From assembly GCF_014203735.1 (NCBI RefSeq), contig NZ_JACHJQ010000008.1, positions 62,001 through 126,000 on the forward strand: a stretch of DNA of 64,000 bases, in the 5' to 3' direction. Made by a program: the position numbers and the translations under genes. Under the pieces are notes generated by a model. It had not been told where the DNA came from. It ran no database searches and saw only the letters and a program-made list of their open reading frames with translations. Shown in pieces: positions 1 to 64,000 of this stretch. Positions within the stretch are counted from its first letter, which is position 1. Every line of letters starts with the position of its first letter. The stretch comes from Actinophytocola algeriensis (GTDB lineage: Bacteria > Actinomycetota > Actinomycetes > Mycobacteriales > Pseudonocardiaceae).

Positions 1-1490
1 GGGGGTTGGTCCGGTCAGCTCAGGCTGAGCATCCCGGCAGGTTCGTGCTCGTCGACGTGGACCATGACCCAGCTGTCGTGGCAGCTGCCGTGGTGACCGG
101 AGAACCTCAGGTGATGGTCCGGGGGACCACGCTGCACGCATTGCGGCTGCTGCCGACGAGACCGGCGCGGCACAATGCGGAGCCGATCGCCGGGCCGGAC
201 GGCACTGTTCTGATCACCGGCGGCAGCGGCGGGCTGGGCATGCTGTTGGCCCGCCACCTGGTTGCCGAGCACGGCATCCGGCACCTCATGATCCTGTCGC
301 GACGCGGCGGCGACGCGCCCGGCGCCCTGGAGCTGTCCACAGAACTGGGGCACCACGACGCGTCGGTGACCTTCGTGTCGTGCGACGCTTCCGACCGCGA
401 CGCCCTGGCGGCGGCCCTGCGCGGGCTCGACCGTCCCCTGCACGCGGTCGTGCACGCGGCAGGCGTGCTGGACGACGGCGTGATCGAGGCACTGACCCCG
501 GACCGGATCGACGCCGTACTCGCGCCCAAGGTGGACGCGGCCGTGCACCTCGACGAGCTCACGCGGGACGCGGACCTGAGGGCCTTCGTGCTGTTCTCGT
601 CGATCGCGGGAATCCTGGGCACCCCGGGACAGGGCAACTACGCCGCGGCCAACGCCTTCCTGGACGCGTTCGCGACAAGCAGGCGCGGGGCCGGACGTCC
701 GGTGACCTCGCTGGCGTGGGGCCTGTGGGCGCGGGACAGCGGCATGACCGGTCATCTGAGCGTCGCCGACCACGGCAGGCTGACGCGTGAGGGGCTTCTG
801 CCACTGAGCGACGCGCAGGGGCTCGCCCTGTTCGACGCGGCTCTCGCCAGCGGCGACGCGTGCGCGGTGCCGGTCCGGTTCGAGCCGCGGTTCCTGCGCG
901 ACAGTGCCGACACTGTGCCGCCGATCCTGCGTCAGCTGGTGGTGGGAGCGACCCGGCGGGTCGCGGCGGCACGTGCGGGCGGCGATCTCGTCCAGAGGCT
1001 GGTGGAGATGTCACCCGTGCGACGCGAACAGGCTCTCGCCAAACTCGTCCATACCAGGATCGCCGCCGTCCTCGGGCACGAGCCGGGCACCCCGGTCGAA
1101 CCAGGACGCCCCTTCAAGGAGCTCGGCTTCGACTCGCTGACCGCGGTGGAGCTGCGCAACGAGCTGGCCGCGGCGACCGGCCTGCGGCTGCGGCCGACCC
1201 TGGTCTTCGACCAGCCCACGCCCGGCGAGCTGTTCGCCTTCCTCCGGGCGGAGCTGTTCGGCGAAGTCGCGCCGTCGACAACGCTCCACACCGAACTCGA
1301 CCGCCTCGACGAGGCCTTCGTCGTCGCCGAGGTGACCGACGCCGAGCGGTCTGCTCTGGTGGCACGGTTGCGGACGTTGTTGGCCAGGTGGCGCGGCGCC
1401 GAGGACGGCCCGGCCGTTCGCGAGGAGATCGACTCCGCGAGCGACGACGAGATGTTCGCGCTCATCGACAGGCGGATCGGCACGTCATGA
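1..1490 (+). CDS. Modular type I polyketide synthase, C-terminal part (KR-ACP-docking), 5' partial
   Basis: The reading frame is open from the window edge, so the start lies upstream. The visible part holds a ketoreductase domain: the Rossmann motif TGGSGGLG (about nt 219-242), the LDD signature in HAAGVLDDG that marks B-type KRs, the catalytic Ser in LFSSIAG, and Tyr/Asn in GNYAAANAF. An acyl carrier protein follows with LGFDSLTAVELRNEL; the phosphopantetheine serine codon is 1134-1136. After the ACP comes a helical tail ending DDEMFALIDRRIGTS, typical of a C-terminal docking domain, and there is no thioesterase. The protein therefore reduces a beta-keto group and should pass the chain to another PKS rather than release it. 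A glycosyltransferase gene starts 26 bp downstream, so the product is probably a glycosylated polyketide. Confidence 0.95.
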   Translation, partial: GLVRSAQAEHPGRFVLVDVDHDPAVVAAAVVTGEPQVMVRGTTLHALRLLPTRPARHNAEPIAGPDGTVLITGGSGGLGMLLARHLVAEHGIRHLMILSRRGGDAPGALELSTELGHHDASVTFVSCDASDRDALAAALRGLDRPLHAVVHAAGVLDDGVIEALTPDRIDAVLAPKVDAAVHLDELTRDADLRAFVLFSSIAGILGTPGQGNYAAANAFLDAFATSRRGAGRPVTSLAWGLWARDSGMTGHLSVADHGRLTREGLLPLSDAQGLALFDAALASGDACAVPVRFEPRFLRDSADTVPPILRQLVVGATRRVAAARAGGDLVQRLVEMSPVRREQALAKLVHTRIAAVLGHEPGTPVEPGRPFKELGFDSLTAVELRNELAAATGLRLRPTLVFDQPTPGELFAFLRAELFGEVAPSTTLHTELDRLDEAFVVAEVTDAERSALVARLRTLLARWRGAEDGPAVREEIDSASDDEMFALIDRRIGTS

Positions 1491-1515
1491 CACTCCATCC
1501 CGGTGCACGAGGAGC

Positions 1516-2790
1516 GTGAACGCAGTGCGTGTCATCTTCACATCATTCGCCCTGGACGCCCATTTCCTTGGCCAGGTCCCACTGGCCTGGGCGCTGCGTT
1601 CGGCGGGGCACGAGGTGCGGGTTGTCAGCCAGCCCGCGCTGACCGAGACCATCACCGCGGCCGGGTTGACCGCCGTGCCGGTGGGGGACGACCACAACCT
1701 GCTCGACGCCCTCGCCACCGAGGAGGACGCGGACAACGCGACGGCGTGGGATGCCACCTACGATCTCGATCCTGCCCGGCCCGAGGTACACAGCTGGGAG
1801 TTCCTCCAGGCTTCGAACGCGCAGCTGACCACGAGGTTCTTCGCCCAGGTCAACAACGACCCGATGGTCGAGGGACTGGTGCGGTTCGCTCGCGCGTGGT
1901 GCCCGGACCTGGTGATCTGGGAACCGTTCACCGTCGCGGGGGCCCTCGCGGCGGAGGCCACGGGGGCGGCGCACGCCCGGCTGCTCTGGGGCGCGGACCT
2001 CTACCTCGACCAGCGGCAGGCCTTCCTGCGTGCGAACCGCTCAGCGGGCCGGCCGGATCTACTAGCTGAGTGGCTCGGTGGTGTGGTCGATCGTTACGGT
2101 CTGGTCTTCGACGAGCGGATGGTCCGGGGGAAGTGGACCATCGACCAGATGCCGGCGAGCATCCGGCTACCACTCGGGGAACGCACGGTGCCGATGCGCT
2201 ACGTCCCGTACAACGGTGCCGCCGTGGTGCCGGAGTGGCTGCACGAGCCGCCGGTCCGCCCGCGCGTCTGCCTCACGGTGGGCATCACCTCCCGGAGCGG
2301 AGCGGACCATCTGACCGCGTCCCTGTCGAACCTGTTCGACGCGGTCGGCGATCTCGACGTGGAGATCGTCACCACACTCGACGCCGCTCAGCGTGAGCAG
2401 GTCCCGCACCTGCCCGACAACGTGCGGGTCGTCGAGTTCGTCCCACTGCACGCGCTGCTGCCGACATGTTCGGCGATCGCGCATCACGGCGGCGCGGGCA
2501 CGTGGTCGACGGCTGCCGCCGCCGGCGTGCCACAGCTCATCTTCCCGTCGGTATGGGACAACTCCTACCGCGCCAGACGGACCGCCGAGGTCGGCGCGGG
2601 CCTCGTCGTGCGCCGAACCGAGCTGACCCCGAACGCCCTGCGCGACGGGCTACGGCAACTGCTCGACGAGCCCGGGCTCTCGGACGGTGCGGAACGGCTC
2701 CGCCGCGAGATACTTGCGGATCCGGCGCCGAGTGACGTGGTGCCGCTGCTGGAGAAACTGACACTGGAGCACCACGACCTCGACGGGTGA
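1516..2790 (+). CDS. EryCIII/DesVII-family glycosyltransferase (GT1) for polyketide glycosylation
   Basis: A 424-residue GT-B glycosyltransferase expected to move a TDP-deoxysugar, often an aminosugar, onto a macrolide aglycone. The N-terminal half resembles the EryCIII-like acceptor domain: PLAWALRSAGHEVRVVSQPA, then PDLVIWEPFT and ARLLWG. The C-terminal half carries the donor-binding motif HHGGAGTWSTAAAAGVPQL (around nt 2482) followed by WDNSYRARRTAEVGAGL. Length and motif order match EryCIII and DesVII. The GTG start at 1516 gives VNAVRVIFTS; a second GTG at 1525 is also possible. Family members need a P450-like auxiliary protein (EryCII/DesVIII); none follows here, so a partner would have to lie left of the window. 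It is the last clear gene of the biosynthetic cluster. Confidence 0.93.
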   Translation: MNAVRVIFTSFALDAHFLGQVPLAWALRSAGHEVRVVSQPALTETITAAGLTAVPVGDDHNLLDALATEEDADNATAWDATYDLDPARPEVHSWEFLQASNAQLTTRFFAQVNNDPMVEGLVRFARAWCPDLVIWEPFTVAGALAAEATGAAHARLLWGADLYLDQRQAFLRANRSAGRPDLLAEWLGGVVDRYGLVFDERMVRGKWTIDQMPASIRLPLGERTVPMRYVPYNGAAVVPEWLHEPPVRPRVCLTVGITSRSGADHLTASLSNLFDAVGDLDVEIVTTLDAAQREQVPHLPDNVRVVEFVPLHALLPTCSAIAHHGGAGTWSTAAAAGVPQLIFPSVWDNSYRARRTAEVGAGLVVRRTELTPNALRDGLRQLLDEPGLSDGAERLRREILADPAPSDVVPLLEKLTLEHHDLDG

Positions 2791-3310
2791 GCGGCATTCG
2801 CCTCTCCTGCTCTAGTCTGGTTCATCAGCCTCGCTGTCGTGGCTCATGGCGACCGGGCGGACCACCGGATCACCGAGGTGGTCAAAAGGTGAGCTGTGGA
2901 GCTGGAAGTAGAGCTCGCACCCGCGCGACGTTGCCTCGGTCCAGCTCGTCGATGACTATCCGGTGGCTCGCCATGTTCGGCGAGGCGTGCGGTGCGGAGG
3001 ACCCCTCCCGCTCTTGTTCTACTCCACGCTGGTGATCATGTTCGTGATCCAGGGGCTGCTGGTCCGCGTGGGCTTGCGGCATGGTGGACGACCTCCGATC
3101 TGACACGTGGCAGGTGGCTTTCGTGGCGGGTGGTGGACACCGCGATCGCCGAGTTGGCGATGCGCTGCCAGGTCCTGGCGTGGCAGGCTGACCGTGGCGG
3201 CGCACTGCCGGCCACGGCGGGCGAGGGAATGACCGTCGTCCGGACCAGCGACCTCGACCAGGCGCGCCGAGTCGCCGCCGCGCGGTACGAGGACGGCGTG
3301 AGAGTCGTGC
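2791..3310. other. Non-coding or decayed stretch after the biosynthetic cluster
   Basis: About 520 bp without a convincing gene. Short open stretches are visible on the plus strand in two frames. One, around 3006-3100, encodes a hydrophobic segment (LLFYSTLVIMFVIQGLLVRV) ending at a stop. Another, around 3120-3310, reads DTAIAELAMRCQVLAWQADR and is helix-like. They do not join into one frame and have no clear start or ribosome binding site. I read this as remains of a degraded gene at the cluster border; the original gene is not recognisable. Confidence 0.4.
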
Positions 3311-4276
3311 TCACGGCAGGAGGAGGACCTTGCCGCGCGTGCGGCTGGTGACGTGCCGGTGGGCCTCGGCGGCCTCGTCGAGCGGGAAGCGGACACTGGG
3401 CGGCGGTCGTAGCTGGCCCGCGGCGAGGTCCGCCACCAGAGTGGTGAGCGTGCGGTGGAGCCGGGCGGGGTCGCAGCGGGCGGCGACACCGAGCCGGTAG
3501 AACACCGCCCGTCTGCCGTCCGGTCGCAGGGATCGCAGCCGTAGCTGGGCCAGCTGACGTGCCGCCGACCGGCGGGGGTGCGGATCCCGCAGTACGCCAA
3601 GGAAACCGCAGGTGACCAGCCGTCCGCCTTTGCGTAGTGCGGCCGCGTGCCTGCCCGCGCCCACGGGGTCGAACCCGGCGTCGAACGCGGCCACGTCAGT
3701 GCGGTCGACGAAGTCGGCGCCATATCCGGTGACGATGGCGCGGTCGTCGCCGGACGCGGCGCCGACGGTCCGCGCGCCCGCCCGCCCGGCCACGTCCAGC
3801 AACGCGGTGCCGACACCACCCGGGGCCCCGTCCACCAGTACCCGCTCTCCCCGGCGCACCCGCGCCACCTGATGCACCAGTTCGTGCGCGGTGAGGTAGT
3901 TCAGCGGCAGACAGGCCGCCGTCGGCACATCGGTCCCCTCGGGCAGCGGAACGACGCTGCCCGAGGGCATGCACACGTGGCTCGTGTGCCCGCCGCGCAG
4001 GACGAGCGCGACGACGGCCTGGCCCGTCCACTGCCCGGACACGTCCGGGCCGACGGCGTCCACAATCCCGGCTACATCCCATCCGGGCACGAACGGCGGA
4101 GGCGGAATGCGACCGGGATACTGACCGGCCCGCATCTGCACGTCCGCCGGGGCGACGCCGGCCGCGAGCACACGCACGCGCAGTTCGCCCGGCCCTGGCC
4201 GAGGTACCTCGCCGACGTCGACGCGCAACACGTCCGGAGCGCCGAACCGGGGGACGACGACACTGCGCCAGGTCAT
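3311..4276 (-). CDS. Zinc-independent MDR-superfamily oxidoreductase (quinone oxidoreductase-like)
   Basis: A 321-residue medium-chain reductase. The start MTWRSVVVPRFGAPDVLRVD is the family's usual N-terminus, chosen over a longer frame that would run through an unrelated upstream gene. GroES-like domain features include PGWDVAGIVDAVGPDV, and the NADPH-binding motif GAPGGVGTALLDVAGRAGA is present. The zinc-binding Cys/His residues of alcohol dehydrogenases are absent, pointing to NADPH-dependent reduction of quinones or enones. The ATG overlaps the stop of an upstream truncated membrane-protein gene (ATGA), so the gene was once the second cistron of an operon whose first gene has been cut. 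The middle of the protein is slightly short (DTDVAAFDAGFDPVGAGRHA region). Confidence 0.85.
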   Translation of the reverse strand: MTWRSVVVPRFGAPDVLRVDVGEVPRPGPGELRVRVLAAGVAPADVQMRAGQYPGRIPPPPFVPGWDVAGIVDAVGPDVSGQWTGQAVVALVLRGGHTSHVCMPSGSVVPLPEGTDVPTAACLPLNYLTAHELVHQVARVRRGERVLVDGAPGGVGTALLDVAGRAGARTVGAASGDDRAIVTGYGADFVDRTDVAAFDAGFDPVGAGRHAAALRKGGRLVTCGFLGVLRDPHPRRSAARQLAQLRLRSLRPDGRRAVFYRLGVAARCDPARLHRTLTTLVADLAAGQLRPPPSVRFPLDEAAEAHRHVTSRTRGKVLLLP

Positions 4277-4445
4277 GTGGCGGTCCGGGCCAGCGCGACC
4301 GCGACCACCACCGCGCCGAGCGCTCCGGCGAGGCTCGCAGCGCCAAGCCGACCGTCGACGGCGTAGGAAGCGACCGACGTGAGGAGCACTCCCGCGGCCA
4401 GGCCCAGCGCGAAGATCAACGCGAGCACGGCTGTCCTCCCGCGCA
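4273..4445 (-). pseudogene. C-terminal remnant of a membrane protein
   Basis: About 57 codons in frame, ending with the TGA that overlaps the ATG of the oxidoreductase gene. The fragment has two hydrophobic helices (VLALIFALGLAAGVLLTSVA and AASLAGALGAVVVAVALA), as at the end of an MFS-type transporter. Its 5' part is missing: to the right of about 4445 the frame continues only as an antisense shadow of an ATPase fragment. The loss of the upstream portion places a recombination or deletion junction at about 4445-4460. The family assignment is tentative because only the tail survives. Confidence 0.55.
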
Positions 4446-4458
4446 GTGCCGCGGCGGC

Positions 4459-5243
4459 TTGTACCTGAGTCTGGACACCATCGGCATCCGTGCCGAGTCC
4501 GCGATCGGGCCTGAGGCAATCTGGGACGCCTTGCTTCGCGACCTCGCCGACCACGGCGTCATTACCCCTCCGCGGCGGCAGTCCAACCGCAACAATCCCC
4601 ACGAGCAAGTCCGCGCCGGAGTGCTTCGCTGGCTCGATGCCGGCCCCCGTCGGCGAATGCTGGTCCTGCTGGATGAGACTGACCGGTTCTTCGAATCCGA
4701 CGCACCGGAATTCATCGTGACCAAACAGCTCAAGGAACTCGGCCTGACTACCGACGGCCGTATCAAAGTCGTGTTCGCCGGGTTGCACTCGGTGCAGCGG
4801 TACGCCAAGAGTGCTCGCAACGGCCCGTTCAGTCACCTCGCGCAACGGCCCACCGTTATCGGTCCACTTCGACCGCAGTGGGCCGCGGACCTACTCACCC
4901 GACCGCTGCAGGCGCTCGGGTACCGATTCGCCGACGACGACCTGGTCAACCGGGTACTCGGATACTGCTCGTACCAGCCGTTCCTGCTCCAGATGTTCGG
5001 GTGGCGACTGGTGGCCACCATGCATGCCCGCCGAGCCGCTGACGTCGCCGCAGGTGAGCCCCCATACGTGATCACCCGCAACGACGTCGGAGACGTCGAA
5101 CGCGATGTTGACCTCAAAGCCGACATTAGCGCCGCGTTCCACGACACGCTGCACCTTGACCCGCGCTACAACGTGATCGCGAACGCGCTCGCCCATCACG
5201 CGCACGAGTCAGGCCTGGATGCACGTTTGTCCGATGTAGACGG
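4459..5243 (+). pseudogene. P-loop ATPase fragment truncated at both ends
   Basis: Roughly 260 codons resembling the back half of an actinobacterial AAA/STAND-type ATPase. A Walker B-like strand is visible (RRMLVLLDETDRFFES), then VKVVFAGLHSVQRYA-type sequence and a helical lid (DLVNRVLGYCSYQPFLLQMF). There is no Walker A: the first in-frame start is TTG at 4459, right at the junction with the truncated membrane-protein gene. At the 3' end the frame runs into the antisense of the carboxymuconolactone decarboxylase-like gene, so the true C-terminus is gone too. It is unlikely to be functional. A passenger of an old rearrangement is the simplest reading. Confidence 0.6.
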
Positions 5244-5564
5244 TCAGTCCTGGAAGACCTTCTTGGCGACCGCCATTGCGGCCATGGCCTGGGGCCAGCC
5301 CGCGTAGAAGGCCAGGTGGGTGATGGCCTCGACCAGCTCGGCCTCGGTGTTGCCGTTGCGCTTCGCGAGGTCGAGGTGGAACACGAGCTGCTCGGCGTTG
5401 CCATTCGTGACCAGGGCGGCGACCGTGACCAGGCTGCGTTCCTTCGGCGTCAGCTCGCTGCGCTCCCACACCTCGCCGAACAGCACGTCGTCGGTGAAGT
5501 GCACCAACGCGGGCGCGAAGTCACCGAACATCTTCTCCGCGCCGGACGGCTCCTTCTCTGCCAT
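5244..5564 (-). CDS. Carboxymuconolactone decarboxylase (CMD/AhpD-like) family protein
   Basis: A 106-residue protein covering one full CMD domain: VWERSELTPKERSLVTVAAL, then GNAEQLVFHLDLAKRNG and THLAFYAGWPQAMAAM. It belongs to the YurZ-like type that lacks the CxxC pair of AhpD, so a hydroperoxidase reaction is not indicated; such proteins are often small decarboxylase-like or of unknown role. It has its own ATG and a purine-rich leader (GAAAGGACACCC). The only right-hand neighbour on the same strand is a lipoprotein gene 91 bp upstream. Its 3' end abuts the ATPase fragment, so the junction of the rearrangement lies right after its stop codon. Confidence 0.88.
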   Translation of the reverse strand: MAEKEPSGAEKMFGDFAPALVHFTDDVLFGEVWERSELTPKERSLVTVAALVTNGNAEQLVFHLDLAKRNGNTEAELVEAITHLAFYAGWPQAMAAMAVAKKVFQD

Positions 5565-5655
5565 GCCAGGGTGTCCTTTCTCGACCGTCTAGTTCTAGTG
5601 GCGGAAACGCGGGCCCGCGACTCCGCACACCACGATGCGGCTCCTGCTCCCGCGA

Positions 5656-6198
5656 TCAGGGCACGATCGCCACGGTGACCTGCCCTTCAAGACGTGCCAG
5701 TTCCTCGGCGGTGGCGTCGTAGGTGCCCAGGTGGAGGGTCTGGTCGGAGTACTCGATGCCCTCGGCGTTGTAGTAGAAGCCGAGGTTGCCCCAGGGGATG
5801 AAGTAGATGAGGTCGCCGTCTTCGGGGTCCGACCCCGGTGTGCCCTCGTGGTTCAGCTCCCGGGGGAGGTCGACGATCTTCTCGCGGCCGCCGAGTTCCT
5901 CGAGGGTGAGGGTCAGTGGCAGCATGCCGAGGAGGTCGCGGGTGGCGGGGCTGTCCTCGCCGATCGTCACGTCCACCGACTCCGAGCCCGCCGTGAACCG
6001 CACCACCGTGCCCACCACGTCCTGACCGGTGCTCTCCGCGGGGGCACCGCCCGGCGCCGGTGACGAACTGCCCGGAGCGGACGGAGCAGGCGAGAGTGTC
6101 GAGGTGCCACTGGACGCGGTGTCCTCGCCGGGGGGTGCGTTGCAGGCGGTGAGGGCGAGCGCCAGCGTGAGCGCTGCTGCCGTGGTGAGCGTGTTCAT
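5656..6198 (-). CDS. Lipoprotein with cyclophilin-like fold domain
   Basis: A 180-residue predicted lipoprotein. The signal peptide MNTLTTAAALTLALALTAC ends in a lipobox (LTAC) with Cys19 as lipidation site. A Ser/Pro/Ala-rich linker of about 40 residues follows, then a cyclophilin-like domain (ATRDLLGMLPLTLTLEELGG; LIYFIPWGNLGFYYNAEG). The domain resembles the small cyclophilin-like family found in actinobacteria (Cyclophil_like type), not a classical peptidyl-prolyl isomerase with known catalytic residues. It is divergently transcribed from a second, cytoplasmic cyclophilin-like gene; the shared 126 bp intergenic region carries one copy of the GTACTGNCAG motif. Confidence 0.85.
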   Translation of the reverse strand: MNTLTTAAALTLALALTACNAPPGEDTASSGTSTLSPAPSAPGSSSPAPGGAPAESTGQDVVGTVVRFTAGSESVDVTIGEDSPATRDLLGMLPLTLTLEELGGREKIVDLPRELNHEGTPGSDPEDGDLIYFIPWGNLGFYYNAEGIEYSDQTLHLGTYDATAEELARLEGQVTVAIVP

Positions 6199-6278
6199 CC
6201 GGACCTTCTCGTACGCGTGGTGGACGGGCTGATGCCATTCAATCGGCGGACGCGCCACGGAGGGAGTTCCTGCCGTGA

Positions 6279-6297
6279 GGTGTACTGACAGGGCACC
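6279..6297. promoter_or_regulatory. Putative operator, GTACTGNCAG motif copy 1
   Basis: The sequence GGTGTACTGACAGGGCACC is centred at 6288, in the divergent region between the lipoprotein gene (start 6198) and the cyclophilin-like gene (start 6325). It shares GTACTG-N-CAG with copies centred at 8022, 9835 and, as GTACCG-N-CAG on the other strand, 14726. The outer bases are also symmetric here (GGTG...CACC). I infer a transcription factor site; no binding data are available. Confidence 0.6.
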
Positions 6298-6324
6298 TGT
6301 GCGCACCTTCCGACAGGAGGCGGC

Positions 6325-6708
6325 GTGGTTATCGTGGACGGCATGAAGATCGAACTGGTGATCGGTAATGCGCGCGTCGAGGGCGAGCTGTACGACCACC
6401 CGGTCGCCCGGCAACTCGCGGCTGCGCTGCCGCTCGATCTGGTGTTCACGGACTTCAACCAGGTGGAGAAGGTCGCTGACCTCGGTCAGGAGTTGACCCT
6501 GCGGGATGTCCCGGACGCCGATGCTCCCGAGGCCGGGGAGATCGGCTACTACGCCCCCACCCGGGGTCTCGTGCTGTACTACGACCGGCCGGGGCGGTGG
6601 CCGGGCCTGGTGCGGATGGGACGCTTCACCCACGACCTGGACGCGCTGCGCGACCTGCCGGACGGAACGCGCATCCGGATCACCACTGCTCCCACCCGCT
6701 CCGCCTGA
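6325..6708 (+). CDS. Cyclophilin-like fold protein, cytoplasmic
   Basis: A 127-residue protein with the same fold family as the divergent lipoprotein but without a signal peptide. Recognisable features are ELYDHPVARQLAAALPLDL, VADLGQELTLRDVPDADAPE and GEIGYYAPTRGLVLYYDRPG. A strong AGGAGG at 6315-6320 favours the GTG start at 6325 or the in-frame GTG at 6334 over the ATG at 6343. Function is unknown; related proteins are small single-domain beta-barrels. Its 3' end overlaps the 3' end of the convergent MFS gene by about 130 bp. The GTACTGNCAG motif sits 37 bp upstream of the start. Confidence 0.85.
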   Translation: MVIVDGMKIELVIGNARVEGELYDHPVARQLAAALPLDLVFTDFNQVEKVADLGQELTLRDVPDADAPEAGEIGYYAPTRGLVLYYDRPGRWPGLVRMGRFTHDLDALRDLPDGTRIRITTAPTRSA

Positions 6709-7925
6709 CCGCGCTGGTCAGGCGGCGGCCACCGGCACGGGCGCGGCACACTGGAGCGCTCCTTACGGAGCAGGAGTGTGAGCGGTACGAAGTAGAGCGC
6801 GGCGATGCCGGTGCCGACGAGGACCGGACCGATGGCGCCGAGGGCGGACTCCAGTGCGAACCCGGCGAGCCACGAGCCGACGGCGGTGCCCAGGTTGAAC
6901 GACGAGGTGCTCAGCGCCGACGCAAGAGTGGGGGCGTGGGCGGCGTAGCGGACGGCCATGCCGATCAGGACCGGGTTGGTGGCCATGCCGAACAGGCCGA
7001 GCAGCACCACGAGCGCGATGGTGATCACGAGGTTGTGGGAGAACACGGCGAGTGCGGCGAGCACGAGGAAGGTCGCCGTCGCCGAGACGAACAGGACCGC
7101 GTAGGGGCGGTGGGTGCCGAGGCGCCCGCCGAGGTTGGACCCGATGAACGCGCCGGACCCGTAGCCGGCGAGCACGAGGGGTACTGCCGCGGCGGCGAGT
7201 CCGCTGTTCGTTGTCAGCAGCGGTGCGATGAAGCTGTAGGCGGCCAGCGACGAACCACATACGATCGCGCAGCCCGCCAGGACGAGCCAGACACGTCCGT
7301 CGCGCAGGCGCGCGATCTCTGCCCGCACCGACGGGGCCGGGCCGGACCCGGGGGCGGCGGCGACCCGCCGGTAGACGATGACCGCGGCGGGCACCGCGAG
7401 GGCGGCGAGTGCCCAGAACGTGCCGCGCCAGCCGATCACCTGTCCGGCGAACGCGCCGAGCGGGACCCCGATGACGTTGGCGAGCATGCCACCGCCGAGC
7501 ACGATCCCCAGCGCCCGCGAACTCGCCGCCGGGCCAGCGGCCTTCGCGCCGACGACCGCGGCGACGGCCCAGAACGCGCCGGTGGCGAGCGCGGTGACGA
7601 ACCGGGCGCCGAGGATGAGCGGGAGGCTCGTGCTGAGCGCGACGACGACGTGCCCGGCCGCGAAGACCACCAACGCGAGACTCAACGTCGTCTGGCGCGG
7701 CAGCTTGAGGGTCGCGATCGCCATCGTGGGGGTACCGACGATCATCCCGAGCGCGAACACGGTGATCGTCAAACCGGCGTCCGCGACCGGGATCCCGAGG
7801 TCGGCCGCGATCTCGGGCAGGATCCCGGCCACGACGAACTCGGTCGTGCCCATCAGGAACACACCCGCGGCGAGCACGTAGATCACGAACGGCAGCCGGC
7901 CGGACGACGGAACGGTGGTGGACAT
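6579..7925 (-). CDS. MFS transporter of the AraJ/Cmx drug-efflux type
   Basis: A 12-helix major facilitator. The opening VYVLAAGVFLMGTTEFVVAG is typical of the AraJ/PbuE/Cmx proteins that export chloramphenicol-like drugs, purine analogues or sugars. Other visible segments are ARFVTALATGAFWAVAAVVG and LGIVLGGGMLANVIGVPLGA. The conserved part ends near LTLLLRKERS (about nt 6740). The remaining roughly 50 residues are Arg/Pro/Ser-rich and lie antisense to the cyclophilin-like gene, so the real C-terminus has either drifted through stop-codon loss or this tail is an artefact of a nearby indel. It is divergent from an SDR gene, with a GTACTGNCAG site between them. Confidence 0.88.
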   Translation of the reverse strand: MSTTVPSSGRLPFVIYVLAAGVFLMGTTEFVVAGILPEIAADLGIPVADAGLTITVFALGMIVGTPTMAIATLKLPRQTTLSLALVVFAAGHVVVALSTSLPLILGARFVTALATGAFWAVAAVVGAKAAGPAASSRALGIVLGGGMLANVIGVPLGAFAGQVIGWRGTFWALAALAVPAAVIVYRRVAAAPGSGPAPSVRAEIARLRDGRVWLVLAGCAIVCGSSLAAYSFIAPLLTTNSGLAAAAVPLVLAGYGSGAFIGSNLGGRLGTHRPYAVLFVSATATFLVLAALAVFSHNLVITIALVVLLGLFGMATNPVLIGMAVRYAAHAPTLASALSTSSFNLGTAVGSWLAGFALESALGAIGPVLVGTGIAALYFVPLTLLLRKERSSVPRPCRWPPPDQRGQAERVGAVVIRMRVPSGRSRSASRSWVKRPIRTRPGHRPGRS

Positions 7926-8012
7926 GGCGAGGCCGGTCCCTCCCTGTTGACGCTGCGATGTGGCGTTCTCAGGTCACCAGGTCCGCGGCAGGCCGGGGAG
8001 TCCCGGCCGAAA

Positions 8013-8029
8013 GGTGTACTGCCAGTGCC
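8013..8029. promoter_or_regulatory. Putative operator, GTACTGNCAG motif copy 2
   Basis: GGTGTACTGCCAGTGCC, centred at 8022, lies between the MFS gene (start 7925) and the SDR gene (start 8088). It matches GTACTG-N-CAGTRC, so both half-sites are nearly intact. It is placed to act on both divergent promoters. Role inferred from recurrence at four sites in this block. Confidence 0.6.
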
Positions 8030-8087
8030 TCCCAGAAACCGGGCGAGGCTGCCTAACGTGCGGGAGAGATGCGAAGAAGGGATCACC

Positions 8088-8737
8088 ATGACGATGATCG
8101 CGATCATCGGTGCCGGGCCAGGTCTGGGCTCGGCTGTCGCCGAGCGGTTCGGGCGCGAAGGGTTCTCCGTCGCGCTGATCTCGCGCCGTCCCGAGAACCT
8201 CGCCGAGGACTTGGGTGTGCGGGGGATCGCCGCGAAGGCGTTCCCGGCGGACGTACACGACCGTGACGGGCTGACCCGGGCCTTGTCGGCCGCGGCCGAG
8301 GAACTGGGGCCGGTCGAGGTGCTGCAGTACAGCCCGGTGCCGCGCCGTGAGTTCCTGTGTCCCGTGCTGGACACGAAAGTCGAGGATCTGTCCGCGGCCG
8401 TCGAGTTCTCGATCCTGGGCCCGGTTACCGCCGTGCAACAGGTGCTGCCCGGCATGAGCGAGCTGGGGCGCGGCACCATCTTGCTGGTCAACGGCGCGAG
8501 CGCGGCGACACCGAACGGCAATGTCGCGGGCACCTCGATCGCGTTCGCGGGGGAGTCCGCTTACGGGGCGATGCTCCACGACGCCCTCGCACCGAGGAAC
8601 ATCCACGTCGGCCAGCTCATCATTCCCGGCGCGATCGGCGGCGGCGACCCACGTATGCCCCCGAGTCCCTGGCCGAACGCCTGTGGGCAATCCACACCGG
8701 ACGCGGCCGGTTCCGCACCACCGTCGGTGCCGAGTGA
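8088..8737 (+). pseudogene. SDR-family oxidoreductase, single-base frameshift near the C-terminus
   Basis: The ATG at 8088 opens a short-chain dehydrogenase-like frame: MTMIAIIGAGPGLGSAVAER has the nucleotide-binding glycines, and FGREGFSVALISRRPENL supports an NADPH preference. The active-site region is atypical, with ESAYGAMLHDALA in place of YxxxK. At about 8653 the frame breaks: the coherent ending (TYAPESLAERLWAIHTGRGR to the TGA at 8735-8737) is in the next frame. Restoring one base after GACCC gives GGGDPTYAPESLAE. The stop of the restored frame overlaps the GTG of the next gene (GTGA), an organisation that fits an intact two-gene operon. The shift could therefore be recent or a sequencing error. 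Without repair the protein would have a wrong tail. Confidence 0.75.
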
Positions 8738-9777
8738 GAAACCACCGATGTGTCCTCGCTGCCGTGCTCGGCATGGTCGTGCTGATGTCGTGCGCGGAAC
8801 CGGCAGGCGAGACCGCCGCGGCATCCTCTCCGGACGTCGAGGTGGTCGCCGACGAACTCGAAGCCCCGTGGTCGATCGCGTTCCACGGCGAGACACCGCT
8901 GGTCAGCGAACGGGACACCACCCGCGTACTCGAACTCGACCGCGGCGGGAACACCCGAGAGGTGGCCACCATCGCCGGGGCCACCCCGAACGGTGAGGGC
9001 GGTTTGCTCGGGATCGCCGTCCACGACGGCCACGTGTACGCGTACTTCACCGCGGACGGGGAGAACCGCCTTGAACGCTACGCCCTGACAGGCGATCCTG
9101 GCGCACTCGCCCTCGGGTCGGCGGACACGATCCTCGACGGGCTCCCGTCGGCGAGCTACCACAACGGCGGCCGGATCGCCTTCGGTCCCGACGGCATGCT
9201 CTATGTGACCGTCGGCGACGCCGGGAACCGTGGCAGCGCCCAGGAACATCGAGGCACTGTCGGGAAAATCCTCCGCATGACCCCGGACGGGCAGGCGCCC
9301 GACGACAACCCGTTCCCGGGCTCGCTGGTCTACAGCTACGGACACCGCAATCCCCAGGGCATCGCCTGGGGCGAGAACGGCACCCTGTACGCGAGCGAGT
9401 TCGGGCAGGACATCTGGGACGAGCTGAACGTGATCGAACCGGGCGGGAACTACGGCTGGCCCGAGGTCGAAGGCATCGCGGAACGGGACGGGTTCGTCGA
9501 CCCGGTTCTGCAGTGGGCACCAGCTGACGCCAGCCCCAGCGGCATCGCCGTTTCCGGTAACGCCATTCACATCGCGAACCTGCGCGGGCAACGGCTCCGC
9601 GAGGTCCCGCTCGGTGACCTCGCCAACTCCAGCGAGCGGTTCAGCGGGGAGTACGGCCGCCTTCGGGACGTCGTCGTCGCGCCCGACGGCGCGCTCTGGT
9701 TGCTCACCAACAACACCGACGGCCGTGGCGACCCGTCCGCGGGTGACGACCGGATCCTCCGGCTTCCCGCAGTGTGA
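8734..9777 (+). CDS. PQQ-type soluble aldose (glucose/sorbosone) dehydrogenase, lipoprotein
   Basis: A 347-residue predicted lipoprotein: a short signal peptide (VRNHRCVLAAVLGMVVLMSC) with lipobox LMSC, then a six-bladed beta-propeller of the YliI/GdhB type. Visible family features are ELEAPWSIAFHGETPLVSER, GEGGLLGIAVH, SYHNGGRIAFGPDGMLYVTV, SYGHRNPQGIAWGENGTLY and NYGWPEVEG. Members oxidise aldose sugars with PQQ outside the membrane, though substrates of actinobacterial homologues are mostly unknown. The GTG overlaps the stop of the SDR gene, so the two are translationally coupled. The propeller is complete in length. No PQQ biosynthesis genes are present in the window. Confidence 0.88.
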   Translation: MRNHRCVLAAVLGMVVLMSCAEPAGETAAASSPDVEVVADELEAPWSIAFHGETPLVSERDTTRVLELDRGGNTREVATIAGATPNGEGGLLGIAVHDGHVYAYFTADGENRLERYALTGDPGALALGSADTILDGLPSASYHNGGRIAFGPDGMLYVTVGDAGNRGSAQEHRGTVGKILRMTPDGQAPDDNPFPGSLVYSYGHRNPQGIAWGENGTLYASEFGQDIWDELNVIEPGGNYGWPEVEGIAERDGFVDPVLQWAPADASPSGIAVSGNAIHIANLRGQRLREVPLGDLANSSERFSGEYGRLRDVVVAPDGALWLLTNNTDGRGDPSAGDDRILRLPAV

Positions 9778-9827
9778 CCGGCGCAGGCCGACGTTTCCAG
9801 CGTACGGCCTGCGCCGCCGCGGTGGGA

Positions 9828-9842
9828 GGTACTGTCAGTACA
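9828..9842. promoter_or_regulatory. Putative operator, GTACTGNCAGTAC motif copy 3 (perfect palindrome)
   Basis: GGTACTGTCAGTACA contains GTACTG-T-CAGTAC (9829-9841), the only copy with both half-sites perfect. It lies 59 bp upstream of the ATG of the Fe-S subunit gene and downstream of the sugar dehydrogenase. A further TTTGACAGGG follows at 9846, which could serve as a -35 element. Assignment as an operator is inferred from the shared motif. Confidence 0.62.
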
Positions 9843-9893
9843 TGCTTTGACAGGGTCTCCCACCCCAGCGTCAGGCGTGGTGTTCTCGACCGC

Positions 9894-10526
9894 ATGCCGA
9901 CTCCTTTGCCACCACCACCCGGGAATGCCGAAACGGATTCGGATTCGTGGTCCCGGCGTACTTTCCTTGCCGCTTCCGCTGTTGGCAGCGCTGTCGCTGT
10001 CGCCGGACCGTCGTTGCTAAGCGCGGAGCCCACTGCCGCCGCCGCTGAGCCGGTCGCCGATGCACACGGCAGCCGGGTTACGTTCGCGGTGAACGGCGAG
10101 CGCCGCACGGTGACCGTCGACAACCGCACGTCGTTGCTGGACCTGGTGCGTGAGCACTTCGGGTTGACCGGCACGAAGAAGGGCTGTGACGCGGGTGCTT
10201 GTGGTGCGTGCACGGTGCTGGTCGACGGCCACCGCGTCAACGGCTGCCTGACCCTCGCCGTGCGGCTGGACGGCGCCGAGGTGATCACCATCGAAGGACT
10301 TTCCCGGGACGAGCTGCACCCGTTGCAACAGGCGTTCATCGACCAGGACGCGTTCCAGTGCGGGTTCTGCACGCCGGGCCAGATCATGTCCGGCGTCGGG
10401 TGCATCCGGGAGCGGCACACCGGGTCGGCGAGCGAGATCCGGGAGTGGATGAGCGGGAACATCTGCCGCTGCGGGTGTTACGTGAAGATCGTCAAGGCGG
10501 TCCAGCAGGCCGCGAAAGGCCGGTGA
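9894..10526 (+). CDS. Exported [2Fe-2S] subunit of a molybdenum hydroxylase (PaoA/YagT-like)
   Basis: A 210-residue iron-sulfur subunit of a xanthine oxidase-family enzyme. A twin-arginine signal (SRRTFLAAS at residues 20-28, then a hydrophobic stretch) targets the folded complex for Tat export. The plant-ferredoxin cluster is bound by GCDAGACGACTVLVDG plus Cys118. The second cluster is bound by QCGFCTPGQI and NICRCGCYVKI. Length and organisation match PaoA of the periplasmic aldehyde oxidoreductase. It is the first gene of a three-gene operon (7 bp to the FAD subunit). The perfect GTACTGNCAGTAC site 59 bp upstream suggests co-regulation with the neighbouring dehydrogenases. Confidence 0.93.
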   Translation: MPTPLPPPPGNAETDSDSWSRRTFLAASAVGSAVAVAGPSLLSAEPTAAAAEPVADAHGSRVTFAVNGERRTVTVDNRTSLLDLVREHFGLTGTKKGCDAGACGACTVLVDGHRVNGCLTLAVRLDGAEVITIEGLSRDELHPLQQAFIDQDAFQCGFCTPGQIMSGVGCIRERHTGSASEIREWMSGNICRCGCYVKIVKAVQQAAKGR

Positions 10527-10532
10527 GCGGTC

Positions 10533-11513
10533 GTGTTTCCTTTCACCTACACGAAAGCCGCGGACACGCGGGCGGCGGTCGCGGCCGGGCAGCGCGGTGG
10601 CCGGTTCATCGCCGGTGGCACGACGCTGGTCGACCTGATGCGCGAGACCGTCGAACGGCCGGACACGGTCGTGGACATCAGCGGACTGCCCCTGGGCGAG
10701 ATCACGACGACCCGCAGTGGCGGGGTGCGGATCGGTGCGTTGGTGCGGATGTCAGACGCGGCCGCCGATCGCCGGGTACGGAACACGTTCCCGGTGATCT
10801 CGCAGGCGCTGGAGCTGAGCGCGTCGGCGCAGCTGCGGAACATGGCGACCATCGGCGGCAACATCATGCAGCGCACCCGCTGCACCTACTTCCGTGACGT
10901 GTCCGCGGCCTGCAACAAACGCGCACCCGGTTCCGGCTGCGCCGCGCTGGAAGGGTTCAACCGCAGCCACGCGATCCTCGGCGGCTCGAGTCAGTGCGTG
11001 GCCACCCATCCTTCTGATGTCGCGGTGGCGTTCGCCGCGCTGGAGGCGTCCGTGCACCTGCTCGGGCCGGACGGGGAACGCGGCGTGCCGTTCACGGAGT
11101 TCCTGCTCCGGCCGGGGAACACGCCCGAGCGGGAGCACGCCCTGCGGCCCGGTGAGCTGATCACCGCCGTCGAAATCCCCGCGCACCCGCGTCCGCTGCG
11201 GTCGGGCTACCTGAAGGTGCGGGACCGGCAGAGCTACGAGTTCGCGCTCACCTCCGCCGCGGTCGCGCTGCACCTCGGCGGCGGGGTGGTCCGCGCGGCG
11301 AAGGTCGCGGCCGGGGGAGTGGGCACGGTGCCGTGGAAGCTGACCGCCGTGGAGCAGCGCCTGCTCGGTGAGCGGCCGTCCGACCGGCTGTGGACCGCCG
11401 CGGCCGCGGTCGCCGCCGACGACGCGGAGCCGTTGGCGCACAACGAGTTCAAGGTCGAGTTGCTCAAGCGCACCGTCGAACGCCAGCTGCGCGTCGTGGG
11501 AGGTACCCGGTGA
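10533..11513 (+). CDS. FAD-binding subunit of the molybdenum hydroxylase (PaoB/YagS-like)
   Basis: A 326-residue FAD subunit. The FAD pocket motifs are RFIAGGTTLVDLM and LRNMATIGGNIMQRTRC. Four cysteines in the segment RTRCTYFRDVSAACNKRAPG, GSGCAALEG and SSQCVATHPSD match the extra [4Fe-4S] site described for PaoB and absent from ordinary xanthine dehydrogenases. A CO dehydrogenase flavoprotein C-terminal domain follows. It starts with GTG, 7 bp after the Fe-S subunit, and its TGA overlaps the GTG of the Mo subunit. It has no signal peptide of its own, consistent with export as a complex with the Tat-tagged subunit. Confidence 0.93.
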   Translation: MFPFTYTKAADTRAAVAAGQRGGRFIAGGTTLVDLMRETVERPDTVVDISGLPLGEITTTRSGGVRIGALVRMSDAAADRRVRNTFPVISQALELSASAQLRNMATIGGNIMQRTRCTYFRDVSAACNKRAPGSGCAALEGFNRSHAILGGSSQCVATHPSDVAVAFAALEASVHLLGPDGERGVPFTEFLLRPGNTPEREHALRPGELITAVEIPAHPRPLRSGYLKVRDRQSYEFALTSAAVALHLGGGVVRAAKVAAGGVGTVPWKLTAVEQRLLGERPSDRLWTAAAAVAADDAEPLAHNEFKVELLKRTVERQLRVVGGTR

Positions 11514-13720
11514 CCCGGCAGCCAAATCGGCAACCCCAGAAGGCCGTCGGCACCCCGCAGTCCCGGGTGGACGGGCGGTTGAAGGTGACCGGTCAGGCCA
11601 CCTACGCCGCCGACCACGACGTGACCGGTGTCGCCTACGGCGTCATGGTCGACGCCACCGTGGGGCGCGGCCGGATCACCGGTGTCGACACCCGTGCCGC
11701 GCTCGACCAGCCCGGCGTGCGTGCGGTGCTCCACCACGGCAACGCGCCCCGGCTGCCCTATGTGGACAACCCGGGCTCGAACAATCCGCCGGGTGAGCGG
11801 TTGCGGGTGTTCCAGGACGACCGCGTGCGGTTCTTCGGCCAGCCGGTCGCGGTCGTGGTGGCGGACACGCTGGAGGCCGCGCAGCACGCGGCGAGCCTGG
11901 TCACGGTCACCTACGCGGCCGAACCGCCGTCGACCGACCTCACCACCGCCCCGGCGGACGAACCCCAGCGCTACGCCCGCGGTGACGCCGAGGCCGCGTG
12001 GGCCGCGGCGCCGGTCAAGCTCGACCTGGCCTTCCGGTTTTCCCGCAACCACCACAACCCGATGGAGCCACACGCCACGATCGCCCGCTGGGAGGGCGAC
12101 ACCCTGACACTGTGGGACAAGACGCAGTGGGTCGTTGGCGGCACCCAGCAGGAGCTGGCGTCGGTGTTCGGGATCCCGCAACAGTCGGTGCGGGTGATCT
12201 CGCCGTTCGTCGGCGGGGCGTTCGGCAGCGGCCTGCGGGCGTGGCCGCACGTCACCGTCGCCGCGCTGGCAGCCCGGGTCACCGGCCGCCCGGTCAAGCT
12301 GGTGCTGTCGCGCCGGCAGCTGTACTTCGGCACCGGCCACCGCCCCGCCTACACCTACGCGCTGAAGCTGGGCAGCGACCGGCGCGGCAGGCTGGCGGCG
12401 TCGATCCAGGACATCAGGGCGGAGACGTCGAGCTACGAGACGTTCACCGAGGCCGTGATGGGCCCGGGGCACATGATGTACCGCACCCCGAACGTGCGGC
12501 AGGCGTACGCGACGGTGCCGCTGGACGTGAACACCCCTATCTGGATGCGCGGTCCTGGCTACGCCACCGGCGCCCACGTCGTCGAGTGCGCGATGGACGA
12601 GCTCGCCCACGAGCTCGGCGTCGACCCGATCGAGTTGCGGCTGCGCAACGAACCCGAGACCGACGAGTCCAGCGGGCTGCCGTTCTCCAGCCGCAGGCTG
12701 CGGGAATGCCTGGCCACCGGCGCTCGCGAGTTCGGCTGGCACCGCCGCAACCCGGCACCGCGGTCCACCCGCGACGGCGACTGGCTGGTCGGCACCGGCA
12801 TGGCCGCCGCCGTCTACGACTTCGGCCGCGCCCCGGCCCAGGCACACGCGCGGATCAACGCCGACGGCACCGCGCTGGTGCAGGCCGCGACCAGCGACAT
12901 GGGACCCGGCACCTACACCTCCATGCCGCAGGTCGCCGCGGACGCCCTCGGTCTGACCATGACCACCGTGGAGTTCCGGCTCGGCGACTCGCTCATGCCG
13001 CCGACCCCGCCGCACGGCGGCTCCATGACCATGGCCAGCGTCGGCTCCGCCGTGCAGGACGCCTGCGACAAGGTCCGCCGCCAGGCCATCACCCTCGCCG
13101 TCAACGACGCGCGGTCTCCGCTGCACCGCGTCAACCCCGATGACGTCGTCGTCCGCGATGGCCGGATGCACGTGAAGAACGATCCCACCCGCGGCGAGAC
13201 CTACCGGCAACTCCTCGGCCGCAACCAGCGCGACCACCTCGAAGTGATCGGGTCCTGGGGGCCGCCGGAGCAGAGCCGCTACTCGATGCACGCCTTCGGC
13301 GCGGTGTTCACCGAGGTCGCCGTCGACGACCGCCTCGGTCTGGTCCGGGTCCGGCGGATGCTCGGCGTCTACGACGCGGGCCGGATCATCAACCCGAAGC
13401 TCGCCGACAGCCAGGCACTGGGCGGCATGGTGGGGGGCATCGGCCAGGCCCTGCTGGAGCACACCGTCACCGATGCTCGCGACGGGCGGATCGTCAACGC
13501 CAACCTCGCCGACTACCTCGTGCCCGTGAACGCCGACATCCCCGACCTGCGGGCCATCTACCTCGACGGCGGCAACGACCAGAACGCCGACCCGATCGGC
13601 GTGAAGGGACTCGGGGAGGTCGTGATCGTCGGTGTCGCGGCCGCCATCACCAACGCGGTCTTCCACGCGACCGGCCGCCGGATCCGCGAACTCCCTATTA
13701 CCGCGGAAGCCCTGCTCTGA
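11510..13720 (+). CDS. Molybdopterin-binding catalytic subunit (PaoC/YagR-like aldehyde oxidoreductase)
   Basis: A 736-residue large subunit starting at a GTG that overlaps the previous stop (GTGA). Domains in order: N-terminal a/b hammerhead (SRVDGRLKVTGQATYAAD), then the molybdopterin-binding domains with FVGGAFGSGLRAWPHVTVAA, MRGPGYATGAHVVECAMDEL and AATSDMGPGTYTSM. The catalytic Glu is in the C-terminal GVKGLGEVVIVG. The family oxidises aldehydes or N-heterocycles using water as oxygen donor. Together with the Tat-tagged Fe-S subunit this is a periplasm-side (here extracytoplasmic) oxidase. A paoD/xdhC-type maturation chaperone is not encoded next to it. A 21-bp inverted repeat 16 bp after the stop terminates the operon. 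Confidence 0.93.
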   Translation: MTRQPNRQPQKAVGTPQSRVDGRLKVTGQATYAADHDVTGVAYGVMVDATVGRGRITGVDTRAALDQPGVRAVLHHGNAPRLPYVDNPGSNNPPGERLRVFQDDRVRFFGQPVAVVVADTLEAAQHAASLVTVTYAAEPPSTDLTTAPADEPQRYARGDAEAAWAAAPVKLDLAFRFSRNHHNPMEPHATIARWEGDTLTLWDKTQWVVGGTQQELASVFGIPQQSVRVISPFVGGAFGSGLRAWPHVTVAALAARVTGRPVKLVLSRRQLYFGTGHRPAYTYALKLGSDRRGRLAASIQDIRAETSSYETFTEAVMGPGHMMYRTPNVRQAYATVPLDVNTPIWMRGPGYATGAHVVECAMDELAHELGVDPIELRLRNEPETDESSGLPFSSRRLRECLATGAREFGWHRRNPAPRSTRDGDWLVGTGMAAAVYDFGRAPAQAHARINADGTALVQAATSDMGPGTYTSMPQVAADALGLTMTTVEFRLGDSLMPPTPPHGGSMTMASVGSAVQDACDKVRRQAITLAVNDARSPLHRVNPDDVVVRDGRMHVKNDPTRGETYRQLLGRNQRDHLEVIGSWGPPEQSRYSMHAFGAVFTEVAVDDRLGLVRVRRMLGVYDAGRIINPKLADSQALGGMVGGIGQALLEHTVTDARDGRIVNANLADYLVPVNADIPDLRAIYLDGGNDQNADPIGVKGLGEVVIVGVAAAITNAVFHATGRRIRELPITAEALL

Positions 13721-13735
13721 CCTGATCGCAGACCC

Positions 13736-13789
13736 GGAAGAGGCCCGGTCGGGGTGGCCAGATCGTGTCACCCCGACCGGGCCTCTTCC
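13736..13789. terminator. Bidirectional hairpin terminator
   Basis: A perfect inverted repeat with 21-bp arms: GGAAGAGGCCCGGTCGGGGTG at 13736-13756 pairs with 13769-13789, leaving a 12-nt loop. It lies between the convergent Mo-subunit gene (stop 13720) and the regulator gene (stop 13793). There is no U-tract on either side, as is usual for actinobacterial terminators. The position suggests it stops transcription from both directions. Confidence 0.85.
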
Positions 13790-13792
13790 AGC

Positions 13793-14683
13793 TCAGCGGG
13801 AGATGTTCCGCGGGGCGGGCTGTGCCTCGTGGGAGGCGGCCCAGGAGGCGAGCAGCCGCAGCGCTTCCTCGGACGGTGAGCCGGGCTCGGCGGTGTAGAT
13901 GGTCAGCGTGAGGCCTGGTTCGGTGGCCATTTCCAAGCCTTCGTAGGCGATGGTGATGTCACCGACGACGGGGTGGTGGAAGGTCTTCATGCCGGTGCTG
14001 TGGTGGCGGACGTTGTGGGCGCCCCAGCGGGTGCGGAACGCCTCGCTGCGGGTGGACAGTTCCCCGACCAGGTCGTGGAGCCCCTTGTCGTAGGGGTTGC
14101 GACCGGCTTCGGTGCGCAGGATCGCGACGCAGATGTCGGCGAAGCCGTCCCAGTCCGGGTAGAAGTCGTGGGAAGCCGGATCGAGGAACTGGAACCGGGC
14201 GATGTTCGGCGGCTGCTCACGACTGTCGTAGACCGGCGAATAGAACGCCTGTGCGAGCTGATTGGCGGCCAGCAAGTCCATCCGGCCGTTGCGCACGAAC
14301 GCCGGTCCCGCGGTGACCGCGTCCAGGGTCCACTGCAGACTCTTATGCGGGCTCCACTGCTTGCCCTTGGCCCGCCGCCGGGGCCGGACGATCGCGCTGG
14401 TGCCGTCCGCGGCGCGGGCAAGGTCGAACAGGTGCGCCCGCTCCGCCTCGTCCAACTGCAGCGCCCGCGCGATCGCGTCGAGGACGGTGGCCGAGACCCC
14501 GGCGAGCGCGCCACGCTCGAGCTTCGAGTAGTACTCGATGCTCACATCGGCCAGCGCGGCCACCTCACTGCGACGCAGGCCCGGCACCCGGCGGTTGCTC
14601 CCGGCGGGCACCCCAGCCTGCTCAGGGGTGATCTTGGCGCGCCGCGAGATCAGGAACTCACGGACTTCTTCACGATTGTCCAC
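13793..14683 (-). CDS. XRE-family regulator with MmyB-like ligand-binding domain
   Basis: A 296-residue transcription factor. The N-terminus VDNREEVREFLISRRAKITP and the helix-turn-helix RRVPGLRRSEVAALADVSIE followed by YYSKLERG are the family signature. The C-terminal domain (NGRMDLLAANQLAQAFYSPV; HPVVGDITIAYEGLEM) matches the MmyB-like sensor that binds a small, often fatty-acid-like, ligand. I place the start at the GTG at 14683 because homologues begin with (M)DNR; the longer frame to 14734 would start inside the putative operator. The gene is divergent from a zinc alcohol dehydrogenase. A GTACYGNCAG site lies 43 bp upstream of this start, suggesting autoregulation and control of the redox genes around it. 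Confidence 0.9.
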   Translation of the reverse strand: MDNREEVREFLISRRAKITPEQAGVPAGSNRRVPGLRRSEVAALADVSIEYYSKLERGALAGVSATVLDAIARALQLDEAERAHLFDLARAADGTSAIVRPRRRAKGKQWSPHKSLQWTLDAVTAGPAFVRNGRMDLLAANQLAQAFYSPVYDSREQPPNIARFQFLDPASHDFYPDWDGFADICVAILRTEAGRNPYDKGLHDLVGELSTRSEAFRTRWGAHNVRHHSTGMKTFHHPVVGDITIAYEGLEMATEPGLTLTIYTAEPGSPSEEALRLLASWAASHEAQPAPRNISR

Positions 14684-14721
14684 GCCTCCACGGTAAGCCC
14701 CACACCCTGTCGGAGGGGTGC

Positions 14722-14735
14722 TCTGTCGGTACACC
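14722..14735. promoter_or_regulatory. Putative operator, GTACYGNCAG motif copy 4
   Basis: TCTGTCGGTACACC on the plus strand reads GGTGTACCGACAGA on the minus strand, centred at 14726. It keeps GTAC-CG-A-CAG and the GGT flank seen in copies 1 and 2. It sits between the MmyB-like regulator (start 14683) and the alcohol dehydrogenase (start 14820), where such regulators usually bind. Confidence 0.6.
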
Positions 14736-14819
14736 TTTCAGGAGAAACTCCCAGGTCGCGCGCGGCGCGGGTTAGCTGGACACTGATCGATTCGACACTC
14801 TGAAGAAGGAGAGAACGTC

Positions 14820-15842
14820 ATGCGCGGCGCTGTGCTGCACGCCCCCGGCGACGTCCGGGTCGAGGACCGCGAGGACCCGACGATCGTCGCCCCGACGGAT
14901 GCGGTCATCCGTCTGTCCGCGACCTGCGTGTGCGGGTCGGACCTGTGGCCCTACCGCGGCATCGAGACCGTCGACGGGCCGTCCCCGATGGGCCACGAGT
15001 ACGTCGGCGTTGTCGAGGAGGTCGGCAGCGAGGTCACCACGATCAAGCCGGGCCAGTTCGTGGTCGGCTCGTTCTTCGCCTCGGACAACACCTGCGAGAT
15101 CTGCCGGTCCGGCTACCACTCCTCCTGCGTCCAACGCGAGCTGATGGGCCCGCTCGGCGCCCAGGCCGAGTACCTGCGCGTACCGCTGGCCGACGGCACC
15201 CTCGTCGCCACCCCCGACGTGCCGTCCGACGACCTGATCCCGAGCTTCCTGGCGGCCTCCGACGTGCTCGGCACCGGCTGGTTCGGCGCCGTCGCCGCCC
15301 AGGCGGGACCGGGCAGGACTGTCGCGGTAGTCGGCGACGGCGCGGTCGGGCTGCTCGCGGTCCTGGCCGCCCGACAACTCGGCGCGGAACGGATCATCGC
15401 GATGAGCCGCCACACGTCACGACAGAAACTCGCCCTCGAGTACGGCGCGACCGACATCGTCACCGAACGCGGCGACGACGGTGTGGCGGCGGTCAAGGAC
15501 CTCACCGACGGGCTCGGCGCCCACAGCGTCATCGAGGCGGTCGGCACCCAGGAGTCCATGATGCAGGCCATCCGCGCCACCCGCCCCGGCGGGCACGTCG
15601 GCTACGTCGGCGTCGCCCACGACGTCACCCTGCCCGGCGAGGAGTTGTTCTTCTCCCACGTCCACCTGCACGGCGGTCCCGCCCCGGTCCGCCAGTACCT
15701 GCCCGAGCTGATCGACCTGATCTGGAACCGCCGGATCGACCCGGGCAAGGTCTTCGACCTCGAACTCCCGCTCGACCAGGCCGCCGAGGCCTACCGGGCC
15801 ATGGACGAACGCCAAGCGATCAAAGCACTGCTCCGGGTGTGA
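14820..15842 (+). CDS. Zinc-dependent alcohol dehydrogenase family protein
   Basis: A 340-residue medium-chain dehydrogenase. Catalytic zinc ligands are in ATCVCGSDLWPYRG and MGHEYVGVVEEVG. The structural zinc loop is partial: SDNTCEICRSGYHSSC keeps three of the usual four cysteines, a variant seen in this subfamily. The NAD(P) fold motif is VAVVGDGAVGLLAVLAARQL. GAGAACG upstream provides a weak ribosome binding site. The gene is divergent from the MmyB-like regulator and followed by a small secreted protein gene whose GTG overlaps its stop, then an SDR. The arrangement suggests a regulator-controlled alcohol/aldehyde conversion operon. Confidence 0.9.
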   Translation: MRGAVLHAPGDVRVEDREDPTIVAPTDAVIRLSATCVCGSDLWPYRGIETVDGPSPMGHEYVGVVEEVGSEVTTIKPGQFVVGSFFASDNTCEICRSGYHSSCVQRELMGPLGAQAEYLRVPLADGTLVATPDVPSDDLIPSFLAASDVLGTGWFGAVAAQAGPGRTVAVVGDGAVGLLAVLAARQLGAERIIAMSRHTSRQKLALEYGATDIVTERGDDGVAAVKDLTDGLGAHSVIEAVGTQESMMQAIRATRPGGHVGYVGVAHDVTLPGEELFFSHVHLHGGPAPVRQYLPELIDLIWNRRIDPGKVFDLELPLDQAAEAYRAMDERQAIKALLRV

Positions 15843-16054
15843 CAGCGATGCGATGCCGTGTCGTCGTCGCCCTGACCGCTGTCCTGCTCGGGGTGACCTC
15901 GCCGGGACAACCAGCCCAGTCCGCGACCGAGGGAACTCCGACGGATGCGATGCGAACGGGGGCGTGCACCGGTGAGGTCGAACTCGTCATCCGGGTGGCC
16001 GTCGAGGACGACGCCAGGGACGAGAAGAACAACCACTACGACGCCCACCCGTAA
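15839..16054 (+). CDS. Small secreted protein of unknown function
   Basis: A 71-residue (GTG at 15839) or 68-residue (ATG at 15848) frame that overlaps the dehydrogenase stop codon. The N-terminus MRCRVVVALTAVLLGVTSPG followed by QPAQSA looks like a Sec signal peptide with cleavage after AxA-like QSA. The mature part of about 40 residues is acidic and hydrophilic, with a single cysteine (RTGACTGEVELVIRVAVEDD). No family is recognised. Its codon use agrees with the flanking genes, and its position between the alcohol dehydrogenase and an SDR makes it part of that operon. Confidence 0.6.
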   Translation: MTAMRCRVVVALTAVLLGVTSPGQPAQSATEGTPTDAMRTGACTGEVELVIRVAVEDDARDEKNNHYDAHP

Positions 16055-16083
16055 CGAGCGGACACTGAACAAGGGAACAACCG

Positions 16084-16851
16084 TTGAACCCGAGCTACGA
16101 CTTCACCGGCCAGGTCGCCCTGGTCACCGGCGCGGCTTCCGGCATGGGCCTCGCCACCGCACAAGCCTTCGCCAACGCGGGTGCGGCGGTCGTCCTCGCC
16201 GACGTTGACAAGGACGCCCTGCACCTCGCGGTCGACCAGCTGACCAGCGCGGGCCACCAGGCACTCGCCGTCCCCTGCGACGTGACCGACGAAGACCAAG
16301 TGACCGCCATGGTCGACACCACGGTCGCTACCTTCGGCCGCCTGGACGCGACGTTCAACAACGCGGGCATCCAGGTCCCACCCCACGACGCCGCGGACGA
16401 GCCCGCCGAGGTGTACGACCGGGTCAACGCCGTCAACGCACGGGGTATCTGGACGTGCATGAAACACGAACTGCGCCAGATGCGCAGTCAGGGCAGCGGC
16501 GCGATCGTCAACTGCTCCTCACTGGGCGGCCTGGTCGGCATCCCCGGCCGCGCCGCCTACCACGCCTCCAAACACGCCGTGCTCGGCCTGACCAGCAGCG
16601 CGGCCCTCGAATACGCACCACGCGGCATCCGCATCAACGCCATCTGCCCCGGCACCATCGACACCCCCATGGTCGCCGACATGATCGCGAACGGCGAGCT
16701 CGACATGGCTGAAGCCCTCGCCAACCAGCCCATCGGCCGCCTCGGCCGCGCGGACGAGATTGCCGCCGCCGTGCTATGGCTGTCCAGCCCAGCTGCCAGC
16801 TTCGTCATCGGCGTCGCACTCCCCGTGGACGGCGGCTACGTCGCCCGCTGA
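16084..16851 (+). CDS. Classical SDR oxidoreductase (3-oxoacyl-ACP reductase/glucose 1-dehydrogenase type)
   Basis: A 255-residue short-chain dehydrogenase. The cofactor motif is TGAASGMGLATAQAF; Asp in VVLADVDK indicates NAD(H) preference. NNAG is present (ATFNNAGIQ), the catalytic Ser is in NCSSLGGLVG, and the YxxxK pair is in AAYHASKHAVLG. The substrate-loop PGTIDTPMVADM and C-terminal PVDGGYVAR are standard. It uses a TTG start at 16084, preceded by AAGGGAAC. It lies 29 bp after the small secreted protein and ends the alcohol dehydrogenase operon. Confidence 0.9.
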   Translation: MNPSYDFTGQVALVTGAASGMGLATAQAFANAGAAVVLADVDKDALHLAVDQLTSAGHQALAVPCDVTDEDQVTAMVDTTVATFGRLDATFNNAGIQVPPHDAADEPAEVYDRVNAVNARGIWTCMKHELRQMRSQGSGAIVNCSSLGGLVGIPGRAAYHASKHAVLGLTSSAALEYAPRGIRINAICPGTIDTPMVADMIANGELDMAEALANQPIGRLGRADEIAAAVLWLSSPAASFVIGVALPVDGGYVAR

Positions 16852-16934
16852 AAACCATCATCCCGGAGACAAGTGAGTGACCTGAACACCGGGAATCGCC
16901 GTGCCAACGCCAAGGAACGCAGACGAGTGAGATG

Positions 16935-17291
16935 TTCAGCGTCCGTGAGGGGTGCTTGAGGTCACTGGTGGATGGCCGATGCTCGTCGAAAGGGTTGCGG
17001 CACTTGCTGCAGTCGGCAAGGCGAGGGTCGGGCGCTGACGGTTGTAGCGGTTGAGGTGGCGTCGTCGGCCGGTGCGGCCGTCTTCGTCGGCGCGGTCGGC
17101 GTCACCGCTGATGAGGAGTTGGTGACGGCGTTCGCTGTCGTGCTCACCTCGTCGGCAATGCCAGCGTCACGTTGCTGATTCATCGAGGCCGCGACGGTAG
17201 CGGTCGACGATCCGGAGACAGCTGTGGCCTGCCTCCAGGCTTGTTGTCCTCGACTCACCGGTGCTTATAAGACCTGGTCTCAAAACTCGGC
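16935..17291 (+). pseudogene. Degenerate coding relic, possibly ATPase-related, with an IS-end-like tail
   Basis: No intact frame exists, but coding-like helices appear in successive frames: VLEVTGGWPMLVERVAALAA near 16950, VTADEELVTAFAVVLTSS near 17105, and FIEAATVAVDDPETAVACLQ near 17182. This fits a gene broken by several indels. The last 20 bases (AGACCTGGTCTCAAAACTCG, 17271-17290) match 17 of 20 positions at 18599-18618, the 3' end of the IS5-type transposase gene. An IS remnant may have been part of the decay. Original function not identifiable. Confidence 0.35.
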
Positions 17292-17419
17292 GTGTCGCTA
17301 GGTGAACCAACGGCCCGCCCCTGGCTCCGCACCGCCCGCCTGTGGGCCCGGCCCGACGGACCGGAAGTCCGTCAGAGAGACTGGGGGCCAGTGCCCGCCC
17401 TCTCGACCTGGAGCCTTTG

Positions 17420-18367
17420 ATGCCGCAAGGGACCGTCCGTTGGTTCGACGCCGAACGGGGTTTCGGCTTCCTCGCGCCCGAGGACGGCTCGCCGGACGTG
17501 TTCGTGCACGCCTCCGAGATCGTCGAGGACGGCGGCGCGAAAATGCTCCGCGAGGGTCAGGCCGTCGTGTTCGAGGTCGGCGAGAACGACCGCGGACCCC
17601 AGGCGCTGCGCGTTCGCGTCACCGCCGATGCGGCCACCGGCAGCGCCGTGGGCCTGCTCGGCACCGTCAACTGGTACGAGCCGGGCAAGGGGTACGGCTT
17701 CGCGTCGCCGGACGGCGGCGGCGCCGACATCTTCGTGCACAGCTCCGCCATCGTGACCGGCGGCGTGGTCACCGAGGGGCAGCGGGTGGCCTTCCTGATC
17801 GTCGAAGGCGAGCGCGGCCCGCAGGCCGGGCACGTGATCCCGCTGGGAGCAGGGGCCGGCTCACCCGCTGCGGCTGGTATCGCGGACGGTGCCGACGGCA
17901 CGGTGGCCTGGTACGACGAGGACAAGGGCTTCGGCTTCATCAACCCCGACTCCGGCGCCGGGGACGTCTTCGTTCACGCCCGGGCCCTGGCCGAGGGGCT
18001 GACGTGGCTCGCGGAGGGCGACCGCGTCGCCTACGAGATGGCTAGTGGAGACAAGGGCCCGCAGGCCCGTGACGTGCACCTGGTCCGGGGCACCGAGCCC
18101 CAGACGGCGCCGCGGCGGTCGGCACCTGCCGCGGCCGCAGGGCCGGCGGCGCGGGACGTGCCCGTACGAGGCGGCGAGGGCGTCGTCGCGCGCTACGACG
18201 GCGACCGCGGCTTCGGCTTCATCACCCCGGACGCAGGCGGCGACGATCTCTTCGCCCACGTGTCCGTGATCATGGGGTCGGAGCCGCTGCAGAAGGGTGA
18301 CCGGGTCCGGTACGCGGTGCGTCAGAGCGACCGGGGCCCGCAGGCCGACCGCATCGAACGCCTCTGA
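17420..18367 (+). CDS. Protein with four tandem cold-shock domains
   Basis: A 315-residue protein built from four cold-shock domains at about residues 1-68, 78-141, 157-222 and 252-315. Each keeps the RNP1-type motif ([32 protein letters not shown]) and the RNP2-type motif (DVFVH, DIFVH, DVFVH, DLFAH). Each ends with a ...RGPQA-type sequence. Linkers are Ala/Gly/Pro-rich, the longest before domain 4. Ordinary bacterial Csp proteins are single domains of 65-70 residues; four in one chain recalls eukaryotic UNR/CSDE1 proteins. RNA or single-strand DNA binding is expected from the family. ATG chosen because domain 1 begins directly after it; GGAG lies 8 bp upstream. A short hairpin (CGCCTC/GAGGCG) spans the stop codon. 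Confidence 0.92.
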
Positions 18368-18595
18368 AGAGGCGCCCCTACCGATGGCTGATCACTTCCC
18401 GACGTGAGTGCTCGTTCATCCCCGTCGATGGTGCCGTCAGCAACGCGGCTGCAGCCTCCTCCAGGAGATCGATCTCCTTCGTGGTGACGGGGCCCGTGCC
18501 GACTCGAGGACCTGCTCCACGCTCAGAAGCTCACCAGCCACCCCCACCCAACGACACAGAGATACCGATGTATCCCAAACGAGTGAATGGATGCG
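18368..18595. other. Spacer between cold-shock gene and IS5-type element, no gene seen
   Basis: About 230 bp with only a shadow-like 63-codon frame that overlaps the IS end. I looked here for the missing 5' end of the serine recombinase and for an inverted repeat matching the right end of the IS (TTAAGGGTGTGTCACTGC) and found neither. Confidence 0.4.
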
Positions 18596-19438
18596 TTAGA
18601 CCTGGTCGCAGAGCTCGATCTTCATGAGCCAGCGGACGTTGATCACGGTGCAGGCCAGCGTGAGTAGCGCCAGTGTGGTGCGTTCGGTCCGGTCGTAACG
18701 CAGCCCGAGGCGTTTGAACCGCAGCAGCCAGGAGATGGTGCGTTCGACGACCCAGCGGACCCGGCCGAGGCGGGACTTGCCCTCAATCCCGGGCCGGGCG
18801 ATACGGACCTTGATACCGCGGCGGGTCAGGTAGCGGCGGCAGCGGCGGTAGTCGTAGCCCTTGTCGGCGTGCAGCTTGTCCGGTCGGCATCGTGGCCGGC
18901 CCGCCCGGCCGTGGTGGCCGCGCACGGTCGGGTTCGTGTCCAGCAGCGGCTCGAACAGCATGCTGTCGTGGGTGTTTGCCGCCGACAACATGATGTGCAG
19001 CGGTAGCCCGTTCGCGTCGCACAGAACGTGGTACTTGGAGCCGGCTTTACCCCGGTCAGTGGGGCTGCGGCCGGTCAGCTCGCCCCCCTTTTTCGACCGC
19101 ACCGACACCGCGTCGATGCAGCCTCTGGTCCAGTCGAGCTCGTCGATGTTGGACAGCTCGTAGAGCACGAGCTGGTGCAGCCGGTCCCACACGCCGGCGT
19201 CATGCCACTCACGTAACCGCCGCCACGCGGTGTGCCCGGAACCGCATCCGAGCTGCTCGGGTAGGTCTCGCCAGCGGCAGCCGGTGTCGAGCACGAACAA
19301 GATCCCCTCTAGCGCGGCACGGTCATCGATCCGGGGCCGCCCACCCGGACCGCGCGGCGCTGGTCGGGACGGGATCAGGGGTTCGATCAGCTCCCAGAGC
19401 CGGTCTTCGACCCGCCGCTGCTGCGTCGTCTTCGCCAT
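18596..19438 (-). CDS. IS5-family DDE transposase
   Basis: A 280-residue transposase. The N-terminal DUF4096-type domain includes RLWELIEPLIPSR and FVLDTGCRWRDLPEQLGCGS. The catalytic triad is visible as CIDAVSVRSKKGG (Asp), LHADKGYDYRRCR (Asp) and RWVVERTISWLLRFKRLGLR (Glu). ATG start at 19438. Full length and without internal stops, so probably still active. It is transcribed against the recombinase gene it interrupts. Confidence 0.93.
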   Translation of the reverse strand: MAKTTQQRRVEDRLWELIEPLIPSRPAPRGPGGRPRIDDRAALEGILFVLDTGCRWRDLPEQLGCGSGHTAWRRLREWHDAGVWDRLHQLVLYELSNIDELDWTRGCIDAVSVRSKKGGELTGRSPTDRGKAGSKYHVLCDANGLPLHIMLSAANTHDSMLFEPLLDTNPTVRGHHGRAGRPRCRPDKLHADKGYDYRRCRRYLTRRGIKVRIARPGIEGKSRLGRVRWVVERTISWLLRFKRLGLRYDRTERTTLALLTLACTVINVRWLMKIELCDQV

Positions 19439-19493
19439 GACTGCCCACGATCGACGACCAGGACCGGCAGGTTACGCAGTGACACACCCTTAA
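18596..19493 (-). mobile_element. IS5-family insertion sequence
   Basis: A single-ORF element. The right end is set near 19493, because GTTCAGGATGCGGTGACGTCG just beyond it is recombinase coding sequence (QDAVTSRGW). The terminal sequence reading inward is TTAAGGGTGTGTCACTGCGT. The left end is not defined: no good inverted match to the right end is found before the transposase stop, so this side may be truncated or have diverged. Total size of about 0.9 kb fits one-ORF IS5-family members. Confidence 0.7.
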
Positions 19494-20927
19494 GTTCAGG
19501 ATGCGGTGACGTCGCGGGGGTGGCAGCGGTCGGTGTCGGAGGAGTTGGTCGAGGGTTTCGGCGTCATCGTGGTGGAGTTCTTCGATGAGGGGTGTTCGCG
19601 TCGGTGGTCGTGGTCGGATCGCCGGGCTGCGTCCGCGTTGTTGAGGGCTGCCGAAGATCCGGATCGTGAGTTCGACGCGGTGGTGGTGGGGGAGTACGAG
19701 CGCGCGTTCTATGGCGATCAGTTCCGGCAGGTGGTTGCTCGGTTGGCCGTGGCAGGGGTGCAGGTGTGGTTGCCGGAGGCGGGTGGTCCGGTTGAGTTGG
19801 ATAGTCCGGTGCATGAGGCGTTGATGGTGTTGTTGGGTGCTCAGGCGCAGCGTGAGGTGGTGCGTGCTCGGCACCGGGTGTTGGCGGCGATGCGGGTACA
19901 GACGCGGGTGCAGGGCCGGTTTCTGGGTGGTCGTCCGCCGTACGGGTACCGTCTCGCGGATGCTGGCCCGCACCCGAACGCCATCCACGCGCGGTGGGGC
20001 CGGCGGTTACACGTGTTGGAGCCCGACCCGGTCACGGCGCCGTGGGTGGAGTGGATCTTCACCGAGCGTGCGGGTGGGCGGAGCGTAGCGTCGCTGGTGC
20101 GTGAGCTGAACGAGCGTGGTGTGCCGTGTCCGTCGAGCGCGGATCCAAGTCGGAACGGGCATCGTTCGGGAGAGCGGTGGATCGTGCGCACCGTGGCCAT
20201 GATCTTGGAGAACCCGCGGTACACGGACCGGCAGGTGTGGAACCGGCAGAGTACCCAGGGACATGGCTCCGGGGGCCGCGTTAGCGGTCGTGGTTCCGGT
20301 TCGGTGCGGTGGAACCCAGCAGAGGAGTGGGAGGTCTCCGAACACTTGACGCATCGCCCGTTGGTCGACGATGCCACGTTCTTGGCGGTGCAGGGGATGC
20401 GTACGGGCAGGACCACCAAGGACGGCGAGACCCGGCAGTATGCGTTGGCCGGGTTGGTGGGGTGTGGCGTGTGCGGCCGGCGGATGGACGCGCACTGGGT
20501 GCACGGCCGAGCCGGGTACCGCTGTCGACACGGGTACAACAGCGCGACACCTCGCTCGGCTGCGCCACGCAACGTGTACGTGCGCGAAGACCGCCTCCTC
20601 GAGGTCCTGCCCGGCTTGCTCGGCGGCAGCGAGGACAGAGGGGCTGGCCCGGTCCCGAGTGGACCCGCGCCGGATCCGGTAGAGGTCCTCCGTCATCGAC
20701 GGCTACAGATCGCGTGCACATATCAGGGGCAGGAACTCCGGCAAGAAGCTCCAAGGGGGATCATTTCTGTGTCAAGTCCTCCAGGCCAGACGGCGTTGGC
20801 ATTGGACTGGACAATGAGCGATGACACCGCGTACCGAAGTGGCTTACTCAGCGACCCGCAAAGCCCGACTTCAGGTAGTCTGACGAAAGAACCGGACCTT
20901 ATTTACGTAGGCACGCCGACGGATTGA
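19494..20927 (+). pseudogene. Large serine recombinase, 5' end removed by the IS insertion
   Basis: The frame QDAVTSRGWQRSVSEELVEG continues through GFGVIVVEFFDEGCSRRWSW, AVVVGEYERAFYGDQFRQVV, the recombinase domain GRFLGGRPPYGYRLAD and the zinc-ribbon-like GCGVCGRRMDAHW to a coiled C-terminus. Residues before QDAV, which in this family contain the start and the catalytic serine (R-x-S-T-E/D), are absent. Directly upstream is the IS5-type element, with an in-frame stop (TAA 19491-19493) at its edge. The first available start is GTG at 19506. Without its catalytic serine the product cannot recombine DNA. The gene once served an integrative element, and the C-terminal 60 residues may be divergent. 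Confidence 0.82.
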
Positions 20928-21107
20928 AGATTCCGTGGGGTAAAGGAGTGTCCGAGGCCGGAGTTGCACACTAACCCTACGCCTTGTGCTGGCGTGATCG
21001 TGCACATGCATAGTATGGATCAAACGACTCGGGTGACACCGTGCGCCGTCACTCGTGCGGGTGAGATGAGAGCGTTCCTGGCCGGACCCCGAGAACTGAT
21101 CCACTCG
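20928..21107. other. Spacer with weak similarity to the tRNA-Leu 3' end
   Basis: No gene is seen. GTGTCCGAGGCCGGAGTTG (20949-20967) resembles GTGTCCGAGGGGGGACTTG (42110-42128, the 3' end of the tRNA-Leu on the minus strand), with the first 10 bases identical. A degenerate attachment site is possible, but so is chance. Confidence 0.25.
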
Positions 21108-21120
21108 GTGTGAGAGTCGT

Positions 21121-21930
21121 TCATCGGTGGATGCAGGCCGCAGCGTAGTCCGCCGGTGCCTGGTAGCCGAGCGAGCTGTGCCGTCGGCGGTTGTTGTAAT
21201 CGTCTTTCCAGTCGGTGATCACCACGCGTGCGTGCGCGAGGGACCAGAACATGTTGATGCTGAGGCATTCGTCGCGGACTCGGGAGTTGAACGACTCGAC
21301 GTAGCCGTTGCGCCAGGGCTGGCCGGGCGGGATGAACGACAGGCCGACACGTTCGCCTGCCCAGTCGGCCATCGCGTCGCAGGCCAGCTCGGGGCCGTTG
21401 TCGCAGCGCAGCACCGCCGGATAGCCCCGCTGCACCGCGAGGCGGTCGAGCTCGTCGATGAGCCGGTCCGCGGTGATCGAGCGTTCGACCAAGCCGCCGA
21501 GGCACTCGCGGGTGTGTTCATCCACGATGGAGACGATCTTGACCGGTCGACCGTCGGTGGTGGCGTCGAACTGGAAGTCCACCGCCCAGACCCGGTTCGG
21601 CGCGTCGGCCTTCGGTGGGTCTGGCGCGGTCGTGGTGCCGATGCGTTTGCGTCGCCGGTGTTGCGGCACCCGCAACCCTTCCTCACGCCAGAGCCGCTGG
21701 ACCTTCTTGTGGTTCACGACCCAGCCCTCACCGCGCGCGTCGTGGTAGGCGTTACGGAACCCGCGCCGCGGATGCCCCTTCGCCCAGCCACGCAACCAGG
21801 CCCGCAACGCCGCGTCCGGATCGCCTGCTGTCGTGCTCGCCGGCGCACGTCGCTGCGTCGCACGGTGCTGACCGGTCACCCGGCACGCGAACCGCTCGGA
21901 CAGCCCCAGAACGGTCATCAGGTGCCGCAC
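21121..21930 (-). CDS. IS3-family transposase OrfB (integrase core)
   Basis: A 269-residue rve-type transposase counted from the first ATG; the functional product is probably an OrfAB fusion made by frameshifting, which would add LLSPERRRAAV upstream. Catalytic residues of the DDE triad are in VWAVDFQFDATTDG, LRCDNGPELACDA and PPGQPWRNGYVESFNSRVRD. HTH_21 type sequence (GHPRRGFRNAYHDARG) precedes the core. It ends at the left inverted repeat. Confidence 0.92.
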   Translation of the reverse strand: MRHLMTVLGLSERFACRVTGQHRATQRRAPASTTAGDPDAALRAWLRGWAKGHPRRGFRNAYHDARGEGWVVNHKKVQRLWREEGLRVPQHRRRKRIGTTTAPDPPKADAPNRVWAVDFQFDATTDGRPVKIVSIVDEHTRECLGGLVERSITADRLIDELDRLAVQRGYPAVLRCDNGPELACDAMADWAGERVGLSFIPPGQPWRNGYVESFNSRVRDECLSINMFWSLAHARVVITDWKDDYNNRRRHSSLGYQAPADYAAACIHR

Positions 21931-21953
21931 GGCAGCCCGGCGACGCTCCGGGC

Positions 21954-22241
21954 TCAGAAGTTTCCCTTCGCGATCTCCTTCAACGCCGCCTTCTCCAACT
22001 CAGCGTCCGCGAGCAACCGCTTGAGCGTCGAGTTCTCACGCTCAAGATCCTTGAGCCGTTTCGCGTCGTCAGCCTTCAACCCGCCGAACTGGTTACGCCA
22101 GCGGTGATAGGTCTGCTCGGAGACCCCCAGCTCGCGGCACACCGCCGCCACGTCCTTGCCCTCGGCCAGCAACCGATCCGCGGTCGTCAACTTCCGCACG
22201 ACCTGCTCCGGTGAGTGCCGCTTCCTCGTCGCCATGTCCAT
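21954..22241 (-). CDS. IS3-family transposase OrfA (helix-turn-helix)
   Basis: A 95-residue protein starting MDMATRKRHSPEQVVRKLTT. It has an HTH (AVCRELGVSEQTYHRWRNQF) and a leucine zipper-like tail (RLKDLERENSTLKRLLADAE) for dimerisation, as in other IS3 elements. Start ATG 22241 has AGGAAGG upstream; a longer frame to 22280 would begin within the terminal repeat. It ends AKGNF just after a slippery site. Confidence 0.92.
   Translation of the reverse strand: MDMATRKRHSPEQVVRKLTTADRLLAEGKDVAAVCRELGVSEQTYHRWRNQFGGLKADDAKRLKDLERENSTLKRLLADAELEKAALKEIAKGNF
21960..21966 (-). other. Programmed -1 frameshift heptamer
   Basis: On the coding strand the OrfA frame reads AAG GGA AAC TTC TGA; G-GGA-AAC is a canonical X-XXY-YYZ slippery heptamer. 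A -1 slip continues as AAA CTT CTG AGC CCG, giving KLLSPERRR and entering the OrfB frame. This joins OrfA and OrfB into one transposase, as known for IS3 elements. Confidence 0.75.
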
Positions 22242-22371
22242 CGAGCCTTCCTGCCCGGTCTCGGGCATACAGACTCTCACTCGACCTGGACCAACGAACC
22301 GGGGTCAGGCCACTTCTCCAGTGTCAGGGGGTTAGTCCTATGGAGAGTAAGCAGACGATCACGCGCAAGCA

Positions 22372-22399
22372 GAGCAAATTGCTCGGAATTGCTCGCAAT
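22372..22399. repeat. TTGCTC repeat cluster, downstream copy
   Basis: GAGCAAATTGCTC (22372-22384) is followed by GGAATTGCTCGCAATT. The same words occur at 24059-24080 on the other side of the three-gene cassette. Here it sits 28 bp beyond the stop of the XRE gene and next to the IS3 element. It could be an operator of a gene lost from this side, or a second binding site of the XRE protein. Confidence 0.5.
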
Positions 22400-22426
22400 T
22401 CTGAAACTAGTGCGAACGGTGGGCAA

Positions 22427-23317
22427 TCAGTCGGAATGATCAGGCAGGTGGGCCGCCAGGTCGTCGATGACTCGTGTGATGATCGCTCGTGCGGCTCGGC
22501 CGTAGCTGGCGACGGACGCCATGGAGTCGAAGATCGTGCTGTACAGCGCCGTCTCCTGGGGTTGGGCCAGGTTCAACTCGGCGGAGTAGGTCTCGACCAT
22601 CACGCGGTCGTCATCGAGCAGCCAGAAGCCGTGTGCAGGGGCCACGACGTACGCTGTGTCGAAACTGACGATGCCAAGCTTTACGTTCGGCATCGCGGCC
22701 ATCGAGACCAAGCGGTCAAGCTGGCCGAGCATTACGGCAGGCGTGCACAGGCGGTAGCGTAAGGCGGCCTCGGTCAGCACGAAATGGAAGCGCTTTTCAG
22801 GCCGGTACAGTATGTCTTGTCGCTGCATGCGGGTCTGTACTGCCTGGTTGATGTCGTTCGGAATTTTGAAGACTGTCAGGCTTTGAGCCACGCGTGCCCG
22901 CGCGTACTCGGCTGTCTGCAGGAGGCCGGGGACGTAAGTGGACTCAAAAACTCGGAACAGTCGGGTCCGCGCGTTGATTTCGGCAATCTCGGACTGGTGT
23001 GGTTTCAATCCACCGCGAAGGCGACGTTGCCACTCGGAGTACTGCAGCTCCAGCGTGTGCAGCGACGCCAAGAGGTCACTGGCGGCATCCTCGCGGTTGG
23101 TGGCTGACGTCCAGGCTCGGATGTCCTCGTCACTCGGTGTCTGTTTGCCGTTTTCGATCTTCGACACCTTGGAGGGCTGCCAGGCCAACGACTCCGCGAG
23201 CTCCTTACCGGACAAGCCGGCGCCATTCCGCAGCTCGCGGAGTCGACTGCCGAGCGCGAAACGCGCCTCCTGCACGTTGGCGGCGGCGCCCGACGCCCTA
23301 CTCTGCGGCAAAGTCAC
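22427..23317 (-). CDS. XRE-family regulator with DUF5753 (Scr1-type) domain
   Basis: A 296-residue protein: an N-terminal helix-turn-helix (RLRELRNGAGLSGKELAESL then AWQPSKVSKIENGKQTPS) and a DUF5753 domain (VFESTYVPGLLQTAEYARAR; RPEKRFHFVLTEAALRYRLC; MAAMPNVKLGIVSFDTAYVV). These proteins are widespread in actinomycetes, usually paired with small DUF397 or DUF6879 partners, and act as DNA-binding members of regulatory or toxin-antitoxin-like pairs. GTG start at 23317 gives a 20-bp overlap with the DUF6879 gene, so the two are translationally linked. No DUF397 gene follows. Confidence 0.92.
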   Translation of the reverse strand: MTLPQSRASGAAANVQEARFALGSRLRELRNGAGLSGKELAESLAWQPSKVSKIENGKQTPSDEDIRAWTSATNREDAASDLLASLHTLELQYSEWQRRLRGGLKPHQSEIAEINARTRLFRVFESTYVPGLLQTAEYARARVAQSLTVFKIPNDINQAVQTRMQRQDILYRPEKRFHFVLTEAALRYRLCTPAVMLGQLDRLVSMAAMPNVKLGIVSFDTAYVVAPAHGFWLLDDDRVMVETYSAELNLAQPQETALYSTIFDSMASVASYGRAARAIITRVIDDLAAHLPDHSD

Positions 23318-23816
23318 CTCGTGTTACAGCGCGGTGCCAAGCGGCATCGCGGTAGTAGTTGTGGGCTACGACCTCCACAGGATCGTCGATGACCTCCGCG
23401 CCGAGAAAGTTCTCCGCGTCGTCGAAGAGCATCCGCACCAGCTTGCGCGAATCGAACAACCAGTAGTCATAATCCGGCAGATCCGCAGCCTGGTCTCTCG
23501 GGAGGTAGCGGATGTCTTCCCCTGCGGCGTTGGTGTACGCCGAGCAGAAGACACCGAAGCGGCTGTAGTCGGTGAGCGGCAACGACACCACGCGCACACG
23601 GCTGAACTGCCGTCCTTCTGCGGTCGCCTGCCGAATCATGGATAGCCAATTGTCGAACCAGCCCATGTCCACGTCCGCGCCCGCGACGAACTGGCGCAGG
23701 GCGACGGTCTCGTTGTCCGACTTGTACTCATCCCGCGTCTCCAGCCGGAAGGCCGTGTGTTCGAACTCGCGGAACAAACGGCCGAACTTCGGACCTGGCT
23801 CGATGAACTCGGTCAG
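23298..23816 (-). CDS. DUF6879 family protein, probably from a CTG start
   Basis: Recognisable DUF6879 sequence: EFEHTAFRLETRDEYKSDNE, RVRVVSLPLTDYSRFGVF, GEDIRYLPRDQA, DYDYWLFDSRKLVRMLFDDA and AAWHRAVTRGDF. Homologues begin about 13 residues before the first standard start (TTG at 23777). In frame upstream lies LTEFIEPGPKFGR, which begins at CTG 23816-23814. That CTG overlaps the TGA of the preceding gene (CTGA) and has GGAGGAGC at the right distance, so it is the likely start. Function is unknown; such genes sit beside XRE/DUF5753 regulators. Length would then be 172 residues. Confidence 0.85.
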   Translation of the reverse strand: MTEFIEPGPKFGRLFREFEHTAFRLETRDEYKSDNETVALRQFVAGADVDMGWFDNWLSMIRQATAEGRQFSRVRVVSLPLTDYSRFGVFCSAYTNAAGEDIRYLPRDQAADLPDYDYWLFDSRKLVRMLFDDAENFLGAEVIDDPVEVVAHNYYRDAAWHRAVTRGDFAAE

Positions 23817-24043
23817 GGCTGCTCCTCCATGTAACGGCGGGCGTACATCTTCAGGACGTCCTCAGGGATCTCGATCAAGGTCTCATGGTCCGGAACCGGG
23901 CCGATGTCGGCCAGAGCCTGCGGGTCAGTGACCTTCCAACCCTGGACAATGTAGGTCGCGCGGTCTGTGCGGTCGGTGGCGAACAGAGTGGGGGACTGCC
24001 CCTCCTGAGAGTCCGGGTCCTTGCCGAGAAACTGTGCGCGCAT
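23813..24043 (-). CDS. Small conserved-looking protein, first gene of the XRE/DUF6879 cassette
   Basis: A 76-residue protein MRAQFLGKDPDSQEGQSPTL... that contains ATDRTDRATYIVQGWKVTD and ETLIEIPEDVLKMYARRYME. The ATG at 24043 has GGAGG six bases upstream. It is mainly hydrophilic with no membrane segment. I do not recognise a named family, though similar small proteins often precede DUF6879 genes. It overlaps DUF6879 at its stop, so the three genes form one operon reading leftward from a promoter at about 24060-24080. Confidence 0.75.
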   Translation of the reverse strand: MRAQFLGKDPDSQEGQSPTLFATDRTDRATYIVQGWKVTDPQALADIGPVPDHETLIEIPEDVLKMYARRYMEEQP

Positions 24044-24058
24044 GATCAGCCTCCGTAG

Positions 24059-24080
24059 GAGCAATTGCTCGACATTGCTC
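24059..24080. promoter_or_regulatory. TTGCTC repeat cluster, probable operator of the cassette
   Basis: GAGCAATTGCTC (24059-24070) is a perfect 12-bp palindrome followed directly by GACATTGCTC (24071-24080). It lies 16 bp upstream of the first gene of the cassette, so a bound protein would block its promoter. A similar cluster lies beyond the last gene at 22372-22399, and one more GAGCAAT occurs at 24125. The XRE/DUF5753 protein is the obvious candidate binder. Confidence 0.6.
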
Positions 24081-24230
24081 TCCTAGGGTGGCTTAGGTGG
24101 ACTGATGGCGTCAACGGGTGCCTGAGCAATCACACCGATTCGGGCGAACAGCTAGCCGCCGTCGCCAGGCGGGGCTCATGGCATGGTTCCAGTCGGGGTA
24201 TACGAGCAGCAGTAGGCCCGCGGGGCCGCC

Positions 24231-24371
24231 GTGACCTACCGACAACAGCTGCACGATGCGTGCGCCGACGTCGCCGCACGCCACCCCGACCACGCAATGG
24301 CAGCGATGGTCGACGCCTCCGTAACCGGCTACTACTGCCGAGGCTCCTCCCGACCCATTCCAATCGCCTGA
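24231..24371 (+). CDS. Possible small protein of 46 residues
   Basis: A GTG frame reading VTYRQQLHDACADVAARHPD then HAMAAMVDASVTGYYCRGSS. The sequence looks like a short soluble helix and starts soon after the divergent promoter region of the XRE cassette, but the ribosome binding site is poor and I know no relative. Could equally be a decayed gene start. Confidence 0.3.
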   Translation: MTYRQQLHDACADVAARHPDHAMAAMVDASVTGYYCRGSSRPIPIA

Positions 24372-25032
24372 TCTGCGGCTTAGTGCTTGGCTCGCCCGAC
24401 CTGGGCCAGCTCGCATCACCGCGCGATGGCCATTGCCGCAATCGGCTTGGCGTCGATACGTCGGCCGACTGCGGCGCGTTCCGGCTTGTCGGGGCGGACC
24501 AGATTGACGTCGCCAGGTGGGCGGCGGACCTCGACGGCGCCGACGCACCATCCGGCGACCAGGTTGCCGTGGTGCGCCCACGCCCTCGCCCTGGTGAGGG
24601 CGCTTACTTGGTCATGTCGCCGTGGGTCTGCGGGGATCGGCGCCCATTACCATCCCGACGCGATCATCGCGCTCGCGCGGGAACTCGCCGCCGCCCCTCC
24701 CGGTCGGCGACCTGGTCGAGATCCCCGGGCTCGCTCATCCGCTCGCCAACGGGCCCGCGTCGCGTCCGCTCTGCAGTGGGCGCTCACGCGCGAGGTCGGC
24801 CGCCGCTCGGCCCGACGATCGCTCGGCGCGCACGAATACCCCGATTGCCTGACCGGCCAGTGGTCCCGGGGCACACCGAACAGTTCCGAGGACTCGGTGA
24901 CGCGCGTCGGGTCGAAGCCGAAGGACACCGTCCCGAGGTCCTTAGCCATCACGGTGTGCCGTGCTGGCCTGGTCGGGGGTGTGGTGACATCCTGCTTTGG
25001 CTGCCGTCGAGAGACGGAAAGGGTGGGAGGTC
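24372..25032. other. Degenerate stretch without an intact gene
   Basis: About 660 bp. Coding-like pieces appear in different plus frames, such as QIDVARWAADLDGADAPSGD near 24505 and HYHPDAIIALARELAAAPPG near 24650, without a common frame or start. Long open frames here are the low-complexity Arg/Pro/Ser shadows typical of high-GC DNA. Likely a gene inactivated by indels; identity unknown. Confidence 0.35.
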
Positions 25033-26318
25033 ATGTCGGGTTGGAGTGACGTGGAACAGGGGCGTCGAGACTGGGATTGGGATGTGCTCGTCGGTGACCT
25101 CGACCAGGCGGAGTACCTCACGCCGGCGGGTCGGGAGGTCACGCGTCGGGCGATCGTCGGGCTGAGTGAGTTCTTCGGGCCGGGCTGGTTGTCGAGGGCC
25201 GCGAATCCCCGTGATCCGCACGATCGGGTCGCGTTGGCGATGGTGAGTCCGTCGCTGTTCGGTCCATCGCCGCGACAGCGTGCTGCCTTCGTTGAGTTGC
25301 TCGGGTGGTGGGCCAGCGTCCAGATCTTGCGAGACGCGGGTGCAGAGGGAATCGGCAAGTTGCGTAGGACGATGTGCAGCAACCCCGCCCGCAACGAGCT
25401 GCGGCACGCCGTCGCCCAGGCGCGGCTCGCGGCCCAGGCGTTGCTCGCGGGGGCTCGGGTGACGTTAGAACCGGCGAAGCCGGAGGGCGGGCCAGGGGAT
25501 CTGCGGGCCGTGCGGGGCGAGAGCGACGTGTTCCTCGAGTACCGGGCTATCAAGCCGGACACGACGTCCGTCGAGCACATCGATCGCATGGAGCAGGCCA
25601 GCATGTTCCTCCTGATGATCGGCGGCGAGCACAGGGTCACCTGGTCAGGTGACCTCCCGTTGGAGCCCGACGACACCTGGTACCAGCGGATTCGCGAGGC
25701 CAGCGAGCAGTGCGCCCGCACCGCGACGCCCATCGAGGTCGCCGTGGCCGGCGCGGTGCTGCGCTGCACGCCCGGGGATGCGAACCCAGCGGACGACGAC
25801 AGTGGGGTCGTAAGGTGGCCGCGATTCGATCAGGACCAGCACGATCGACTGATGCGGGCGCTTAACCAGCCGAGAAGACGCGGTCGGAGGGTGCGGCGTG
25901 GATCTGGTTGGAGGATTGCGGAGCGCTGTGGCCGCGGACCCCGTTCGCCGCGTCCGCGCTCTCAGTCAAGATCGACACACTCGTTGATGTTCTGCGTGAC
26001 TTCTTCACAGAGCACCGGCACGTGCTCGGTGTCGTCTTCACCTCAGGACAGCCCGAACCGGCCGCGGCGGACGAGGCATCGGTACGGACTAGTCGCGGCG
26101 CGGGGTTTGTGCGGCTGTTGCCGTCAGGACAGCGCCGGGAATCCGTGGTGGTCCAGCGACCGCTCGCAGTGCCGGGCCAGTTCGCGCTCGTGTGTCAGCT
26201 GTGCGACAACGAGCCGCGCTGGCTGGACGAGGCGTTGGCCCGCCTGGGTGCCGGATCCCTGAAAACCGTGATGGCACCACCTCTTCGCAGCACGGGCGGA
26301 CTCTATCTGCCCAGTTAG
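25033..26318 (+). pseudogene. Hypothetical gene with a single-base frameshift
   Basis: Two adjoining frames make one coherent protein of about 428 residues. Frame one runs from ATG 25033 (MSGWSDVEQGRRDWDWDVLV) through FVELLGWWASVQILRDAGAE, VEHIDRMEQASMFLLMIGGE to DQHDRLMRALNQ near 25876. The next frame continues EKTRSEGAAWIWLEDCGALW through TLVDVLRDFFTEHRHVLGVV to the stop at 26318. One missing base between CAG and GAG (about 25876-25880) explains the break. GGGAGG lies only two bases before the ATG. No family recognised; the protein is soluble, with Trp-rich helices. It lies in the mobile part of the window. Confidence 0.6.
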
Positions 26319-26485
26319 GCCCGCGCAGAGCATCGTCGGCCTTGCGGACGCCCGCGCGCCGGCCGCGGGTCGAAGTACGTGCACGCTCGCCATACCAGTG
26401 CCGGGATGCGCGGGGGACCGGTGCGCCCACTGTGAACTCACCTCCCTTATTGGGGGCGTCAACCGGTCAACGTCGAGCCGTGCAG

Positions 26486-27244
26486 TCAGTCGCCGCGCGG
26501 TTCGACGTCAGACTTCACCACACTCGGCGCGGCGGCGGGGGAGGGGCGAGCGAGCTTCTTCCGGCGTGCCGCGTCGGTAGCCGCTTGCCAGTCACTCCAC
26601 TTACGCCCGTTCTGCCGGGCCTTGAACCGCGCGATGTTGTTGGCAGGGATGCCGACCTGGCGAGGGCCCAGTACGGACAGCAGGTCGGACTCGGCCTGCG
26701 AGTGCCAGCCCGCGGCCGCGATGGACTCCTCGTCTGGGAACACGTCAGCAACACGATCGTGTTCCGTGTCCAGCGTCGAGTCCTGCGTGCCGCCGTAGCT
26801 GTAGACCCACCAGAAGTTCGCTGGCGGGTCGGGTTCCACCAGTTCGCGAAACAGGCTTACTTCCTTGGTGTAGCAGTAGAAGTGGGTCTGTGGCCGAGCA
26901 CGCATGATCTCCAGCCACCGATCGAGGTACTTCCGCGAGAAGAAGTCGCCGGAGTCATGCAGACGCACCCACGCTCCCTCGAATCGCGGCCTAGCCAACT
27001 CCGCGAGCATCTCTTGCTGCCAGCGGTCAAGCTCGTCCAGCACCAACCGCAGGTTCTCGGTATGCCGCGCTTTCACCACTGGCCAGAGGAACGTACCGTT
27101 CCTCGCGTAACAGACCGACGCACACACACCAGCAGAAGGACACACCCTCACGTTCCTGCCGTCGGGCAAGCGCACCGCAAGGGCGGGCAGCGACCAATTG
27201 TAGATACGCAGAGCACGCAAGCGGCGATTCTGCCGTAGAAGCAC
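26486..27244 (-). CDS. GP88-domain protein (phage gene product 88 family)
   Basis: A 252-residue protein matching the actinophage gene product 88 family. The family core is visible: LPDGRNVRVCPSAGVCASVC then YARNGTFLW, HDSGDFFSRKYLDRWLEI and ARPQTHFYCYTKEV. Cysteines in CPSAGVCASVC probably bind metal. The molecular function is not known; family members are found in mycobacteriophages and integrated elements. GTG start at 27244 with GGGAGG nine bases upstream. The ribosome binding site is part of an 11-bp inverted repeat (separate entry). The tail (AAAPSVVKSDVEPRGD) is unstructured. Marks phage-derived DNA in this region. Confidence 0.88.
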   Translation of the reverse strand: MLLRQNRRLRALRIYNWSLPALAVRLPDGRNVRVCPSAGVCASVCYARNGTFLWPVVKARHTENLRLVLDELDRWQQEMLAELARPRFEGAWVRLHDSGDFFSRKYLDRWLEIMRARPQTHFYCYTKEVSLFRELVEPDPPANFWWVYSYGGTQDSTLDTEHDRVADVFPDEESIAAAGWHSQAESDLLSVLGPRQVGIPANNIARFKARQNGRKWSDWQAATDAARRKKLARPSPAAAPSVVKSDVEPRGD

Positions 27245-27245
27245 A

Positions 27246-27274
27246 ATGTCCTCCCATCAGTCGTGGGAGGACAT
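27246..27274 (-). promoter_or_regulatory. Hairpin that sequesters the GP88 ribosome binding site
   Basis: ATGTCCTCCCA (27246-27256) and TGGGAGGACAT (27264-27274) form perfect 11-bp arms with a 7-nt loop. In the minus-strand mRNA the second arm contains GGGAGG, the Shine-Dalgarno of the gene starting at 27244, and the first arm contains the pairing CCTCCC. The start codon follows one base later. Translation should be low until the hairpin opens; a DNA operator is the alternative. Confidence 0.65.
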
Positions 27275-27588
27275 GCCCATCATACGTGCCAATCGTGGGT
27301 ACGTGTCGTGCACCTCGCCGGTTAGCCGCTGCCCACAACATGGAGAACGCGGTGCAGGAGTTCGCGACGACGGCCCAGAAGTTGACCGTCTGGCCGTACA
27401 GGCCCGCTGACGACGAGGCATGCTCGATCATGTGGAACGCACCCGCGTGCTGGCTGATGCCCTGATGAACCGCAGCCCTCCTGTGCGGCCCTGACGCATC
27501 ATGTAAATCCGGTGCGTCATCGCGCACCCCTGCGGCAGCATGTACTCCTTCTATCGCAACCGCGATAGGACGCAAGGAGGCTGCTTCC
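27275..27588. other. Intergenic region between GP88 and the next gene
   Basis: A 41-codon frame (ATG 27340 to TGA 27465: MENAVQEFATTAQKLTVWPY...) is present but unsupported. At 27551-27568 CTATCGC-AACC-GCGATAG forms an inverted repeat 6 bp ahead of the strong AAGGAGG (27574-27580) of the gene at 27589; it may be an operator or a leader hairpin. The rest shows nothing definite. Confidence 0.4.
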
Positions 27589-28476
27589 GTGACCGACATT
27601 CGAGTGATCGACGCCTTGCACCTGGCGTACGCAAACCTGCGCTCCGCATGGTGGAACACTCTTCAAGACCCGCGTATTGGCGAGAACTCGCCGAGTAGCG
27701 AGCGCTTGATCGGTCCCGAGGGGTCCCCCATCACGGACAAGGAGTTGCTGCTTCACGGTGCAGAACTCATGGCGGTGGACGCGAGCAAGAGCGTGCTGCA
27801 CCACCTCCGCTCCCTCGCGAAGATGTATCGCGCAGACGGTGAACTCGGCGATGAACTCGACCGGGACGAGTGGCCGGGCACCGGCGCCTACTCCGTTGCC
27901 CGTGCCGTGCTGGAGGGCACTGCCATGGTGGCGTGGCTGATGGCCCCTGACATCGATCTGGATGAGCGAGTGCTCCGTGCCAGCTTGATTGGGCTGTGGT
28001 CCGCCAATGAGGACCGCCGTCCCCTGTCCCCCGACCCCATCGTGTGGACTCTGGAGGACTGGAAGAAGGCGGTGGCGAGCTGCGGTCTGGAAGTCAAGGA
28101 GGCCGGGTACAAGCTCGGCGTGAAGGTGGACGGCAAGGTGAGGACCTTCGGTCAGGCCAGCGTGATCAGAGAGACGCTGGGCCAGCCTGGGAGCGCTCTG
28201 TACGCAGAGTGGAGCGGAGTTGCGCACCACGCCGCGTGGGCTGTGGGGAACTGGTCGGCCTACGAGGTCGCCGAGGACGGCGGCGGCGTTCACAGTCACA
28301 CAAAGCTGGGGCAGAAGCGGCACGCTCTCATGGCGGCCGACGTGGCGAAAGTGGTTGCGCAGGCCGGGGAAGCCATGGCGGGGTACTGGGCTCGCGACTG
28401 CGACGACCTCTCGGCCGTCTGTGAGCAGATGGCCAAGTTCATGCGGGAATGTGCGTCCCAGCTCCCCGGCGACTGA
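27589..28476 (+). CDS. Hypothetical protein, helical, accessory region
   Basis: A 295-residue soluble protein from GTG 27589 with AAGGAGG nine bases upstream. It is mostly helical: VIDALHLAYANLRSAWWNTL, DASKSVLHHLRSLAKMYRAD, AYSVARAVLEGTAMVAWLMA and KRHALMAADVAKVVAQAGEA. The layout of conserved-looking His and Trp residues (HHLR, SGVAHHAAWAVGNWSAYEVA) resembles DUF5677-like and abortive-infection-type helical proteins, but I cannot assign a family with confidence. It stands alone between the GP88 gene and a zinc-ribbon gene. Confidence 0.75.
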   Translation: MTDIRVIDALHLAYANLRSAWWNTLQDPRIGENSPSSERLIGPEGSPITDKELLLHGAELMAVDASKSVLHHLRSLAKMYRADGELGDELDRDEWPGTGAYSVARAVLEGTAMVAWLMAPDIDLDERVLRASLIGLWSANEDRRPLSPDPIVWTLEDWKKAVASCGLEVKEAGYKLGVKVDGKVRTFGQASVIRETLGQPGSALYAEWSGVAHHAAWAVGNWSAYEVAEDGGGVHSHTKLGQKRHALMAADVAKVVAQAGEAMAGYWARDCDDLSAVCEQMAKFMRECASQLPGD

Positions 28477-28693
28477 ACGCGCTTCACGTCGCCCCGTGTT
28501 GTAGCTGCTCTCCGTGACTGCCGCAGGGGTGGATGTGTCGATCAGGGCATCGATGTGCCTCTTGCGGGTGTCTGATCGGCCACGTTGCCGCGCGAATCGA
28601 ACAAATGTGCCCGTCCGGGGGATAGTATGCGGGCGGCCGTGCGGAACGCCCCTGCGCCGGCTGTAGGTGAGGCTCGGGGGAGGGAGTGTGGCG

Positions 28694-28864
28694 ATGGAAG
28701 GCCGTACATGCGGAAAGTGTGGCGAGCAGCCAGCGGGGCCTGGGGGTGTGCTGTGCCCTGGCTGCAAGCAGACCCTCGCTGAGTCGTTGGTCAACTACTG
28801 GCGCGGCGCGGACGCGGACGCGGATCACTCGACTGCCGCTCAGTACACGCCAACCGTGTCCTAA
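28694..28864 (+). CDS. Small zinc-ribbon protein
   Basis: A 56-residue protein starting MEGRTCGKCGEQPAGPGG with two CxxC pairs (CGKC and CPGC) 13 residues apart, the usual spacing of a zinc ribbon. The C-terminal part (TLAESLVNYWRGADADADHS) is helical then acidic. GGAGGGAG at 28680-28687 supports ATG 28694; GTG 28688 is an alternative. Such small ribbons are common in actinomycete accessory DNA; function unknown. Confidence 0.6.
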   Translation: MEGRTCGKCGEQPAGPGGVLCPGCKQTLAESLVNYWRGADADADHSTAAQYTPTVS

Positions 28865-29074
28865 TGGGACGTACTCGAATCTTCCTGTGTGGACTGTCGA
28901 CACCAGAATAACTACGGCCCGTGTTCGGTGGGCTCCTTCGCGTACATCGGTCGCGTAATCCCGTTTTCTCGGGGCGCCGTGCGCTGGTTCGGTGGGTTAC
29001 GGTCGGCAGAGTGACCGCTCGGGTCGAGTGTTCGTGGGCCATCTGAGCTTGGGCGCGCGGTGGTGGGAGGTGGC
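28865..29074. other. Spacer upstream of ligD, nothing recognised
   Basis: About 210 bp without a gene. A run of GGTGGGAGGTGG just before 29075 supplies the ribosome binding site for ligD. Confidence 0.3.
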
Positions 29075-31072
29075 ATGGCTCGGACATCTGGTCGAGCGGG
29101 TCCTCGTCTGCCAGCCGCGGTCGCGCCGATGCTTGCCTCTCCGGACCGCGGTCGCCTGCCTGACAGCTCCGAGTGGGTCTACGAGTACAAGTACGACGGC
29201 TACCGCGCGATAATGCAGGTCGCAGCGGACGGCACGCTGGCCCTCACCAGCCGCAACGGCAACGACCTCACCGCGGAATTCGCCGTGCTCTCGGGGGGTC
29301 TCGGCGACGCCCTGGGCGGTCAGGCTGCGGTGCTGGACGGGGAGCTGGTGGTGCTCAACGAAGCCGGCCAGCCCGAGTTCGGGCTGATGCAGGAACGCCG
29401 CGGCCAGTACCAGCAGGGCATCTCCGTAGCCGACTCGCCGGTCCAGTACCTGGTGTTCGACCTGCTCACGCTCGGTGGCAGCAGTCTGCTCAACACCCCG
29501 TACGACCAGCGCCGCGGCCGCCTCGACGAACTGGACCTACCCGACCCGGACCGCATCACGGTGGTGCCCGCGTTCCCCCACGCCACCCTCACCGCCCTGG
29601 GCATCACCCCGCACGACCTCCTGAGCCGAGCCGCGGCCGCCGGGTACGAGGGACTCATCGCCAAGCGTCACGACTCCCGCTATCACCCCGGACAACGCAG
29701 TCCCGAGTGGCGCAAGCACCCCCTGATCCGCACCCAAGAAGTCATCATCTGCGGCTGGCGCCCCGGCGAAGGCCGCCGCAGCGGCACGCTGGGCGCACTG
29801 CTGCTCGGCGCGCACGACCCCGTCACCGGCGACCTGCTCTACATCGGCGACGTGGGTACCGGTTTCACCGACCGCGCGCTACGCGACCTACATGCACGAC
29901 TGGCTCCACTGGAGCGCCCGACCTGGCCCTTCACCACAGCGCCGCCCCGGGAGAACGCCCGGCACGTGCACTGGGTCGAACCCACGCTGGTGGGGGAGGT
30001 GGTCTACCGGCAGTTCACCCGAACCGACCACCGACTGCGGCACGCCGCCTGGCGTGGCCTGCGCGAAGACAAGGCCCCGACCGATGTCACCGCGCCGCAA
30101 CCTACCCTCGGCCGCCGCACCGGCACACCAGCCCCGGTCGAGCCCGGCCCGGTGGTCGCCGAACGGGTGATGGTTCAGGTGGGGGAGCGGCAGCTGTCTT
30201 TGTCGAATCTGGACAAGGAGCTCTACCCGGACGGTTTCAGCAAGGGGGAGGTGATCAACTACTACAGCCGGATCGCGCCGGTGTTGCTTCCGCATCTCGT
30301 CGGGCGGCCGGTGACGTTCATCCGGTACCCGAACGGGGTCAACGGGGAGGCGTTCTTCGAGAAGAACGTGGCCCGCCATGCACCGGCCTGGGTGCGCACC
30401 GTGCGGCTGCCCAGTAGCGGCTCCCGGGGCAACGGCGACCACATCGACTACGTACTGGTCGAGGACCTGGCGACGCTGGTGTGGGCGGCCAACCTCGCCG
30501 CGCTGGAACTCCACGTGCCGCAGTGGACCGTCGACGACAACGATGCAACAGCCCGCCGGGCGCCGGACCGGCTTGTCTTCGATCTCGACCCCGGCCCCGG
30601 TGCGACGATCGTGGAGTGCTGCCGGGTCGCTGAGCGACTCCGCGAGATCCTGGTCGCTGATGGCCTCACGCCGGTCGCCAAAACCAGCGGGTCGAAGGGC
30701 ATGCAGCTCTACGCAGGGATTCGCGCCGCGAGCGCGACGAGCCCGTCGGCGTATGCGAAGACGCTGGCTGAGCAGCTCGCCGTCCAGACCCCGGACCTCG
30801 TGGTCGCGAAGATGGCGAAGAACCTGCGCGTGGGGAAGGTCTTCATCGACTGGAGCCAGAACAACCCTGCGAAGACCACCATCGCGCCGTACTCGCTGCG
30901 CGGCCGCGCACGACCGACTGTTTCCACCCCCGTCACCTGGGACGAGGTCCATGCCTGCCGCGAACCCAACCAGCTGGTCTTCACCGCTGACGAAGTACTC
31001 CACCGCGTCGACCGTCACGGTGATCTGTTCGCCGGTCTTGCCGAGGCTTGCGACGAGCTCCCCGCCCGGTGA
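29075..31072 (+). CDS. ligD: LigD: ATP-dependent DNA ligase fused to an NHEJ polymerase/primase domain
   Basis: A 665-residue two-domain repair enzyme. Ligase half (about 1-325): the adenylation motif EYKYDGYRA has the AMP-accepting Lys39; further motifs are AVLDGELVVLN, AAAAGYEGLIAKRHDSRY and WRKHPLIRTQEVIICGW, then the OB-fold. Polymerase half (about 365-665): LSLSNLDKELYPDGFSKGEV, VTFIRYPNGVNGEAFFEKN, LVFDLDPGPGA with the metal-binding acids, and KTSGSKGMQLY. The 3'-phosphoesterase domain found in mycobacterial LigD is missing and the order is ligase then polymerase. The family joins double-strand breaks with Ku; no ku gene is present in the window. ATG 29075 has GGGAGG five bases upstream. 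Confidence 0.94.
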   Translation: MARTSGRAGPRLPAAVAPMLASPDRGRLPDSSEWVYEYKYDGYRAIMQVAADGTLALTSRNGNDLTAEFAVLSGGLGDALGGQAAVLDGELVVLNEAGQPEFGLMQERRGQYQQGISVADSPVQYLVFDLLTLGGSSLLNTPYDQRRGRLDELDLPDPDRITVVPAFPHATLTALGITPHDLLSRAAAAGYEGLIAKRHDSRYHPGQRSPEWRKHPLIRTQEVIICGWRPGEGRRSGTLGALLLGAHDPVTGDLLYIGDVGTGFTDRALRDLHARLAPLERPTWPFTTAPPRENARHVHWVEPTLVGEVVYRQFTRTDHRLRHAAWRGLREDKAPTDVTAPQPTLGRRTGTPAPVEPGPVVAERVMVQVGERQLSLSNLDKELYPDGFSKGEVINYYSRIAPVLLPHLVGRPVTFIRYPNGVNGEAFFEKNVARHAPAWVRTVRLPSSGSRGNGDHIDYVLVEDLATLVWAANLAALELHVPQWTVDDNDATARRAPDRLVFDLDPGPGATIVECCRVAERLREILVADGLTPVAKTSGSKGMQLYAGIRAASATSPSAYAKTLAEQLAVQTPDLVVAKMAKNLRVGKVFIDWSQNNPAKTTIAPYSLRGRARPTVSTPVTWDEVHACREPNQLVFTADEVLHRVDRHGDLFAGLAEACDELPAR

Positions 31073-31497
31073 CTACGCCTGGTCGCTGCAGCCGGGGCCG
31101 GCTTTCCGCCCTGGTGGTGAACGACGCCAGCGCACGAACGACCGGGCAACGCAATTCCTCTGCAGCGCTCGGCCCGCACAGCGCTGGTCCTTGGTGGAGG
31201 CGCCACACAATTGGGCGCGGTGTACGGCGGGTGTACGCGGCAGGCGATGCAGCAGTGCCGGCCGGGCCGAGCCGGAGGAGAGGGAGGGTTGGGCCCGCCT
31301 GATCACCACCGAGAACAAACGCGCCAAGTGGCAAGGCGAACCCTTGTCGACGGCTACACCGTCTACTCCCGCCTGCGGCACATCTCCACGAGGAATTCTC
31401 GCGTGGCGCTGAGGTACCAACGCTATCTACTCGTCTAGAATTGGACGCTCAGGTTGTCCAGTTTTACCGACCCTTGTATTGCTGACTGCGAGATTCC
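31073..31497. other. Intergenic region, nothing firm
   Basis: About 425 bp between ligD and the NTPase gene. Short plus-strand frames exist, for example 31211-31438 ending RNSRVALRYQRYLLV, but without start signals or recognisable similarity. A promoter for the NTPase gene should lie close to 31440-31490, where the sequence becomes less GC-rich (TTGTCCAGTTTTACC). Confidence 0.35.
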
Positions 31498-34400
31498 GTG
31501 ACTCAACTTCCCGAGATCAACTGGCGGCAGATCCGCGGCAAGTCGCCGTCGGGCTCGCAACGTGATGGGTTCGAGGAACTCGCCAACCAGTTGATGATCT
31601 TTGGTGACCTTGTGACGTGGCCACCCGACACCAAATTCAGCGTGTTCGGGAACCCGGATGGCGGTCGGGAAGGGCGCGGTGAGCTTCCCGGTGGTGTGGT
31701 GTGGGCATGGCAGGCGAAGTACCTGTTCGAACTCGACAGCGACGAGTTCGGACAGATCACCAAGTCGGTACGTCGGGTCTTGGAGACCGAGCCCACGCTC
31801 GAGCGCTACTTCGTGCTGTTGCCCTGTAATCCGCCGGCGGGCGACACGGCGCAGAGGAAGAGTGCGTGGACGAAGTGGAACGAGTACGTCGCGAAGTGGC
31901 AGGGCATGGCCGAGGCGGCTGGCCGGACCGTGGCGTTCGAATATGTGGGTGAAACGCAGCTCAATAGTTGCTTGCTCCAAGCATCACAGGTGGGACGGCT
32001 GCGTTACTGGTTCGATCTGGACACGTTCTCTGAAGATCGGTTCCGGGCGATCGCGGCGCGGGCTGAGGCCGACGCGGGCGGCCGGTACACCCCCGAGCTG
32101 AACGTCAAGCTGCCGATCGCCGCGGTCTTCGACGGCCTCGCCCGAACGCCTGCGTTCGAGCACGACATCCGATTGGCGCTCGCGGCACTCCGCAACGCCC
32201 GAGGCACCTACGGTCTCTCTGCGCCTGACGAACAGCGTGAGCTGTTCGAACCCGCAATCTGGTTGCTTGAAGATCGCCTCGACCGTCTCGAGGAAGCAGT
32301 GGCGGACGCCATTGCGCAGGCGCGTCGACCCCACGGCGTGCTGCCCGATCTCAAGCCCTTCATGGACGCCCTTGAGGGGCCCATACACGCCATCGTCGAT
32401 CTGCTTCGGGAGCACTGTCTGCGGGACGGGTACTACATCGGCAACGCAGGCAGCCTTCACCACCAGATTTCGAGCATCGAATCCGCGATCTCGGGGTTGT
32501 ACGGGCTGCGTGCCGGTCGGGCCTGGCAAAGCTTCGACCAGACCACCATCCTGGTGACCGGCACCGGCGGAGCCGGAAAGACCCATCTGCTCTGCGACCT
32601 CGCCAAGACCCGCACGGCGAACAATCTGCCGACGATCATCGTGCTCGGCGAGCAGTTCGAACGAGGACCGATCGAAACCGACCTCGGCAGGATCATCGGA
32701 TTCAACAGCCCGGCAGGCCAACTACTCGCGACCTTCGAAGCCGCCTGCCAAACCACGGGCACCGTCGGGCTGATCATCATCGACGGTCTGAACGAACCAG
32801 CCGACCGGAAGCTGTGGAACAAGTACCTGCACAGCTTCCTCAACGACGCAGCCGGGTACCCGCACATCCGGCTCGTGCTCTCCTGCCGGACCGAGTTCCT
32901 CGCCGACACGTTGTCCGACCCTCTGCAAGAGCGCCTCCGTACGTTCCAGCACACCGGGTTCGCGGAGGTCTCCCGGGACGCGATCCGCCAGTTCCTCGAC
33001 TGGTACGGCATCGAGCGACCATCTTTCCCTTTGCTGGACCCGGAGTTCACTAACCCGCTGTTCCTCAAGCTTCTCTGCACCACACTGCAGACGCGAGGCG
33101 AACACCGCTTCCCACGCACCGGCTTCGGAACCTCGTGGATCTACGACAGCTTCCTCGACGCGATCAACGACCGCCTCGCCGACCCGGAGCGCTGCGACTA
33201 CGACCGGAGCAGCACGCTGGTCCGCCGATCCGTCGAGCAGATCGCCGCCGCCATGCACACCCACGGTCGTCGGCTACCCAAGGCCGAGATCGAACAACTC
33301 ACCACGACGCTCCTGCCAGGTCGCGGCTGGAGCAGCAGTCTACTCAACGGCCTGCTTAAGGAAGCGATCCTGTCCGACCTCCTGATCAACGGTGTCAGCT
33401 ACGTCCGGTTCGGATACGAACGACTTGGCGACATCGCATGGGCCAAGCTCATCGCGGCCTACGACCTCGCGACGGTCACCGAGCGGACCACACCCATGGC
33501 ACAGCGGTGGTACCACAACGCTGGCGTCCTGCAGGCACTCGCCTCCGTACTGCCCGAGACGCACGGCGTCGAACTGATCGACGTCCTCTCGATCCCAACG
33601 GATGAGTACCACCCGCACGCACACAACGACTTCCTACTCAGCATCGCGTGGCGCATGCCCGACGCACTGACCGACCGGACCGAGACGATCCTCGTCGAAC
33701 TCCGTGCCAACCCCGACGTCGCCGACGCGGCCAACAACGCACTACTGCAGGTCGCCACCGTCCCAGGCCACCGGTTCAACGCGGAGTGGCTGCACCGCCA
33801 GCTCCGCGGCTTGACGCTGCTGGACCGAGACGTCACCTGGTCCCACACCTGCGACTGGCAGCACGACAACGCCGGTCACCTGCCGAACCTCATCAGCTGG
33901 GCCTGGTCAGACGCCAGCACCACAGCCACCGAGGACACCCGCCACCTGGCCGCGCTCACCCTCAGCTGGGCGCTGGGCGCCTCGCACCGGCCAACCCGCG
34001 ACAACGCCACCAAAGCCATCATCGCGTTGCTGGAACCCGCCCCCCACCTGTTCGGGCCAATCCTGAAACTCTTCGCGGACTGCGGCGACGACGCCATCGA
34101 GGAACGCTTGCTGGCCGTCGCCTGCAGCATCGCCCAACGCGCCTGTGACCGCGACATCGCCGCCACTATCGCCGAAGCGGTACGCGACCACACCATCAGC
34201 CGCGACTACTGGCCCCAGAATTACCTCAGCCGCGATTACGCACGCCGGACAATCGACGCCGCACTAGAACACGGCTGGCAACCGAACCCCAGCGACATCA
34301 CCGCTCGTGTGCGACCCCCGTACACAACGGACTGGATTGCGCCGCAACGGTCGCGAGCGGAGATCGACGAGCTCGCCGGCCCACCAGCCTACCGATACAG

Positions 34401-35700
34401 CGCCGTCAAACATCCCGTCATGTCCGACATCGACGACTTCCGCAAGCACGTCATGAGCTCGCTGGTGCACAACTTCCAGCTGGAGGGCGAGGTCGACGCC
34501 GACTACCTCGGCCGCATCGTGTTCGACCAAGTGCTGCACCTCGGGTGGACACCCGAACTGTTCGACACGATCGACCGGAACCTCCCGCGCGCCGGCTCGG
34601 CTGAAGGCAAACAACACGAGGGCTACGCCCGCAAGTACCTCTGGACAGCGTTCAAACAGCTGGCCGGGCGTGTGACCGACCGGTTCGCCCTCGACCCCAC
34701 CTACCGCGACGACAACAGAACCGACTACCAGACGCCGCTGGACGTCTACGGGCATGACATCGACCCGACAACGTTGCTGCGACGGACTGAGAATCGGGTC
34801 TACGCCGACACCCCGCCAACCTGGTTCGCGCCCGCTGCCGCGACGTTCCCCGTCGTGCTCGACCCCATGTGGGCGACTCACGACGAACACGCCCCACCCG
34901 TCGAGCACCTACTCGCCTGCACCAACGCCACCGGAGAACGATGGCTGGTGCTGGAAGGTCACTACCAGTGGTCGCAACCGCAGACCCCGGACGAGGCCGC
35001 CGCCGAGGTACCGCATCACAGGACCTGGACACAGATCCGCTCCTACCTCGTCAACGCCGCTGATATCGACGCCTGGGCGACGTGGGCACAAGGCCAAGAC
35101 TGGAACGGCCGATGGATGCCCGAATCAGGCAGCCCGACCGGCCTGATACTCGCCGACCACCCATACAAGTCGGACTGGCCAAACCTGGAGGCCCGCGACC
35201 GAACCGCCTACCAGGAAACACCGCCGCCCGGACCCCTCGTCGTCACGACGACCCGATATGGTGGCGTCGCGAACGACTGGGACCAGTCCGACAGCAAACA
35301 CCTGTACACATTCATGCCCTCAACCCCCTTCTGCCAGACCCTGGATCTCCAACGAGTCGGCGACTTCCAATGGGGACGCGCAGGCATACCACTGGCGGAA
35401 AGCTTCGCAGCCCGCGAGCCAGGGCCCGACACAGTCCACGTCGCCGCCGGAACCCTTCGAGACGCCGTGGCCAGCAACCGTATGTGCCTCCTGTGGACTG
35501 TGCTGGCCGAAAAGGACACGGTCACCCCCGACCACCAATGGCCCCCTGACGGCCACCCGGTTTCACGTACCTACTCAGCGACATACCTGTACGACGGAGC
35601 CGAGATCCGACTACTCTCCGCCAACGCCCACACAATCTGCGCTGGAGGAGACACATCAAACGCCGCCGCCTGGAGCCTGCCACCGCACATTCCCATCTGA
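31498..35700 (+). CDS. Nuclease-STAND NTPase, Avs-like antiphage defence protein
   Basis: A 1400-residue protein. N-terminus (1-150): restriction-endonuclease-like domain with FGNPDGGREG (residues 50-59) and VWAWQAKYLFE (QAK at 72-74), a PD-(D/E)xK arrangement of the Mrr/DUF4297 type. Centre: P-loop NTPase with Walker A GTGGAGKT (355-362), Walker B VGLIIIDGLNE (Asp429) and an arginine-containing LSCRTEFLADTL sensor strand. Beyond about residue 600: a long helical, repeat-like C-terminal region. This order matches the Avs family of STAND ATPases, which sense phage proteins with the C-terminal part and then trigger the nuclease. GTG start. Single gene followed 61 bp later by a RusA-like gene on the same strand. 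Avs subtype is undecided. Confidence 0.8.
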   Translation: MTQLPEINWRQIRGKSPSGSQRDGFEELANQLMIFGDLVTWPPDTKFSVFGNPDGGREGRGELPGGVVWAWQAKYLFELDSDEFGQITKSVRRVLETEPTLERYFVLLPCNPPAGDTAQRKSAWTKWNEYVAKWQGMAEAAGRTVAFEYVGETQLNSCLLQASQVGRLRYWFDLDTFSEDRFRAIAARAEADAGGRYTPELNVKLPIAAVFDGLARTPAFEHDIRLALAALRNARGTYGLSAPDEQRELFEPAIWLLEDRLDRLEEAVADAIAQARRPHGVLPDLKPFMDALEGPIHAIVDLLREHCLRDGYYIGNAGSLHHQISSIESAISGLYGLRAGRAWQSFDQTTILVTGTGGAGKTHLLCDLAKTRTANNLPTIIVLGEQFERGPIETDLGRIIGFNSPAGQLLATFEAACQTTGTVGLIIIDGLNEPADRKLWNKYLHSFLNDAAGYPHIRLVLSCRTEFLADTLSDPLQERLRTFQHTGFAEVSRDAIRQFLDWYGIERPSFPLLDPEFTNPLFLKLLCTTLQTRGEHRFPRTGFGTSWIYDSFLDAINDRLADPERCDYDRSSTLVRRSVEQIAAAMHTHGRRLPKAEIEQLTTTLLPGRGWSSSLLNGLLKEAILSDLLINGVSYVRFGYERLGDIAWAKLIAAYDLATVTERTTPMAQRWYHNAGVLQALASVLPETHGVELIDVLSIPTDEYHPHAHNDFLLSIAWRMPDALTDRTETILVELRANPDVADAANNALLQVATVPGHRFNAEWLHRQLRGLTLLDRDVTWSHTCDWQHDNAGHLPNLISWAWSDASTTATEDTRHLAALTLSWALGASHRPTRDNATKAIIALLEPAPHLFGPILKLFADCGDDAIEERLLAVACSIAQRACDRDIAATIAEAVRDHTISRDYWPQNYLSRDYARRTIDAALEHGWQPNPSDITARVRPPYTTDWIAPQRSRAEIDELAGPPAYRYSAVKHPVMSDIDDFRKHVMSSLVHNFQLEGEVDADYLGRIVFDQVLHLGWTPELFDTIDRNLPRAGSAEGKQHEGYARKYLWTAFKQLAGRVTDRFALDPTYRDDNRTDYQTPLDVYGHDIDPTTLLRRTENRVYADTPPTWFAPAAATFPVVLDPMWATHDEHAPPVEHLLACTNATGERWLVLEGHYQWSQPQTPDEAAAEVPHHRTWTQIRSYLVNAADIDAWATWAQGQDWNGRWMPESGSPTGLILADHPYKSDWPNLEARDRTAYQETPPPGPLVVTTTRYGGVANDWDQSDSKHLYTFMPSTPFCQTLDLQRVGDFQWGRAGIPLAESFAAREPGPDTVHVAAGTLRDAVASNRMCLLWTVLAEKDTVTPDHQWPPDGHPVSRTYSATYLYDGAEIRLLSANAHTICAGGDTSNAAAWSLPPHIPI

Positions 35701-35714
35701 CCACTTGACAGGCT

Positions 35715-35759
35715 CCGCAGAATGGCATGATGGTTACAGTGGTCATCGCCATTCTGCGG
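35715..35759. promoter_or_regulatory. Long inverted repeat ending two bases before the downstream start codon
   Basis: CCGCAGAATGGC (35715-35726) and GCCATTCTGCGG (35748-35759) are perfect 12-bp arms with 21 bp between; ATGA/TCAT inside extends the stem. The ATG at 35762 follows after two bases, so no ordinary Shine-Dalgarno is available. TTGACA at 35705 with a spaced TGATGG could form a promoter across it. Operator, leader hairpin or terminator of the preceding gene are all possible. Confidence 0.6.
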
Positions 35760-35761
35760 TC

Positions 35762-37072
35762 ATGGATCTAATGACCGGCCTCGGGTTCTGGGACTCGGAG
35801 GCGGGCAGGCTCATCCGGTGGCGCGCCCGGTACGCCCGCAGGCGGCGGTTGTTGCTGGAGGGCGAACCGCTGCGGCACGGGTCTCGGCGGGAACGGCGAC
35901 ACCGGCCTACGGACTTCGCCCGCGGGGTGGAGCAGTTGCGCCAGCTCCGGCACGGCGTGCTGACCGGACCGGTGGCGCTCGACCTCGATTTCCATATGAC
36001 TGCAGAGCAACCACCCCAGCTACAACACCTCGCCAAGCGCTACCTGGACCTGCTCGGCGCGGCCCCACCCAATACGCCGCCGGGCAGTCGTCGGCACCTG
36101 CTGTACCGCGACGACCGTCAGGTCCGGCTGCTGCACGTCCGCGCCTGGCAGCCTCTCGACGACGGCCCGGAACCAGGCACCGGACATACCGCAGTCGTCG
36201 CATGGCCGCTACGGGACGTGCTCGCCGCCCTTGAGGTCGCTGTTTCGCTCCGCGATCACGCCGTCTGGGACGATGCGGACTCGCCATTCCACGTGCCCGA
36301 CCTGCCGGAGGTTGACCTCAGCCCGACCTTCAACGTTCGACTGGCCACCGCCCCGGCCCAGGTGCAGCGGTGGACCGACCTGAACGTGTGGCTGAGATTG
36401 CATGGTCAGTCCCAGATGCAGGAGGCGTTGCTTGGCACGGCCGATGCGCTCATCGCTTCGGTGCTCTGCCGCAGTCGCGGCCTCCTCGACCCGAATCGCC
36501 ACCGCGCGGGCGTCGCGAGTAAGCGCCTGGACGCGCTTTTCGCAGACATCGTCGCCAGCGACCGGGCGACGCTGCTGTCGCACCCGTTGCACATCCCGCT
36601 GCCCGCACTGCCGACCGCTCACGGCGAGCGGGCAAGCTTTCGCACCGGCCTGCGTGAACAGCTGCAGCGGTGGCGGGCGCGGTGGCCGGTGTTCACCCCA
36701 CTGCTCGTCCCGGTCAAGGCCACCCTTTTGGCCGTGACCCCGCCGCACGGCAAGGATCTCGACAACCTCGTTCGCGACGACGTCCTCCCAACCGTCCACG
36801 AAGTACTCGCCCCACAACCGGCGCCATGGCTGACACGCTTTCCCCAACTCACCCTCAATGAGCAGGCGACCTGGCGGCCGCAGCACCGGCGGCTAAAGCA
36901 ACTCCAGCAGAACAGCGTCACGGCCTACGAGGTCATCCAGATCACCCGCGACCCCGCCGACCAGGACGCCGGTGTGCTGCGTCTGGCGCTCGGCAACGCC
37001 ACGTCATCTGGCAGCACCTGGGCAAGGATCGCGGGCTTCGTCGAGACCCACATCGAGCAACTCCGGTTGTAG
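35762..37072 (+). CDS. Hypothetical protein with split RusA-like motifs
   Basis: A 436-residue protein from ATG 35762 (MDLMTGLGFW; a second ATG at 35771). Two segments look like parts of RusA-type Holliday junction resolvases. The first (about 70-128) has VALDLDFHM, HLAKRYLDLLG and YRDDRQVRLLHVRAW, the DDxxV strand typical of RusA, but no DxDN. The second (about 314-350) has VKATLLAVTPPHGKDLDNLV then RDDVLPTVHEVL, the DxDNL motif with Arg in place of the usual Lys. Together they could rebuild one active site or belong to two decayed domains. The assignment is tentative. Same strand as the NTPase gene, 61 bp away, so possibly one operon. Confidence 0.6.
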   Translation: MDLMTGLGFWDSEAGRLIRWRARYARRRRLLLEGEPLRHGSRRERRHRPTDFARGVEQLRQLRHGVLTGPVALDLDFHMTAEQPPQLQHLAKRYLDLLGAAPPNTPPGSRRHLLYRDDRQVRLLHVRAWQPLDDGPEPGTGHTAVVAWPLRDVLAALEVAVSLRDHAVWDDADSPFHVPDLPEVDLSPTFNVRLATAPAQVQRWTDLNVWLRLHGQSQMQEALLGTADALIASVLCRSRGLLDPNRHRAGVASKRLDALFADIVASDRATLLSHPLHIPLPALPTAHGERASFRTGLREQLQRWRARWPVFTPLLVPVKATLLAVTPPHGKDLDNLVRDDVLPTVHEVLAPQPAPWLTRFPQLTLNEQATWRPQHRRLKQLQQNSVTAYEVIQITRDPADQDAGVLRLALGNATSSGSTWARIAGFVETHIEQLRL

Positions 37073-37186
37073 CAACTGAGCCCCGATGACAGCCATGTAC
37101 TGGCCATTTTCGTGGTCTATGAGAACACAATTGCAGAACGACCGAATGTTGTTCCTTCACAGGTTCGGCCGCCGCTCGTCAAATGT

Positions 37187-39970
37187 CTAGGGCAGGATCT
37201 GGTGTATTGCTCCTGCGCCCCAGTCGGCGATATAGAGTGTTCCGTCGACGTCGCTCGTCAGTTGGTTGGGGTTGACCAGACCGTCAGCGACCGTCACAGG
37301 CTCGGCCGTTTGGTCATGGGGCAGTCGCAGGACGCGGCCTGAACGGAAGTCGCTCACGTAGATGTCGTCCCCGACGTATGCGACTCCGCCGAGTTCGGTC
37401 AAGCCCTGGTGTGCCAGTAGGTTGACGCCCTCCGCTTGGCCGTGCGGAATCCGCCACAACAAGTTGACGCACTGCGGTGGCTCCGCGTCGGGCCGGGGAC
37501 CACACAGCACCAGGAGATCGTCCGCCGAACACGCGACAGCGATTGGTACACCCTCGAACGAGGCAAGTTGGGTCGCTGCGCTGTCCATGGCCACGCGGTG
37601 GATCGTGCCACTGTCCATAGCGACAATGAGGTCTTCGTTGTCCCAGACGAACGCCATGGGCGTGCCGAGGCAGTCCGGGTTGACGATGTGGCTGGTGGCG
37701 TATTCGTCGTGATGATGGAGCACCTGGAGTTCGCGGATCCCGGTGATCCGTACGGCGAGCTCGCCATCGGCCCTGGCGGCGAGGGTATCCGTTCCCAATA
37801 GGACCGTAGGCATCCGTGGCACGGCGGCGATCAGTCGATAAACCCCTTCCCGCCCGACTCTCCACAGCTGGGTCCCGCGGGTGCTGACCACTAACCCCTT
37901 CGCGGTGGAGGCGATTCCAGCAACGGGGGGCAAGCCGGTGAGCAGTTCGGTTACGGTGCCGCGCGGGTGGCTGGCGATTTCGACGCTGGCTTCGGTGGAG
38001 CAGCCGGCATGCAGGCATCGCAGCGTGGTGGCGCCTGGCGCCTTCGCGATTACCGCGCCGCCTTTGTAAAAGACGGTCTTCTCGTCGCCAGTCTCGACCT
38101 TCGGGTCGTCCAGTGGTTCGGTCCACCTCGCGGTGCCATCGGTGAGATGCGCGAGCACCCGCAGTGGCGTTTTGGCCCCGATGCGCAACCGTAGACGACT
38201 GGGTTCCATACTGATGTGCATCAACCGTATGGGGTGTGCAGGCGCGACCGGCTGGCCTTCGAACAGGGTCGAGACCTCCCAGAGCTTGCGCAGGGACCCG
38301 CCATCGCGGTCACCTACCCACGCCCCGCCGATCGCCGCGGTACTTGACCAGTGCCAACTCACGTAATGACCGACCGTGTACACCTCTCGCGTTGGCAGGA
38401 TGCGTTCACTCGCAGTACCCGCCTCCAGGCAGTACAGCCGCACCCCACTGACGTCGAGTCGCTGCTCGCCCTCCGCGTCGCCATAGAGGGGCAGGTTCAC
38501 CTCGATGACCCGGTACCACGAGGACAGCCCCGGCTCGCTGGTGAGCCAGACGGTATGAGCAGCACCCTGACGGTGGCCGTCGGCCAAATGGATACGGTGC
38601 TCTCCAGGCGCCACGCGGGCGACGTCGACAACCAGAGTCCCTGGCCGATAGCTGAGTTTGTCCAGCCGAGTCGTCTCGTCCAGCCAGACCTCCACCTGGC
38701 TGCTCGCACGGTCGACCCAGAGGGTCAGGGTATGGCCCTGTCGGTGCTCGTAGCCCCGGACGATCGGGGCCCGATCGATGTCGCGATCCAGCAGGTCCAG
38801 CAACGTGCTTGCGTGGGCCAACAGCCGCATGCACTCGTAACGTGACCGGCACGGCAGAAGGGGTCGATCTTTGTGCGACCGGTCGCCCTTGAATAAGCCG
38901 ATGGCGCCGCTGAACAGCTCGACGAGTCGATCCTTGTCTTGCTCTCGGACCGTAACACGGATCGGCTCGCGTCGCTCGACGAAGGCGGCCTTAATCAACT
39001 CGTTGCCGATCGCCGCGTTTTGTGTCCGTTGCTGGAGCTCATGTTCGACCCGGCGAAAGGCCGCGAAAATGGCGTCATCGAACCGGTTCGCACGGACGAG
39101 ATCCGCGCTGACCTCGGTGATTTCCGCACGCAAGATCGGCAGGAGAACGTCCAGATCCCCAGTCCCCGTCGGGACACCGGTTTCCACCTCAGTCAGTGCG
39201 CTCTGAACGGTCACCGGGCCGTGAAAGATATTCACTGATCCCTGGCGCAGGGAGTTCACGTTCTGGGCGGCCACGCGCTCGCGCTCAACCGACTCGGCGT
39301 ACTCCAGGAGCGCGTCCGGCCCCTGCAGCCGCCGGTAGGGCCGTAGACGCCGGCGATCGATGGTGAGCTCCCACAACCACGGCTCTTCTTGCTGCCAATT
39401 AACGCCTATCCAGAAATGGGGAAGAAGATCAACCAGTACCCGCATCCGCGACAGCGCTGCTCGTGTGCGCACGAAGTCAGGCGTCTCGTCAGGGTCCTGC
39501 GCCGGTGCGGATTGCTCCGTCTCGGTATCGGACTCGGCGCCGGCTGCGGACTCCACCGGTCCAGGGCGTGCTGACCCAAGGGGCAACTCCAGGTACGCCG
39601 CGAAGTCGACGCTTTTTGCTACGAGCGGGGTCTCGCCGTCGTCCGACGCCTCACTCTCAACCTTCACGACCCAGGCGACGAACCGGGCCGAGAGGTCCAG
39701 GTCCTGCCGGCCACCCGCGCACATCGTTACGCCGCGCAGGGTGAGGCGCACTGCGTCGCGGTCGGAGAAGCCGTGGGCCTGCCACGGCCTGGAGATGTAA
39801 CCTTCCGGGATCGCGAGCAACGCTGCTTGAGCATCCTCGACCCCCAGGTCACGGTCAGCCCGCAGGTCCACAGCCGTGAACGTGGGCCAATCTCCACGCT
39901 GACTCATCAGGTCGTAGATCAACTGAAGCAGGCCTTGATCGGTTGCGTTCACCGCAGAGCCGTGGTCCAC
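37187..39970 (-). CDS. Large protein with TIGR02391 domain, Ig-like domain and C-terminal beta-propeller
   Basis: A 927-residue protein from GTG 39970 (VDHGSAVNATDQGLLQLIYD), with GGAAGGGGG eight bases upstream; the longer frame lacks coding character. Residues 1-100 look like a winged-helix segment. Residues about 275-397 match TIGR02391 (Ymh family): RFDDAIFAAFRRVEHELQQR, IGNELIKAAF and LFSGAIGLFKGDRSHKD. Residues about 587-668 look like a bacterial Ig-like (Big) domain ending GAVIAKAPGATTLRC. The last 250 residues form NHL-like blades (LTELGGVAYVGDDIYVSDFR; SDVDGTLYIADWGAGAIHQI). No signal peptide is seen. TIGR02391 proteins recur in defence and mobile regions but their role is unknown. 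This fusion is unfamiliar to me. Convergent to the RusA-like gene. Confidence 0.75.
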   Translation of the reverse strand: MDHGSAVNATDQGLLQLIYDLMSQRGDWPTFTAVDLRADRDLGVEDAQAALLAIPEGYISRPWQAHGFSDRDAVRLTLRGVTMCAGGRQDLDLSARFVAWVVKVESEASDDGETPLVAKSVDFAAYLELPLGSARPGPVESAAGAESDTETEQSAPAQDPDETPDFVRTRAALSRMRVLVDLLPHFWIGVNWQQEEPWLWELTIDRRRLRPYRRLQGPDALLEYAESVERERVAAQNVNSLRQGSVNIFHGPVTVQSALTEVETGVPTGTGDLDVLLPILRAEITEVSADLVRANRFDDAIFAAFRRVEHELQQRTQNAAIGNELIKAAFVERREPIRVTVREQDKDRLVELFSGAIGLFKGDRSHKDRPLLPCRSRYECMRLLAHASTLLDLLDRDIDRAPIVRGYEHRQGHTLTLWVDRASSQVEVWLDETTRLDKLSYRPGTLVVDVARVAPGEHRIHLADGHRQGAAHTVWLTSEPGLSSWYRVIEVNLPLYGDAEGEQRLDVSGVRLYCLEAGTASERILPTREVYTVGHYVSWHWSSTAAIGGAWVGDRDGGSLRKLWEVSTLFEGQPVAPAHPIRLMHISMEPSRLRLRIGAKTPLRVLAHLTDGTARWTEPLDDPKVETGDEKTVFYKGGAVIAKAPGATTLRCLHAGCSTEASVEIASHPRGTVTELLTGLPPVAGIASTAKGLVVSTRGTQLWRVGREGVYRLIAAVPRMPTVLLGTDTLAARADGELAVRITGIRELQVLHHHDEYATSHIVNPDCLGTPMAFVWDNEDLIVAMDSGTIHRVAMDSAATQLASFEGVPIAVACSADDLLVLCGPRPDAEPPQCVNLLWRIPHGQAEGVNLLAHQGLTELGGVAYVGDDIYVSDFRSGRVLRLPHDQTAEPVTVADGLVNPNQLTSDVDGTLYIADWGAGAIHQILP

Positions 39971-40478
39971 ACCCGTGACCCCCTTCCGTTCGCGCTGTCC
40001 CGTACCGCCGGGTGTGGCGAACACCGAGATCACTGTTGTTGCTAGAACGATAGCGGTGATCATCTGGGCATGAAGGCCCGACACGGCATGGTGGGACACC
40101 CGGCGAAATTTGTGATTGGCGAAGCCGGCACGACCTCGACAGCATCGCCGAGCATGGGTCGCATCCCGGACCCGACAAGGGCCCCGAACCGCAGGTCGCC
40201 GGCCCGGCCCTGCTGACACCACGGAAGGGTTACGGATCCAATCTGCCCCCGCCCGGCACGGTCCCTCACACACGCAGAGTCATCTGTTTCCCACGGGCAG
40301 TGGTATCGGTACCGCTCGCGATGGTCGGTGGTACCACTACCAGCCCGGCTGTGGATCGGTGCTGGTGTGTGCACAGATCCGACCTGACTGCTGACGTTGC
40401 GGCGGACTGACAAGACCATCTATCCAGTGGTACTGGCACCGACTCCACGAGGGGACCGGTACCAGTACCACCGCGAGG
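39971..40478. other. Intergenic region between the propeller gene and the integrase
   Basis: About 510 bp. No gene is supported. The right half holds a set of GGTACC-type repeats (separate entry) directly beyond the integrase stop. The left half contains the start region and possible promoter of the propeller gene; a stretch around 40040-40075 (TTGTTGCTAGAACGATAGCG) is less GC-rich. Confidence 0.4.
40300..40473. repeat. GGTACC-type repeat cluster next to the integrase (candidate arm sites)
   Basis: Four related words occur: GTGGTATCGGTACCGC (40300-40315), GGTGGTACCACTACCAG (40327-40343), CCAGTGGTACTGGCACC (40424-40440) and ACCGGTACCAGTACCACC (40455-40472). The third and fourth are inverted to each other (14 of 17 positions of GGTRCCAGTACCAC) and could form a hairpin just after the integrase stop at 40479. 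Such clusters beside int genes often are arm-type integrase sites; a terminator is the other reading for the last pair. Confidence 0.5.
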
Positions 40479-41531
40479 TTAGCTGGCGAGCGGATGTGGT
40501 TCGCCGGTGAGGGCGGACAGTGCGGTGGCGACGTCGTGGACGGCGGCTTTGACGTAGGTCATGGTGGCGTTTTTGTTGTCTGCTTCGTCGAAGTGGCCGG
40601 CGTAGGCGTGGGCGATGGCGAATCCGAAGTTGCGTTCGACCCAGGTGAGGGTGGTGTGTCGGATCCAGTGGGCGGACACGTTGAGGGTGGTGATCCAGGG
40701 GAGGTACCGGCCGAGGCGGACCCAGAGGTGGTCATAGCGGCGGTGGGTGATCGGGTTGCCGTTGCGGTACCGCAGCAGCTGTCCATCCGGATCATCGGCC
40801 GCGCCCCGGGCCTCGGAGTGGTCGAGGAGCGCGGTCATGAGCGACCGGGAGACCGGTTGCCAGCGGGCCGTGCCGTCCTTCTCCCTGAGGTAGATCAGGC
40901 ACTGGTCCTCGTTGAGGTCCCGGGGGCGTAGGGCCAGGGCGCCGCCGGTGCGGCAGGCCGATTCGGTGTGCAGCCGGAGCAGCAGTGTGTCGAGTTCTGG
41001 GTCGTCGCCGGTGGTACCAGCGTAGAAGTTGATCTCACTCATCTGGTCGGTCGACAGCGCGTGCCGGTTGGAGCCCTGCCGCCGGGGCTTCGCGGTCCGC
41101 CGAGCTGGGTTCTCGTCGGGTTTGATCAGGCCGTCGTTCTCGGCGTGCCGGTAGATGCAGCGCAGGGCGGCGATGAAGTTCTCGGCGGTGCCGCGGCCGC
41201 CGCGTGAGTTGCGGCGGGGGACGGCGTTGGCCTTGATCTCCTCCTCGAACTGCTTGATCTCGGTCGCGGTCGGTTCCAGCAGGGTCCGCGGGCCCCATTT
41301 CGCCCGGATGCGGTTCCAGTAGGAGCCGTAGGTTTTGGCGGTGCCGGGGGAGACGGCTTTCTCTACTTCGGGGATGTAGGCGTCGAAGGTGGGGACCGGT
41401 GGCCGGTCGGCGGGGTCGGTCATCAGGTCGGCTGGGTCGACGCCCATCCGCTGGAGCATCATCCGCGCCGCGGCCATCAGTTCGCGGTCCGCTGCGGTTC
41501 CCGGTGCGGCGGGTGTGAGGTTGGTCGTCAT
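40479..41531 (-). CDS. Tyrosine recombinase/integrase
   Basis: A 350-residue site-specific recombinase. SAM-like core-binding domain in the N-terminal half (KAVSPGTAKTYGSYWNRIRA; ENFIAALRCIYRHAENDGLI). Catalytic domain with box I TESACRTGGALAL (Arg), Lys region REKDGTARWQPVS, HWIRHTTLTWV (His-x-x-Arg), AHAYAGH and the nucleophile in ATMTYVKAAV. All catalytic residues are present. Its ATG overlaps the stop of an AbrB-like gene (ATGA). The tRNA-Leu gene lies 580 bp to the right with its 3' end facing the integrase, the normal geometry for an element integrated at a tRNA. Confidence 0.93.
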   Translation of the reverse strand: MTTNLTPAAPGTAADRELMAAARMMLQRMGVDPADLMTDPADRPPVPTFDAYIPEVEKAVSPGTAKTYGSYWNRIRAKWGPRTLLEPTATEIKQFEEEIKANAVPRRNSRGGRGTAENFIAALRCIYRHAENDGLIKPDENPARRTAKPRRQGSNRHALSTDQMSEINFYAGTTGDDPELDTLLLRLHTESACRTGGALALRPRDLNEDQCLIYLREKDGTARWQPVSRSLMTALLDHSEARGAADDPDGQLLRYRNGNPITHRRYDHLWVRLGRYLPWITTLNVSAHWIRHTTLTWVERNFGFAIAHAYAGHFDEADNKNATMTYVKAAVHDVATALSALTGEPHPLAS

Positions 41532-42028
41532 CGCGGACCACCGCCCGTAGTGCCGGTCGTGGTCAGGGTGGCGTGGTAGGTGGTGATCATCGTGTCCAGC
41601 GCCGCGAGGGGGTGGACGACCAGCACGTCGTGGTGGGGGTCGGCGGCCATCAGCACGAGATCGCGGGAGTGCAGGCCGCTGCGGTGCCGTATCGCGGCTG
41701 GGACTACGAAGTAGGGCTTGGTGCCCATGGCGAACGCGCCGGTCTCGTCGCGGTGGGCCACGATCGATCCGCCGACCAGTGCGATGTGCAGGAGGTCACC
41801 GGTTGTCCAGCCGAGAGCGTCGATTGTGGACCGGTTGGTGATCACACCCCAGGTGTCGATCTTGCCCATGCCGTACACGAGCGACCCGGTGCGCGGCGGG
41901 GCGAGGAGATCGACGACATCGAGGTGCGCGTTGCGGGCGGCGAGCCGCTGCCGTCCAGTCCCGCGCGTGAGCTTGGGCGGGATCAGCGGGGCGATCTTGC
42001 GGTCAGCCACGGTGACCACCCCCGGCAT
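41528..42028 (-). CDS. AbrB/SpoVT-type DNA-binding protein coupled to the integrase
   Basis: A 166-residue protein with two swapped-hinge-like segments: GSLVYGMGKIDTWGVITNRS followed by ALGWTTGDLLHIALVGGSIV, and TKPYFVVPAAIRHRSGLHSR followed by DLVLMAADPHHDVLVVHPLA. The second is a clear AbrB/MazE-type pattern. The stop overlaps the integrase ATG, so it probably regulates or assists the integrase in one transcript. ATG at 42028; earlier starts are not available before the tRNA gene. Similar pairs occur in actinobacterial integrative elements. Confidence 0.78.
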   Translation of the reverse strand: MPGVVTVADRKIAPLIPPKLTRGTGRQRLAARNAHLDVVDLLAPPRTGSLVYGMGKIDTWGVITNRSTIDALGWTTGDLLHIALVGGSIVAHRDETGAFAMGTKPYFVVPAAIRHRSGLHSRDLVLMAADPHHDVLVVHPLAALDTMITTYHATLTTTGTTGGGPR

Positions 42029-42110
42029 GGAACGCGGGGAGGACGCGAGAGAAGAGCGCAGCGTGATAGGAAGGATACTGGCTGCTGCCCGGGGATTTCC
42101 TGGATATCGG

Positions 42111-42194
42111 TGTCCGAGGGGGGACTTGAACCCCCACGCCCGTTAAGGGCACTAGCACCTCAAGCTAGCGCGTCTGCCATTCCGCCACTCGGAC
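42111..42194 (-). tRNA. tRNA-Leu(GAG)
   Basis: An 84-nt class II tRNA on the minus strand. Acceptor stem GTCCGAG (5') pairs with CTCGGAC (3'), discriminator A at 42111. D-arm region TGGCGGAATGGCAGACGC; anticodon stem-loop CTAGC-TTGAGGT-GCTAG gives anticodon GAG (reads CUC). A long variable arm (TGCCCTTAACGGGCG) and T-arm GGGGGTTCAAGTCCCCC are present. CCA is not encoded. It is a plausible integration target for the adjacent integrase. Confidence 0.95.
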
Positions 42195-42267
42195 TCTGTG
42201 GTGCGCATAGCGTAGCGGACGCCGTTCGGCGGGCTTTCTGGGGGGCTGGGGTGGTAGGAAGTGCCAC

Positions 42268-43587
42268 GTGACCGAGCAGATGAACCTGGCCCAGGACGAG
42301 GCTGTCGAGCTTACTTCCGAGCTCATTCGGATCGATACCTCGAACACTGGGGAGCTGGAGACCACCGTCGGGGAGCGGGCTGCCGCCGAGTACGTGCGGG
42401 GCAAGCTTGAGGAGGTGGGATACGAGACCGTCTACGTGGAGTCCGGGGCTCCTGGGCGGGGGAACGTCTTTGCTCGGCTGGCCGGGGCCGATCCGTCGCG
42501 TGGGGCGCTTCTGATCCACGGGCATCTTGACGTCGTGCCTGCCGACCCGACCGAGTGGTCGGTTCATCCCTTCTCCGGGGCCGTCCAGGACGGGTACATC
42601 TGGGGGCGCGGTGCCGTGGACATGAAGGACATGGTCGCGATGACGCTCGCCGTCGCTCGGCGGTTCAAGCGGGATGGGATCGTGCCTCCTCGGGATCTCG
42701 TCTTCGCCTTCTTGGCTGACGAGGAGGCCGGTGGGCACTACGGATCGCAGTGGCTGGTTGAGCATCGGCCTGATCTGTTTGACGGGGTTACCGAGGCTGT
42801 GGGTGAGGTTGGCGGGTTCTCCGTCACCCTGGGGGAGGACGTCCGGGCTTACACGATCGAGATCGCCGAGAAGGGGATCGCGTGGATGCGGCTTCGGGTT
42901 CGGGGGCGGGCCGGGCATGGGTCGATGTTGCATGACGACAACGCGGTCACCAAGCTCGCCGCTGCTGTCGCCCGGCTCGGGGCGCACGAGTTTCCGCTGG
43001 TCATCACCGATTCTGTGCGAGCGTTCTTCGACTCGGTGGCCTCGTTGACCGGCGTCGCGTTCGACGAGGACGACCTGCCTGGGGCCGTGGCGAAGCTGGG
43101 GCCGTTCTCGCGGGTTGTCGGGGCCACTCTGCGTGACACGGCCAACCCGACGATGCTCAACGCGGGCTACAAGGCCAACGTGATCCCTTCCGTGGCCGAG
43201 GCCGTTGTGGACTGCCGGGTGCTGCCCGGGCGTGAGGAGGCCTTCCTCCGTGAGGTCGACGAGATTCTCGGGCCGGACGTGGAGCGGGAGTGGGTCTCGC
43301 GGTTGCCCGCCGTCGAGACCACCTTCGACGGGGACCTCGTCGCGGCCATGACCGCTGCCGTTCGGGCCGAGGACGCCGGCGCCCGGACCATTCCCTACGT
43401 CCTGTCCGGTGGGACGGACGCCAAGGCGATCCACACCCTGGGCATCCGGTGCTTCGGGTTCGCGCCCCTGCAGCTGCCGCCCGACCTCGACTTCACCGCC
43501 TTGTTCCACGGCGTGGACGAGCGGGTGCCCGTGGACGCCGTGCGATTCGGCACCCGGGTCCTTGATCGGTTCCTGCGGAACTGTTGA
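42268..43587 (+). CDS. M20-family metallopeptidase (dipeptidase/deacylase type)
   Basis: A 439-residue member of the M20/M25/M40 family, cytoplasmic. Zinc ligands and catalytic residues are in LLIHGHLDVVPADPTEW, WGRGAVDMKDM and FAFLADEEAGGHYGSQW (Glu-Glu). The dimerisation domain contains GRAGHGSMLHDDNAV, and the last ligand His is near LFHGVDERVPVDAV. It could cleave dipeptides or N-acyl amino acids; the ArgE/DapE assignment is not resolved. GTG start. A close paralogue is encoded at 60355-61665. The alpha/beta hydrolase gene overlaps its stop (TTGA). Confidence 0.92.
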   Translation: MTEQMNLAQDEAVELTSELIRIDTSNTGELETTVGERAAAEYVRGKLEEVGYETVYVESGAPGRGNVFARLAGADPSRGALLIHGHLDVVPADPTEWSVHPFSGAVQDGYIWGRGAVDMKDMVAMTLAVARRFKRDGIVPPRDLVFAFLADEEAGGHYGSQWLVEHRPDLFDGVTEAVGEVGGFSVTLGEDVRAYTIEIAEKGIAWMRLRVRGRAGHGSMLHDDNAVTKLAAAVARLGAHEFPLVITDSVRAFFDSVASLTGVAFDEDDLPGAVAKLGPFSRVVGATLRDTANPTMLNAGYKANVIPSVAEAVVDCRVLPGREEAFLREVDEILGPDVEREWVSRLPAVETTFDGDLVAAMTAAVRAEDAGARTIPYVLSGGTDAKAIHTLGIRCFGFAPLQLPPDLDFTALFHGVDERVPVDAVRFGTRVLDRFLRNC

Positions 43588-44438
43588 GCACCGAGCGGTA
43601 CGCCCTCGCGGACGGGGCTTCCTTGGCGCTCGTCCGCGCGGGCGACCCCGACGCACCCGCCACGGTCCTCCTCCTGCACAGCTACGCCATGGACCGTCGG
43701 GTGTGGCACAAGGTCATGTCCTTGCTGCCGGAGGCCGCGTCCGTGTCGGTCGTGGCCTACGACCACCGAGGGCATGGGGAGTCGTCGTCGGCCGACAGCT
43801 CCACCGCGACGCTCGAACGGCTTGCCGACGATCTCGCGGAGGTCGTCGAGCGTGCGATCCCGCACGGTCCCGTGGTGATCGTCGGGCACGGGATGGGGGC
43901 GCACGTCGCGCTGGTGATGGCCGCGCGGCACCGGCTGCTCGCCGCGCACCGGATCGGGGCCCTGCTGTTCCTCTCGACGAGTGTGGGCTGGGTCGCCGAG
44001 GCGTTGCCGCGGCCGCTGGGGCGGCTCGCGCAGGACTTCCACGCGATACTCGGGCCGCGGCTCGTGGACCAGGTGCACCGGCGGATCGACAAGGCGACCA
44101 CGATCGGACTGCGGTGGCTGCTGCTGGGGGAGGACCCCGAACCGGACGACGTGCGCCTGGTCGCCGAGATGGTGTCCTGGCACTGGCCGGACGCCGTCGC
44201 CCTGTTCCGGCCCGCGCTGGACCGCGGTGCGCTGGACACGGCCCTGGAGGCGGTGGCCGCGTGGCCGATCATCGCGATGACGGGGGAGAAGGACCGCCTC
44301 GTGCCCGTCGGGCACCCCGACGCCCTGCAGGGGCATTCGGTGACCGTGCCGGGGGCCGGGCACATGCTGCCGCTCGAGGGGGTCGCCGAGGTGGTGCCGA
44401 GGATCGTGGCCCAGGTGCGGGAGGCGCTCGCCAGGTGA
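43584..44438 (+). CDS. Alpha/beta hydrolase-fold protein lacking the nucleophilic serine
   Basis: A 284-residue alpha/beta hydrolase with the strand order of the family: VLLLHSYAMDRRVW (oxyanion region), VVAYDHRGHGESSSAD, the nucleophile elbow VVIVGHGMGAHVAL, the acid loop MTGEKDRLVPVG and the histidine loop VPGAGHMLPLEG. The elbow reads G-H-G-M-G (residues 101-105), so Gly103 stands where Ser is required. Acid and His remain. It is thus unlikely to work as a serine hydrolase; a non-catalytic or alternative role is possible. TTG start 43584 overlapping the peptidase stop; translation is coupled. Confidence 0.9.
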   Translation: MSTERYALADGASLALVRAGDPDAPATVLLLHSYAMDRRVWHKVMSLLPEAASVSVVAYDHRGHGESSSADSSTATLERLADDLAEVVERAIPHGPVVIVGHGMGAHVALVMAARHRLLAAHRIGALLFLSTSVGWVAEALPRPLGRLAQDFHAILGPRLVDQVHRRIDKATTIGLRWLLLGEDPEPDDVRLVAEMVSWHWPDAVALFRPALDRGALDTALEAVAAWPIIAMTGEKDRLVPVGHPDALQGHSVTVPGAGHMLPLEGVAEVVPRIVAQVREALAR

Positions 44439-44507
44439 ACCATTCGGCGTAGCGGCGCGTAACGAGCCGACAAGACGACAACGGCCCGAGACAAGTACGG
44501 AGGCATC

Positions 44508-45050
44508 GTGCCCGAATTCATAGGCGGACTGCCGCTCCACCCCCTGGTGGTGCACTTCGTGGTGGTGCTGCTCGTGATCGCATCACTGGGCGCCCTGCTC
44601 ACAGCACTCTGGCCCGCTGTGCGGCGGCGGTACGGCTGGCTCGTGTTCGCGGTCTCGGCCGTCGGCACGGTCCTGGTGCTGGTCGCGACGAGCAGCGGCG
44701 AGGACCTGGCGAACCGGGTCGGCACCAACCCGCTGGTCCAGGCGCACGAGGCGCTGGCCAACCTCATGATCTGGTGGTCGCTCGGACTGACGATCGTGGT
44801 CGGTGCGCTGATGGTGGTGCACTCGAGGGCGGAGCGGAGGACCACCGCGAAGGTGGCGGTGGGCTCGGCGGGCACCGAGGACGTCGAAGAGCAGCAAGGC
44901 AAGGCCCCGGCCCTGGTCATGATCGTGCTCGCGGTGCTGACCGTGGGGCTCGCGGTCGGCAACGGCATCCACATCTACCGCGTGGGCGACGCCGGCGCGC
45001 GTGCGGTGTGGGAGGGCGTCCAGAACCTCCCGCCGCAGAACGGCGGGTGA
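44508..45050 (+). CDS. DUF2231-family membrane protein
   Basis: A 180-residue membrane protein with four predicted helices. The start PEFIGGLPLHPLVVHFVVVL is the DUF2231 signature (GLPLHPLVVH). Other segments are YGWLVFAVSAVGTVLVLVAT, ANLMIWWSLGLTIVVGALMV and PALVMIVLAVLTVGLAVGNG. Histidines in the first and second helices (HPLVVH, QAHEAL) suggest metal or haem binding, but the function of the family is unknown. GTG 44508 with GGAGG upstream. It stands 69 bp after the hydrolase gene. Confidence 0.88.
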   Translation: MPEFIGGLPLHPLVVHFVVVLLVIASLGALLTALWPAVRRRYGWLVFAVSAVGTVLVLVATSSGEDLANRVGTNPLVQAHEALANLMIWWSLGLTIVVGALMVVHSRAERRTTAKVAVGSAGTEDVEEQQGKAPALVMIVLAVLTVGLAVGNGIHIYRVGDAGARAVWEGVQNLPPQNGG

Positions 45051-45063
45051 ACCGGGGAGCGTC

Positions 45064-45276
45064 CTACGTGCTCAGACCGGGCAACAGACCGCGTGCGCGC
45101 TTGCGCTTGAGCAGCACGCGCCTGCTCCCGTCCGAGTAGAGCCGCACGTTGGACAGCTCCCATCCTGCGAACTCGGCGTGGATGGACAGTTGCGTGGCCG
45201 CTGCACGTCGCGACAACCCTGGCGGGAGGCGCAGCGGCCGGTACTCCCAGTCCCCGTCGACCACCTCTGTGCTCAT
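45064..45276 (-). CDS. DUF5703-family protein
   Basis: A 70-residue protein typical of DUF5703: GDWEYRPLRLPPGLSRRAAA, then HAEFAGWELSNVRLYSDGSR and RVLLKRKRAR. It is a small basic actinobacterial protein of unknown role. Its ATG overlaps the stop of the upstream lipoprotein gene (ATGA), so they are one operon. Homologues in other actinobacteria occur near M20 peptidase genes as well. Confidence 0.9.
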   Translation of the reverse strand: MSTEVVDGDWEYRPLRLPPGLSRRAAATQLSIHAEFAGWELSNVRLYSDGSRRVLLKRKRARGLLPGLST

Positions 45277-46259
45277 ATCGCAATCACCTGAATCCCATCT
45301 CCTGTTCCGGACGCGACGATCACGCGTCCGGTGCGGGGGTCCACCGCCACGGTGTTGGGCTGGGACACCGTGGGGAACCGGTACTTCTCCTTCGGTTCTT
45401 CACCGGCCACGTCGTAGCCGACGACCTCATTCGTCTCCGTCAGCGTGACCCACGCCAGGTCACGTTTCGAGTCATAAGTGATGGCGTACGGCGCGCCCGC
45501 GACCGGGTAGTTCTGCCGCATCAGGAGCGGGTCCAGGGAGAACGCGAGCAGCGCGCCGCCCCGGGTGTCGGTGACGAGGACCCGGCCGAACCGGTCGGCG
45601 ACGGCGTTGGTCGCGCCCTGCCCCGCGCGCAGGCCCTGGGCGATGGTCGCGCCCGGCACGTCCAGCTCGAACACGGCGTTGCGCAGCCGGTCCAGCACGA
45701 CCGCGCCCTTGCCTGCCGACACGACCTGGTCGGCGCTCATCATGTCGCCGCTGATCATGCGCTGGACCTTGGCGTCCTTGACGACGGCGACCGCGCGCTC
45801 GTCCCGCATCGCCACCAGCGTCCTGCCGTCGAACGCGGCGGTGCTGACCGGCTCGCCGCGGAACGAGCCCGCCGCGCTGGCACTGCCGTCCGCCGACACC
45901 CGCGTGACCTCGTTCTTGCCCGCGGCGAGGAAGGCGCCGCCGTCGACGGTGAGTGACTCGGCGGTGACGGCGGCCGTCTTCGGCTCACCGAGGGTGTCGC
46001 CGAGCGGGTAGAGCCGGAGCGTGTCCTTGCCCGCGACCGCGAGAGTGCCGGACTCCGGTGAGTACGCCATCGCGACGATGTCGTCTGCCAGCGCGGTGAC
46101 GGCGCCGGCGGGCGTGGTGGCGGCCGGTGGCGACACGGCCGCGACCGCCGCCACCGGGTTGTCGGTCACCATCAACTCGTCGCCCTGCTGCTCGGCGGAA
46201 CAACCCGAGCCAACCGCCGCGCATACCACCAGCAGCACGGCAACCTTGCGACGCAACAT
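45273..46259 (-). CDS. Lipoprotein with YncE-like beta-propeller
   Basis: A 328-residue lipoprotein. The signal peptide MLRRKVAVLLVVCAAVGSGC ends in lipobox GSGC. The mature part is made of repeats of about 40 residues: ALADDIVAMAYSPESGTLAV, GRVLVTDTRGGALLAFSLDP, DLAWVTLTETNEVVGYDVAG and NTVAVDPRTGRVIVASGTGD, a surface beta-propeller. A ligand or partner is unknown. ATG at 46259 with GGAGGTCG just upstream. DUF5703 is coupled downstream. Confidence 0.88.
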   Translation of the reverse strand: MLRRKVAVLLVVCAAVGSGCSAEQQGDELMVTDNPVAAVAAVSPPAATTPAGAVTALADDIVAMAYSPESGTLAVAGKDTLRLYPLGDTLGEPKTAAVTAESLTVDGGAFLAAGKNEVTRVSADGSASAAGSFRGEPVSTAAFDGRTLVAMRDERAVAVVKDAKVQRMISGDMMSADQVVSAGKGAVVLDRLRNAVFELDVPGATIAQGLRAGQGATNAVADRFGRVLVTDTRGGALLAFSLDPLLMRQNYPVAGAPYAITYDSKRDLAWVTLTETNEVVGYDVAGEEPKEKYRFPTVSQPNTVAVDPRTGRVIVASGTGDGIQVIAI

Positions 46260-46385
46260 CGACCTCCGGCACGATCCCCGGTCTCGCCGGCGCACCCGTG
46301 TCGCGCCGACGGGACATCTGTCCAGCATCCCCTAAAGACGCACTGGACGCTAACCCCTCGCCGGGGTGTCGTGTCGGGTGGGCCG

Positions 46386-47072
46386 TCAGTGGCTCTTCAC
46401 GAGACCCGTCCGCAGGTCGTAGACGGCTGTGACGACCCTGGGGCGGACCGTCGCGATCGCGTGGGACCGCCGGGTCAGCTCGTCGGCGACCCGCGTCGTC
46501 TGGGTGCGGACACAGGCGGCCACGAACGCCTTCTCGTCGGGCACGCGCGGGGTGGCGCGGACCGCCGCCTCGATGGCGCGGGCCACGGTGTCGACCGACC
46601 CGGTGACCGCGCTCGTGCCGTCGGCCAGGTCGATCGCGGCCTTCACCGCGCCGCACTCGGAGTGCCCGAGGACCACGACCAGCGGCACGTGCAGGTGCTC
46701 GACGGCGTACTCGATGCTGCCCACCACCGCGTCGTCGAGGACCTCGCCCACCGCGCGGACGGTGAACAGGTCGCCGAGGCCCTGGTCGAAGAGGAGTTCG
46801 GCGGGGACGCGGGAGTCGGCACAGCCCAGCACGCACGCGAACGGGTGCTGGGCCTCGGCGAGGCTCTCGCGGTGGCCGGGGTCCTGGCGGGGGTGGCGGG
46901 GACGGCCCGCGGCGAACCGCCTGTTGCCTGCGACGAGGCGCTGCCAGGGGTCGGTGGGGTCGGGGGAGTGGGGAGCGGCAGAGGCAGGGAAGGTGGCGTC
47001 GGCGGCGATGCCGGTGGTGACCGCGGCACCGAGAACCAGCAGGGAGCGACGCGACAACTTTGCATACTCCAT
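46386..47072 (-). CDS. Exported beta-carbonic anhydrase (Tat signal)
   Basis: A 228-residue beta-class carbonic anhydrase. The N-terminus LSRRSLLVLGAAVTTG is a twin-arginine signal followed by an AxA-like region (ASAA). Zinc site: CADSRVP (Cys84, Asp86, Arg88) and GHSECGA (His137, Cys140). The domain is complete (PWQRLVAGNRRF; GSIEYAVEHLHVPLVVVL). It converts CO2 and bicarbonate; export as a folded protein is unusual for this mostly cytoplasmic class, though Tat-tagged members occur in actinobacteria. Single gene; 54 bp separate it from the upstream aldo/keto reductase on the same strand. Confidence 0.92.
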   Translation of the reverse strand: MEYAKLSRRSLLVLGAAVTTGIAADATFPASAAPHSPDPTDPWQRLVAGNRRFAAGRPRHPRQDPGHRESLAEAQHPFACVLGCADSRVPAELLFDQGLGDLFTVRAVGEVLDDAVVGSIEYAVEHLHVPLVVVLGHSECGAVKAAIDLADGTSAVTGSVDTVARAIEAAVRATPRVPDEKAFVAACVRTQTTRVADELTRRSHAIATVRPRVVTAVYDLRTGLVKSH

Positions 47073-47126
47073 ACTGCATACGATGCCCGGTTAGTGTGAA
47101 TTGTGCAATGGTCTGGTGACGGAGCG

Positions 47127-48098
47127 TCAGCTCAGGTGGACCTCGGGATAGCTCAGCTCGACGTCGCTCACGTCGTCGAGCGCGGCCCTGATGGCCGCGG
47201 GCAGCGTCAGCTCCTCGGACACCAGCGAACCGAGCAACTGCCCGGTGTCCCGGGCACCGACGATCGCCGAGCACACGCCCGGCCGGTCCCGCACCCACGC
47301 CAGCGCCACCGACAGGGGAGAGGTCGCGAGCCCGTCCGCCGCCGTGACCACGGCCTGCACGATCCGCGCCGCCCGCTCGTTGCGGTGCTGGTCCACGTAC
47401 GGCGCGAAGCGCGGGGACGCGCCCCGCGAGTCGGCCGGGGTCGCCGCGCGGTACTTGCCGGTCAGCACCCCCCGGCCCAGCGGCGCCCACGCGAGCAGCC
47501 CGATGCCGTGGTGGTCGGCGGCGGGCCCGACCTCGCGCTCGATGCCGCGCTCCAGCAGCGAGTACTCCATCTGTGTGCTCACGATCGTGGCCTGCTTGCC
47601 GTGCTGCCGCGACGCCGCGGTCGCGAGCTGCCAGCCGCTGTAGTTGGATACCCCGGCGTAGCGGACCTTTCCGCTGGTCACGGCCGCGTCGAGCGCGGAG
47701 AGCGTCTCGTCGAGCGGTACCGCGGCGTCCCACGCGTGGAGCTGCCAGAGGTCGATGTGGTCCACGCCGAGCCTGCGCAGCGAGCCCTCGAGCGCCCACA
47801 GCAACGCGCCCCGTGAGGCGCCGCCGCCGAACGGGCCGTCATCGCGTCGCGCGACGGCCTTGGTCGCGATGACCAGGTCCTCGCGCGGTACGAGGTCGTC
47901 GAGTAAGCCGCCCAGGATCCGCTCGCTCTCGCCGTCCGAGTAGACGTCGGCGGTGTCCACCAGCGTCCCGCCCAGGTCGGCGAAGGCCACGAGCTGGCTC
48001 GCGGCCTCGTCCGAGTCGGTGTCCTGGCCCCAGGACATGGTGCCCAGGCCGATCCTGGACACCCGCAGCCCACTGTGCCCGAGGTGTCGTTGCTCCAC
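47127..48098 (-). CDS. Aldo/keto reductase
   Basis: A 323-residue NADPH-dependent reductase. The catalytic tetrad is visible: Asp48 and Tyr53 in LVDTADVYSDG, Lys80 in VIATKAV and His121 in LWQLHAWD. The N-terminus MEQRHLGHSGLRVSRIGLGT is typical of the AKR12/voltage-gated K-channel beta-like group. The C-terminal cofactor segment is SAIVGARDTGQLLGSL. The reaction is carbonyl reduction of aldehydes, ketones or sugars; the exact substrate cannot be told. It is divergent from an LLM oxidoreductase gene, with 93 bp between them. Confidence 0.92.
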   Translation of the reverse strand: MEQRHLGHSGLRVSRIGLGTMSWGQDTDSDEAASQLVAFADLGGTLVDTADVYSDGESERILGGLLDDLVPREDLVIATKAVARRDDGPFGGGASRGALLWALEGSLRRLGVDHIDLWQLHAWDAAVPLDETLSALDAAVTSGKVRYAGVSNYSGWQLATAASRQHGKQATIVSTQMEYSLLERGIEREVGPAADHHGIGLLAWAPLGRGVLTGKYRAATPADSRGASPRFAPYVDQHRNERAARIVQAVVTAADGLATSPLSVALAWVRDRPGVCSAIVGARDTGQLLGSLVSEELTLPAAIRAALDDVSDVELSYPEVHLS

Positions 48099-48191
48099 CG
48101 GGCGAAGAGTACGGGCAGGTCGGCGTACTCGCTGGCAGACTCACCGACGTCACAATTGGCAGGGCGTCAATTGGCGGTAAGGTCTCCGGGC

Positions 48192-49241
48192 ATGCGACTC
48201 GGACTGAACATGGGTTACTGGGGTGCGGGCAACGACGCGAACAACCTGAAGCTCGCCCAGGAGGCCGACCGGCTCGGCTTCTCGGTGGCGTGGGTCGCGG
48301 AGGCGTACGGCTCCGACGCGCCGACGGTGCTCGCGTGGGTGGCGGCGCAGACCGAGCGGATGGACGTCGGCTCGGCGATCCTCCAGATCCCCGCGCGCCA
48401 GCCCACGATGGCGGCGATGACCGCCGCGACGCTCGACACGCTCTCCGGCGGCCGGTTCCGCCTCGGGCTCGGCGTGTCCGGCCCGCAGGTGTCCGAGGGC
48501 TGGTACGGCGTGAAGTTCGACAAGCCGCTCGGCCGCACCCGCGAGTACGTCTCGATCGTGCGGCAGGCGCTGCGCCGCGAACGGGTTTCCTTCGACGGCA
48601 AGCACTTCACGCTGCCGCTGCCGGACGGGCCCGGCAAGCCGCTGAAGCTGATCGTGGCGCCGCACCGCGCCGACATCCCGATCTACCTCGCTTCCATCGG
48701 CCCAAAGAACCTCGAGCTGACCGGTGAGATCGCCGACGGCTGGCTCGCGATCTTCTACTCGCCCGAGTACGGCCCCGAGTCACTCGAGCTGATCCGCAAG
48801 GGCCGGGAGAAGGCGGGCAAGACGCTCGAGGGCTTCGACGTCGTGCCCACCTCGCCGATCGTCGTCGGCGACGACTGGAAGACCGCCGCCGACCAGATCC
48901 GCCCGTACGCGGCGCTGTACGTGGGCGGCATGGGCAGCCGCGAGCAGAACTTCTACAACAACCTCGCGTGCCGGATGGGCTACGAGGCAGAGGCGGCCGA
49001 GGTGCAGAACCTGTACCTCGCGAAGGACTACAACGGCGCCGCCGCGAAGGTGCCGCTCGGCTTCCTCGACTCGACCGCGCTGCTGGGCTCCAAGGAGCGG
49101 ATCGCGGAGAAGATGCAGGCCCTGGCCGAGTCGGGGGTCACCACGCTGACCGTTTCCCCGGTCATGCAAGATCTTGAGCACAGCATCGCGGCCCTGCGTG
49201 TCGCGGTGGAAGCTCTGGATCTCGCAGGAGTAGGTAGTTGA
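48192..49241 (+). CDS. LLM-class F420-dependent oxidoreductase
   Basis: A 349-residue TIM-barrel enzyme of the luciferase-like family. N-terminus MRLGLNMGYWGAGNDANNLK is typical of the F420-dependent members (MSMEG_2516/Rv-type). Further motifs are DRLGFSVAWVAEAYGSDAPT, SAILQIPARQPTMAAMTAAT, SGGRFRLGLGVSGPQVSEGW and IAEKMQALAESGVTTLTVSP. The cofactor F420 is assumed from family, not from the sequence. ATG 48192 chosen over longer frames because the fold begins here; weak ribosome binding site. The uppP gene overlaps its stop (TTGA). Confidence 0.92.
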   Translation: MRLGLNMGYWGAGNDANNLKLAQEADRLGFSVAWVAEAYGSDAPTVLAWVAAQTERMDVGSAILQIPARQPTMAAMTAATLDTLSGGRFRLGLGVSGPQVSEGWYGVKFDKPLGRTREYVSIVRQALRRERVSFDGKHFTLPLPDGPGKPLKLIVAPHRADIPIYLASIGPKNLELTGEIADGWLAIFYSPEYGPESLELIRKGREKAGKTLEGFDVVPTSPIVVGDDWKTAADQIRPYAALYVGGMGSREQNFYNNLACRMGYEAEAAEVQNLYLAKDYNGAAAKVPLGFLDSTALLGSKERIAEKMQALAESGVTTLTVSPVMQDLEHSIAALRVAVEALDLAGVGS

Positions 49242-50077
49242 GCTGGCTGGAAGCCATCGTTCTCGGTCTCATCCAGGGACTCACGGAATTCCTCCCGATC
49301 TCCTCAAGTGCGCACTTGCGGATCAGCGCGGCATTCGCGGGCTGGGACGACCCGGGCGCGGCCTTCACGGCCGTGTCCCAGATCGGGACCGAGACCGCCG
49401 TCATCCTGTACTTCCGCAAGAAGATCGGGCAGATCTTCGTCGCCTGGTTCCGGTCGCTGCGCAGGCCGAGGACCTGGCGCGAGGACCCGGACTCGCGCAT
49501 GGCGTGGCTGGTGATCATCGGCACGATCCCGATCGCCGTCCTGGGCCTGCTGTTCCAGGACTCCATCGAGCACGCCTTCCGTGATCTCCGCCTCATCGCG
49601 GCCACGCTGATCGTCTTCGGCATCCTGCTCGGGGTCGCGGATCACCTCGGCAAGAAGCGGTACAGCCTCGACCACCTGACGATCCCGCACGGCTTGGCAT
49701 ACGGGTTCGCGCAGGCGCTCGCGCTGGTCCCCGGCGTGTCCCGGTCCGGCGGCACGGTGACCATGGGCAGGCTGCTGGGCTACCGCCGCCCGCAGGCGAC
49801 GGAGTACGCGTTCCTGCTGGCGGTGCCCGCGGTGTTCTCGTCCGGGCTGTACAAGCTGACCGACATCGGCGGCGACGACGCGCCGGCGTGGGGGCCGACG
49901 ATCCTCGGCACGGTCGTGGCGTTCCTCGTCGGCTACGCGGTGATCGCGTGGCTGATGAAGTACATCTCCACGCACAGCTACCTGCCGTTCGTGGTGTACC
50001 GGATCGCGCTGGGCGTCCTGCTGTTCGTCCTCGTCGGCTTCGGGGTGCTGTCGCCCGACGCCGGGCCGGCTCCCTGA
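49238..50077 (+). CDS. uppP: Undecaprenyl-diphosphatase (UppP/BacA)
   Basis: A 279-residue integral membrane enzyme that recycles undecaprenyl pyrophosphate for cell-wall synthesis and gives bacitracin resistance. The two catalytic motifs are visible: GLTEFLPISSSAHL (E, S and H) and LVPGVSRSGGTVT (R). Eight hydrophobic segments follow the known topology. TTG start at 49238 overlapping the LLM oxidoreductase stop codon, so it is translated by coupling. Length is normal. Confidence 0.95.
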   Translation: MSWLEAIVLGLIQGLTEFLPISSSAHLRISAAFAGWDDPGAAFTAVSQIGTETAVILYFRKKIGQIFVAWFRSLRRPRTWREDPDSRMAWLVIIGTIPIAVLGLLFQDSIEHAFRDLRLIAATLIVFGILLGVADHLGKKRYSLDHLTIPHGLAYGFAQALALVPGVSRSGGTVTMGRLLGYRRPQATEYAFLLAVPAVFSSGLYKLTDIGGDDAPAWGPTILGTVVAFLVGYAVIAWLMKYISTHSYLPFVVYRIALGVLLFVLVGFGVLSPDAGPAP

Positions 50078-50080
50078 CGG

Positions 50081-50671
50081 TCAGCCGAACTCGGCTTCCA
50101 GCGCGGCCAGCAGGTCGGTGGCGAGCGGGGTCAGCTTCTCGACCGGGGTGTGCGGCGAGACCGAGACGTCGAACGCGAACCGTTCGCCGCCCGCGGTGAA
50201 CACGACGATCAGCTGGGACTCGGGCAGTTCCGAGCCCAGGGTGGGGTTGTCGCCGTAGCCGGCGGCTTCGCCCAGCCCGTCGACGCGTTCGTAGGGCGCG
50301 GTCTTCGCGTTCTCGGCCATGAGGTCGGTGAACTCGTGGTCCAGGATCTCGTCGACGCCCTTGTCCCGGGTCTGCTTGACGTCGACGATGATGGCGGGCG
50401 GCAGCAACTCCACGTCCGCCAGCGCGAACTCGACCTCGTACCGGCAGGTCTTGCTGAGGATGGGCGGCCTGCCGGACTGGCGGCTCTTCGTGTCCGTGAC
50501 GACGACGTCGAGGGTCTGCTCGATCGTGTCGACGGGCAGCAGTTCACACAGCCGCTCCGGCGTGAGGCCCGCCAGCACGGTCTCACCCGTGGGACTTTCC
50601 GCCTCGGTCTCCCCAGTGCACGCCCCCGCCAGCAGCAGGCACGACACAACGGCGATCGCTCGAATCAACAC
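50081..50671 (-). CDS. Lipoprotein of the DUF3558-like type
   Basis: A 196-residue lipoprotein: GTG 50671 gives VLIRAIAVVSCLLLAGAC with lipobox LAGAC. The mature domain includes GLTPERLCELLPVDTIEQTL, SKTCRYEVEF, GLGEAAGYGDNPTL and VDVKQTRDKG. It is the small lipoprotein domain family common in Pseudonocardiales and mycobacteria (DUF3558 style); function unknown. Two cysteines in the mature part could form a disulfide (ERLCELL, KTCRYE). GGAGGTCCT precedes the start. Convergent with uppP, 3 bp apart. Confidence 0.82.
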   Translation of the reverse strand: MLIRAIAVVSCLLLAGACTGETEAESPTGETVLAGLTPERLCELLPVDTIEQTLDVVVTDTKSRQSGRPPILSKTCRYEVEFALADVELLPPAIIVDVKQTRDKGVDEILDHEFTDLMAENAKTAPYERVDGLGEAAGYGDNPTLGSELPESQLIVVFTAGGERFAFDVSVSPHTPVEKLTPLATDLLAALEAEFG

Positions 50672-50781
50672 AGGACCTCCCCATCCGGTGCATGGCGAAC
50701 GTGCCACAGCGTAACGACGGCGATCTCTCCGTGCGGGGTGATCGGACAGATCGGATGATCGGCGACGGCTAGTCTGGCGCC

Positions 50782-51492
50782 GTGGCCACCGTCGTACTCC
50801 TCAGGCATGCCCGCTCGACCGCGAACGGCTCCGGCGTCCTCGCCGGCCGGACCCCCGGTGTCGAACTCGACGAAACGGGCCGCAAACAGGCCGACGCGCT
50901 CGTGGCCAGGCTCGACACCATTCCCGTCGCGGAGATCGTGTGCTCGCCGCTGCTGCGGTGCGAGCAGACCGTCGCGCCGATCGCGGCCGCGCGCGGGCTC
51001 GCCCCGGTCACCGAGCCGAACCTGTCCGAAGTGGACTACGGGGACTGGACGAACCGCGAGCTGACGGAACTCGGCAAGGAGAAGCTGTGGTCGGTGGTGC
51101 AGCAGCACCCGTCCGCCGCGGTGTTCCCCGGCGGTGAGGGCCTCGCCTCGGTGCAGACCAGGGCCGTCGCGGCGGTCCGGGCGCATGACGCGCGCATATC
51201 CGCCGCACACGGGGCCGAGGCCGTGTGGCTGCTGTGCAGCCACGGTGACGTGCTCAAGGCGATCCTGGCCGACGCGCTCGGCCAGCACCTCGACACGTTC
51301 CAGCGGATCGTGGTCAACCCGGCGTCGGTCTCGGTCGTCCAGTACACCGAGACCAGGCCTTTCGTACTGCGGATGAACGACAACGGCGGCGAGCTCGCGA
51401 GCATCGTGCCGACCAAGCCGCAACCCGCAGAACCGGACGGTCCTCGTCCGGGCGACGCGGTGCCGGGCGGCGACACCGGCCGCTCGTCCTGA
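50782..51492 (+). CDS. Histidine phosphatase/phosphoglycerate mutase-like (MSMEG_4193 family)
   Basis: A 236-residue phosphohistidine phosphatase. Catalytic features: VVLLRHARSTANGSGVLAGR (RHA), SPLLRCEQTV (Arg), LSEVDYGDWTNRELTE (Glu) and VWLLCSHGDVLKA (second His). Length and the tail PTKPQPAEPDGPRPGDAVPG agree with the MSMEG_4193 subgroup of actinobacteria. The substrate is unknown. GTG 50782 directly after a short leader. Downstream genes lie 134 bp away. Confidence 0.92.
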   Translation: MATVVLLRHARSTANGSGVLAGRTPGVELDETGRKQADALVARLDTIPVAEIVCSPLLRCEQTVAPIAAARGLAPVTEPNLSEVDYGDWTNRELTELGKEKLWSVVQQHPSAAVFPGGEGLASVQTRAVAAVRAHDARISAAHGAEAVWLLCSHGDVLKAILADALGQHLDTFQRIVVNPASVSVVQYTETRPFVLRMNDNGGELASIVPTKPQPAEPDGPRPGDAVPGGDTGRSS

Positions 51493-51626
51493 CCACGCGC
51501 CCCACCCGGACGCACGGACCGTGCAAAGGCGTCACGATCTGGGTGAAACCCCAGGTTGACGAGCAGCGATTGTGCCAGTATCTGTGCACTCGAAGTCTCC
51601 GCTTCGGCGGCACCATAGGAGTGGCG

Positions 51627-52325
51627 ATGACACAGCCATACGGCCAGCAGCCCGACCCGTCGGGCGGCGGCTATCCCCAGGGCGGATACCCCCAGGGATA
51701 CCCCCAGACGCCTGGCCAGGGGCAACCGGCCCAGGGCTACCCGCAGAGCCCGCCCTATGGCCAGCCCGCCCAGGGCTACCCGCAGAGCCCGCCGTACGGC
51801 CAGCCCGCCCAGAGCCCGCCCTACGGTCAGCCCGCGCAGGCGTACCCGTACGGCGCCATGCCGAGCGCGCCGCCGGAGTACAGCGGTGGCCCGATCCCAC
51901 GCCCTGGCGTGGTCACCGCGGCGGCGGTCCTCAACTACGTCGAGGCCGGCATCACGCTGATCCCGACCGTGCTCTTCCTGTCGGTCCTCGTCGGGCTGGA
52001 GGCGGGCGCGGACGACGCCGGTCTTCTGTGGATCGCGGTGGTTGCGCAGGTCATCGGTGCCGCGCTGCTGATCGCGGGTGGCGTCCAGATCATGGGCGGG
52101 AAGTCCAGGACCCTCATGATCGCGGGCACGGCACTCGAGATCGCGATCAGCCTTTACTGGATCGTCATGTTCGCCGTGCAGACCCGAGGGGTCGAAGGTG
52201 CCGAGTACGGCACGGGCATGGTCGTGGCAAGCGCTATCTTCTTCGCCATCATGCCGGTGATCAGCCTCGTCCTGTCGCTGGGCGCCGGCACGACACAATT
52301 CCTGCAGTCACGTCGCGGGCACTAG
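51627..52325 (+). CDS. Membrane protein with Pro/Gln/Tyr/Gly-rich N-terminal repeats
   Basis: A 232-residue protein. The first 85 residues are a low-complexity region with repeated PPYGQPAQ and YPQ units. After PPEYSGGPIPRPGVVTAAAV come four membrane helices (TLIPTVLFLSVLVGLEAG; LLWIAVVAQVIGAALLIAGG; TLMIAGTALEIAISLYWIVM; GMVVASAIFFAIMPVISLVL). Such cytoplasmic repeat-plus-membrane proteins are common in actinobacteria and of unknown function. ATG 51627 with GGAG upstream. The next gene encodes a shorter paralogue. Confidence 0.85.
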   Translation: MTQPYGQQPDPSGGGYPQGGYPQGYPQTPGQGQPAQGYPQSPPYGQPAQGYPQSPPYGQPAQSPPYGQPAQAYPYGAMPSAPPEYSGGPIPRPGVVTAAAVLNYVEAGITLIPTVLFLSVLVGLEAGADDAGLLWIAVVAQVIGAALLIAGGVQIMGGKSRTLMIAGTALEIAISLYWIVMFAVQTRGVEGAEYGTGMVVASAIFFAIMPVISLVLSLGAGTTQFLQSRRGH

Positions 52326-52351
52326 GGTCCGCGCGCGAGAGGGGTAAAGAA

Positions 52352-52879
52352 ATGTCACAGCCGTACGGGCAGCAGCCCGGCGACTTCAACCAGGGCCAGC
52401 AGGGCTACGGCGCCATGCCGCCCGCACCGCCGGAGTACAGCAGCGGCCCGATCACGCGCCCCGGCACCGTGACCACGGCCGCGGTGCTGGCGTTCGTCCA
52501 GGCCGGTCTGACGCTGATCTGCTCGGTCATCCTCATGATCGGCCTCGGTGCCCTCGCGGGCGCCATGGACGACGCCGAGACGATCGGCGGCATCGACGTC
52601 AACGAGGGCGCACTGGCGGGCCTGTGGATCCTGGCCATCGTCGGCCTCGCCGGCGCGGGCCTGCTGATCTGGGGCGGCGTCAAGGCCCTGAGCGGCACCG
52701 CGGGCCAGATCCTGGTCATCGCGGCGGGCCTGCAGATCCTGCTGTGCATCATCTGGCTGGCGGCCTTCCAGGGCGGCATCGTGTCGATCCTGCTCGTCGT
52801 CATGCCGATCATCACCCTGGTGATGTCGCTGGGCGGTCCGGCCAAGCAGTACGAGGCCTCCCGCACCGGTCGCGCCTGA
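52352..52879 (+). CDS. Membrane protein, paralogue of the preceding gene
   Basis: A 175-residue protein sharing the layout MSQPYGQQPG..., a short Gln/Gly-rich stretch, PPAPPEYSSGPITRPGTVTT and four membrane helices (AFVQAGLTLICSVILMIGLG; LAGLWILAIVGLAGAGLLIW; QILVIAAGLQILLCIIWLAA; GIVSILLVVMPIITLVMSLG). The N-terminal repeat is much shorter. The pair looks like a tandem duplication. AGAGGGGTAAAG supplies the ribosome binding site. A strong terminator follows 17 bp after the stop. Confidence 0.85.
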   Translation: MSQPYGQQPGDFNQGQQGYGAMPPAPPEYSSGPITRPGTVTTAAVLAFVQAGLTLICSVILMIGLGALAGAMDDAETIGGIDVNEGALAGLWILAIVGLAGAGLLIWGGVKALSGTAGQILVIAAGLQILLCIIWLAAFQGGIVSILLVVMPIITLVMSLGGPAKQYEASRTGRA

Positions 52880-52896
52880 CCGACAACAACAAGAGA

Positions 52897-52927
52897 GGCG
52901 GCTCCCGAACGGGAGCCGCCCTTTTTG
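52897..52927 (+). terminator. Rho-independent terminator
   Basis: GGCGGCTCCC (52897-52906), loop GAAC, GGGAGCCGCC (52911-52920), then CTTTTTG. A perfect 10-bp GC-rich stem with a T-run on the plus strand ends the two-gene membrane-protein unit and faces the convergent GH92 gene. Confidence 0.92.
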
Positions 52928-52949
52928 TGCGGACCGGACGCCCCGGGAA

Positions 52950-55900
52950 TCAGCGGGCGAGCAACTCCACCTGAGCCAGCGACACGGTCGAGAACCCGGA
53001 CCCCTCCGTGATGTCCAGCCGGTACTGCCGATAGGTGCCGGGGTCGGCCACCGAGAACGGCCGGGTCTGACGCCGCCACCGGAACTCCTCCCCGGCCCGC
53101 TCGTCGAGCACGGTCCACACCGCACCGTCGTCGGACCCACGCAACGTCCACGACCGCGGATCGTCACCGCGGACACCCGAGGTCAGCGTGTAGTAACGCA
53201 CCATCGCCCCCTCACCGGGCAACCGAAAGGCGAGCCAGGGCGTGGACGTGCGGAACGTGACCTGCGTGCGGGAGTTGTCGTCGAACAGCGGCGCGACGTT
53301 GATCCCGTCACTGCCCTCTCCCGAACCGTCGACCGTGCACGTGATGTCGTGCATGGTCCGAGGCACCGCGCCGACGCCGGTGAGCGACGGCGGCAGAGCA
53401 TCCGGCCCACACCCCCACGTGGAGGGTGAGGGTCCCATCCGGAAGTCCAGCACAGCCCCGTCGGCGAGCACCGAGTGCGGCACGTACACCCTGTCCCAGG
53501 GCTTCCCGTTGATGGACAGGCTCTGCACGTACACATTCGTAGGACTGTTGCCCGGCGCGTTGACGACGAGGGACCTGCCGTTGTCCATCCGCACCACAGC
53601 ACGGGTGAACAACGGCGACCCGATCACGTATGCCGGACTGCCCACCCGCAACGGGTAGAACCCGAGCGCGCTGAACAACCACCACGCGGACATCTCGCCG
53701 TTGTCCTCGTCGCCGAGGTAGCCCTGCCCGATCTCGCTGCCCGCGTAGAGCCTCGCCAGGATCTCGCGGACCTTCGCCTGCGTGGCCCAGGCCGCCCCGG
53801 CGTAGGTGTACATGTACGGAATGTGGTGCGAAGGCTGGTTGCTGTGCCCGTACTGTCCCATCCGGACATCCCGGGCCTCGAGCATCTCGTGGATGGTCTT
53901 CCAGTAGGCCCCCCGCGCCCGCCCGGTCTCCTGCGTGGCGAAGAACTCGTCGAGCTTGGCGGCAAGCGCGGCCAGACCACCGAACAGGCTCGCGAGCCCG
54001 ACGCCGTCGTGCGGCACGCTGAAAGCGGTGTTCCACCCGTTCGTCTCGACGTAGTCCCCGCCCCACGCCCGCGGGTCGTACTGCTGCGGCGTGTGCCGCA
54101 GGCGGCCGTTCTCCTTGCGTCCCTGGAAGAACCCGGTGCTGGGGTCGAACGAGTGGACGTACCCCTGCGCCCGGTCGAGGAAGTACTCGTGGTTCTCGGT
54201 GTCGCCGAGCGCGTGGGCGAGCCCGGCGAGCGCGAAGTCGTTGACGCAGCCCTCGAGCGTCCACGACAGACCGAACTCGGTCGTGGTGGGCGTGTAGCCG
54301 AGGAAGATGGACCGGTCGATACCCTTGCGCCCCACGCCCGGCCGATCCGGGGCGACGGTCGCGTTGCGCAGCGCGGCCTCGTAGGCGGACTCGATGTCGA
54401 AGTTCCGCACGCCCTTGAGGTAGGCGTCGGCGAACGCGACGTCGGAACTGGTGCCGGTCATCAGGTCGGCGTAGCCGGGGGAGGACCAGCGGGCGATCCA
54501 GCCGCCGTCCCGGTACTGCTGCACGAACCCGTCGATCAGCTCACCCGCATGGTTCGGGGTGAGGAGCACGTACGCGGGCCACACCGTGCGGTAGGTGTCC
54601 CAGAACCCGTTGTTGACGTAGACCTTTCCCGCCTGGACGGTCTTCCCGGTGTGTGTCGGCGTGTCCTTGCGGGCGTCCGGTGCCACCGGGCTCGCGTAGG
54701 CGATCGAAGGCACCTCGTCGGTACCGGTGTTCTCATGCCCGCGGTTGGGATAGAGGAAGAGCCGGTACAGGTTGGAATACAACGTGATCAGCTGGTCCTC
54801 GGACGCCCCGTCCACCGAGATCCGGGACAGCAGCTCGTCCCACGCGTCGGCGGCCCGGTCACGCACCGACTCGAACGTGTCCGAGTCGGCGATCTCCAAC
54901 CACAGGTTCTTCTTCGCCTGCGCCACGCTGATCAACGAGGTGGCGATCCGCATGGTGACGACCGTCGGCCCGGCGATGTCCGGCTCGAACTTCACGAACC
55001 CGCTGACCCGGCGCGAGAACCCGCGCCACAACCGCCCGGTGGCGGAGATCGTCCGGTCGAACGTCGCGTACACGAACAGCCTGCCCGCCCCCTCGGATAG
55101 TCCACTCCGGACATCCGAGTACCCGGTGATCGTGCCGGCCACCGGATCGATGGCGAGCCGCCCGTGCCGGGTGATGTTGTCGAAGACCAGGTTCGCGTCC
55201 TCGCCGGGGAACGTGAACCGCATCAACGCGGCGTGGTCGGTCGGCGCGACCTCCGCGGTGATGCCGCTCGTGAACCGCACGCTGTAGTGGTGCGGGCGGG
55301 CGATCTCGTTGCCGTGCCGGAACGTCAGCGCCCGCCTGCGCCGCCGGGTGCTCGGCCGTTTCGCCGCCGGGGAGGGCAGCACCTGGAACGTCTGCCGGTC
55401 GCCCATCCACGGGCTCGGCAGGTGGCTCGCGGAGATCGCCTCGATCGCGGGCAGGTTCCGGTCGTTGTTGTGCCGGTGGTAGCTGTACAGCCAGTCCTTC
55501 GCGCCCGCGTCGGTGACCGGCGTCCAGAACGTGAAGCCGTGCGGCACCGAGGTGGCGGGGATGGTGTTGCCCCGCGAGTACGCCTTGGTGGAGTCCGTGC
55601 CTCGGGTGGTGAGCACGTAGTCGACCGGCCGCGGCCGGGTCGCCGGTGCGGGGCGGTCGGCGATCGTGACGTCGTCGAGCCAGCCGGAGAAGTCGGCGGG
55701 ACCGTGCGGGCTCGCGTAGGAGAGCAGGGCGCGGACCGCGACCTTGCCCTGCGCGACCCCGCCGAGCCGGACCACCCGCTGGTTCCACTGGTTCGGCGTG
55801 AGCGCCTTCGACTCGCCCTGGCCGGGTGCGGTCAACGGGAAGCCGAGCTGGTCCGACGCGCCCAGGCCGCTGAGCAGGGTGCCGTCGGAGAACGCGAGGT

Positions 55901-56252
55901 CGAGCGCCACGTACGTGCTGGGGAAGCGCAGGTCCTCGCCGCTCAGCTCCGGGAAGATCACGTACGACAGCTCGGTGTCCGCGCCGATCGGCAGGTCGAG
56001 CAGGAACAACTTGTTGGTGACGCTCGCCGGGCCGCGCGCGCTGTGGCTGCCCTGGTAGCGCAGGGCGCGCAGGCCGGTGAACCCCACACCGGGTTTCGCG
56101 GTCGCCGGCTTGGCGGGGCCGCCGCCCTCGCGTGTGCTCATCGTGGCGCCCTCGGCTCTCGGCTCGCCGCTCTGGTCGAGGTCGGTGGCATCGATCCAGG
56201 TCAGGGGCGGGTCGGTGTTCTCGAACGACGAGAAGAAGCCCGGACTGCTCAT
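52950..56252 (-). CDS. GH92-family alpha-1,2-mannosidase-like protein, without signal peptide
   Basis: A 1100-residue glycoside hydrolase. Family 92 N-terminal domain features are FFSSFENTDPPLTWI and SVPHGFTFWTPVT; the catalytic (alpha/alpha) domain has VNNGFWDTYRTVWPAYVLLT, GNSDVAFADAYLKGV-like sequence and GDEDNGEMSAWWLFSALGFY with the general-base acids. The last 150 residues (IDGINVAPLFDD, MVRYYTLTSG, RSWTLRGSDDGAVWTVLDER, YRQYRLDI) form an F5/8 type C carbohydrate-binding domain. GH92 enzymes cut alpha-mannosides with calcium. Most secreted relatives carry a signal peptide; here ATG 56252 (MSSPGFFSSFEN) has AGGAG upstream but no signal is seen. Cytoplasmic location or a longer start is possible. 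Confidence 0.9.
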   Translation of the reverse strand: MSSPGFFSSFENTDPPLTWIDATDLDQSGEPRAEGATMSTREGGGPAKPATAKPGVGFTGLRALRYQGSHSARGPASVTNKLFLLDLPIGADTELSYVIFPELSGEDLRFPSTYVALDLAFSDGTLLSGLGASDQLGFPLTAPGQGESKALTPNQWNQRVVRLGGVAQGKVAVRALLSYASPHGPADFSGWLDDVTIADRPAPATRPRPVDYVLTTRGTDSTKAYSRGNTIPATSVPHGFTFWTPVTDAGAKDWLYSYHRHNNDRNLPAIEAISASHLPSPWMGDRQTFQVLPSPAAKRPSTRRRRRALTFRHGNEIARPHHYSVRFTSGITAEVAPTDHAALMRFTFPGEDANLVFDNITRHGRLAIDPVAGTITGYSDVRSGLSEGAGRLFVYATFDRTISATGRLWRGFSRRVSGFVKFEPDIAGPTVVTMRIATSLISVAQAKKNLWLEIADSDTFESVRDRAADAWDELLSRISVDGASEDQLITLYSNLYRLFLYPNRGHENTGTDEVPSIAYASPVAPDARKDTPTHTGKTVQAGKVYVNNGFWDTYRTVWPAYVLLTPNHAGELIDGFVQQYRDGGWIARWSSPGYADLMTGTSSDVAFADAYLKGVRNFDIESAYEAALRNATVAPDRPGVGRKGIDRSIFLGYTPTTTEFGLSWTLEGCVNDFALAGLAHALGDTENHEYFLDRAQGYVHSFDPSTGFFQGRKENGRLRHTPQQYDPRAWGGDYVETNGWNTAFSVPHDGVGLASLFGGLAALAAKLDEFFATQETGRARGAYWKTIHEMLEARDVRMGQYGHSNQPSHHIPYMYTYAGAAWATQAKVREILARLYAGSEIGQGYLGDEDNGEMSAWWLFSALGFYPLRVGSPAYVIGSPLFTRAVVRMDNGRSLVVNAPGNSPTNVYVQSLSINGKPWDRVYVPHSVLADGAVLDFRMGPSPSTWGCGPDALPPSLTGVGAVPRTMHDITCTVDGSGEGSDGINVAPLFDDNSRTQVTFRTSTPWLAFRLPGEGAMVRYYTLTSGVRGDDPRSWTLRGSDDGAVWTVLDERAGEEFRWRRQTRPFSVADPGTYRQYRLDITEGSGFSTVSLAQVELLAR

Positions 56253-56308
56253 TGCGCTCCTGATCACGAGTCGGAGGGCCGTGATCCTATTGGGTGCAGA
56301 ATGCCGGT

Positions 56309-57130
56309 ATGCACCCCGCGCGTCTCCTCTGGTCCGTCGTCGAACCCCTGCACGCCGTCGTGTACTTCGCGCCCGAGGTCCGCGCCGCGGGCAAAGAAAT
56401 CGGGTTGAAGGGTTTCTGGGACACCTACTTCGCGTTCCGCGCCGCGCCGCTCGGGCCCGTCGGCGCGGCGCCCGTGGTCGGGATGTTCGCCGGATTCGAG
56501 CCCGGGATGGTCGGCCGGTCGCTGCCCTCGGCCTGGTCGCGGGCGTCGGCGGAGACGTGCCTCGTGACCCGTGCTTCGGTGTCGGCGGACGTGCTGCGGG
56601 GGATGGGGGTGTCCGCCGACGCGTGCGCGGCCGCGGTGTCGCTGCTCGACGCCGCGGTGTGCGACCGCACCGGGCGCCCGCTGGGGGCGGCGAACGCGGC
56701 GGTGCCGTTGTCCGACGACCCGGTCGCGGCGGTGTGGCAGCTCGCGACGACCCTGCGGGAACTGCGTGGCGACGGGCATGTCGCGGCGCTGGTGACCGCG
56801 GGCCTGTCCGGACTCGACGCCCTGCACCTGCAGACCGTGGCGAAAAGGCTCGACCCGGACACCATGCGCCAGGCGCGGGGGTGGTCGGTGGAGCAGTGGG
56901 CGGCTGGGCGGGAGTCGCTGGTGGCGCGGGAACTGCTCGACGAGGACGGGCTGACGGTCACCGGTGCGGACGTGCTCGAGTCGGTCGAGGAGCTGACCGA
57001 CGCCGCGGCGTGGCAGGAGTCCGTGCCGGTCGACGAGGTGGTCGAGGTGCTCTCGGCCGCCGCCGCCGCGGTGTGGGACTCCGGGGTGCTGCCGGACGGG
57101 AACCCGATCGGCCTCCCGCGTCCGGCTTGA
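56309..57130 (+). CDS. SCO6745-like family protein
   Basis: A 273-residue actinobacterial protein. Features: ARLLWSVVEPLHAVVYFAPE, LKGFWDTYFAFRAAPLGPVG, CDRTGRPLGAANAA, GDGHVAALVTAGLSGLDALH. The GDGHVAAL segment and neighbours are the hallmark of the SCO6745 group, helical proteins with a winged-helix-like half; function unknown. ATG 56309 begins the conserved domain. Divergent from the GH92 gene, 57 bp apart. Confidence 0.88.
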   Translation: MHPARLLWSVVEPLHAVVYFAPEVRAAGKEIGLKGFWDTYFAFRAAPLGPVGAAPVVGMFAGFEPGMVGRSLPSAWSRASAETCLVTRASVSADVLRGMGVSADACAAAVSLLDAAVCDRTGRPLGAANAAVPLSDDPVAAVWQLATTLRELRGDGHVAALVTAGLSGLDALHLQTVAKRLDPDTMRQARGWSVEQWAAGRESLVARELLDEDGLTVTGADVLESVEELTDAAAWQESVPVDEVVEVLSAAAAAVWDSGVLPDGNPIGLPRPA

Positions 57131-57196
57131 CCTCTACCAAGGTCCAGCCCTTAGCGTCGCGCCGGAATTGTCGGTGTCTCGTGCGAGGGTGGCGTC

Positions 57197-59059
57197 ATGG
57201 ACATGGAGACCACAGCGTGGATGTCGCTGTACAACACGATGAACAGGACGGACGACCGTCGTCCGTTCTCGATGGCGACGCTGCGCCGGATCGGCCGGTT
57301 CGCCCAGCCGCACCGCAGGCTGCTCACGTGGTTCCTCCTGCTCAGCGTCGTGACCGCGGTGCTGGCGGTGGCGACGCCGGTGCTCGCCGGGTGGGTGGTC
57401 GACGCGATCGTCGCGCGGTCCTCGCTGCGGGTGGTGGTCGTGCTCGCGGTGCTGATCGCGGTGATCGCCGTGGTGGAGGCCGCGCTGGGGCTGGTCGCGC
57501 GGTGGCTGTCGGCGCGGATCGGTGAGGGGCTGATCCTGGACCTGCGCACGGCGGTGTTCGACCACGTGCAGCGGATGCCGGTCGCGTTCTTCATGCGCAC
57601 CCGCACGGGTGCCCTGGTGTCGCGGCTGAACAACGACGTCATCAGTGCCCAGAACGCGTTCAGCAACACGCTGTCCGGGGTGCTGTCGAACGTCGTGATG
57701 CTCGCGCTGACGCTCGCCGTGATGCTCGGGGTGTCCTGGCAGATCACGCTGCTGGCACTGGTGCTGTTACCCGTGTTCGTGGTGCCCGCGCGGCGGATGG
57801 GGGCGCGGCTCGCCCGGCTGGAACGCGAGGCCGCGAACCACAACTCGATGATGAGCACGCAGATGACCGAACGGTTCTCCGCGCCGGGCGCGACGCTCGT
57901 GAAGCTGTTCGGGCGGCCGCTGGACGAGTCGAGGGAGTTCGGACAGCGGGCCGCGCGGGTGCGCGACATCGGCGTGCGCACGGCGATGGTGCAGACGGTG
58001 TTCGTGACCGCGCTGACGCTGTCGTCGGCGCTCGCGCTGGCGCTCGTGTACGGACTCGGCGGGTGGTACGCGTTCGCCGGCTCGCTGGAGCCGGGCGCGG
58101 TGGTGTCGCTGGCGTTCCTGCTGACCAGGCTGTACGCGCCGCTGACGTCGCTGGCGAGCGCGCGGGTCGAGGTGATGAGCGCGCTGGTGGCGTTCGAGCG
58201 GGTGTTCGAGGTGCTGGACCTCAAGCCGCTGATCGACGAGAAGCCCGGCGCGGTCACCCTGCCACCTGGGCCGGTGTCGGTGGAGTTCGACCACGTGTCG
58301 TTCGCGTACCCGGCCGCGTCGGCGGTGTCGCTGGCGTCGCTGGAGGAGGTGGCGAAGCTCGACACGCGGGGCGGGGTGGAGGTGCTGCACGACGTGTCCT
58401 TCCGGGCCGCACCGGGGCAGCTGGTGGCGCTGGTCGGGTCGTCGGGGGCGGGGAAGTCGACGATCGCGTCGCTCGTGCCGCGGTTGTACGACGTCGACGC
58501 CGGTGCGGTGCGGCTGTCCGGTGTGGACGTGCGGGACCTGTCGTTCGGGTCGCTGCGGGACTCGCTGGGGATGGTGACGCAGGACGGTCACCTGTTCCAC
58601 GAGTCGGTGCGGTCGAACCTGCTGTTCGTGGCACCGGAGTCGTCCGAGGCCGACCTGTGGGAGGTGCTGTCGCGGGCGCGGCTGGCCGACCTGGTGCGGT
58701 CGTTGCCCGATGGGCTGGACACGATCGTGGGGGAGCGCGGATACCGGTTGTCCGGTGGTGAGCGGCAGCGGTTGACGATCGCCCGGCTGTTGCTTGCCCG
58801 GCCCCGGGTGGTGATCCTCGACGAGGCCACCGCCCATCTGGACTCCACCTCCGAGTTGGCGGTTCAGGAGGCGCTGGCGGAGGCGTTGTCCGGGCGGACG
58901 GCGTTGGTCATCGCGCACCGGCTGTCCACTGTGCGAGCTGCTGATCTCATTCTTGTGGTCGAGGGTGGGCGTGTTGTGGAGCGGGGGACTCATGAGTCCC
59001 TGCTCGCCGCCGAGGGGCGGTACGAGGAGTTGTATCGGACGCAGTTCGCCGGGGTGTGA
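57197..59059 (+). CDS. ABC transporter, fused permease and ATPase (exporter type)
   Basis: A 620-residue half-transporter. Six membrane helices (residues 40-345), beginning LLTWFLLLSVVTAVLAVATP, with the coupling region FDHVQRMPVAFFMRTRTGAL. The ATPase has Walker A ALVGSSGAGKSTIASLVPRL, Q-loop MVTQDGHLFHESVRSNLLFV, signature YRLSGGERQRL and Walker B RPRVVILDEATAHLDS, then the H-loop LVIAHRLSTV. Such single-gene exporters of the ABCB type work as homodimers; a substrate cannot be deduced. ATG 57197. A rare TTA leucine codon occurs at 57767-57769. A longer insert (SAVSLASLEEVAKLDTRGG) lies before Walker A. Confidence 0.93.
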   Translation: MDMETTAWMSLYNTMNRTDDRRPFSMATLRRIGRFAQPHRRLLTWFLLLSVVTAVLAVATPVLAGWVVDAIVARSSLRVVVVLAVLIAVIAVVEAALGLVARWLSARIGEGLILDLRTAVFDHVQRMPVAFFMRTRTGALVSRLNNDVISAQNAFSNTLSGVLSNVVMLALTLAVMLGVSWQITLLALVLLPVFVVPARRMGARLARLEREAANHNSMMSTQMTERFSAPGATLVKLFGRPLDESREFGQRAARVRDIGVRTAMVQTVFVTALTLSSALALALVYGLGGWYAFAGSLEPGAVVSLAFLLTRLYAPLTSLASARVEVMSALVAFERVFEVLDLKPLIDEKPGAVTLPPGPVSVEFDHVSFAYPAASAVSLASLEEVAKLDTRGGVEVLHDVSFRAAPGQLVALVGSSGAGKSTIASLVPRLYDVDAGAVRLSGVDVRDLSFGSLRDSLGMVTQDGHLFHESVRSNLLFVAPESSEADLWEVLSRARLADLVRSLPDGLDTIVGERGYRLSGGERQRLTIARLLLARPRVVILDEATAHLDSTSELAVQEALAEALSGRTALVIAHRLSTVRAADLILVVEGGRVVERGTHESLLAAEGRYEELYRTQFAGV

Positions 59060-59087
59060 CTCCCGTAATCGACTTCGCCCGGGTACG

Positions 59088-59513
59088 TCAGGGCTGGTTT
59101 ATGCGGTCCGGGGGTTGGTTCAGTGCGTCCATGATTCTGAAAGCGAGGTCTTCTATCGGCCTTCTGTCGGTGCTGGCCAGCGCTCGGTGCCGGGTCGTCG
59201 CCGTTTCTATGATCAGTACGTGCTGGGTGGTGCTCAGGTACTTGATCAGGGTGGTTGTTCTCAGCGTGAACCACGCCAGCGCGGTGATGGTGATCAGTGC
59301 CGAGATGGCTTTCAGGGTCACGGCCGACGCCAGGGTCGCCGGGAACAGCCACGAGGTCGCCGCGATCGCGTAGTTTCTGACCGCAGCTCTGCGTTCGGGG
59401 TCCGCCTCCGTGGTGGTGACCCTCGTGATGGTGTGCAGCGGGTAGGCGTCGGTGCCGATCCACAGGGTTCCGTTGTCCAGGCGGACTTCCACTGGCTTGT
59501 GTGTGATGGACAT
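59088..59513 (-). CDS. DUF6232-family small membrane protein
   Basis: A 141-residue protein typical of the DUF6232 family: EVRLDNGTLWIGTDAYPLHT, ITRVTTTEADPERRAAVRNY and two hydrophobic helices (AIAATSWLFPATLASAVTLK; AISALITITALAWFTLRTTT), then an amphipathic tail (VLIIETATTRHRALASTDRR). Function unknown. ATG 59513 with GGAGCAC upstream. Convergent with the ABC transporter, 28 bp apart. Confidence 0.85.
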   Translation of the reverse strand: MSITHKPVEVRLDNGTLWIGTDAYPLHTITRVTTTEADPERRAAVRNYAIAATSWLFPATLASAVTLKAISALITITALAWFTLRTTTLIKYLSTTQHVLIIETATTRHRALASTDRRPIEDLAFRIMDALNQPPDRINQP

Positions 59514-59631
59514 GCGAGTGCTCCCCTCGTGAGCCGAGGCTAGCTCGGGGACGCGTTCCCGTGGTCGGCGCACGTTTTCTGTCACACTTCTGACCTGTGG
59601 ATGGTTATACGGTGGACCGCATGATTACTCT

Positions 59632-60402
59632 GTGAATGTGCTTGACGATCTGATGCGCGCCGGGTGGCCCGCTCTCGAGGAGGTCGAGGTCGACGGCTGG
59701 GTGGCCCGGTTCTCCGGTGGGGTCACCCAGCGGGCCAACTCCGTGGTGCCGTTGCGAGAGCCTGGTGATCTGGAAGCCGCTCTCGACCGGGTCGAGCGGC
59801 TCTACGCCGCTCGTGGGTTGCCGGTCGTGTTCCAGCTGGGGCCTTCCGCCGCGCCCGCTGGGCTTGACGACGTCCTCGCCGCGCGTGGCTACGTGTTCGG
59901 ATCACCCACGTCCATCCAGGTCGCTGCCGTGCACGCCGTGGCAGCTGACGCCGTGCCAGGGCCAGACGGGGTCGAGATCAGCGACGTGCCCTCCGACGAG
60001 TGGCTTGACCTCTGGTGGCAGGTGGACGGGCGTGGTGATCAGTCCGCCTTGGCCGTGGCAGGCAAGATCCTTCTTGGCGGGGCCGCCGTGTACGCCACCG
60101 TGCGGGACTCCGGCGGGGTCGCCGCAGTCGGGCGGTTGGCGCTGGTCGGGGAGTGGGGCGGGGTGTACTGCATGGCGGTACGTCCCTCCGCGCGGCGGCG
60201 TGGACATGGCGCGGCCGTGCTCTCCGGGCTGCTGCGTGCCGGCCGGGCGCGTGGGATCACGCGGGCCTGGCTGCACGTGCGCGCGGAGAACACGGCCGCG
60301 CTGTCGCTCTACCGGCAGGCCGGGTTCACCGAGACCTCCCGGTACCACTACCGGTCACACCGTGGACAGGAACCTGTCGAGCACGTTCACCCCGAACCGT
60401 AG
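59632..60402 (+). CDS. GNAT-family N-acetyltransferase
   Basis: A 256-residue acetyltransferase with an N-terminal half of low similarity (EVEVDGWVARFSGGVTQRAN; LEAALDRVERLYAARGLPVV) and a complete GNAT domain in the C-terminal half: VYCMAVRPSARRRGHGAAVL holds the acetyl-CoA pyrophosphate-binding R-R-x-G-H-G, followed by AWLHVRAENTAALSLYRQAG. This is the RimI-like two-half layout common in actinobacteria. The substrate is unknown. GTG 59632. Its 3' end overlaps the convergent M20 gene by 48 bp. Confidence 0.9.
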   Translation: MNVLDDLMRAGWPALEEVEVDGWVARFSGGVTQRANSVVPLREPGDLEAALDRVERLYAARGLPVVFQLGPSAAPAGLDDVLAARGYVFGSPTSIQVAAVHAVAADAVPGPDGVEISDVPSDEWLDLWWQVDGRGDQSALAVAGKILLGGAAVYATVRDSGGVAAVGRLALVGEWGGVYCMAVRPSARRRGHGAAVLSGLLRAGRARGITRAWLHVRAENTAALSLYRQAGFTETSRYHYRSHRGQEPVEHVHPEP

Positions 60403-61665
60403 GCCCTCCACCGGCACCCGCTCGTCCACGCCGTGGGCCATCAGCTTGTGGTCGTGGCCTGCCGGGATGAACAGCGGCGCGAACCCGAAGCAGTCGATCC
60501 CGAGCCGCACGAACGCCTTGGCGTCCGTGCCGCCGCCCATGCAGAACGGCACCACGATGCCTTCCGGGTCGAACGCGCGCAGCGACTCCGCCATCGCGTC
60601 GAACCACGGGGTGTCCACCGGCGCCTGGACCGCCTGCTGTTGCTGCACGAACTCGCGGCGCACGCCAGGGCCGACGATGCGGTCGATCTCCGCCAGCAGG
60701 TCGCCCTCGCTGCCCGGGAGGACCCGGGCGTCCACCAGCGCCGACGCCACCCCCGGGATGACGTTCACCTTGTAGCCCGCGGACAGCACCGTGGGCGTGG
60801 TGCTGTTGCGGACGGTGTTCTCGATGACCTTCGCGGCCGAACCGAGACGGTGCAGCGTGACGTCCATGTCGCCCCAGTCGACCTCGATGCCCAGCGCCGG
60901 TGCCGCTCGCTCCAGGAACGCCTGCACCGCGGGCGTCAGGCGTGTCGGCCAGTGGTGGGACGCCAGCCGGGACAGCGCTTGGATCAGGGTGACCACCGCG
61001 TTGTCGTCGTTGCGGCGGGAACCGTGACCGGCCCGTCCGGTCGCGGTCAGCCGCATGTGGGCGGTGCCGCGCTCGGCCGTGGCCACCGGGTACAGGCGGA
61101 CCTCGTGACCGTCGGCGTGGGTGGTCCGGACCGTGTACCCGCCGGATTCGCCGATCGCCGCGGCGCAGTCGGCGAACAGGTCACGGTGTTCCTCGACCAG
61201 CCAGTGCGCACCCCACTCGCCGCTGTCCTCCTCGTCGGCCACGAACGCCAGCACGATGTCGCGCCGCGGCCGGATGCCCGCCGCCGACCACCGCGACAGC
61301 ACCGTGAGGAGCGCCGCGCACATGTCCTTCATGTCGACGGCACCACGGCCCCACACGTAACCGTCGCGGATCTCTCCCGCGAACGGGGGGACCGACCACT
61401 CCGACGCGTCCGCGGGCACGACGTCCAGGTGCGCGTGGACCAGCAGCGGCGCGAGCGCCGGGTCGGTGCCGGGCACCCTGGCCACCACGTTCGAGCGTTT
61501 CGGGTCCCGTTCCAGCAGTGCCGGCGTGAGGCCGACGTCGGTCAGGTGCGCGGCCACGAACTCGGCGATCGCGCGTTCGCCGAGCAGCGACTTGCCGTCG
61601 CCGAGGTTCGTGGTGTCGAACCTGATCAGTTCCGCGCACAGCTCCTCTACCGCCAACTCACCCAT
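60355..61665 (-). CDS. M20-family metallopeptidase, paralogue
   Basis: A 436-residue M20/M25/M40 peptidase related to the one at 42268-43587. Visible: LLVHAHLDVVPADASEWSVP, GRGAVDMKDMCAAL, FVADEEDSGEWGAHWLVEE (catalytic Glu), GRAGHGSRRNDDNAVVTLIQ, MGGGTDAKAFVRLGIDCFGF and the last His in LMAHGVDERVPVEGL. The ATG at 61665 overlaps the stop of the D-aminopeptidase gene by 8 bp, so it is the second cistron of a peptide-degradation operon. Substrate presumably dipeptides or peptide derivatives. Confidence 0.93.
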   Translation of the reverse strand: MGELAVEELCAELIRFDTTNLGDGKSLLGERAIAEFVAAHLTDVGLTPALLERDPKRSNVVARVPGTDPALAPLLVHAHLDVVPADASEWSVPPFAGEIRDGYVWGRGAVDMKDMCAALLTVLSRWSAAGIRPRRDIVLAFVADEEDSGEWGAHWLVEEHRDLFADCAAAIGESGGYTVRTTHADGHEVRLYPVATAERGTAHMRLTATGRAGHGSRRNDDNAVVTLIQALSRLASHHWPTRLTPAVQAFLERAAPALGIEVDWGDMDVTLHRLGSAAKVIENTVRNSTTPTVLSAGYKVNVIPGVASALVDARVLPGSEGDLLAEIDRIVGPGVRREFVQQQQAVQAPVDTPWFDAMAESLRAFDPEGIVVPFCMGGGTDAKAFVRLGIDCFGFAPLFIPAGHDHKLMAHGVDERVPVEGLRFGVNVLDRFLSTV

Positions 61666-62485
61666 AGCTACCTTCCACGGCCCCGCTCGCGATCGCGGTG
61701 ACCACTTTGAACGCCTTCATCGCCTCCGTCATCGACACCGCGTCGAAGCCGACCCGCCGCACGTCGAGCTGCTCGACCGTGGGCACCACGGCGGCGGCCG
61801 CCGCCAGGTGCGCGGCGTCGAACTCGACCTCGATACGGTGCCCGCTGATCGACCCGGCGAAACGTCCCGCCCGTGCCATCGCCGCCCGTGACCCGGCCTC
61901 GATGGCCGCCGCGGTCACCGACGGCGGGGTGCAGATCGCGGCGTACCGGCTCACGCACTCCTTCACCGCGACCGTCTGCGCGTCCCGCACGTAGTCGTTC
62001 GCGTCCTCGCAGGTCAGGTCGTCGCCGGTGACCAGGAGTACCGGCACGCCGTGCTCGGCGGCGAGTGCCGAGTTGAGCCTGCCCTCGCTGGCGTGGACCC
62101 CGTCGAGCCACACGCCGGTGATCTGGTTGGGGAGGTAGGTGTGGGACAGGACGCCCTCGACACCCGCGCCGGTGTGGTAGCCGAGGAACACCACCCCGTC
62201 CATGCCCGAGTCGATGCCCTGCATCATCGACAGCGGCTTGTGCCTGCCGGTGAGCATCCGCGCCCGCGTGTCGAGGTCCTCCAGCAGCACGTTGCGCTGA
62301 CTGGAGTGCGCCTCGTTCACCAGCACATCGGTGGCACCGCCCGCGTACAACCCGGCTATGCACGCGTTGACATCGCTGGTGAACATGGTCCGGAACCGTT
62401 GCCATTGTTCCGTTCCGACCTGCACATCCGCCGTCCACGTGACGCCGCTGGCGCCTTCCATGTCGGCTGAAATCATGATCCGCAC
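61658..62485 (-). CDS. M55-family D-aminopeptidase (DppA-like)
   Basis: A 275-residue zinc aminopeptidase. Metal ligands and active site: MISADMEGASGVTW (Asp and Glu), VLVNEAHSSQRNVLLEDLD (His), VFLGYHTGAGVEGVLSHTY (His) and WLDGVHASEGRLNSALAAEH (Glu). DppA cleaves D-Ala-D-Ala and other D-peptides and forms a decamer. GTG 62485 gives VRIMISADMEG, matching the family start; longer frames would add an unsupported leader. Followed by an M20 gene and divergent from a dipeptide-type ABC binding protein, as expected for a peptide uptake and breakdown locus. Confidence 0.92.
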   Translation of the reverse strand: MRIMISADMEGASGVTWTADVQVGTEQWQRFRTMFTSDVNACIAGLYAGGATDVLVNEAHSSQRNVLLEDLDTRARMLTGRHKPLSMMQGIDSGMDGVVFLGYHTGAGVEGVLSHTYLPNQITGVWLDGVHASEGRLNSALAAEHGVPVLLVTGDDLTCEDANDYVRDAQTVAVKECVSRYAAICTPPSVTAAAIEAGSRAAMARAGRFAGSISGHRIEVEFDAAHLAAAAAVVPTVEQLDVRRVGFDAVSMTEAMKAFKVVTAIASGAVEGSYG

Positions 62486-62587
62486 AACTGCACACGTTAC
62501 GTCTTGGCACACGTTGCCGACACAGATTGACTTCAAGCCCCCATAGGTGGTTACTTCCTCTCAACTTACGAGGAAGAGGTGATCATC

Positions 62588-64000
62588 GTGAGATCGAGGC
62601 TACTGGCGCTCGGTGTCACCCTAATGGCGTCTGCCCTGGTCACGGCACCTGTAGCGGTGTCGGCCAGCGCGTCGCCGGCCCCAGCGCGGGCAGCCGAGGC
62701 GACGAGCGGCCAGGACGGCAAGGTACTCCGGATCGGGGTCAGCCGGGAGGTCGACACGCTCAACCCGTTCATGTCCATCACTCTGATGGGCACGAGCATC
62801 CTGCGGTCCCAGTTCGAGTTCCTGACCACCTACAGCCAGGGCTCGATGACCCCCGAGGGCGCGCTGGCCGAGAAGTGGGAGACCTCTGAGGACAAGCTGA
62901 CCTGGACCTACCACATCCGCAAGGACGTGAAGTGGTCGGACGGCAAGCCGGTCACGGCGAAGGACGCGGCCTGGACGTTCCAGAAGATGCTGGACGACGA
63001 GACCGCCCGCACCGCCAACGGCAGCTACATCACGCAGTGGGAGTCGGTCACGGCCACCGACGACTGGACGCTGAAGATCAAGACCAAGGTCCCGCAGGCG
63101 ACGATGGACGCCCTCGACATCCCGATCGTGCCCGAGCACGTGTGGTCGAAGATGTCCGACATCAGCGCCGCGCCCGAGTTCCCGATGGTCGGCAACGGGC
63201 CGTACTACATCACGGAATTCAAAGAAGCCCAGTTCACCAAGATGAAGGCCAACAAGAACTACTGGCGCGGGGCTCCCAAGGTCGACGAGATCCACTTCGT
63301 CTACTACAGCAACTCGGACGCCGCGGTGTCCGCGCTGCAGAGCGGCGAGGTGGACCTGATCAACCCGCTCACGCCGACCCAGTACGACGCGTTGCAGGGC
63401 GAGCCGGACATCCAGCTCAACAACGCGCAGAACCGCCGGTTCAACGAGCTGCTGATCAACCCGGGCGCCGCCACCAACGACGGCACCCCGATCGGCAACG
63501 GCAACCCCGCGCTGAAGGACGTCAAGCTGCGGCAGGCGATCGCCCAGGCGATCGACACCAAGACGCTCGTGGACAAGGTGTGGAGCGGCTACGCCACCGA
63601 GGCCGCGGGCTACATCCCGCCGATGTTCAAGGACTTCGCGTGGGAGCCGACCGGTGACCAGGTGCGGAAGTTCGACCTGGACGCGGCGAACAAGGCGCTC
63701 GACGAGGCGGGTTACAAGAAGGGCCAGGACGGCGTCCGGCTCGACAAACAGGGCAAACCGCTCAACCTCCGGCTCCTCACACACGCCGAACGGGACATCG
63801 ACGAGAACGCGAGCCCGTTCATCAAGGGCTGGCTGAAGGAGATCGGCATCGAGGTCACCATCGAGCCGAAATCGGACAACCAGGTCAACGAGGAGACCAC
63901 CCGCGGCGAGTACGACCTCGCGATCTCCGGGTGGAGCGCCAACCCCGACCCGGACTACGTGCTGTCGCTGCAGACGTGCGCCAACCGGCCGAACGCCGAC
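62588..64000 (+). CDS. Peptide ABC transporter substrate-binding protein (SBP family 5), 3' partial
   Basis: At least 471 residues; the frame runs off the window. GTG 62588 with AGGAAGAGG upstream opens VRSRLLALGVTLMASALVTA, a Sec signal with AxA sites, but no clear lipobox Cys. The mature protein starts with VLRIGVSREVDTLNPFMSIT, then WETSEDKLTWTYHIRKDVKW, SDGKPVTAKDAAWTFQKML, VGNGPYYITEFKE and YDLAISGWSANPDPDYVLSL, the DppA/OppA signature. It likely binds oligopeptides for import. Divergent from the D-aminopeptidase gene with 102 bp between them; permease genes should follow to the right. Confidence 0.93.
   Translation, partial: MRSRLLALGVTLMASALVTAPVAVSASASPAPARAAEATSGQDGKVLRIGVSREVDTLNPFMSITLMGTSILRSQFEFLTTYSQGSMTPEGALAEKWETSEDKLTWTYHIRKDVKWSDGKPVTAKDAAWTFQKMLDDETARTANGSYITQWESVTATDDWTLKIKTKVPQATMDALDIPIVPEHVWSKMSDISAAPEFPMVGNGPYYITEFKEAQFTKMKANKNYWRGAPKVDEIHFVYYSNSDAAVSALQSGEVDLINPLTPTQYDALQGEPDIQLNNAQNRRFNELLINPGAATNDGTPIGNGNPALKDVKLRQAIAQAIDTKTLVDKVWSGYATEAAGYIPPMFKDFAWEPTGDQVRKFDLDAANKALDEAGYKKGQDGVRLDKQGKPLNLRLLTHAERDIDENASPFIKGWLKEIGIEVTIEPKSDNQVNEETTRGEYDLAISGWSANPDPDYVLSLQTCANRPNAD

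Follow-up and report, generated by a model that had tools for sequence, protein, structure and literature searches.

Actinomycetes encode many MmyB-like regulators, which have been linked to genes for antibiotics and for signalling; Streptomyces coelicolor has 16 of them according to the available part of one account (PMC3406030). In the same part of that account, pseudo-palindromic B-boxes are mentioned for MmyB, and for SCO4944/SCO4945 of Streptomyces, an MmyB-like gene and an adjacent medium-chain-type dehydrogenase gene that are conserved in streptomycetes, the former is predicted to regulate the latter; no operator sequence for MmyB-like regulators was found there. Among the papers listed by literature searches, including a search with the literal motif strings, none visibly contained the palindrome described here; in the motif-string matches listed, the 9-base string alone matched. 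A 2009 paper on methylenomycin regulation is probably the source of the MmyB B-boxes.

The window (the whole stretch of 64,000 nucleotides of Actinophytocola algeriensis DNA that was analysed) encodes an XRE regulator of the MmyB/MltR family (13793..14683, minus strand), one of about 20 MmyB-like regulators in this genome and the putative binder of a palindrome that recurs between the genes around it. Its N-terminal XRE-type helix-turn-helix (HTH_31) scores 37.4 bits (cut-off 27) and its C-terminal MLTR_LBD domain (PF17765) 194.3 bits (cut-off 26.3), both by Pfam. The gene is divergent from a dehydrogenase gene (ADH, starting at 14820), and a divergent ADH homologue (at least 60% identity) is present in 67 of 80 loci of relatives. 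By sequence match, 3pxp (E 1.2e-6) is the one relative found in the PDB at E≤0.01; the predicted structure is of low quality (mean pLDDT 63.9). With a probability of roughly 0.78, the palindrome is the operator of this protein, which would be a ligand-sensing activator of itself and of a local oxidoreductase/export set.

This set would comprise, besides the regulator's own gene, ADH, an exported PaoABC-like molybdenum hydroxylase, an MFS exporter, the short-chain dehydrogenase SDR1 and two cyclophilin-like proteins. ADH (14820..15842, plus strand) is a zinc-dependent medium-chain alcohol dehydrogenase-type oxidoreductase (Pfam ADH_zinc_N and ADH_N); its score as a mycothiol-dependent formaldehyde dehydrogenase is under the cut-off (TIGR03451, 127.1 against 512.9). 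The molybdenum hydroxylase operon (9894..13720, plus strand) encodes Fe-S (9894-10526), FAD (10533-11513) and MoCo (11510-13720) subunits, of which the Fe-S and MoCo subunits have their best scores with PaoA and PaoC. SDR1 (8088..8651, plus strand), whose frame breaks between 8636 and 8657, is followed by a glucose/sorbosone-dehydrogenase-type gene (8740..9777, plus strand; GSDH, 217.6 bits on ORF 8521-9777). The exporter is Cmx/CmrA-like (6579..7925, minus strand; MFS_1; NF033135 at 347.8 bits, under the cut-off of 400), and the cyclophilin-like proteins (PF18050) are CypL2 (6325..6708, plus strand; 95.1 bits) and the secreted/lipoprotein CypL (5656..6198, minus strand; 93.6 bits; lipobox recognized by eye). 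The gene set may have an aldehyde/alcohol role, in detoxification or catabolism. The label of a redox regulon, given in the preliminary description, suits these enzymes and does not extend to redox sensing; a thiol-based sensor of the MsrR kind was rejected, no invariant or nearly invariant cysteine being present among 28 aligned sequences.

Copies of the palindrome in the window and in the genome

The core GTACYGNCAG has six matches in the window against 0.83 expected, a number reached by none of 100 shuffles. These matches occupy five places (6282, 8016, 9829/9832 on both strands, 14723 on the minus strand, and 50438), four of which correspond to the intergenic sites already described, with their centres at 6288, 8022, 9835 and 14726. 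The copy at 9829-9841 is indeed a perfect, odd-centred palindrome (GTACTGTCAGTAC). GGT, said usually to precede the core, does so in three of four copies, the one at 9835 having GAG on the plus strand and CAT on the minus strand. The distances of 37-97 bp to start codons fit the measured coordinates: from 6288, 37 bp to a GTG at 6325 and 55 bp to an ATG at 6343; from 8022, 66 bp to the SDR1 start (8088) and 97 bp to the MFS start (7925); from 9835, 59 bp to the start of the molybdenum hydroxylase Fe-S subunit (9894); and from 14726, 43 bp to the regulator start (14683) and 94 bp to the ADH start (14820).

The bare core is unspecific as evidence, with 226 matches genome-wide, fewer than the 417 of a reversed control pattern. 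The operator extends beyond it to a length of 19-25 bp, and the earlier proposal that the motif defines the regulon stands for this longer operator, bare GTACYGNCAG being too loose. The longer pattern GGTGTACYGNCRGNRCMYC is matched without mismatch at three of the four sites and nowhere else in the genome; the 9835 site has two mismatches, six other places have one and many have two, and at three mismatches the matches (717 + 822) differ little from those of the control (737 + 729). A degenerate palindrome, GGTGNNCYGNCRGNNCACC, was rejected as too loose at two mismatches (1152 matches per strand against 735 for the control).

The genome-wide search proposed in the preliminary description was run with an operator model from other species. 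This model, R1, was built from 48 distinct sequences among 70 relatives' sites scoring at least 14/19, all upstream of orthologous MmyB genes in other actinomycetes; ten of 80 loci fell under 14/19 and were dropped from training. Across the 9.73-Mb genome, with 150 of 6604 first-look candidates scored, R1 ranked exactly the four window sites first to fourth; within the window too, the relatives-trained model put these four at ranks 1-4. The four copies are GGTGTACTGACAGGGCACC (6279..6297; 24.0 bits by a position weight matrix from relatives, 19.2 bits by R1), GGTGTACTGCCAGTGCCTC (8013..8031; 25.5 and 21.8), GAGGTACTGTCAGTACATG (9826..9844; 24.6 and 16.0) and the putatively autoregulatory copy (14717..14735; 22.1 and 23.1). 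Of 20 other places scored with a 19-column matrix, a single one, C3:183092, ranks above the 14726 site. The 300-bp upstream regions of 13 further MmyB paralogues in this genome contain no such site; together with this gene, these made up 14 of 23 paralogue rows, their starts being estimated from the alignment, and the nine rows that lacked a usable N-terminus were omitted.

Conservation with the regulator in relatives

As the preliminary description had proposed, the intergenic regions were compared with those of relatives. Ahead of the MmyB gene, 43-45 bp from its start, 70 of 80 loci keep the operator (at least 14/19 positions), and 57 of 80 have the strict core. Among family genomes with a close MmyB orthologue, defined as at least 412 bits by a line set after the score data had been seen, 19 of 20 have a site at E≤0.003, compared with 11 of 370 others (Fisher 1.2e-23); when the five of the 19 that supplied training sites are left out, 14 of 15 have it. 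Conservation within the genus was unusable: in the five other genomes the regulator was absent at E≤1e-85 and no site exceeded 16.6 bits. Genome-wide rank, conservation and co-occurrence with the regulator support the earlier proposal of a local regulon governed by the MmyB-type protein.

The palindromes might instead be bound by a different regulator, with the MmyB gene merely among its targets. Four family genomes (G087, G217, G327, G382) have a site and no MmyB at E≤1e-85, and in G409 the site is on another contig than its MmyB and adjoins no window homologue, both of which favour such a reading. However, the site is tightly coupled to the regulator gene across families, and in ten orthologues of the Arthrobacter/Rhodococcus type, whose operator is altered, the recognition helix has TR in place of SK/AK, although these form one clade, and TK (L057) and SR (L243) are partial exceptions with the usual operator. 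This covariation, from a comparison that covered 18 of 80 loci and then 28 sequences, is suggestive. A different binder is very unlikely. The palindrome also precedes MmyB paralogues that are only 55-65% alike, which would imply specificity by subfamily.

Binding by the MmyB-type protein would make a local, autoregulated regulon, and the sites before target genes in relatives argue strongly for the regulator, ADH and molybdenum hydroxylase as members and weakly for SDR1, CypL and MFS. In 77 of 83 loci, with one place entering the count twice, a site lies no more than about 350 bp upstream of the ADH homologue, and the molybdenum hydroxylase Fe-S gene has one in 11 of 13; seven of these 11 are from one genus (g10), two share a genome (L054, L241), and the site of L060 stands before an MmyB-like start. 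Upstream sites are rare in relatives for SDR1 (2/21, both being the regulator's own site), CypL2 (4/22), MFS (1/22), the CypL lipoprotein (1/6), SDR2 (0/31) and GSDH (0/2). With so few positional counterparts, the 6288 and 8022 copies could be chance occurrences or relics, and the regulator/ADH and molybdenum hydroxylase sites alone functional. This is very unlikely: by both the matrix and R1 these two copies score above or near the autoregulatory site, both have at +22 the box B described below, and the cyclophilin-like genes of L249, L250 and L266 have sites of their own upstream.

In relatives, homologues of these genes are arranged either as co-directional arrays behind one operator (many Streptomyces) or, as here, in units that stand apart, each preceded by a copy of the operator; a single regulon can thus be compared in its array and its dispersed layouts. 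Strong sites adjoining no homologue of the window genes are also present in relatives (L244, L245, L246, L064:13530, L079:13706, L082:10969, L125:7275). At the site loci of G087, G217, G327 and G382, pieces of MmyB lie beside the site in three genomes and none in G327.

Predicted promoter arms on the two sides of the palindrome

The palindrome divides two unlike predicted promoter arms at fixed spacing. In the MmyB arms of relatives, TAnnnT is present at +30 to +33 in 70 of 70 and a good -35 element is lacking, 67 of 70 matching TTGACA at no more than 2/6 positions; in the arms opposite the regulator, TAnnnT is present at +30 to +33 in 0 of 70 and CTC at +22 in 59 of 70. Here the MmyB promoter has a -10-like TACCGT (14690..14695, minus strand) at +31, and its transcript is probably leaderless because the start codon is at +43. 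SDR1 has a -10-like TAACGT (8054..8059, plus strand) at +32, with the geometry of the MmyB arm, and CypL2 a TATCGT (6330..6335, plus strand), recognized by eye, at +42, roughly a helical turn farther out.

Each window site has one arm with a further element at +22, box B: GGAACTCCC towards the CypL lipoprotein gene (6262..6270, minus strand; 7/8 positions), GGGACTCCC towards MFS (7996..8004, minus strand; 8/8), GGGTCTCCC towards the molybdenum hydroxylase (9853..9861, plus strand; 7/8) and GAAACTCCC towards ADH (14744..14752, plus strand; 6/8). Box B, whose definition was made after most of these arms had been seen, is present at 4/4 window sites compared with 1/67 loci (65 of them distinct) that resemble the motif elsewhere in the genome; a match of at least 6/8 occurs at 0.5% of random positions in the window. 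At +44 follow the -10-like elements GGTTAGCTGG in the ADH arm (14770..14779, plus strand), a counterpart of which is present opposite the regulator in 58 of 70 arms of relatives, GGTGTTCTCG in the molybdenum hydroxylase arm (9879..9888, plus strand) and GGTGACCTGA in the MFS arm (7969..7978, minus strand). A common promoter type CTCCC-N16-18-GGTTNNCTGG found no support: this genome has a single copy, which is the ADH promoter, a second genome likewise has one, and three others lack it. The local multi-unit regulon of the preliminary description is retained, and its count of five transcripts is not, up to seven promoter arms being in reach.

In the proposed mechanism, a regulator dimer would bind the palindrome, and its PAS-like domain would sense a small hydrophobic or carbonyl-type ligand, most likely activating transcription. 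On a regulator-type arm the dimer would lie at about -43 and substitute for the missing -35 element; on a target-type arm it would lie at about -58 and act with box B, centred 22 bp downstream. The same protein on the same operator could instead be a repressor, which would keep its own promoter and those of the targets blocked until it is released by ligand. The overlap of the palindrome with the -35 region of the regulator arm would suit this, as would the case of MsrR, another XRE regulator, which represses both its own gene and a divergent MFS gene (available part of PMC7532634). Repression is nevertheless unlikely: a good -10 element with at most 3/6 -35 matches is typical of activator dependence, the palindrome is upstream of the -35 region on target arms, and MmyB itself is described as turning on its cluster (available part of PMC3406030).

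A possible, though doubtful, elaboration of the activator reading is a polar, rigid composite operator. In one direction it would drive a -35-less, activator-dependent leaderless promoter; in the other, a two-site promoter, whose usual elements would be replaced by a non-standard -10-like GGTTnnCTGG and by box B (+22, two helical turns) with another regulator dimer bound to it. If true, the composite operator would be a promoter grammar of the whole subfamily, and the regulon could be packed as one array or as scattered units. A sharp, conserved operator would in any case make targets readable from genome sequence and provide defined DNA for binding and ligand tests.

Comparison with known systems

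Like PaoABC, the periplasmic aldehyde oxidoreductase, the molybdenum hydroxylase has three subunits, and PaoABC families are the best NCBIfam matches of its large and Fe-S subunits; a twin-arginine-like N-terminus, recognized by eye, adds to the likeness. It differs in that the scores are well below the equivalog cut-offs (595.1 against 1180 for PaoC, 224.1 against 322 for PaoA) and that the FAD subunit has its best score with another family. MsrR of Corynebacterium glutamicum is likewise an autoregulated XRE regulator with a divergent MFS gene, but it acts by thiol-based oxidation sensing and repression (available part of PMC7532634), whereas the window protein has no conserved cysteine among its aligned relatives. 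The regulator/ADH pair resembles SCO4944/SCO4945 by description rather than by comparison of named sequences; for that pair, one target is predicted and no DNA motif is given in the available part of PMC3406030. With the MmyB/MltR family as described in the same part of PMC3406030, the locus shares the HTH + MLTR_LBD architecture and the divergent dehydrogenase gene, and it differs in that an operator, a multi-unit regulon and a predicted two-arm promoter are described here.

Conservation of the palindrome before the regulator

The four palindromic sites of the preliminary description, predicted operators centred at 6288, 8022, 9835 and 14726, were all found in the window sequence where it had placed them. 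The core GTACYGNCAG occurs six times in the window, where 0.83 matches would be expected, and none of 100 shuffles reached that number. Across the whole genome, its 226 matches are fewer than those of the reversed control (417), and thus the bare core alone is no regulon signature. The longer pattern GGTGTACYGNCRGNRCMYC is found without mismatch in the 9.73-Mb genome only at three of the four sites (6288, 8022 and 14726). Site 9835 differs from it by two mismatches, six other places in the genome match it with one, and at three mismatches it is about as frequent as a control pattern.

The regulator (13793-14683, minus strand) has an XRE-type helix-turn-helix and an MLTR_LBD domain. At E<=0.01, 3pxp, identified as MltR (PMC3406030), is the sole relative in the PDB. 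Thiol redox sensing is unlikely, because the alignment of the regulator contains no conserved cysteine.

Eighty orthologue loci, with regulators 70-83% identical to that of the window, were fetched from Streptomyces, Micromonospora, Nonomuraea, Actinomadura, Saccharothrix, Kibdelosporangium, Arthrobacter, Rhodococcus and others. The strict core is present within 180 bp upstream of the regulator in 57 of them, and a site matching at least 14 of 19 positions in 70, centred 43-45 bp before the regulator start. The consensus of these autoregulatory sites is AGGGGTGTACYGNCAGTACAYCCCT; the ten loci below 14/19 are nine of Arthrobacter/Rhodococcus type with altered sequence, and L105. Ten orthologues with a TR recognition helix (L117, L119, L120, L122-L124, L127, L128, L130 and L132) have GGGACTCCC as the right half of the operator in place of TACAYCCC in eight cases (L119 and L132 are variants). 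Five genomes of one genus (loci L253, L257, L258, L259 and L262) contain two convergent regulator copies, 68-82% identical to that of the window, each with its own palindrome.

A matrix trained on the relatives' sites, with the window sites kept out, ranks 8022 (25.5), 9835 (24.6), 6288 (24.0) and 14726 (22.1) at the top of the window, followed by a site at 15.4. R1, an operator model built from 48 distinct relatives' sites, also places these four first genome-wide, in the order 14726 (23.1 bits), 8022 (21.8), 6288 (19.2) and 9835 (16.0; next 13.9), among the 150 of 6604 first-look candidates that were scored. On the four sites and 20 other hand-picked places, a 19-column matrix puts C3:183092 (21.9) above 14726 (20.7); with a 21-column matrix it drops to 18.8, under all four. 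There are about 20 MmyB-type paralogues in the genome (23 matching rows, some being pieces of one gene), and no such palindrome was found within 300 bp upstream of 13 others (best -1.0 versus 22.1 bits).

Co-occurrence of regulator and site

The family was represented by 390 genomes, and 130 of them gave a regulator match at E<=1e-85. Sites reaching E<=0.003 are found in 19 of the 20 genomes with a regulator of at least 412 bits, a line chosen once the regulator search results were known, and in 11 of the remaining 370. Five of the 19 (G083, G237, G251, G033 and G215, by position the genomes of L054, L055, L058, L066 and L071) contributed to R1; without them the count is 14 of 15. The stricter filters of the co-occurrence scan probably account for the single miss, G305, since a 30.8-bit matrix site stands before its regulator gene (L265). 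Among the 11 site genomes under 412 bits, a weaker MmyB match (E<=1e-85) is present in seven and lacking in four (G087, G217, G327 and G382); MmyB pieces adjoin the site in three of these four, and none at G327. In G409, no window-gene homologue adjoins the site. The operator, its spacing and its co-occurrence with the regulator are shown computationally.

The five other genomes of the genus contain no regulator at E<=1e-85 and no site above 16.6 bits. Because the regulator is missing from these at that threshold and transposase-like and recombinase-like ORFs (18596-21930, by eye) adjoin the gene block, the block may have been acquired. Nearby, 17342-18367 encodes a single protein in whose translation about four copies of a cold-shock-like segment can be made out by eye.

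Two kinds of promoter arm

The two directions (arms) from the palindrome differ sharply in an ungapped alignment on its centre of 70 regulator arms and 70 opposite arms, most of which lead to the divergent alcohol dehydrogenase (ADH; 14820-15842, plus strand, in the window). TAnnnT at +30 to +33 bp from the centre is present in 70/70 regulator arms and 0/70 opposite arms. With the start codon at +43 to +45, the regulator transcript is probably leaderless. The -35 region of the regulator arms matches TTGACA at no more than 3/6 positions (at most 2/6 in 67/70). Opposite arms have CTC at +22 (59/70), GGTT..CT or similar at +44 (58/70) and a full box B, a second element at +22 with at least 6/8 of GGGANTCCC (36/70), each of which occurs in 0/70 regulator arms; box B is also present in 9/11 of the relatives' molybdenum (Mo) hydroxylase arms.

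Each window site has one arm with box B, scoring 7/8 (6288), 8/8 (8022), 7/8 (9835) and 6/8 (14726), versus 1, 2, 3 and 2 of 8 on the other arms; the background is 0.5% of random window positions and 1/67 other motif-like genome loci (65 distinct). Box B was defined after the arms had been inspected; the 6288 arm toward the CypL lipoprotein gene was not one of those and is thus the only fresh case. Boxed arms lead to CypL lipoprotein (5656-6198, minus), MFS exporter (6579-7925, minus), Mo hydroxylase (9894-13720, plus) and ADH genes, and unboxed arms to CypL2 (6325-6708, plus), SDR1 (8088-8651, plus), the regulator and, at 9835, no recognised gene. On that last arm, TACGCT at +31 (9799-9804, minus), as in regulator arms, points into the GSDH gene (8740-9777, plus) and is a possible antisense promoter. 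CTCCC-N16-18-GGTTNNCTGG was rejected as a common promoter type, as its one copy in the genome is at ADH. Compared with an intact relative, the SDR1 region (8088-8740) has a frame broken between 8636 and 8657, either a sequencing error or a pseudogene.

Predicted target genes and mechanism

In 106 loci, homologues were counted as targets if a site of at least 15 bits lies within about 350 bp upstream. This holds for ADH in 77/83 loci (L242 and L074 being the same place), the Mo Fe-S subunit in 11/13, CypL2 in 4/22, SDR1 in 2/21, CypL lipoprotein in 1/6, MFS in 1/22, SDR2 in 0/31 and GSDH in 0/2. The independence of the Mo cases is limited, because seven of the 11 belong to a single genus (g10), the loci L054 and L241 represent the same genome, and in L060 the site stands before an MmyB-like start. 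This start, which follows the operator at L060:11007, looks degenerate and adjoins the Mo hydroxylase operon. In both SDR1 cases (L253 and L259) the site counted belongs to the regulator, with SDR1 on its far arm; cyclophilin-like genes have their own sites in L249, L250 and L266. Low counts for inner genes reflect homologues co-directional with ADH within 6 kb: 32/67 divergent-ADH loci have at least one further such homologue (SDR1, CypL2, MFS, SDR2 or Mo) and 14/67 three or more, arrays that cannot prove co-regulation. Strong palindromes of 23.5-27.8 bits in L244, L245 and L246 (site near 3545), with no adjoining window-gene homologue, possibly mark further targets or sites of other regulators; the strong sites L064:13530, L079:13706, L082:10969 and L125:7275 likewise have none alongside.

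The regulator is predicted to be a ligand-responsive activator that binds the palindromes, with both its ligand and the transcription starts being putative; a repressor is also possible. As an activator, it would act on its own arm in a class II-like manner from -43, and on the opposite arm through the upstream site together with box B. The enzyme families point to a role of the regulon in aldehyde/alcohol handling and export.

Searches of an open-access library turned up no published copy of the operator palindrome, and no operator sequence for the MmyB family was seen in the parts of PMC3406030 consulted. Those parts mention pseudo-palindromic B-boxes for MmyB, describe a regulator family with a frequently divergent dehydrogenase, and predict that SCO4944 regulates SCO4945 (PMC3406030).
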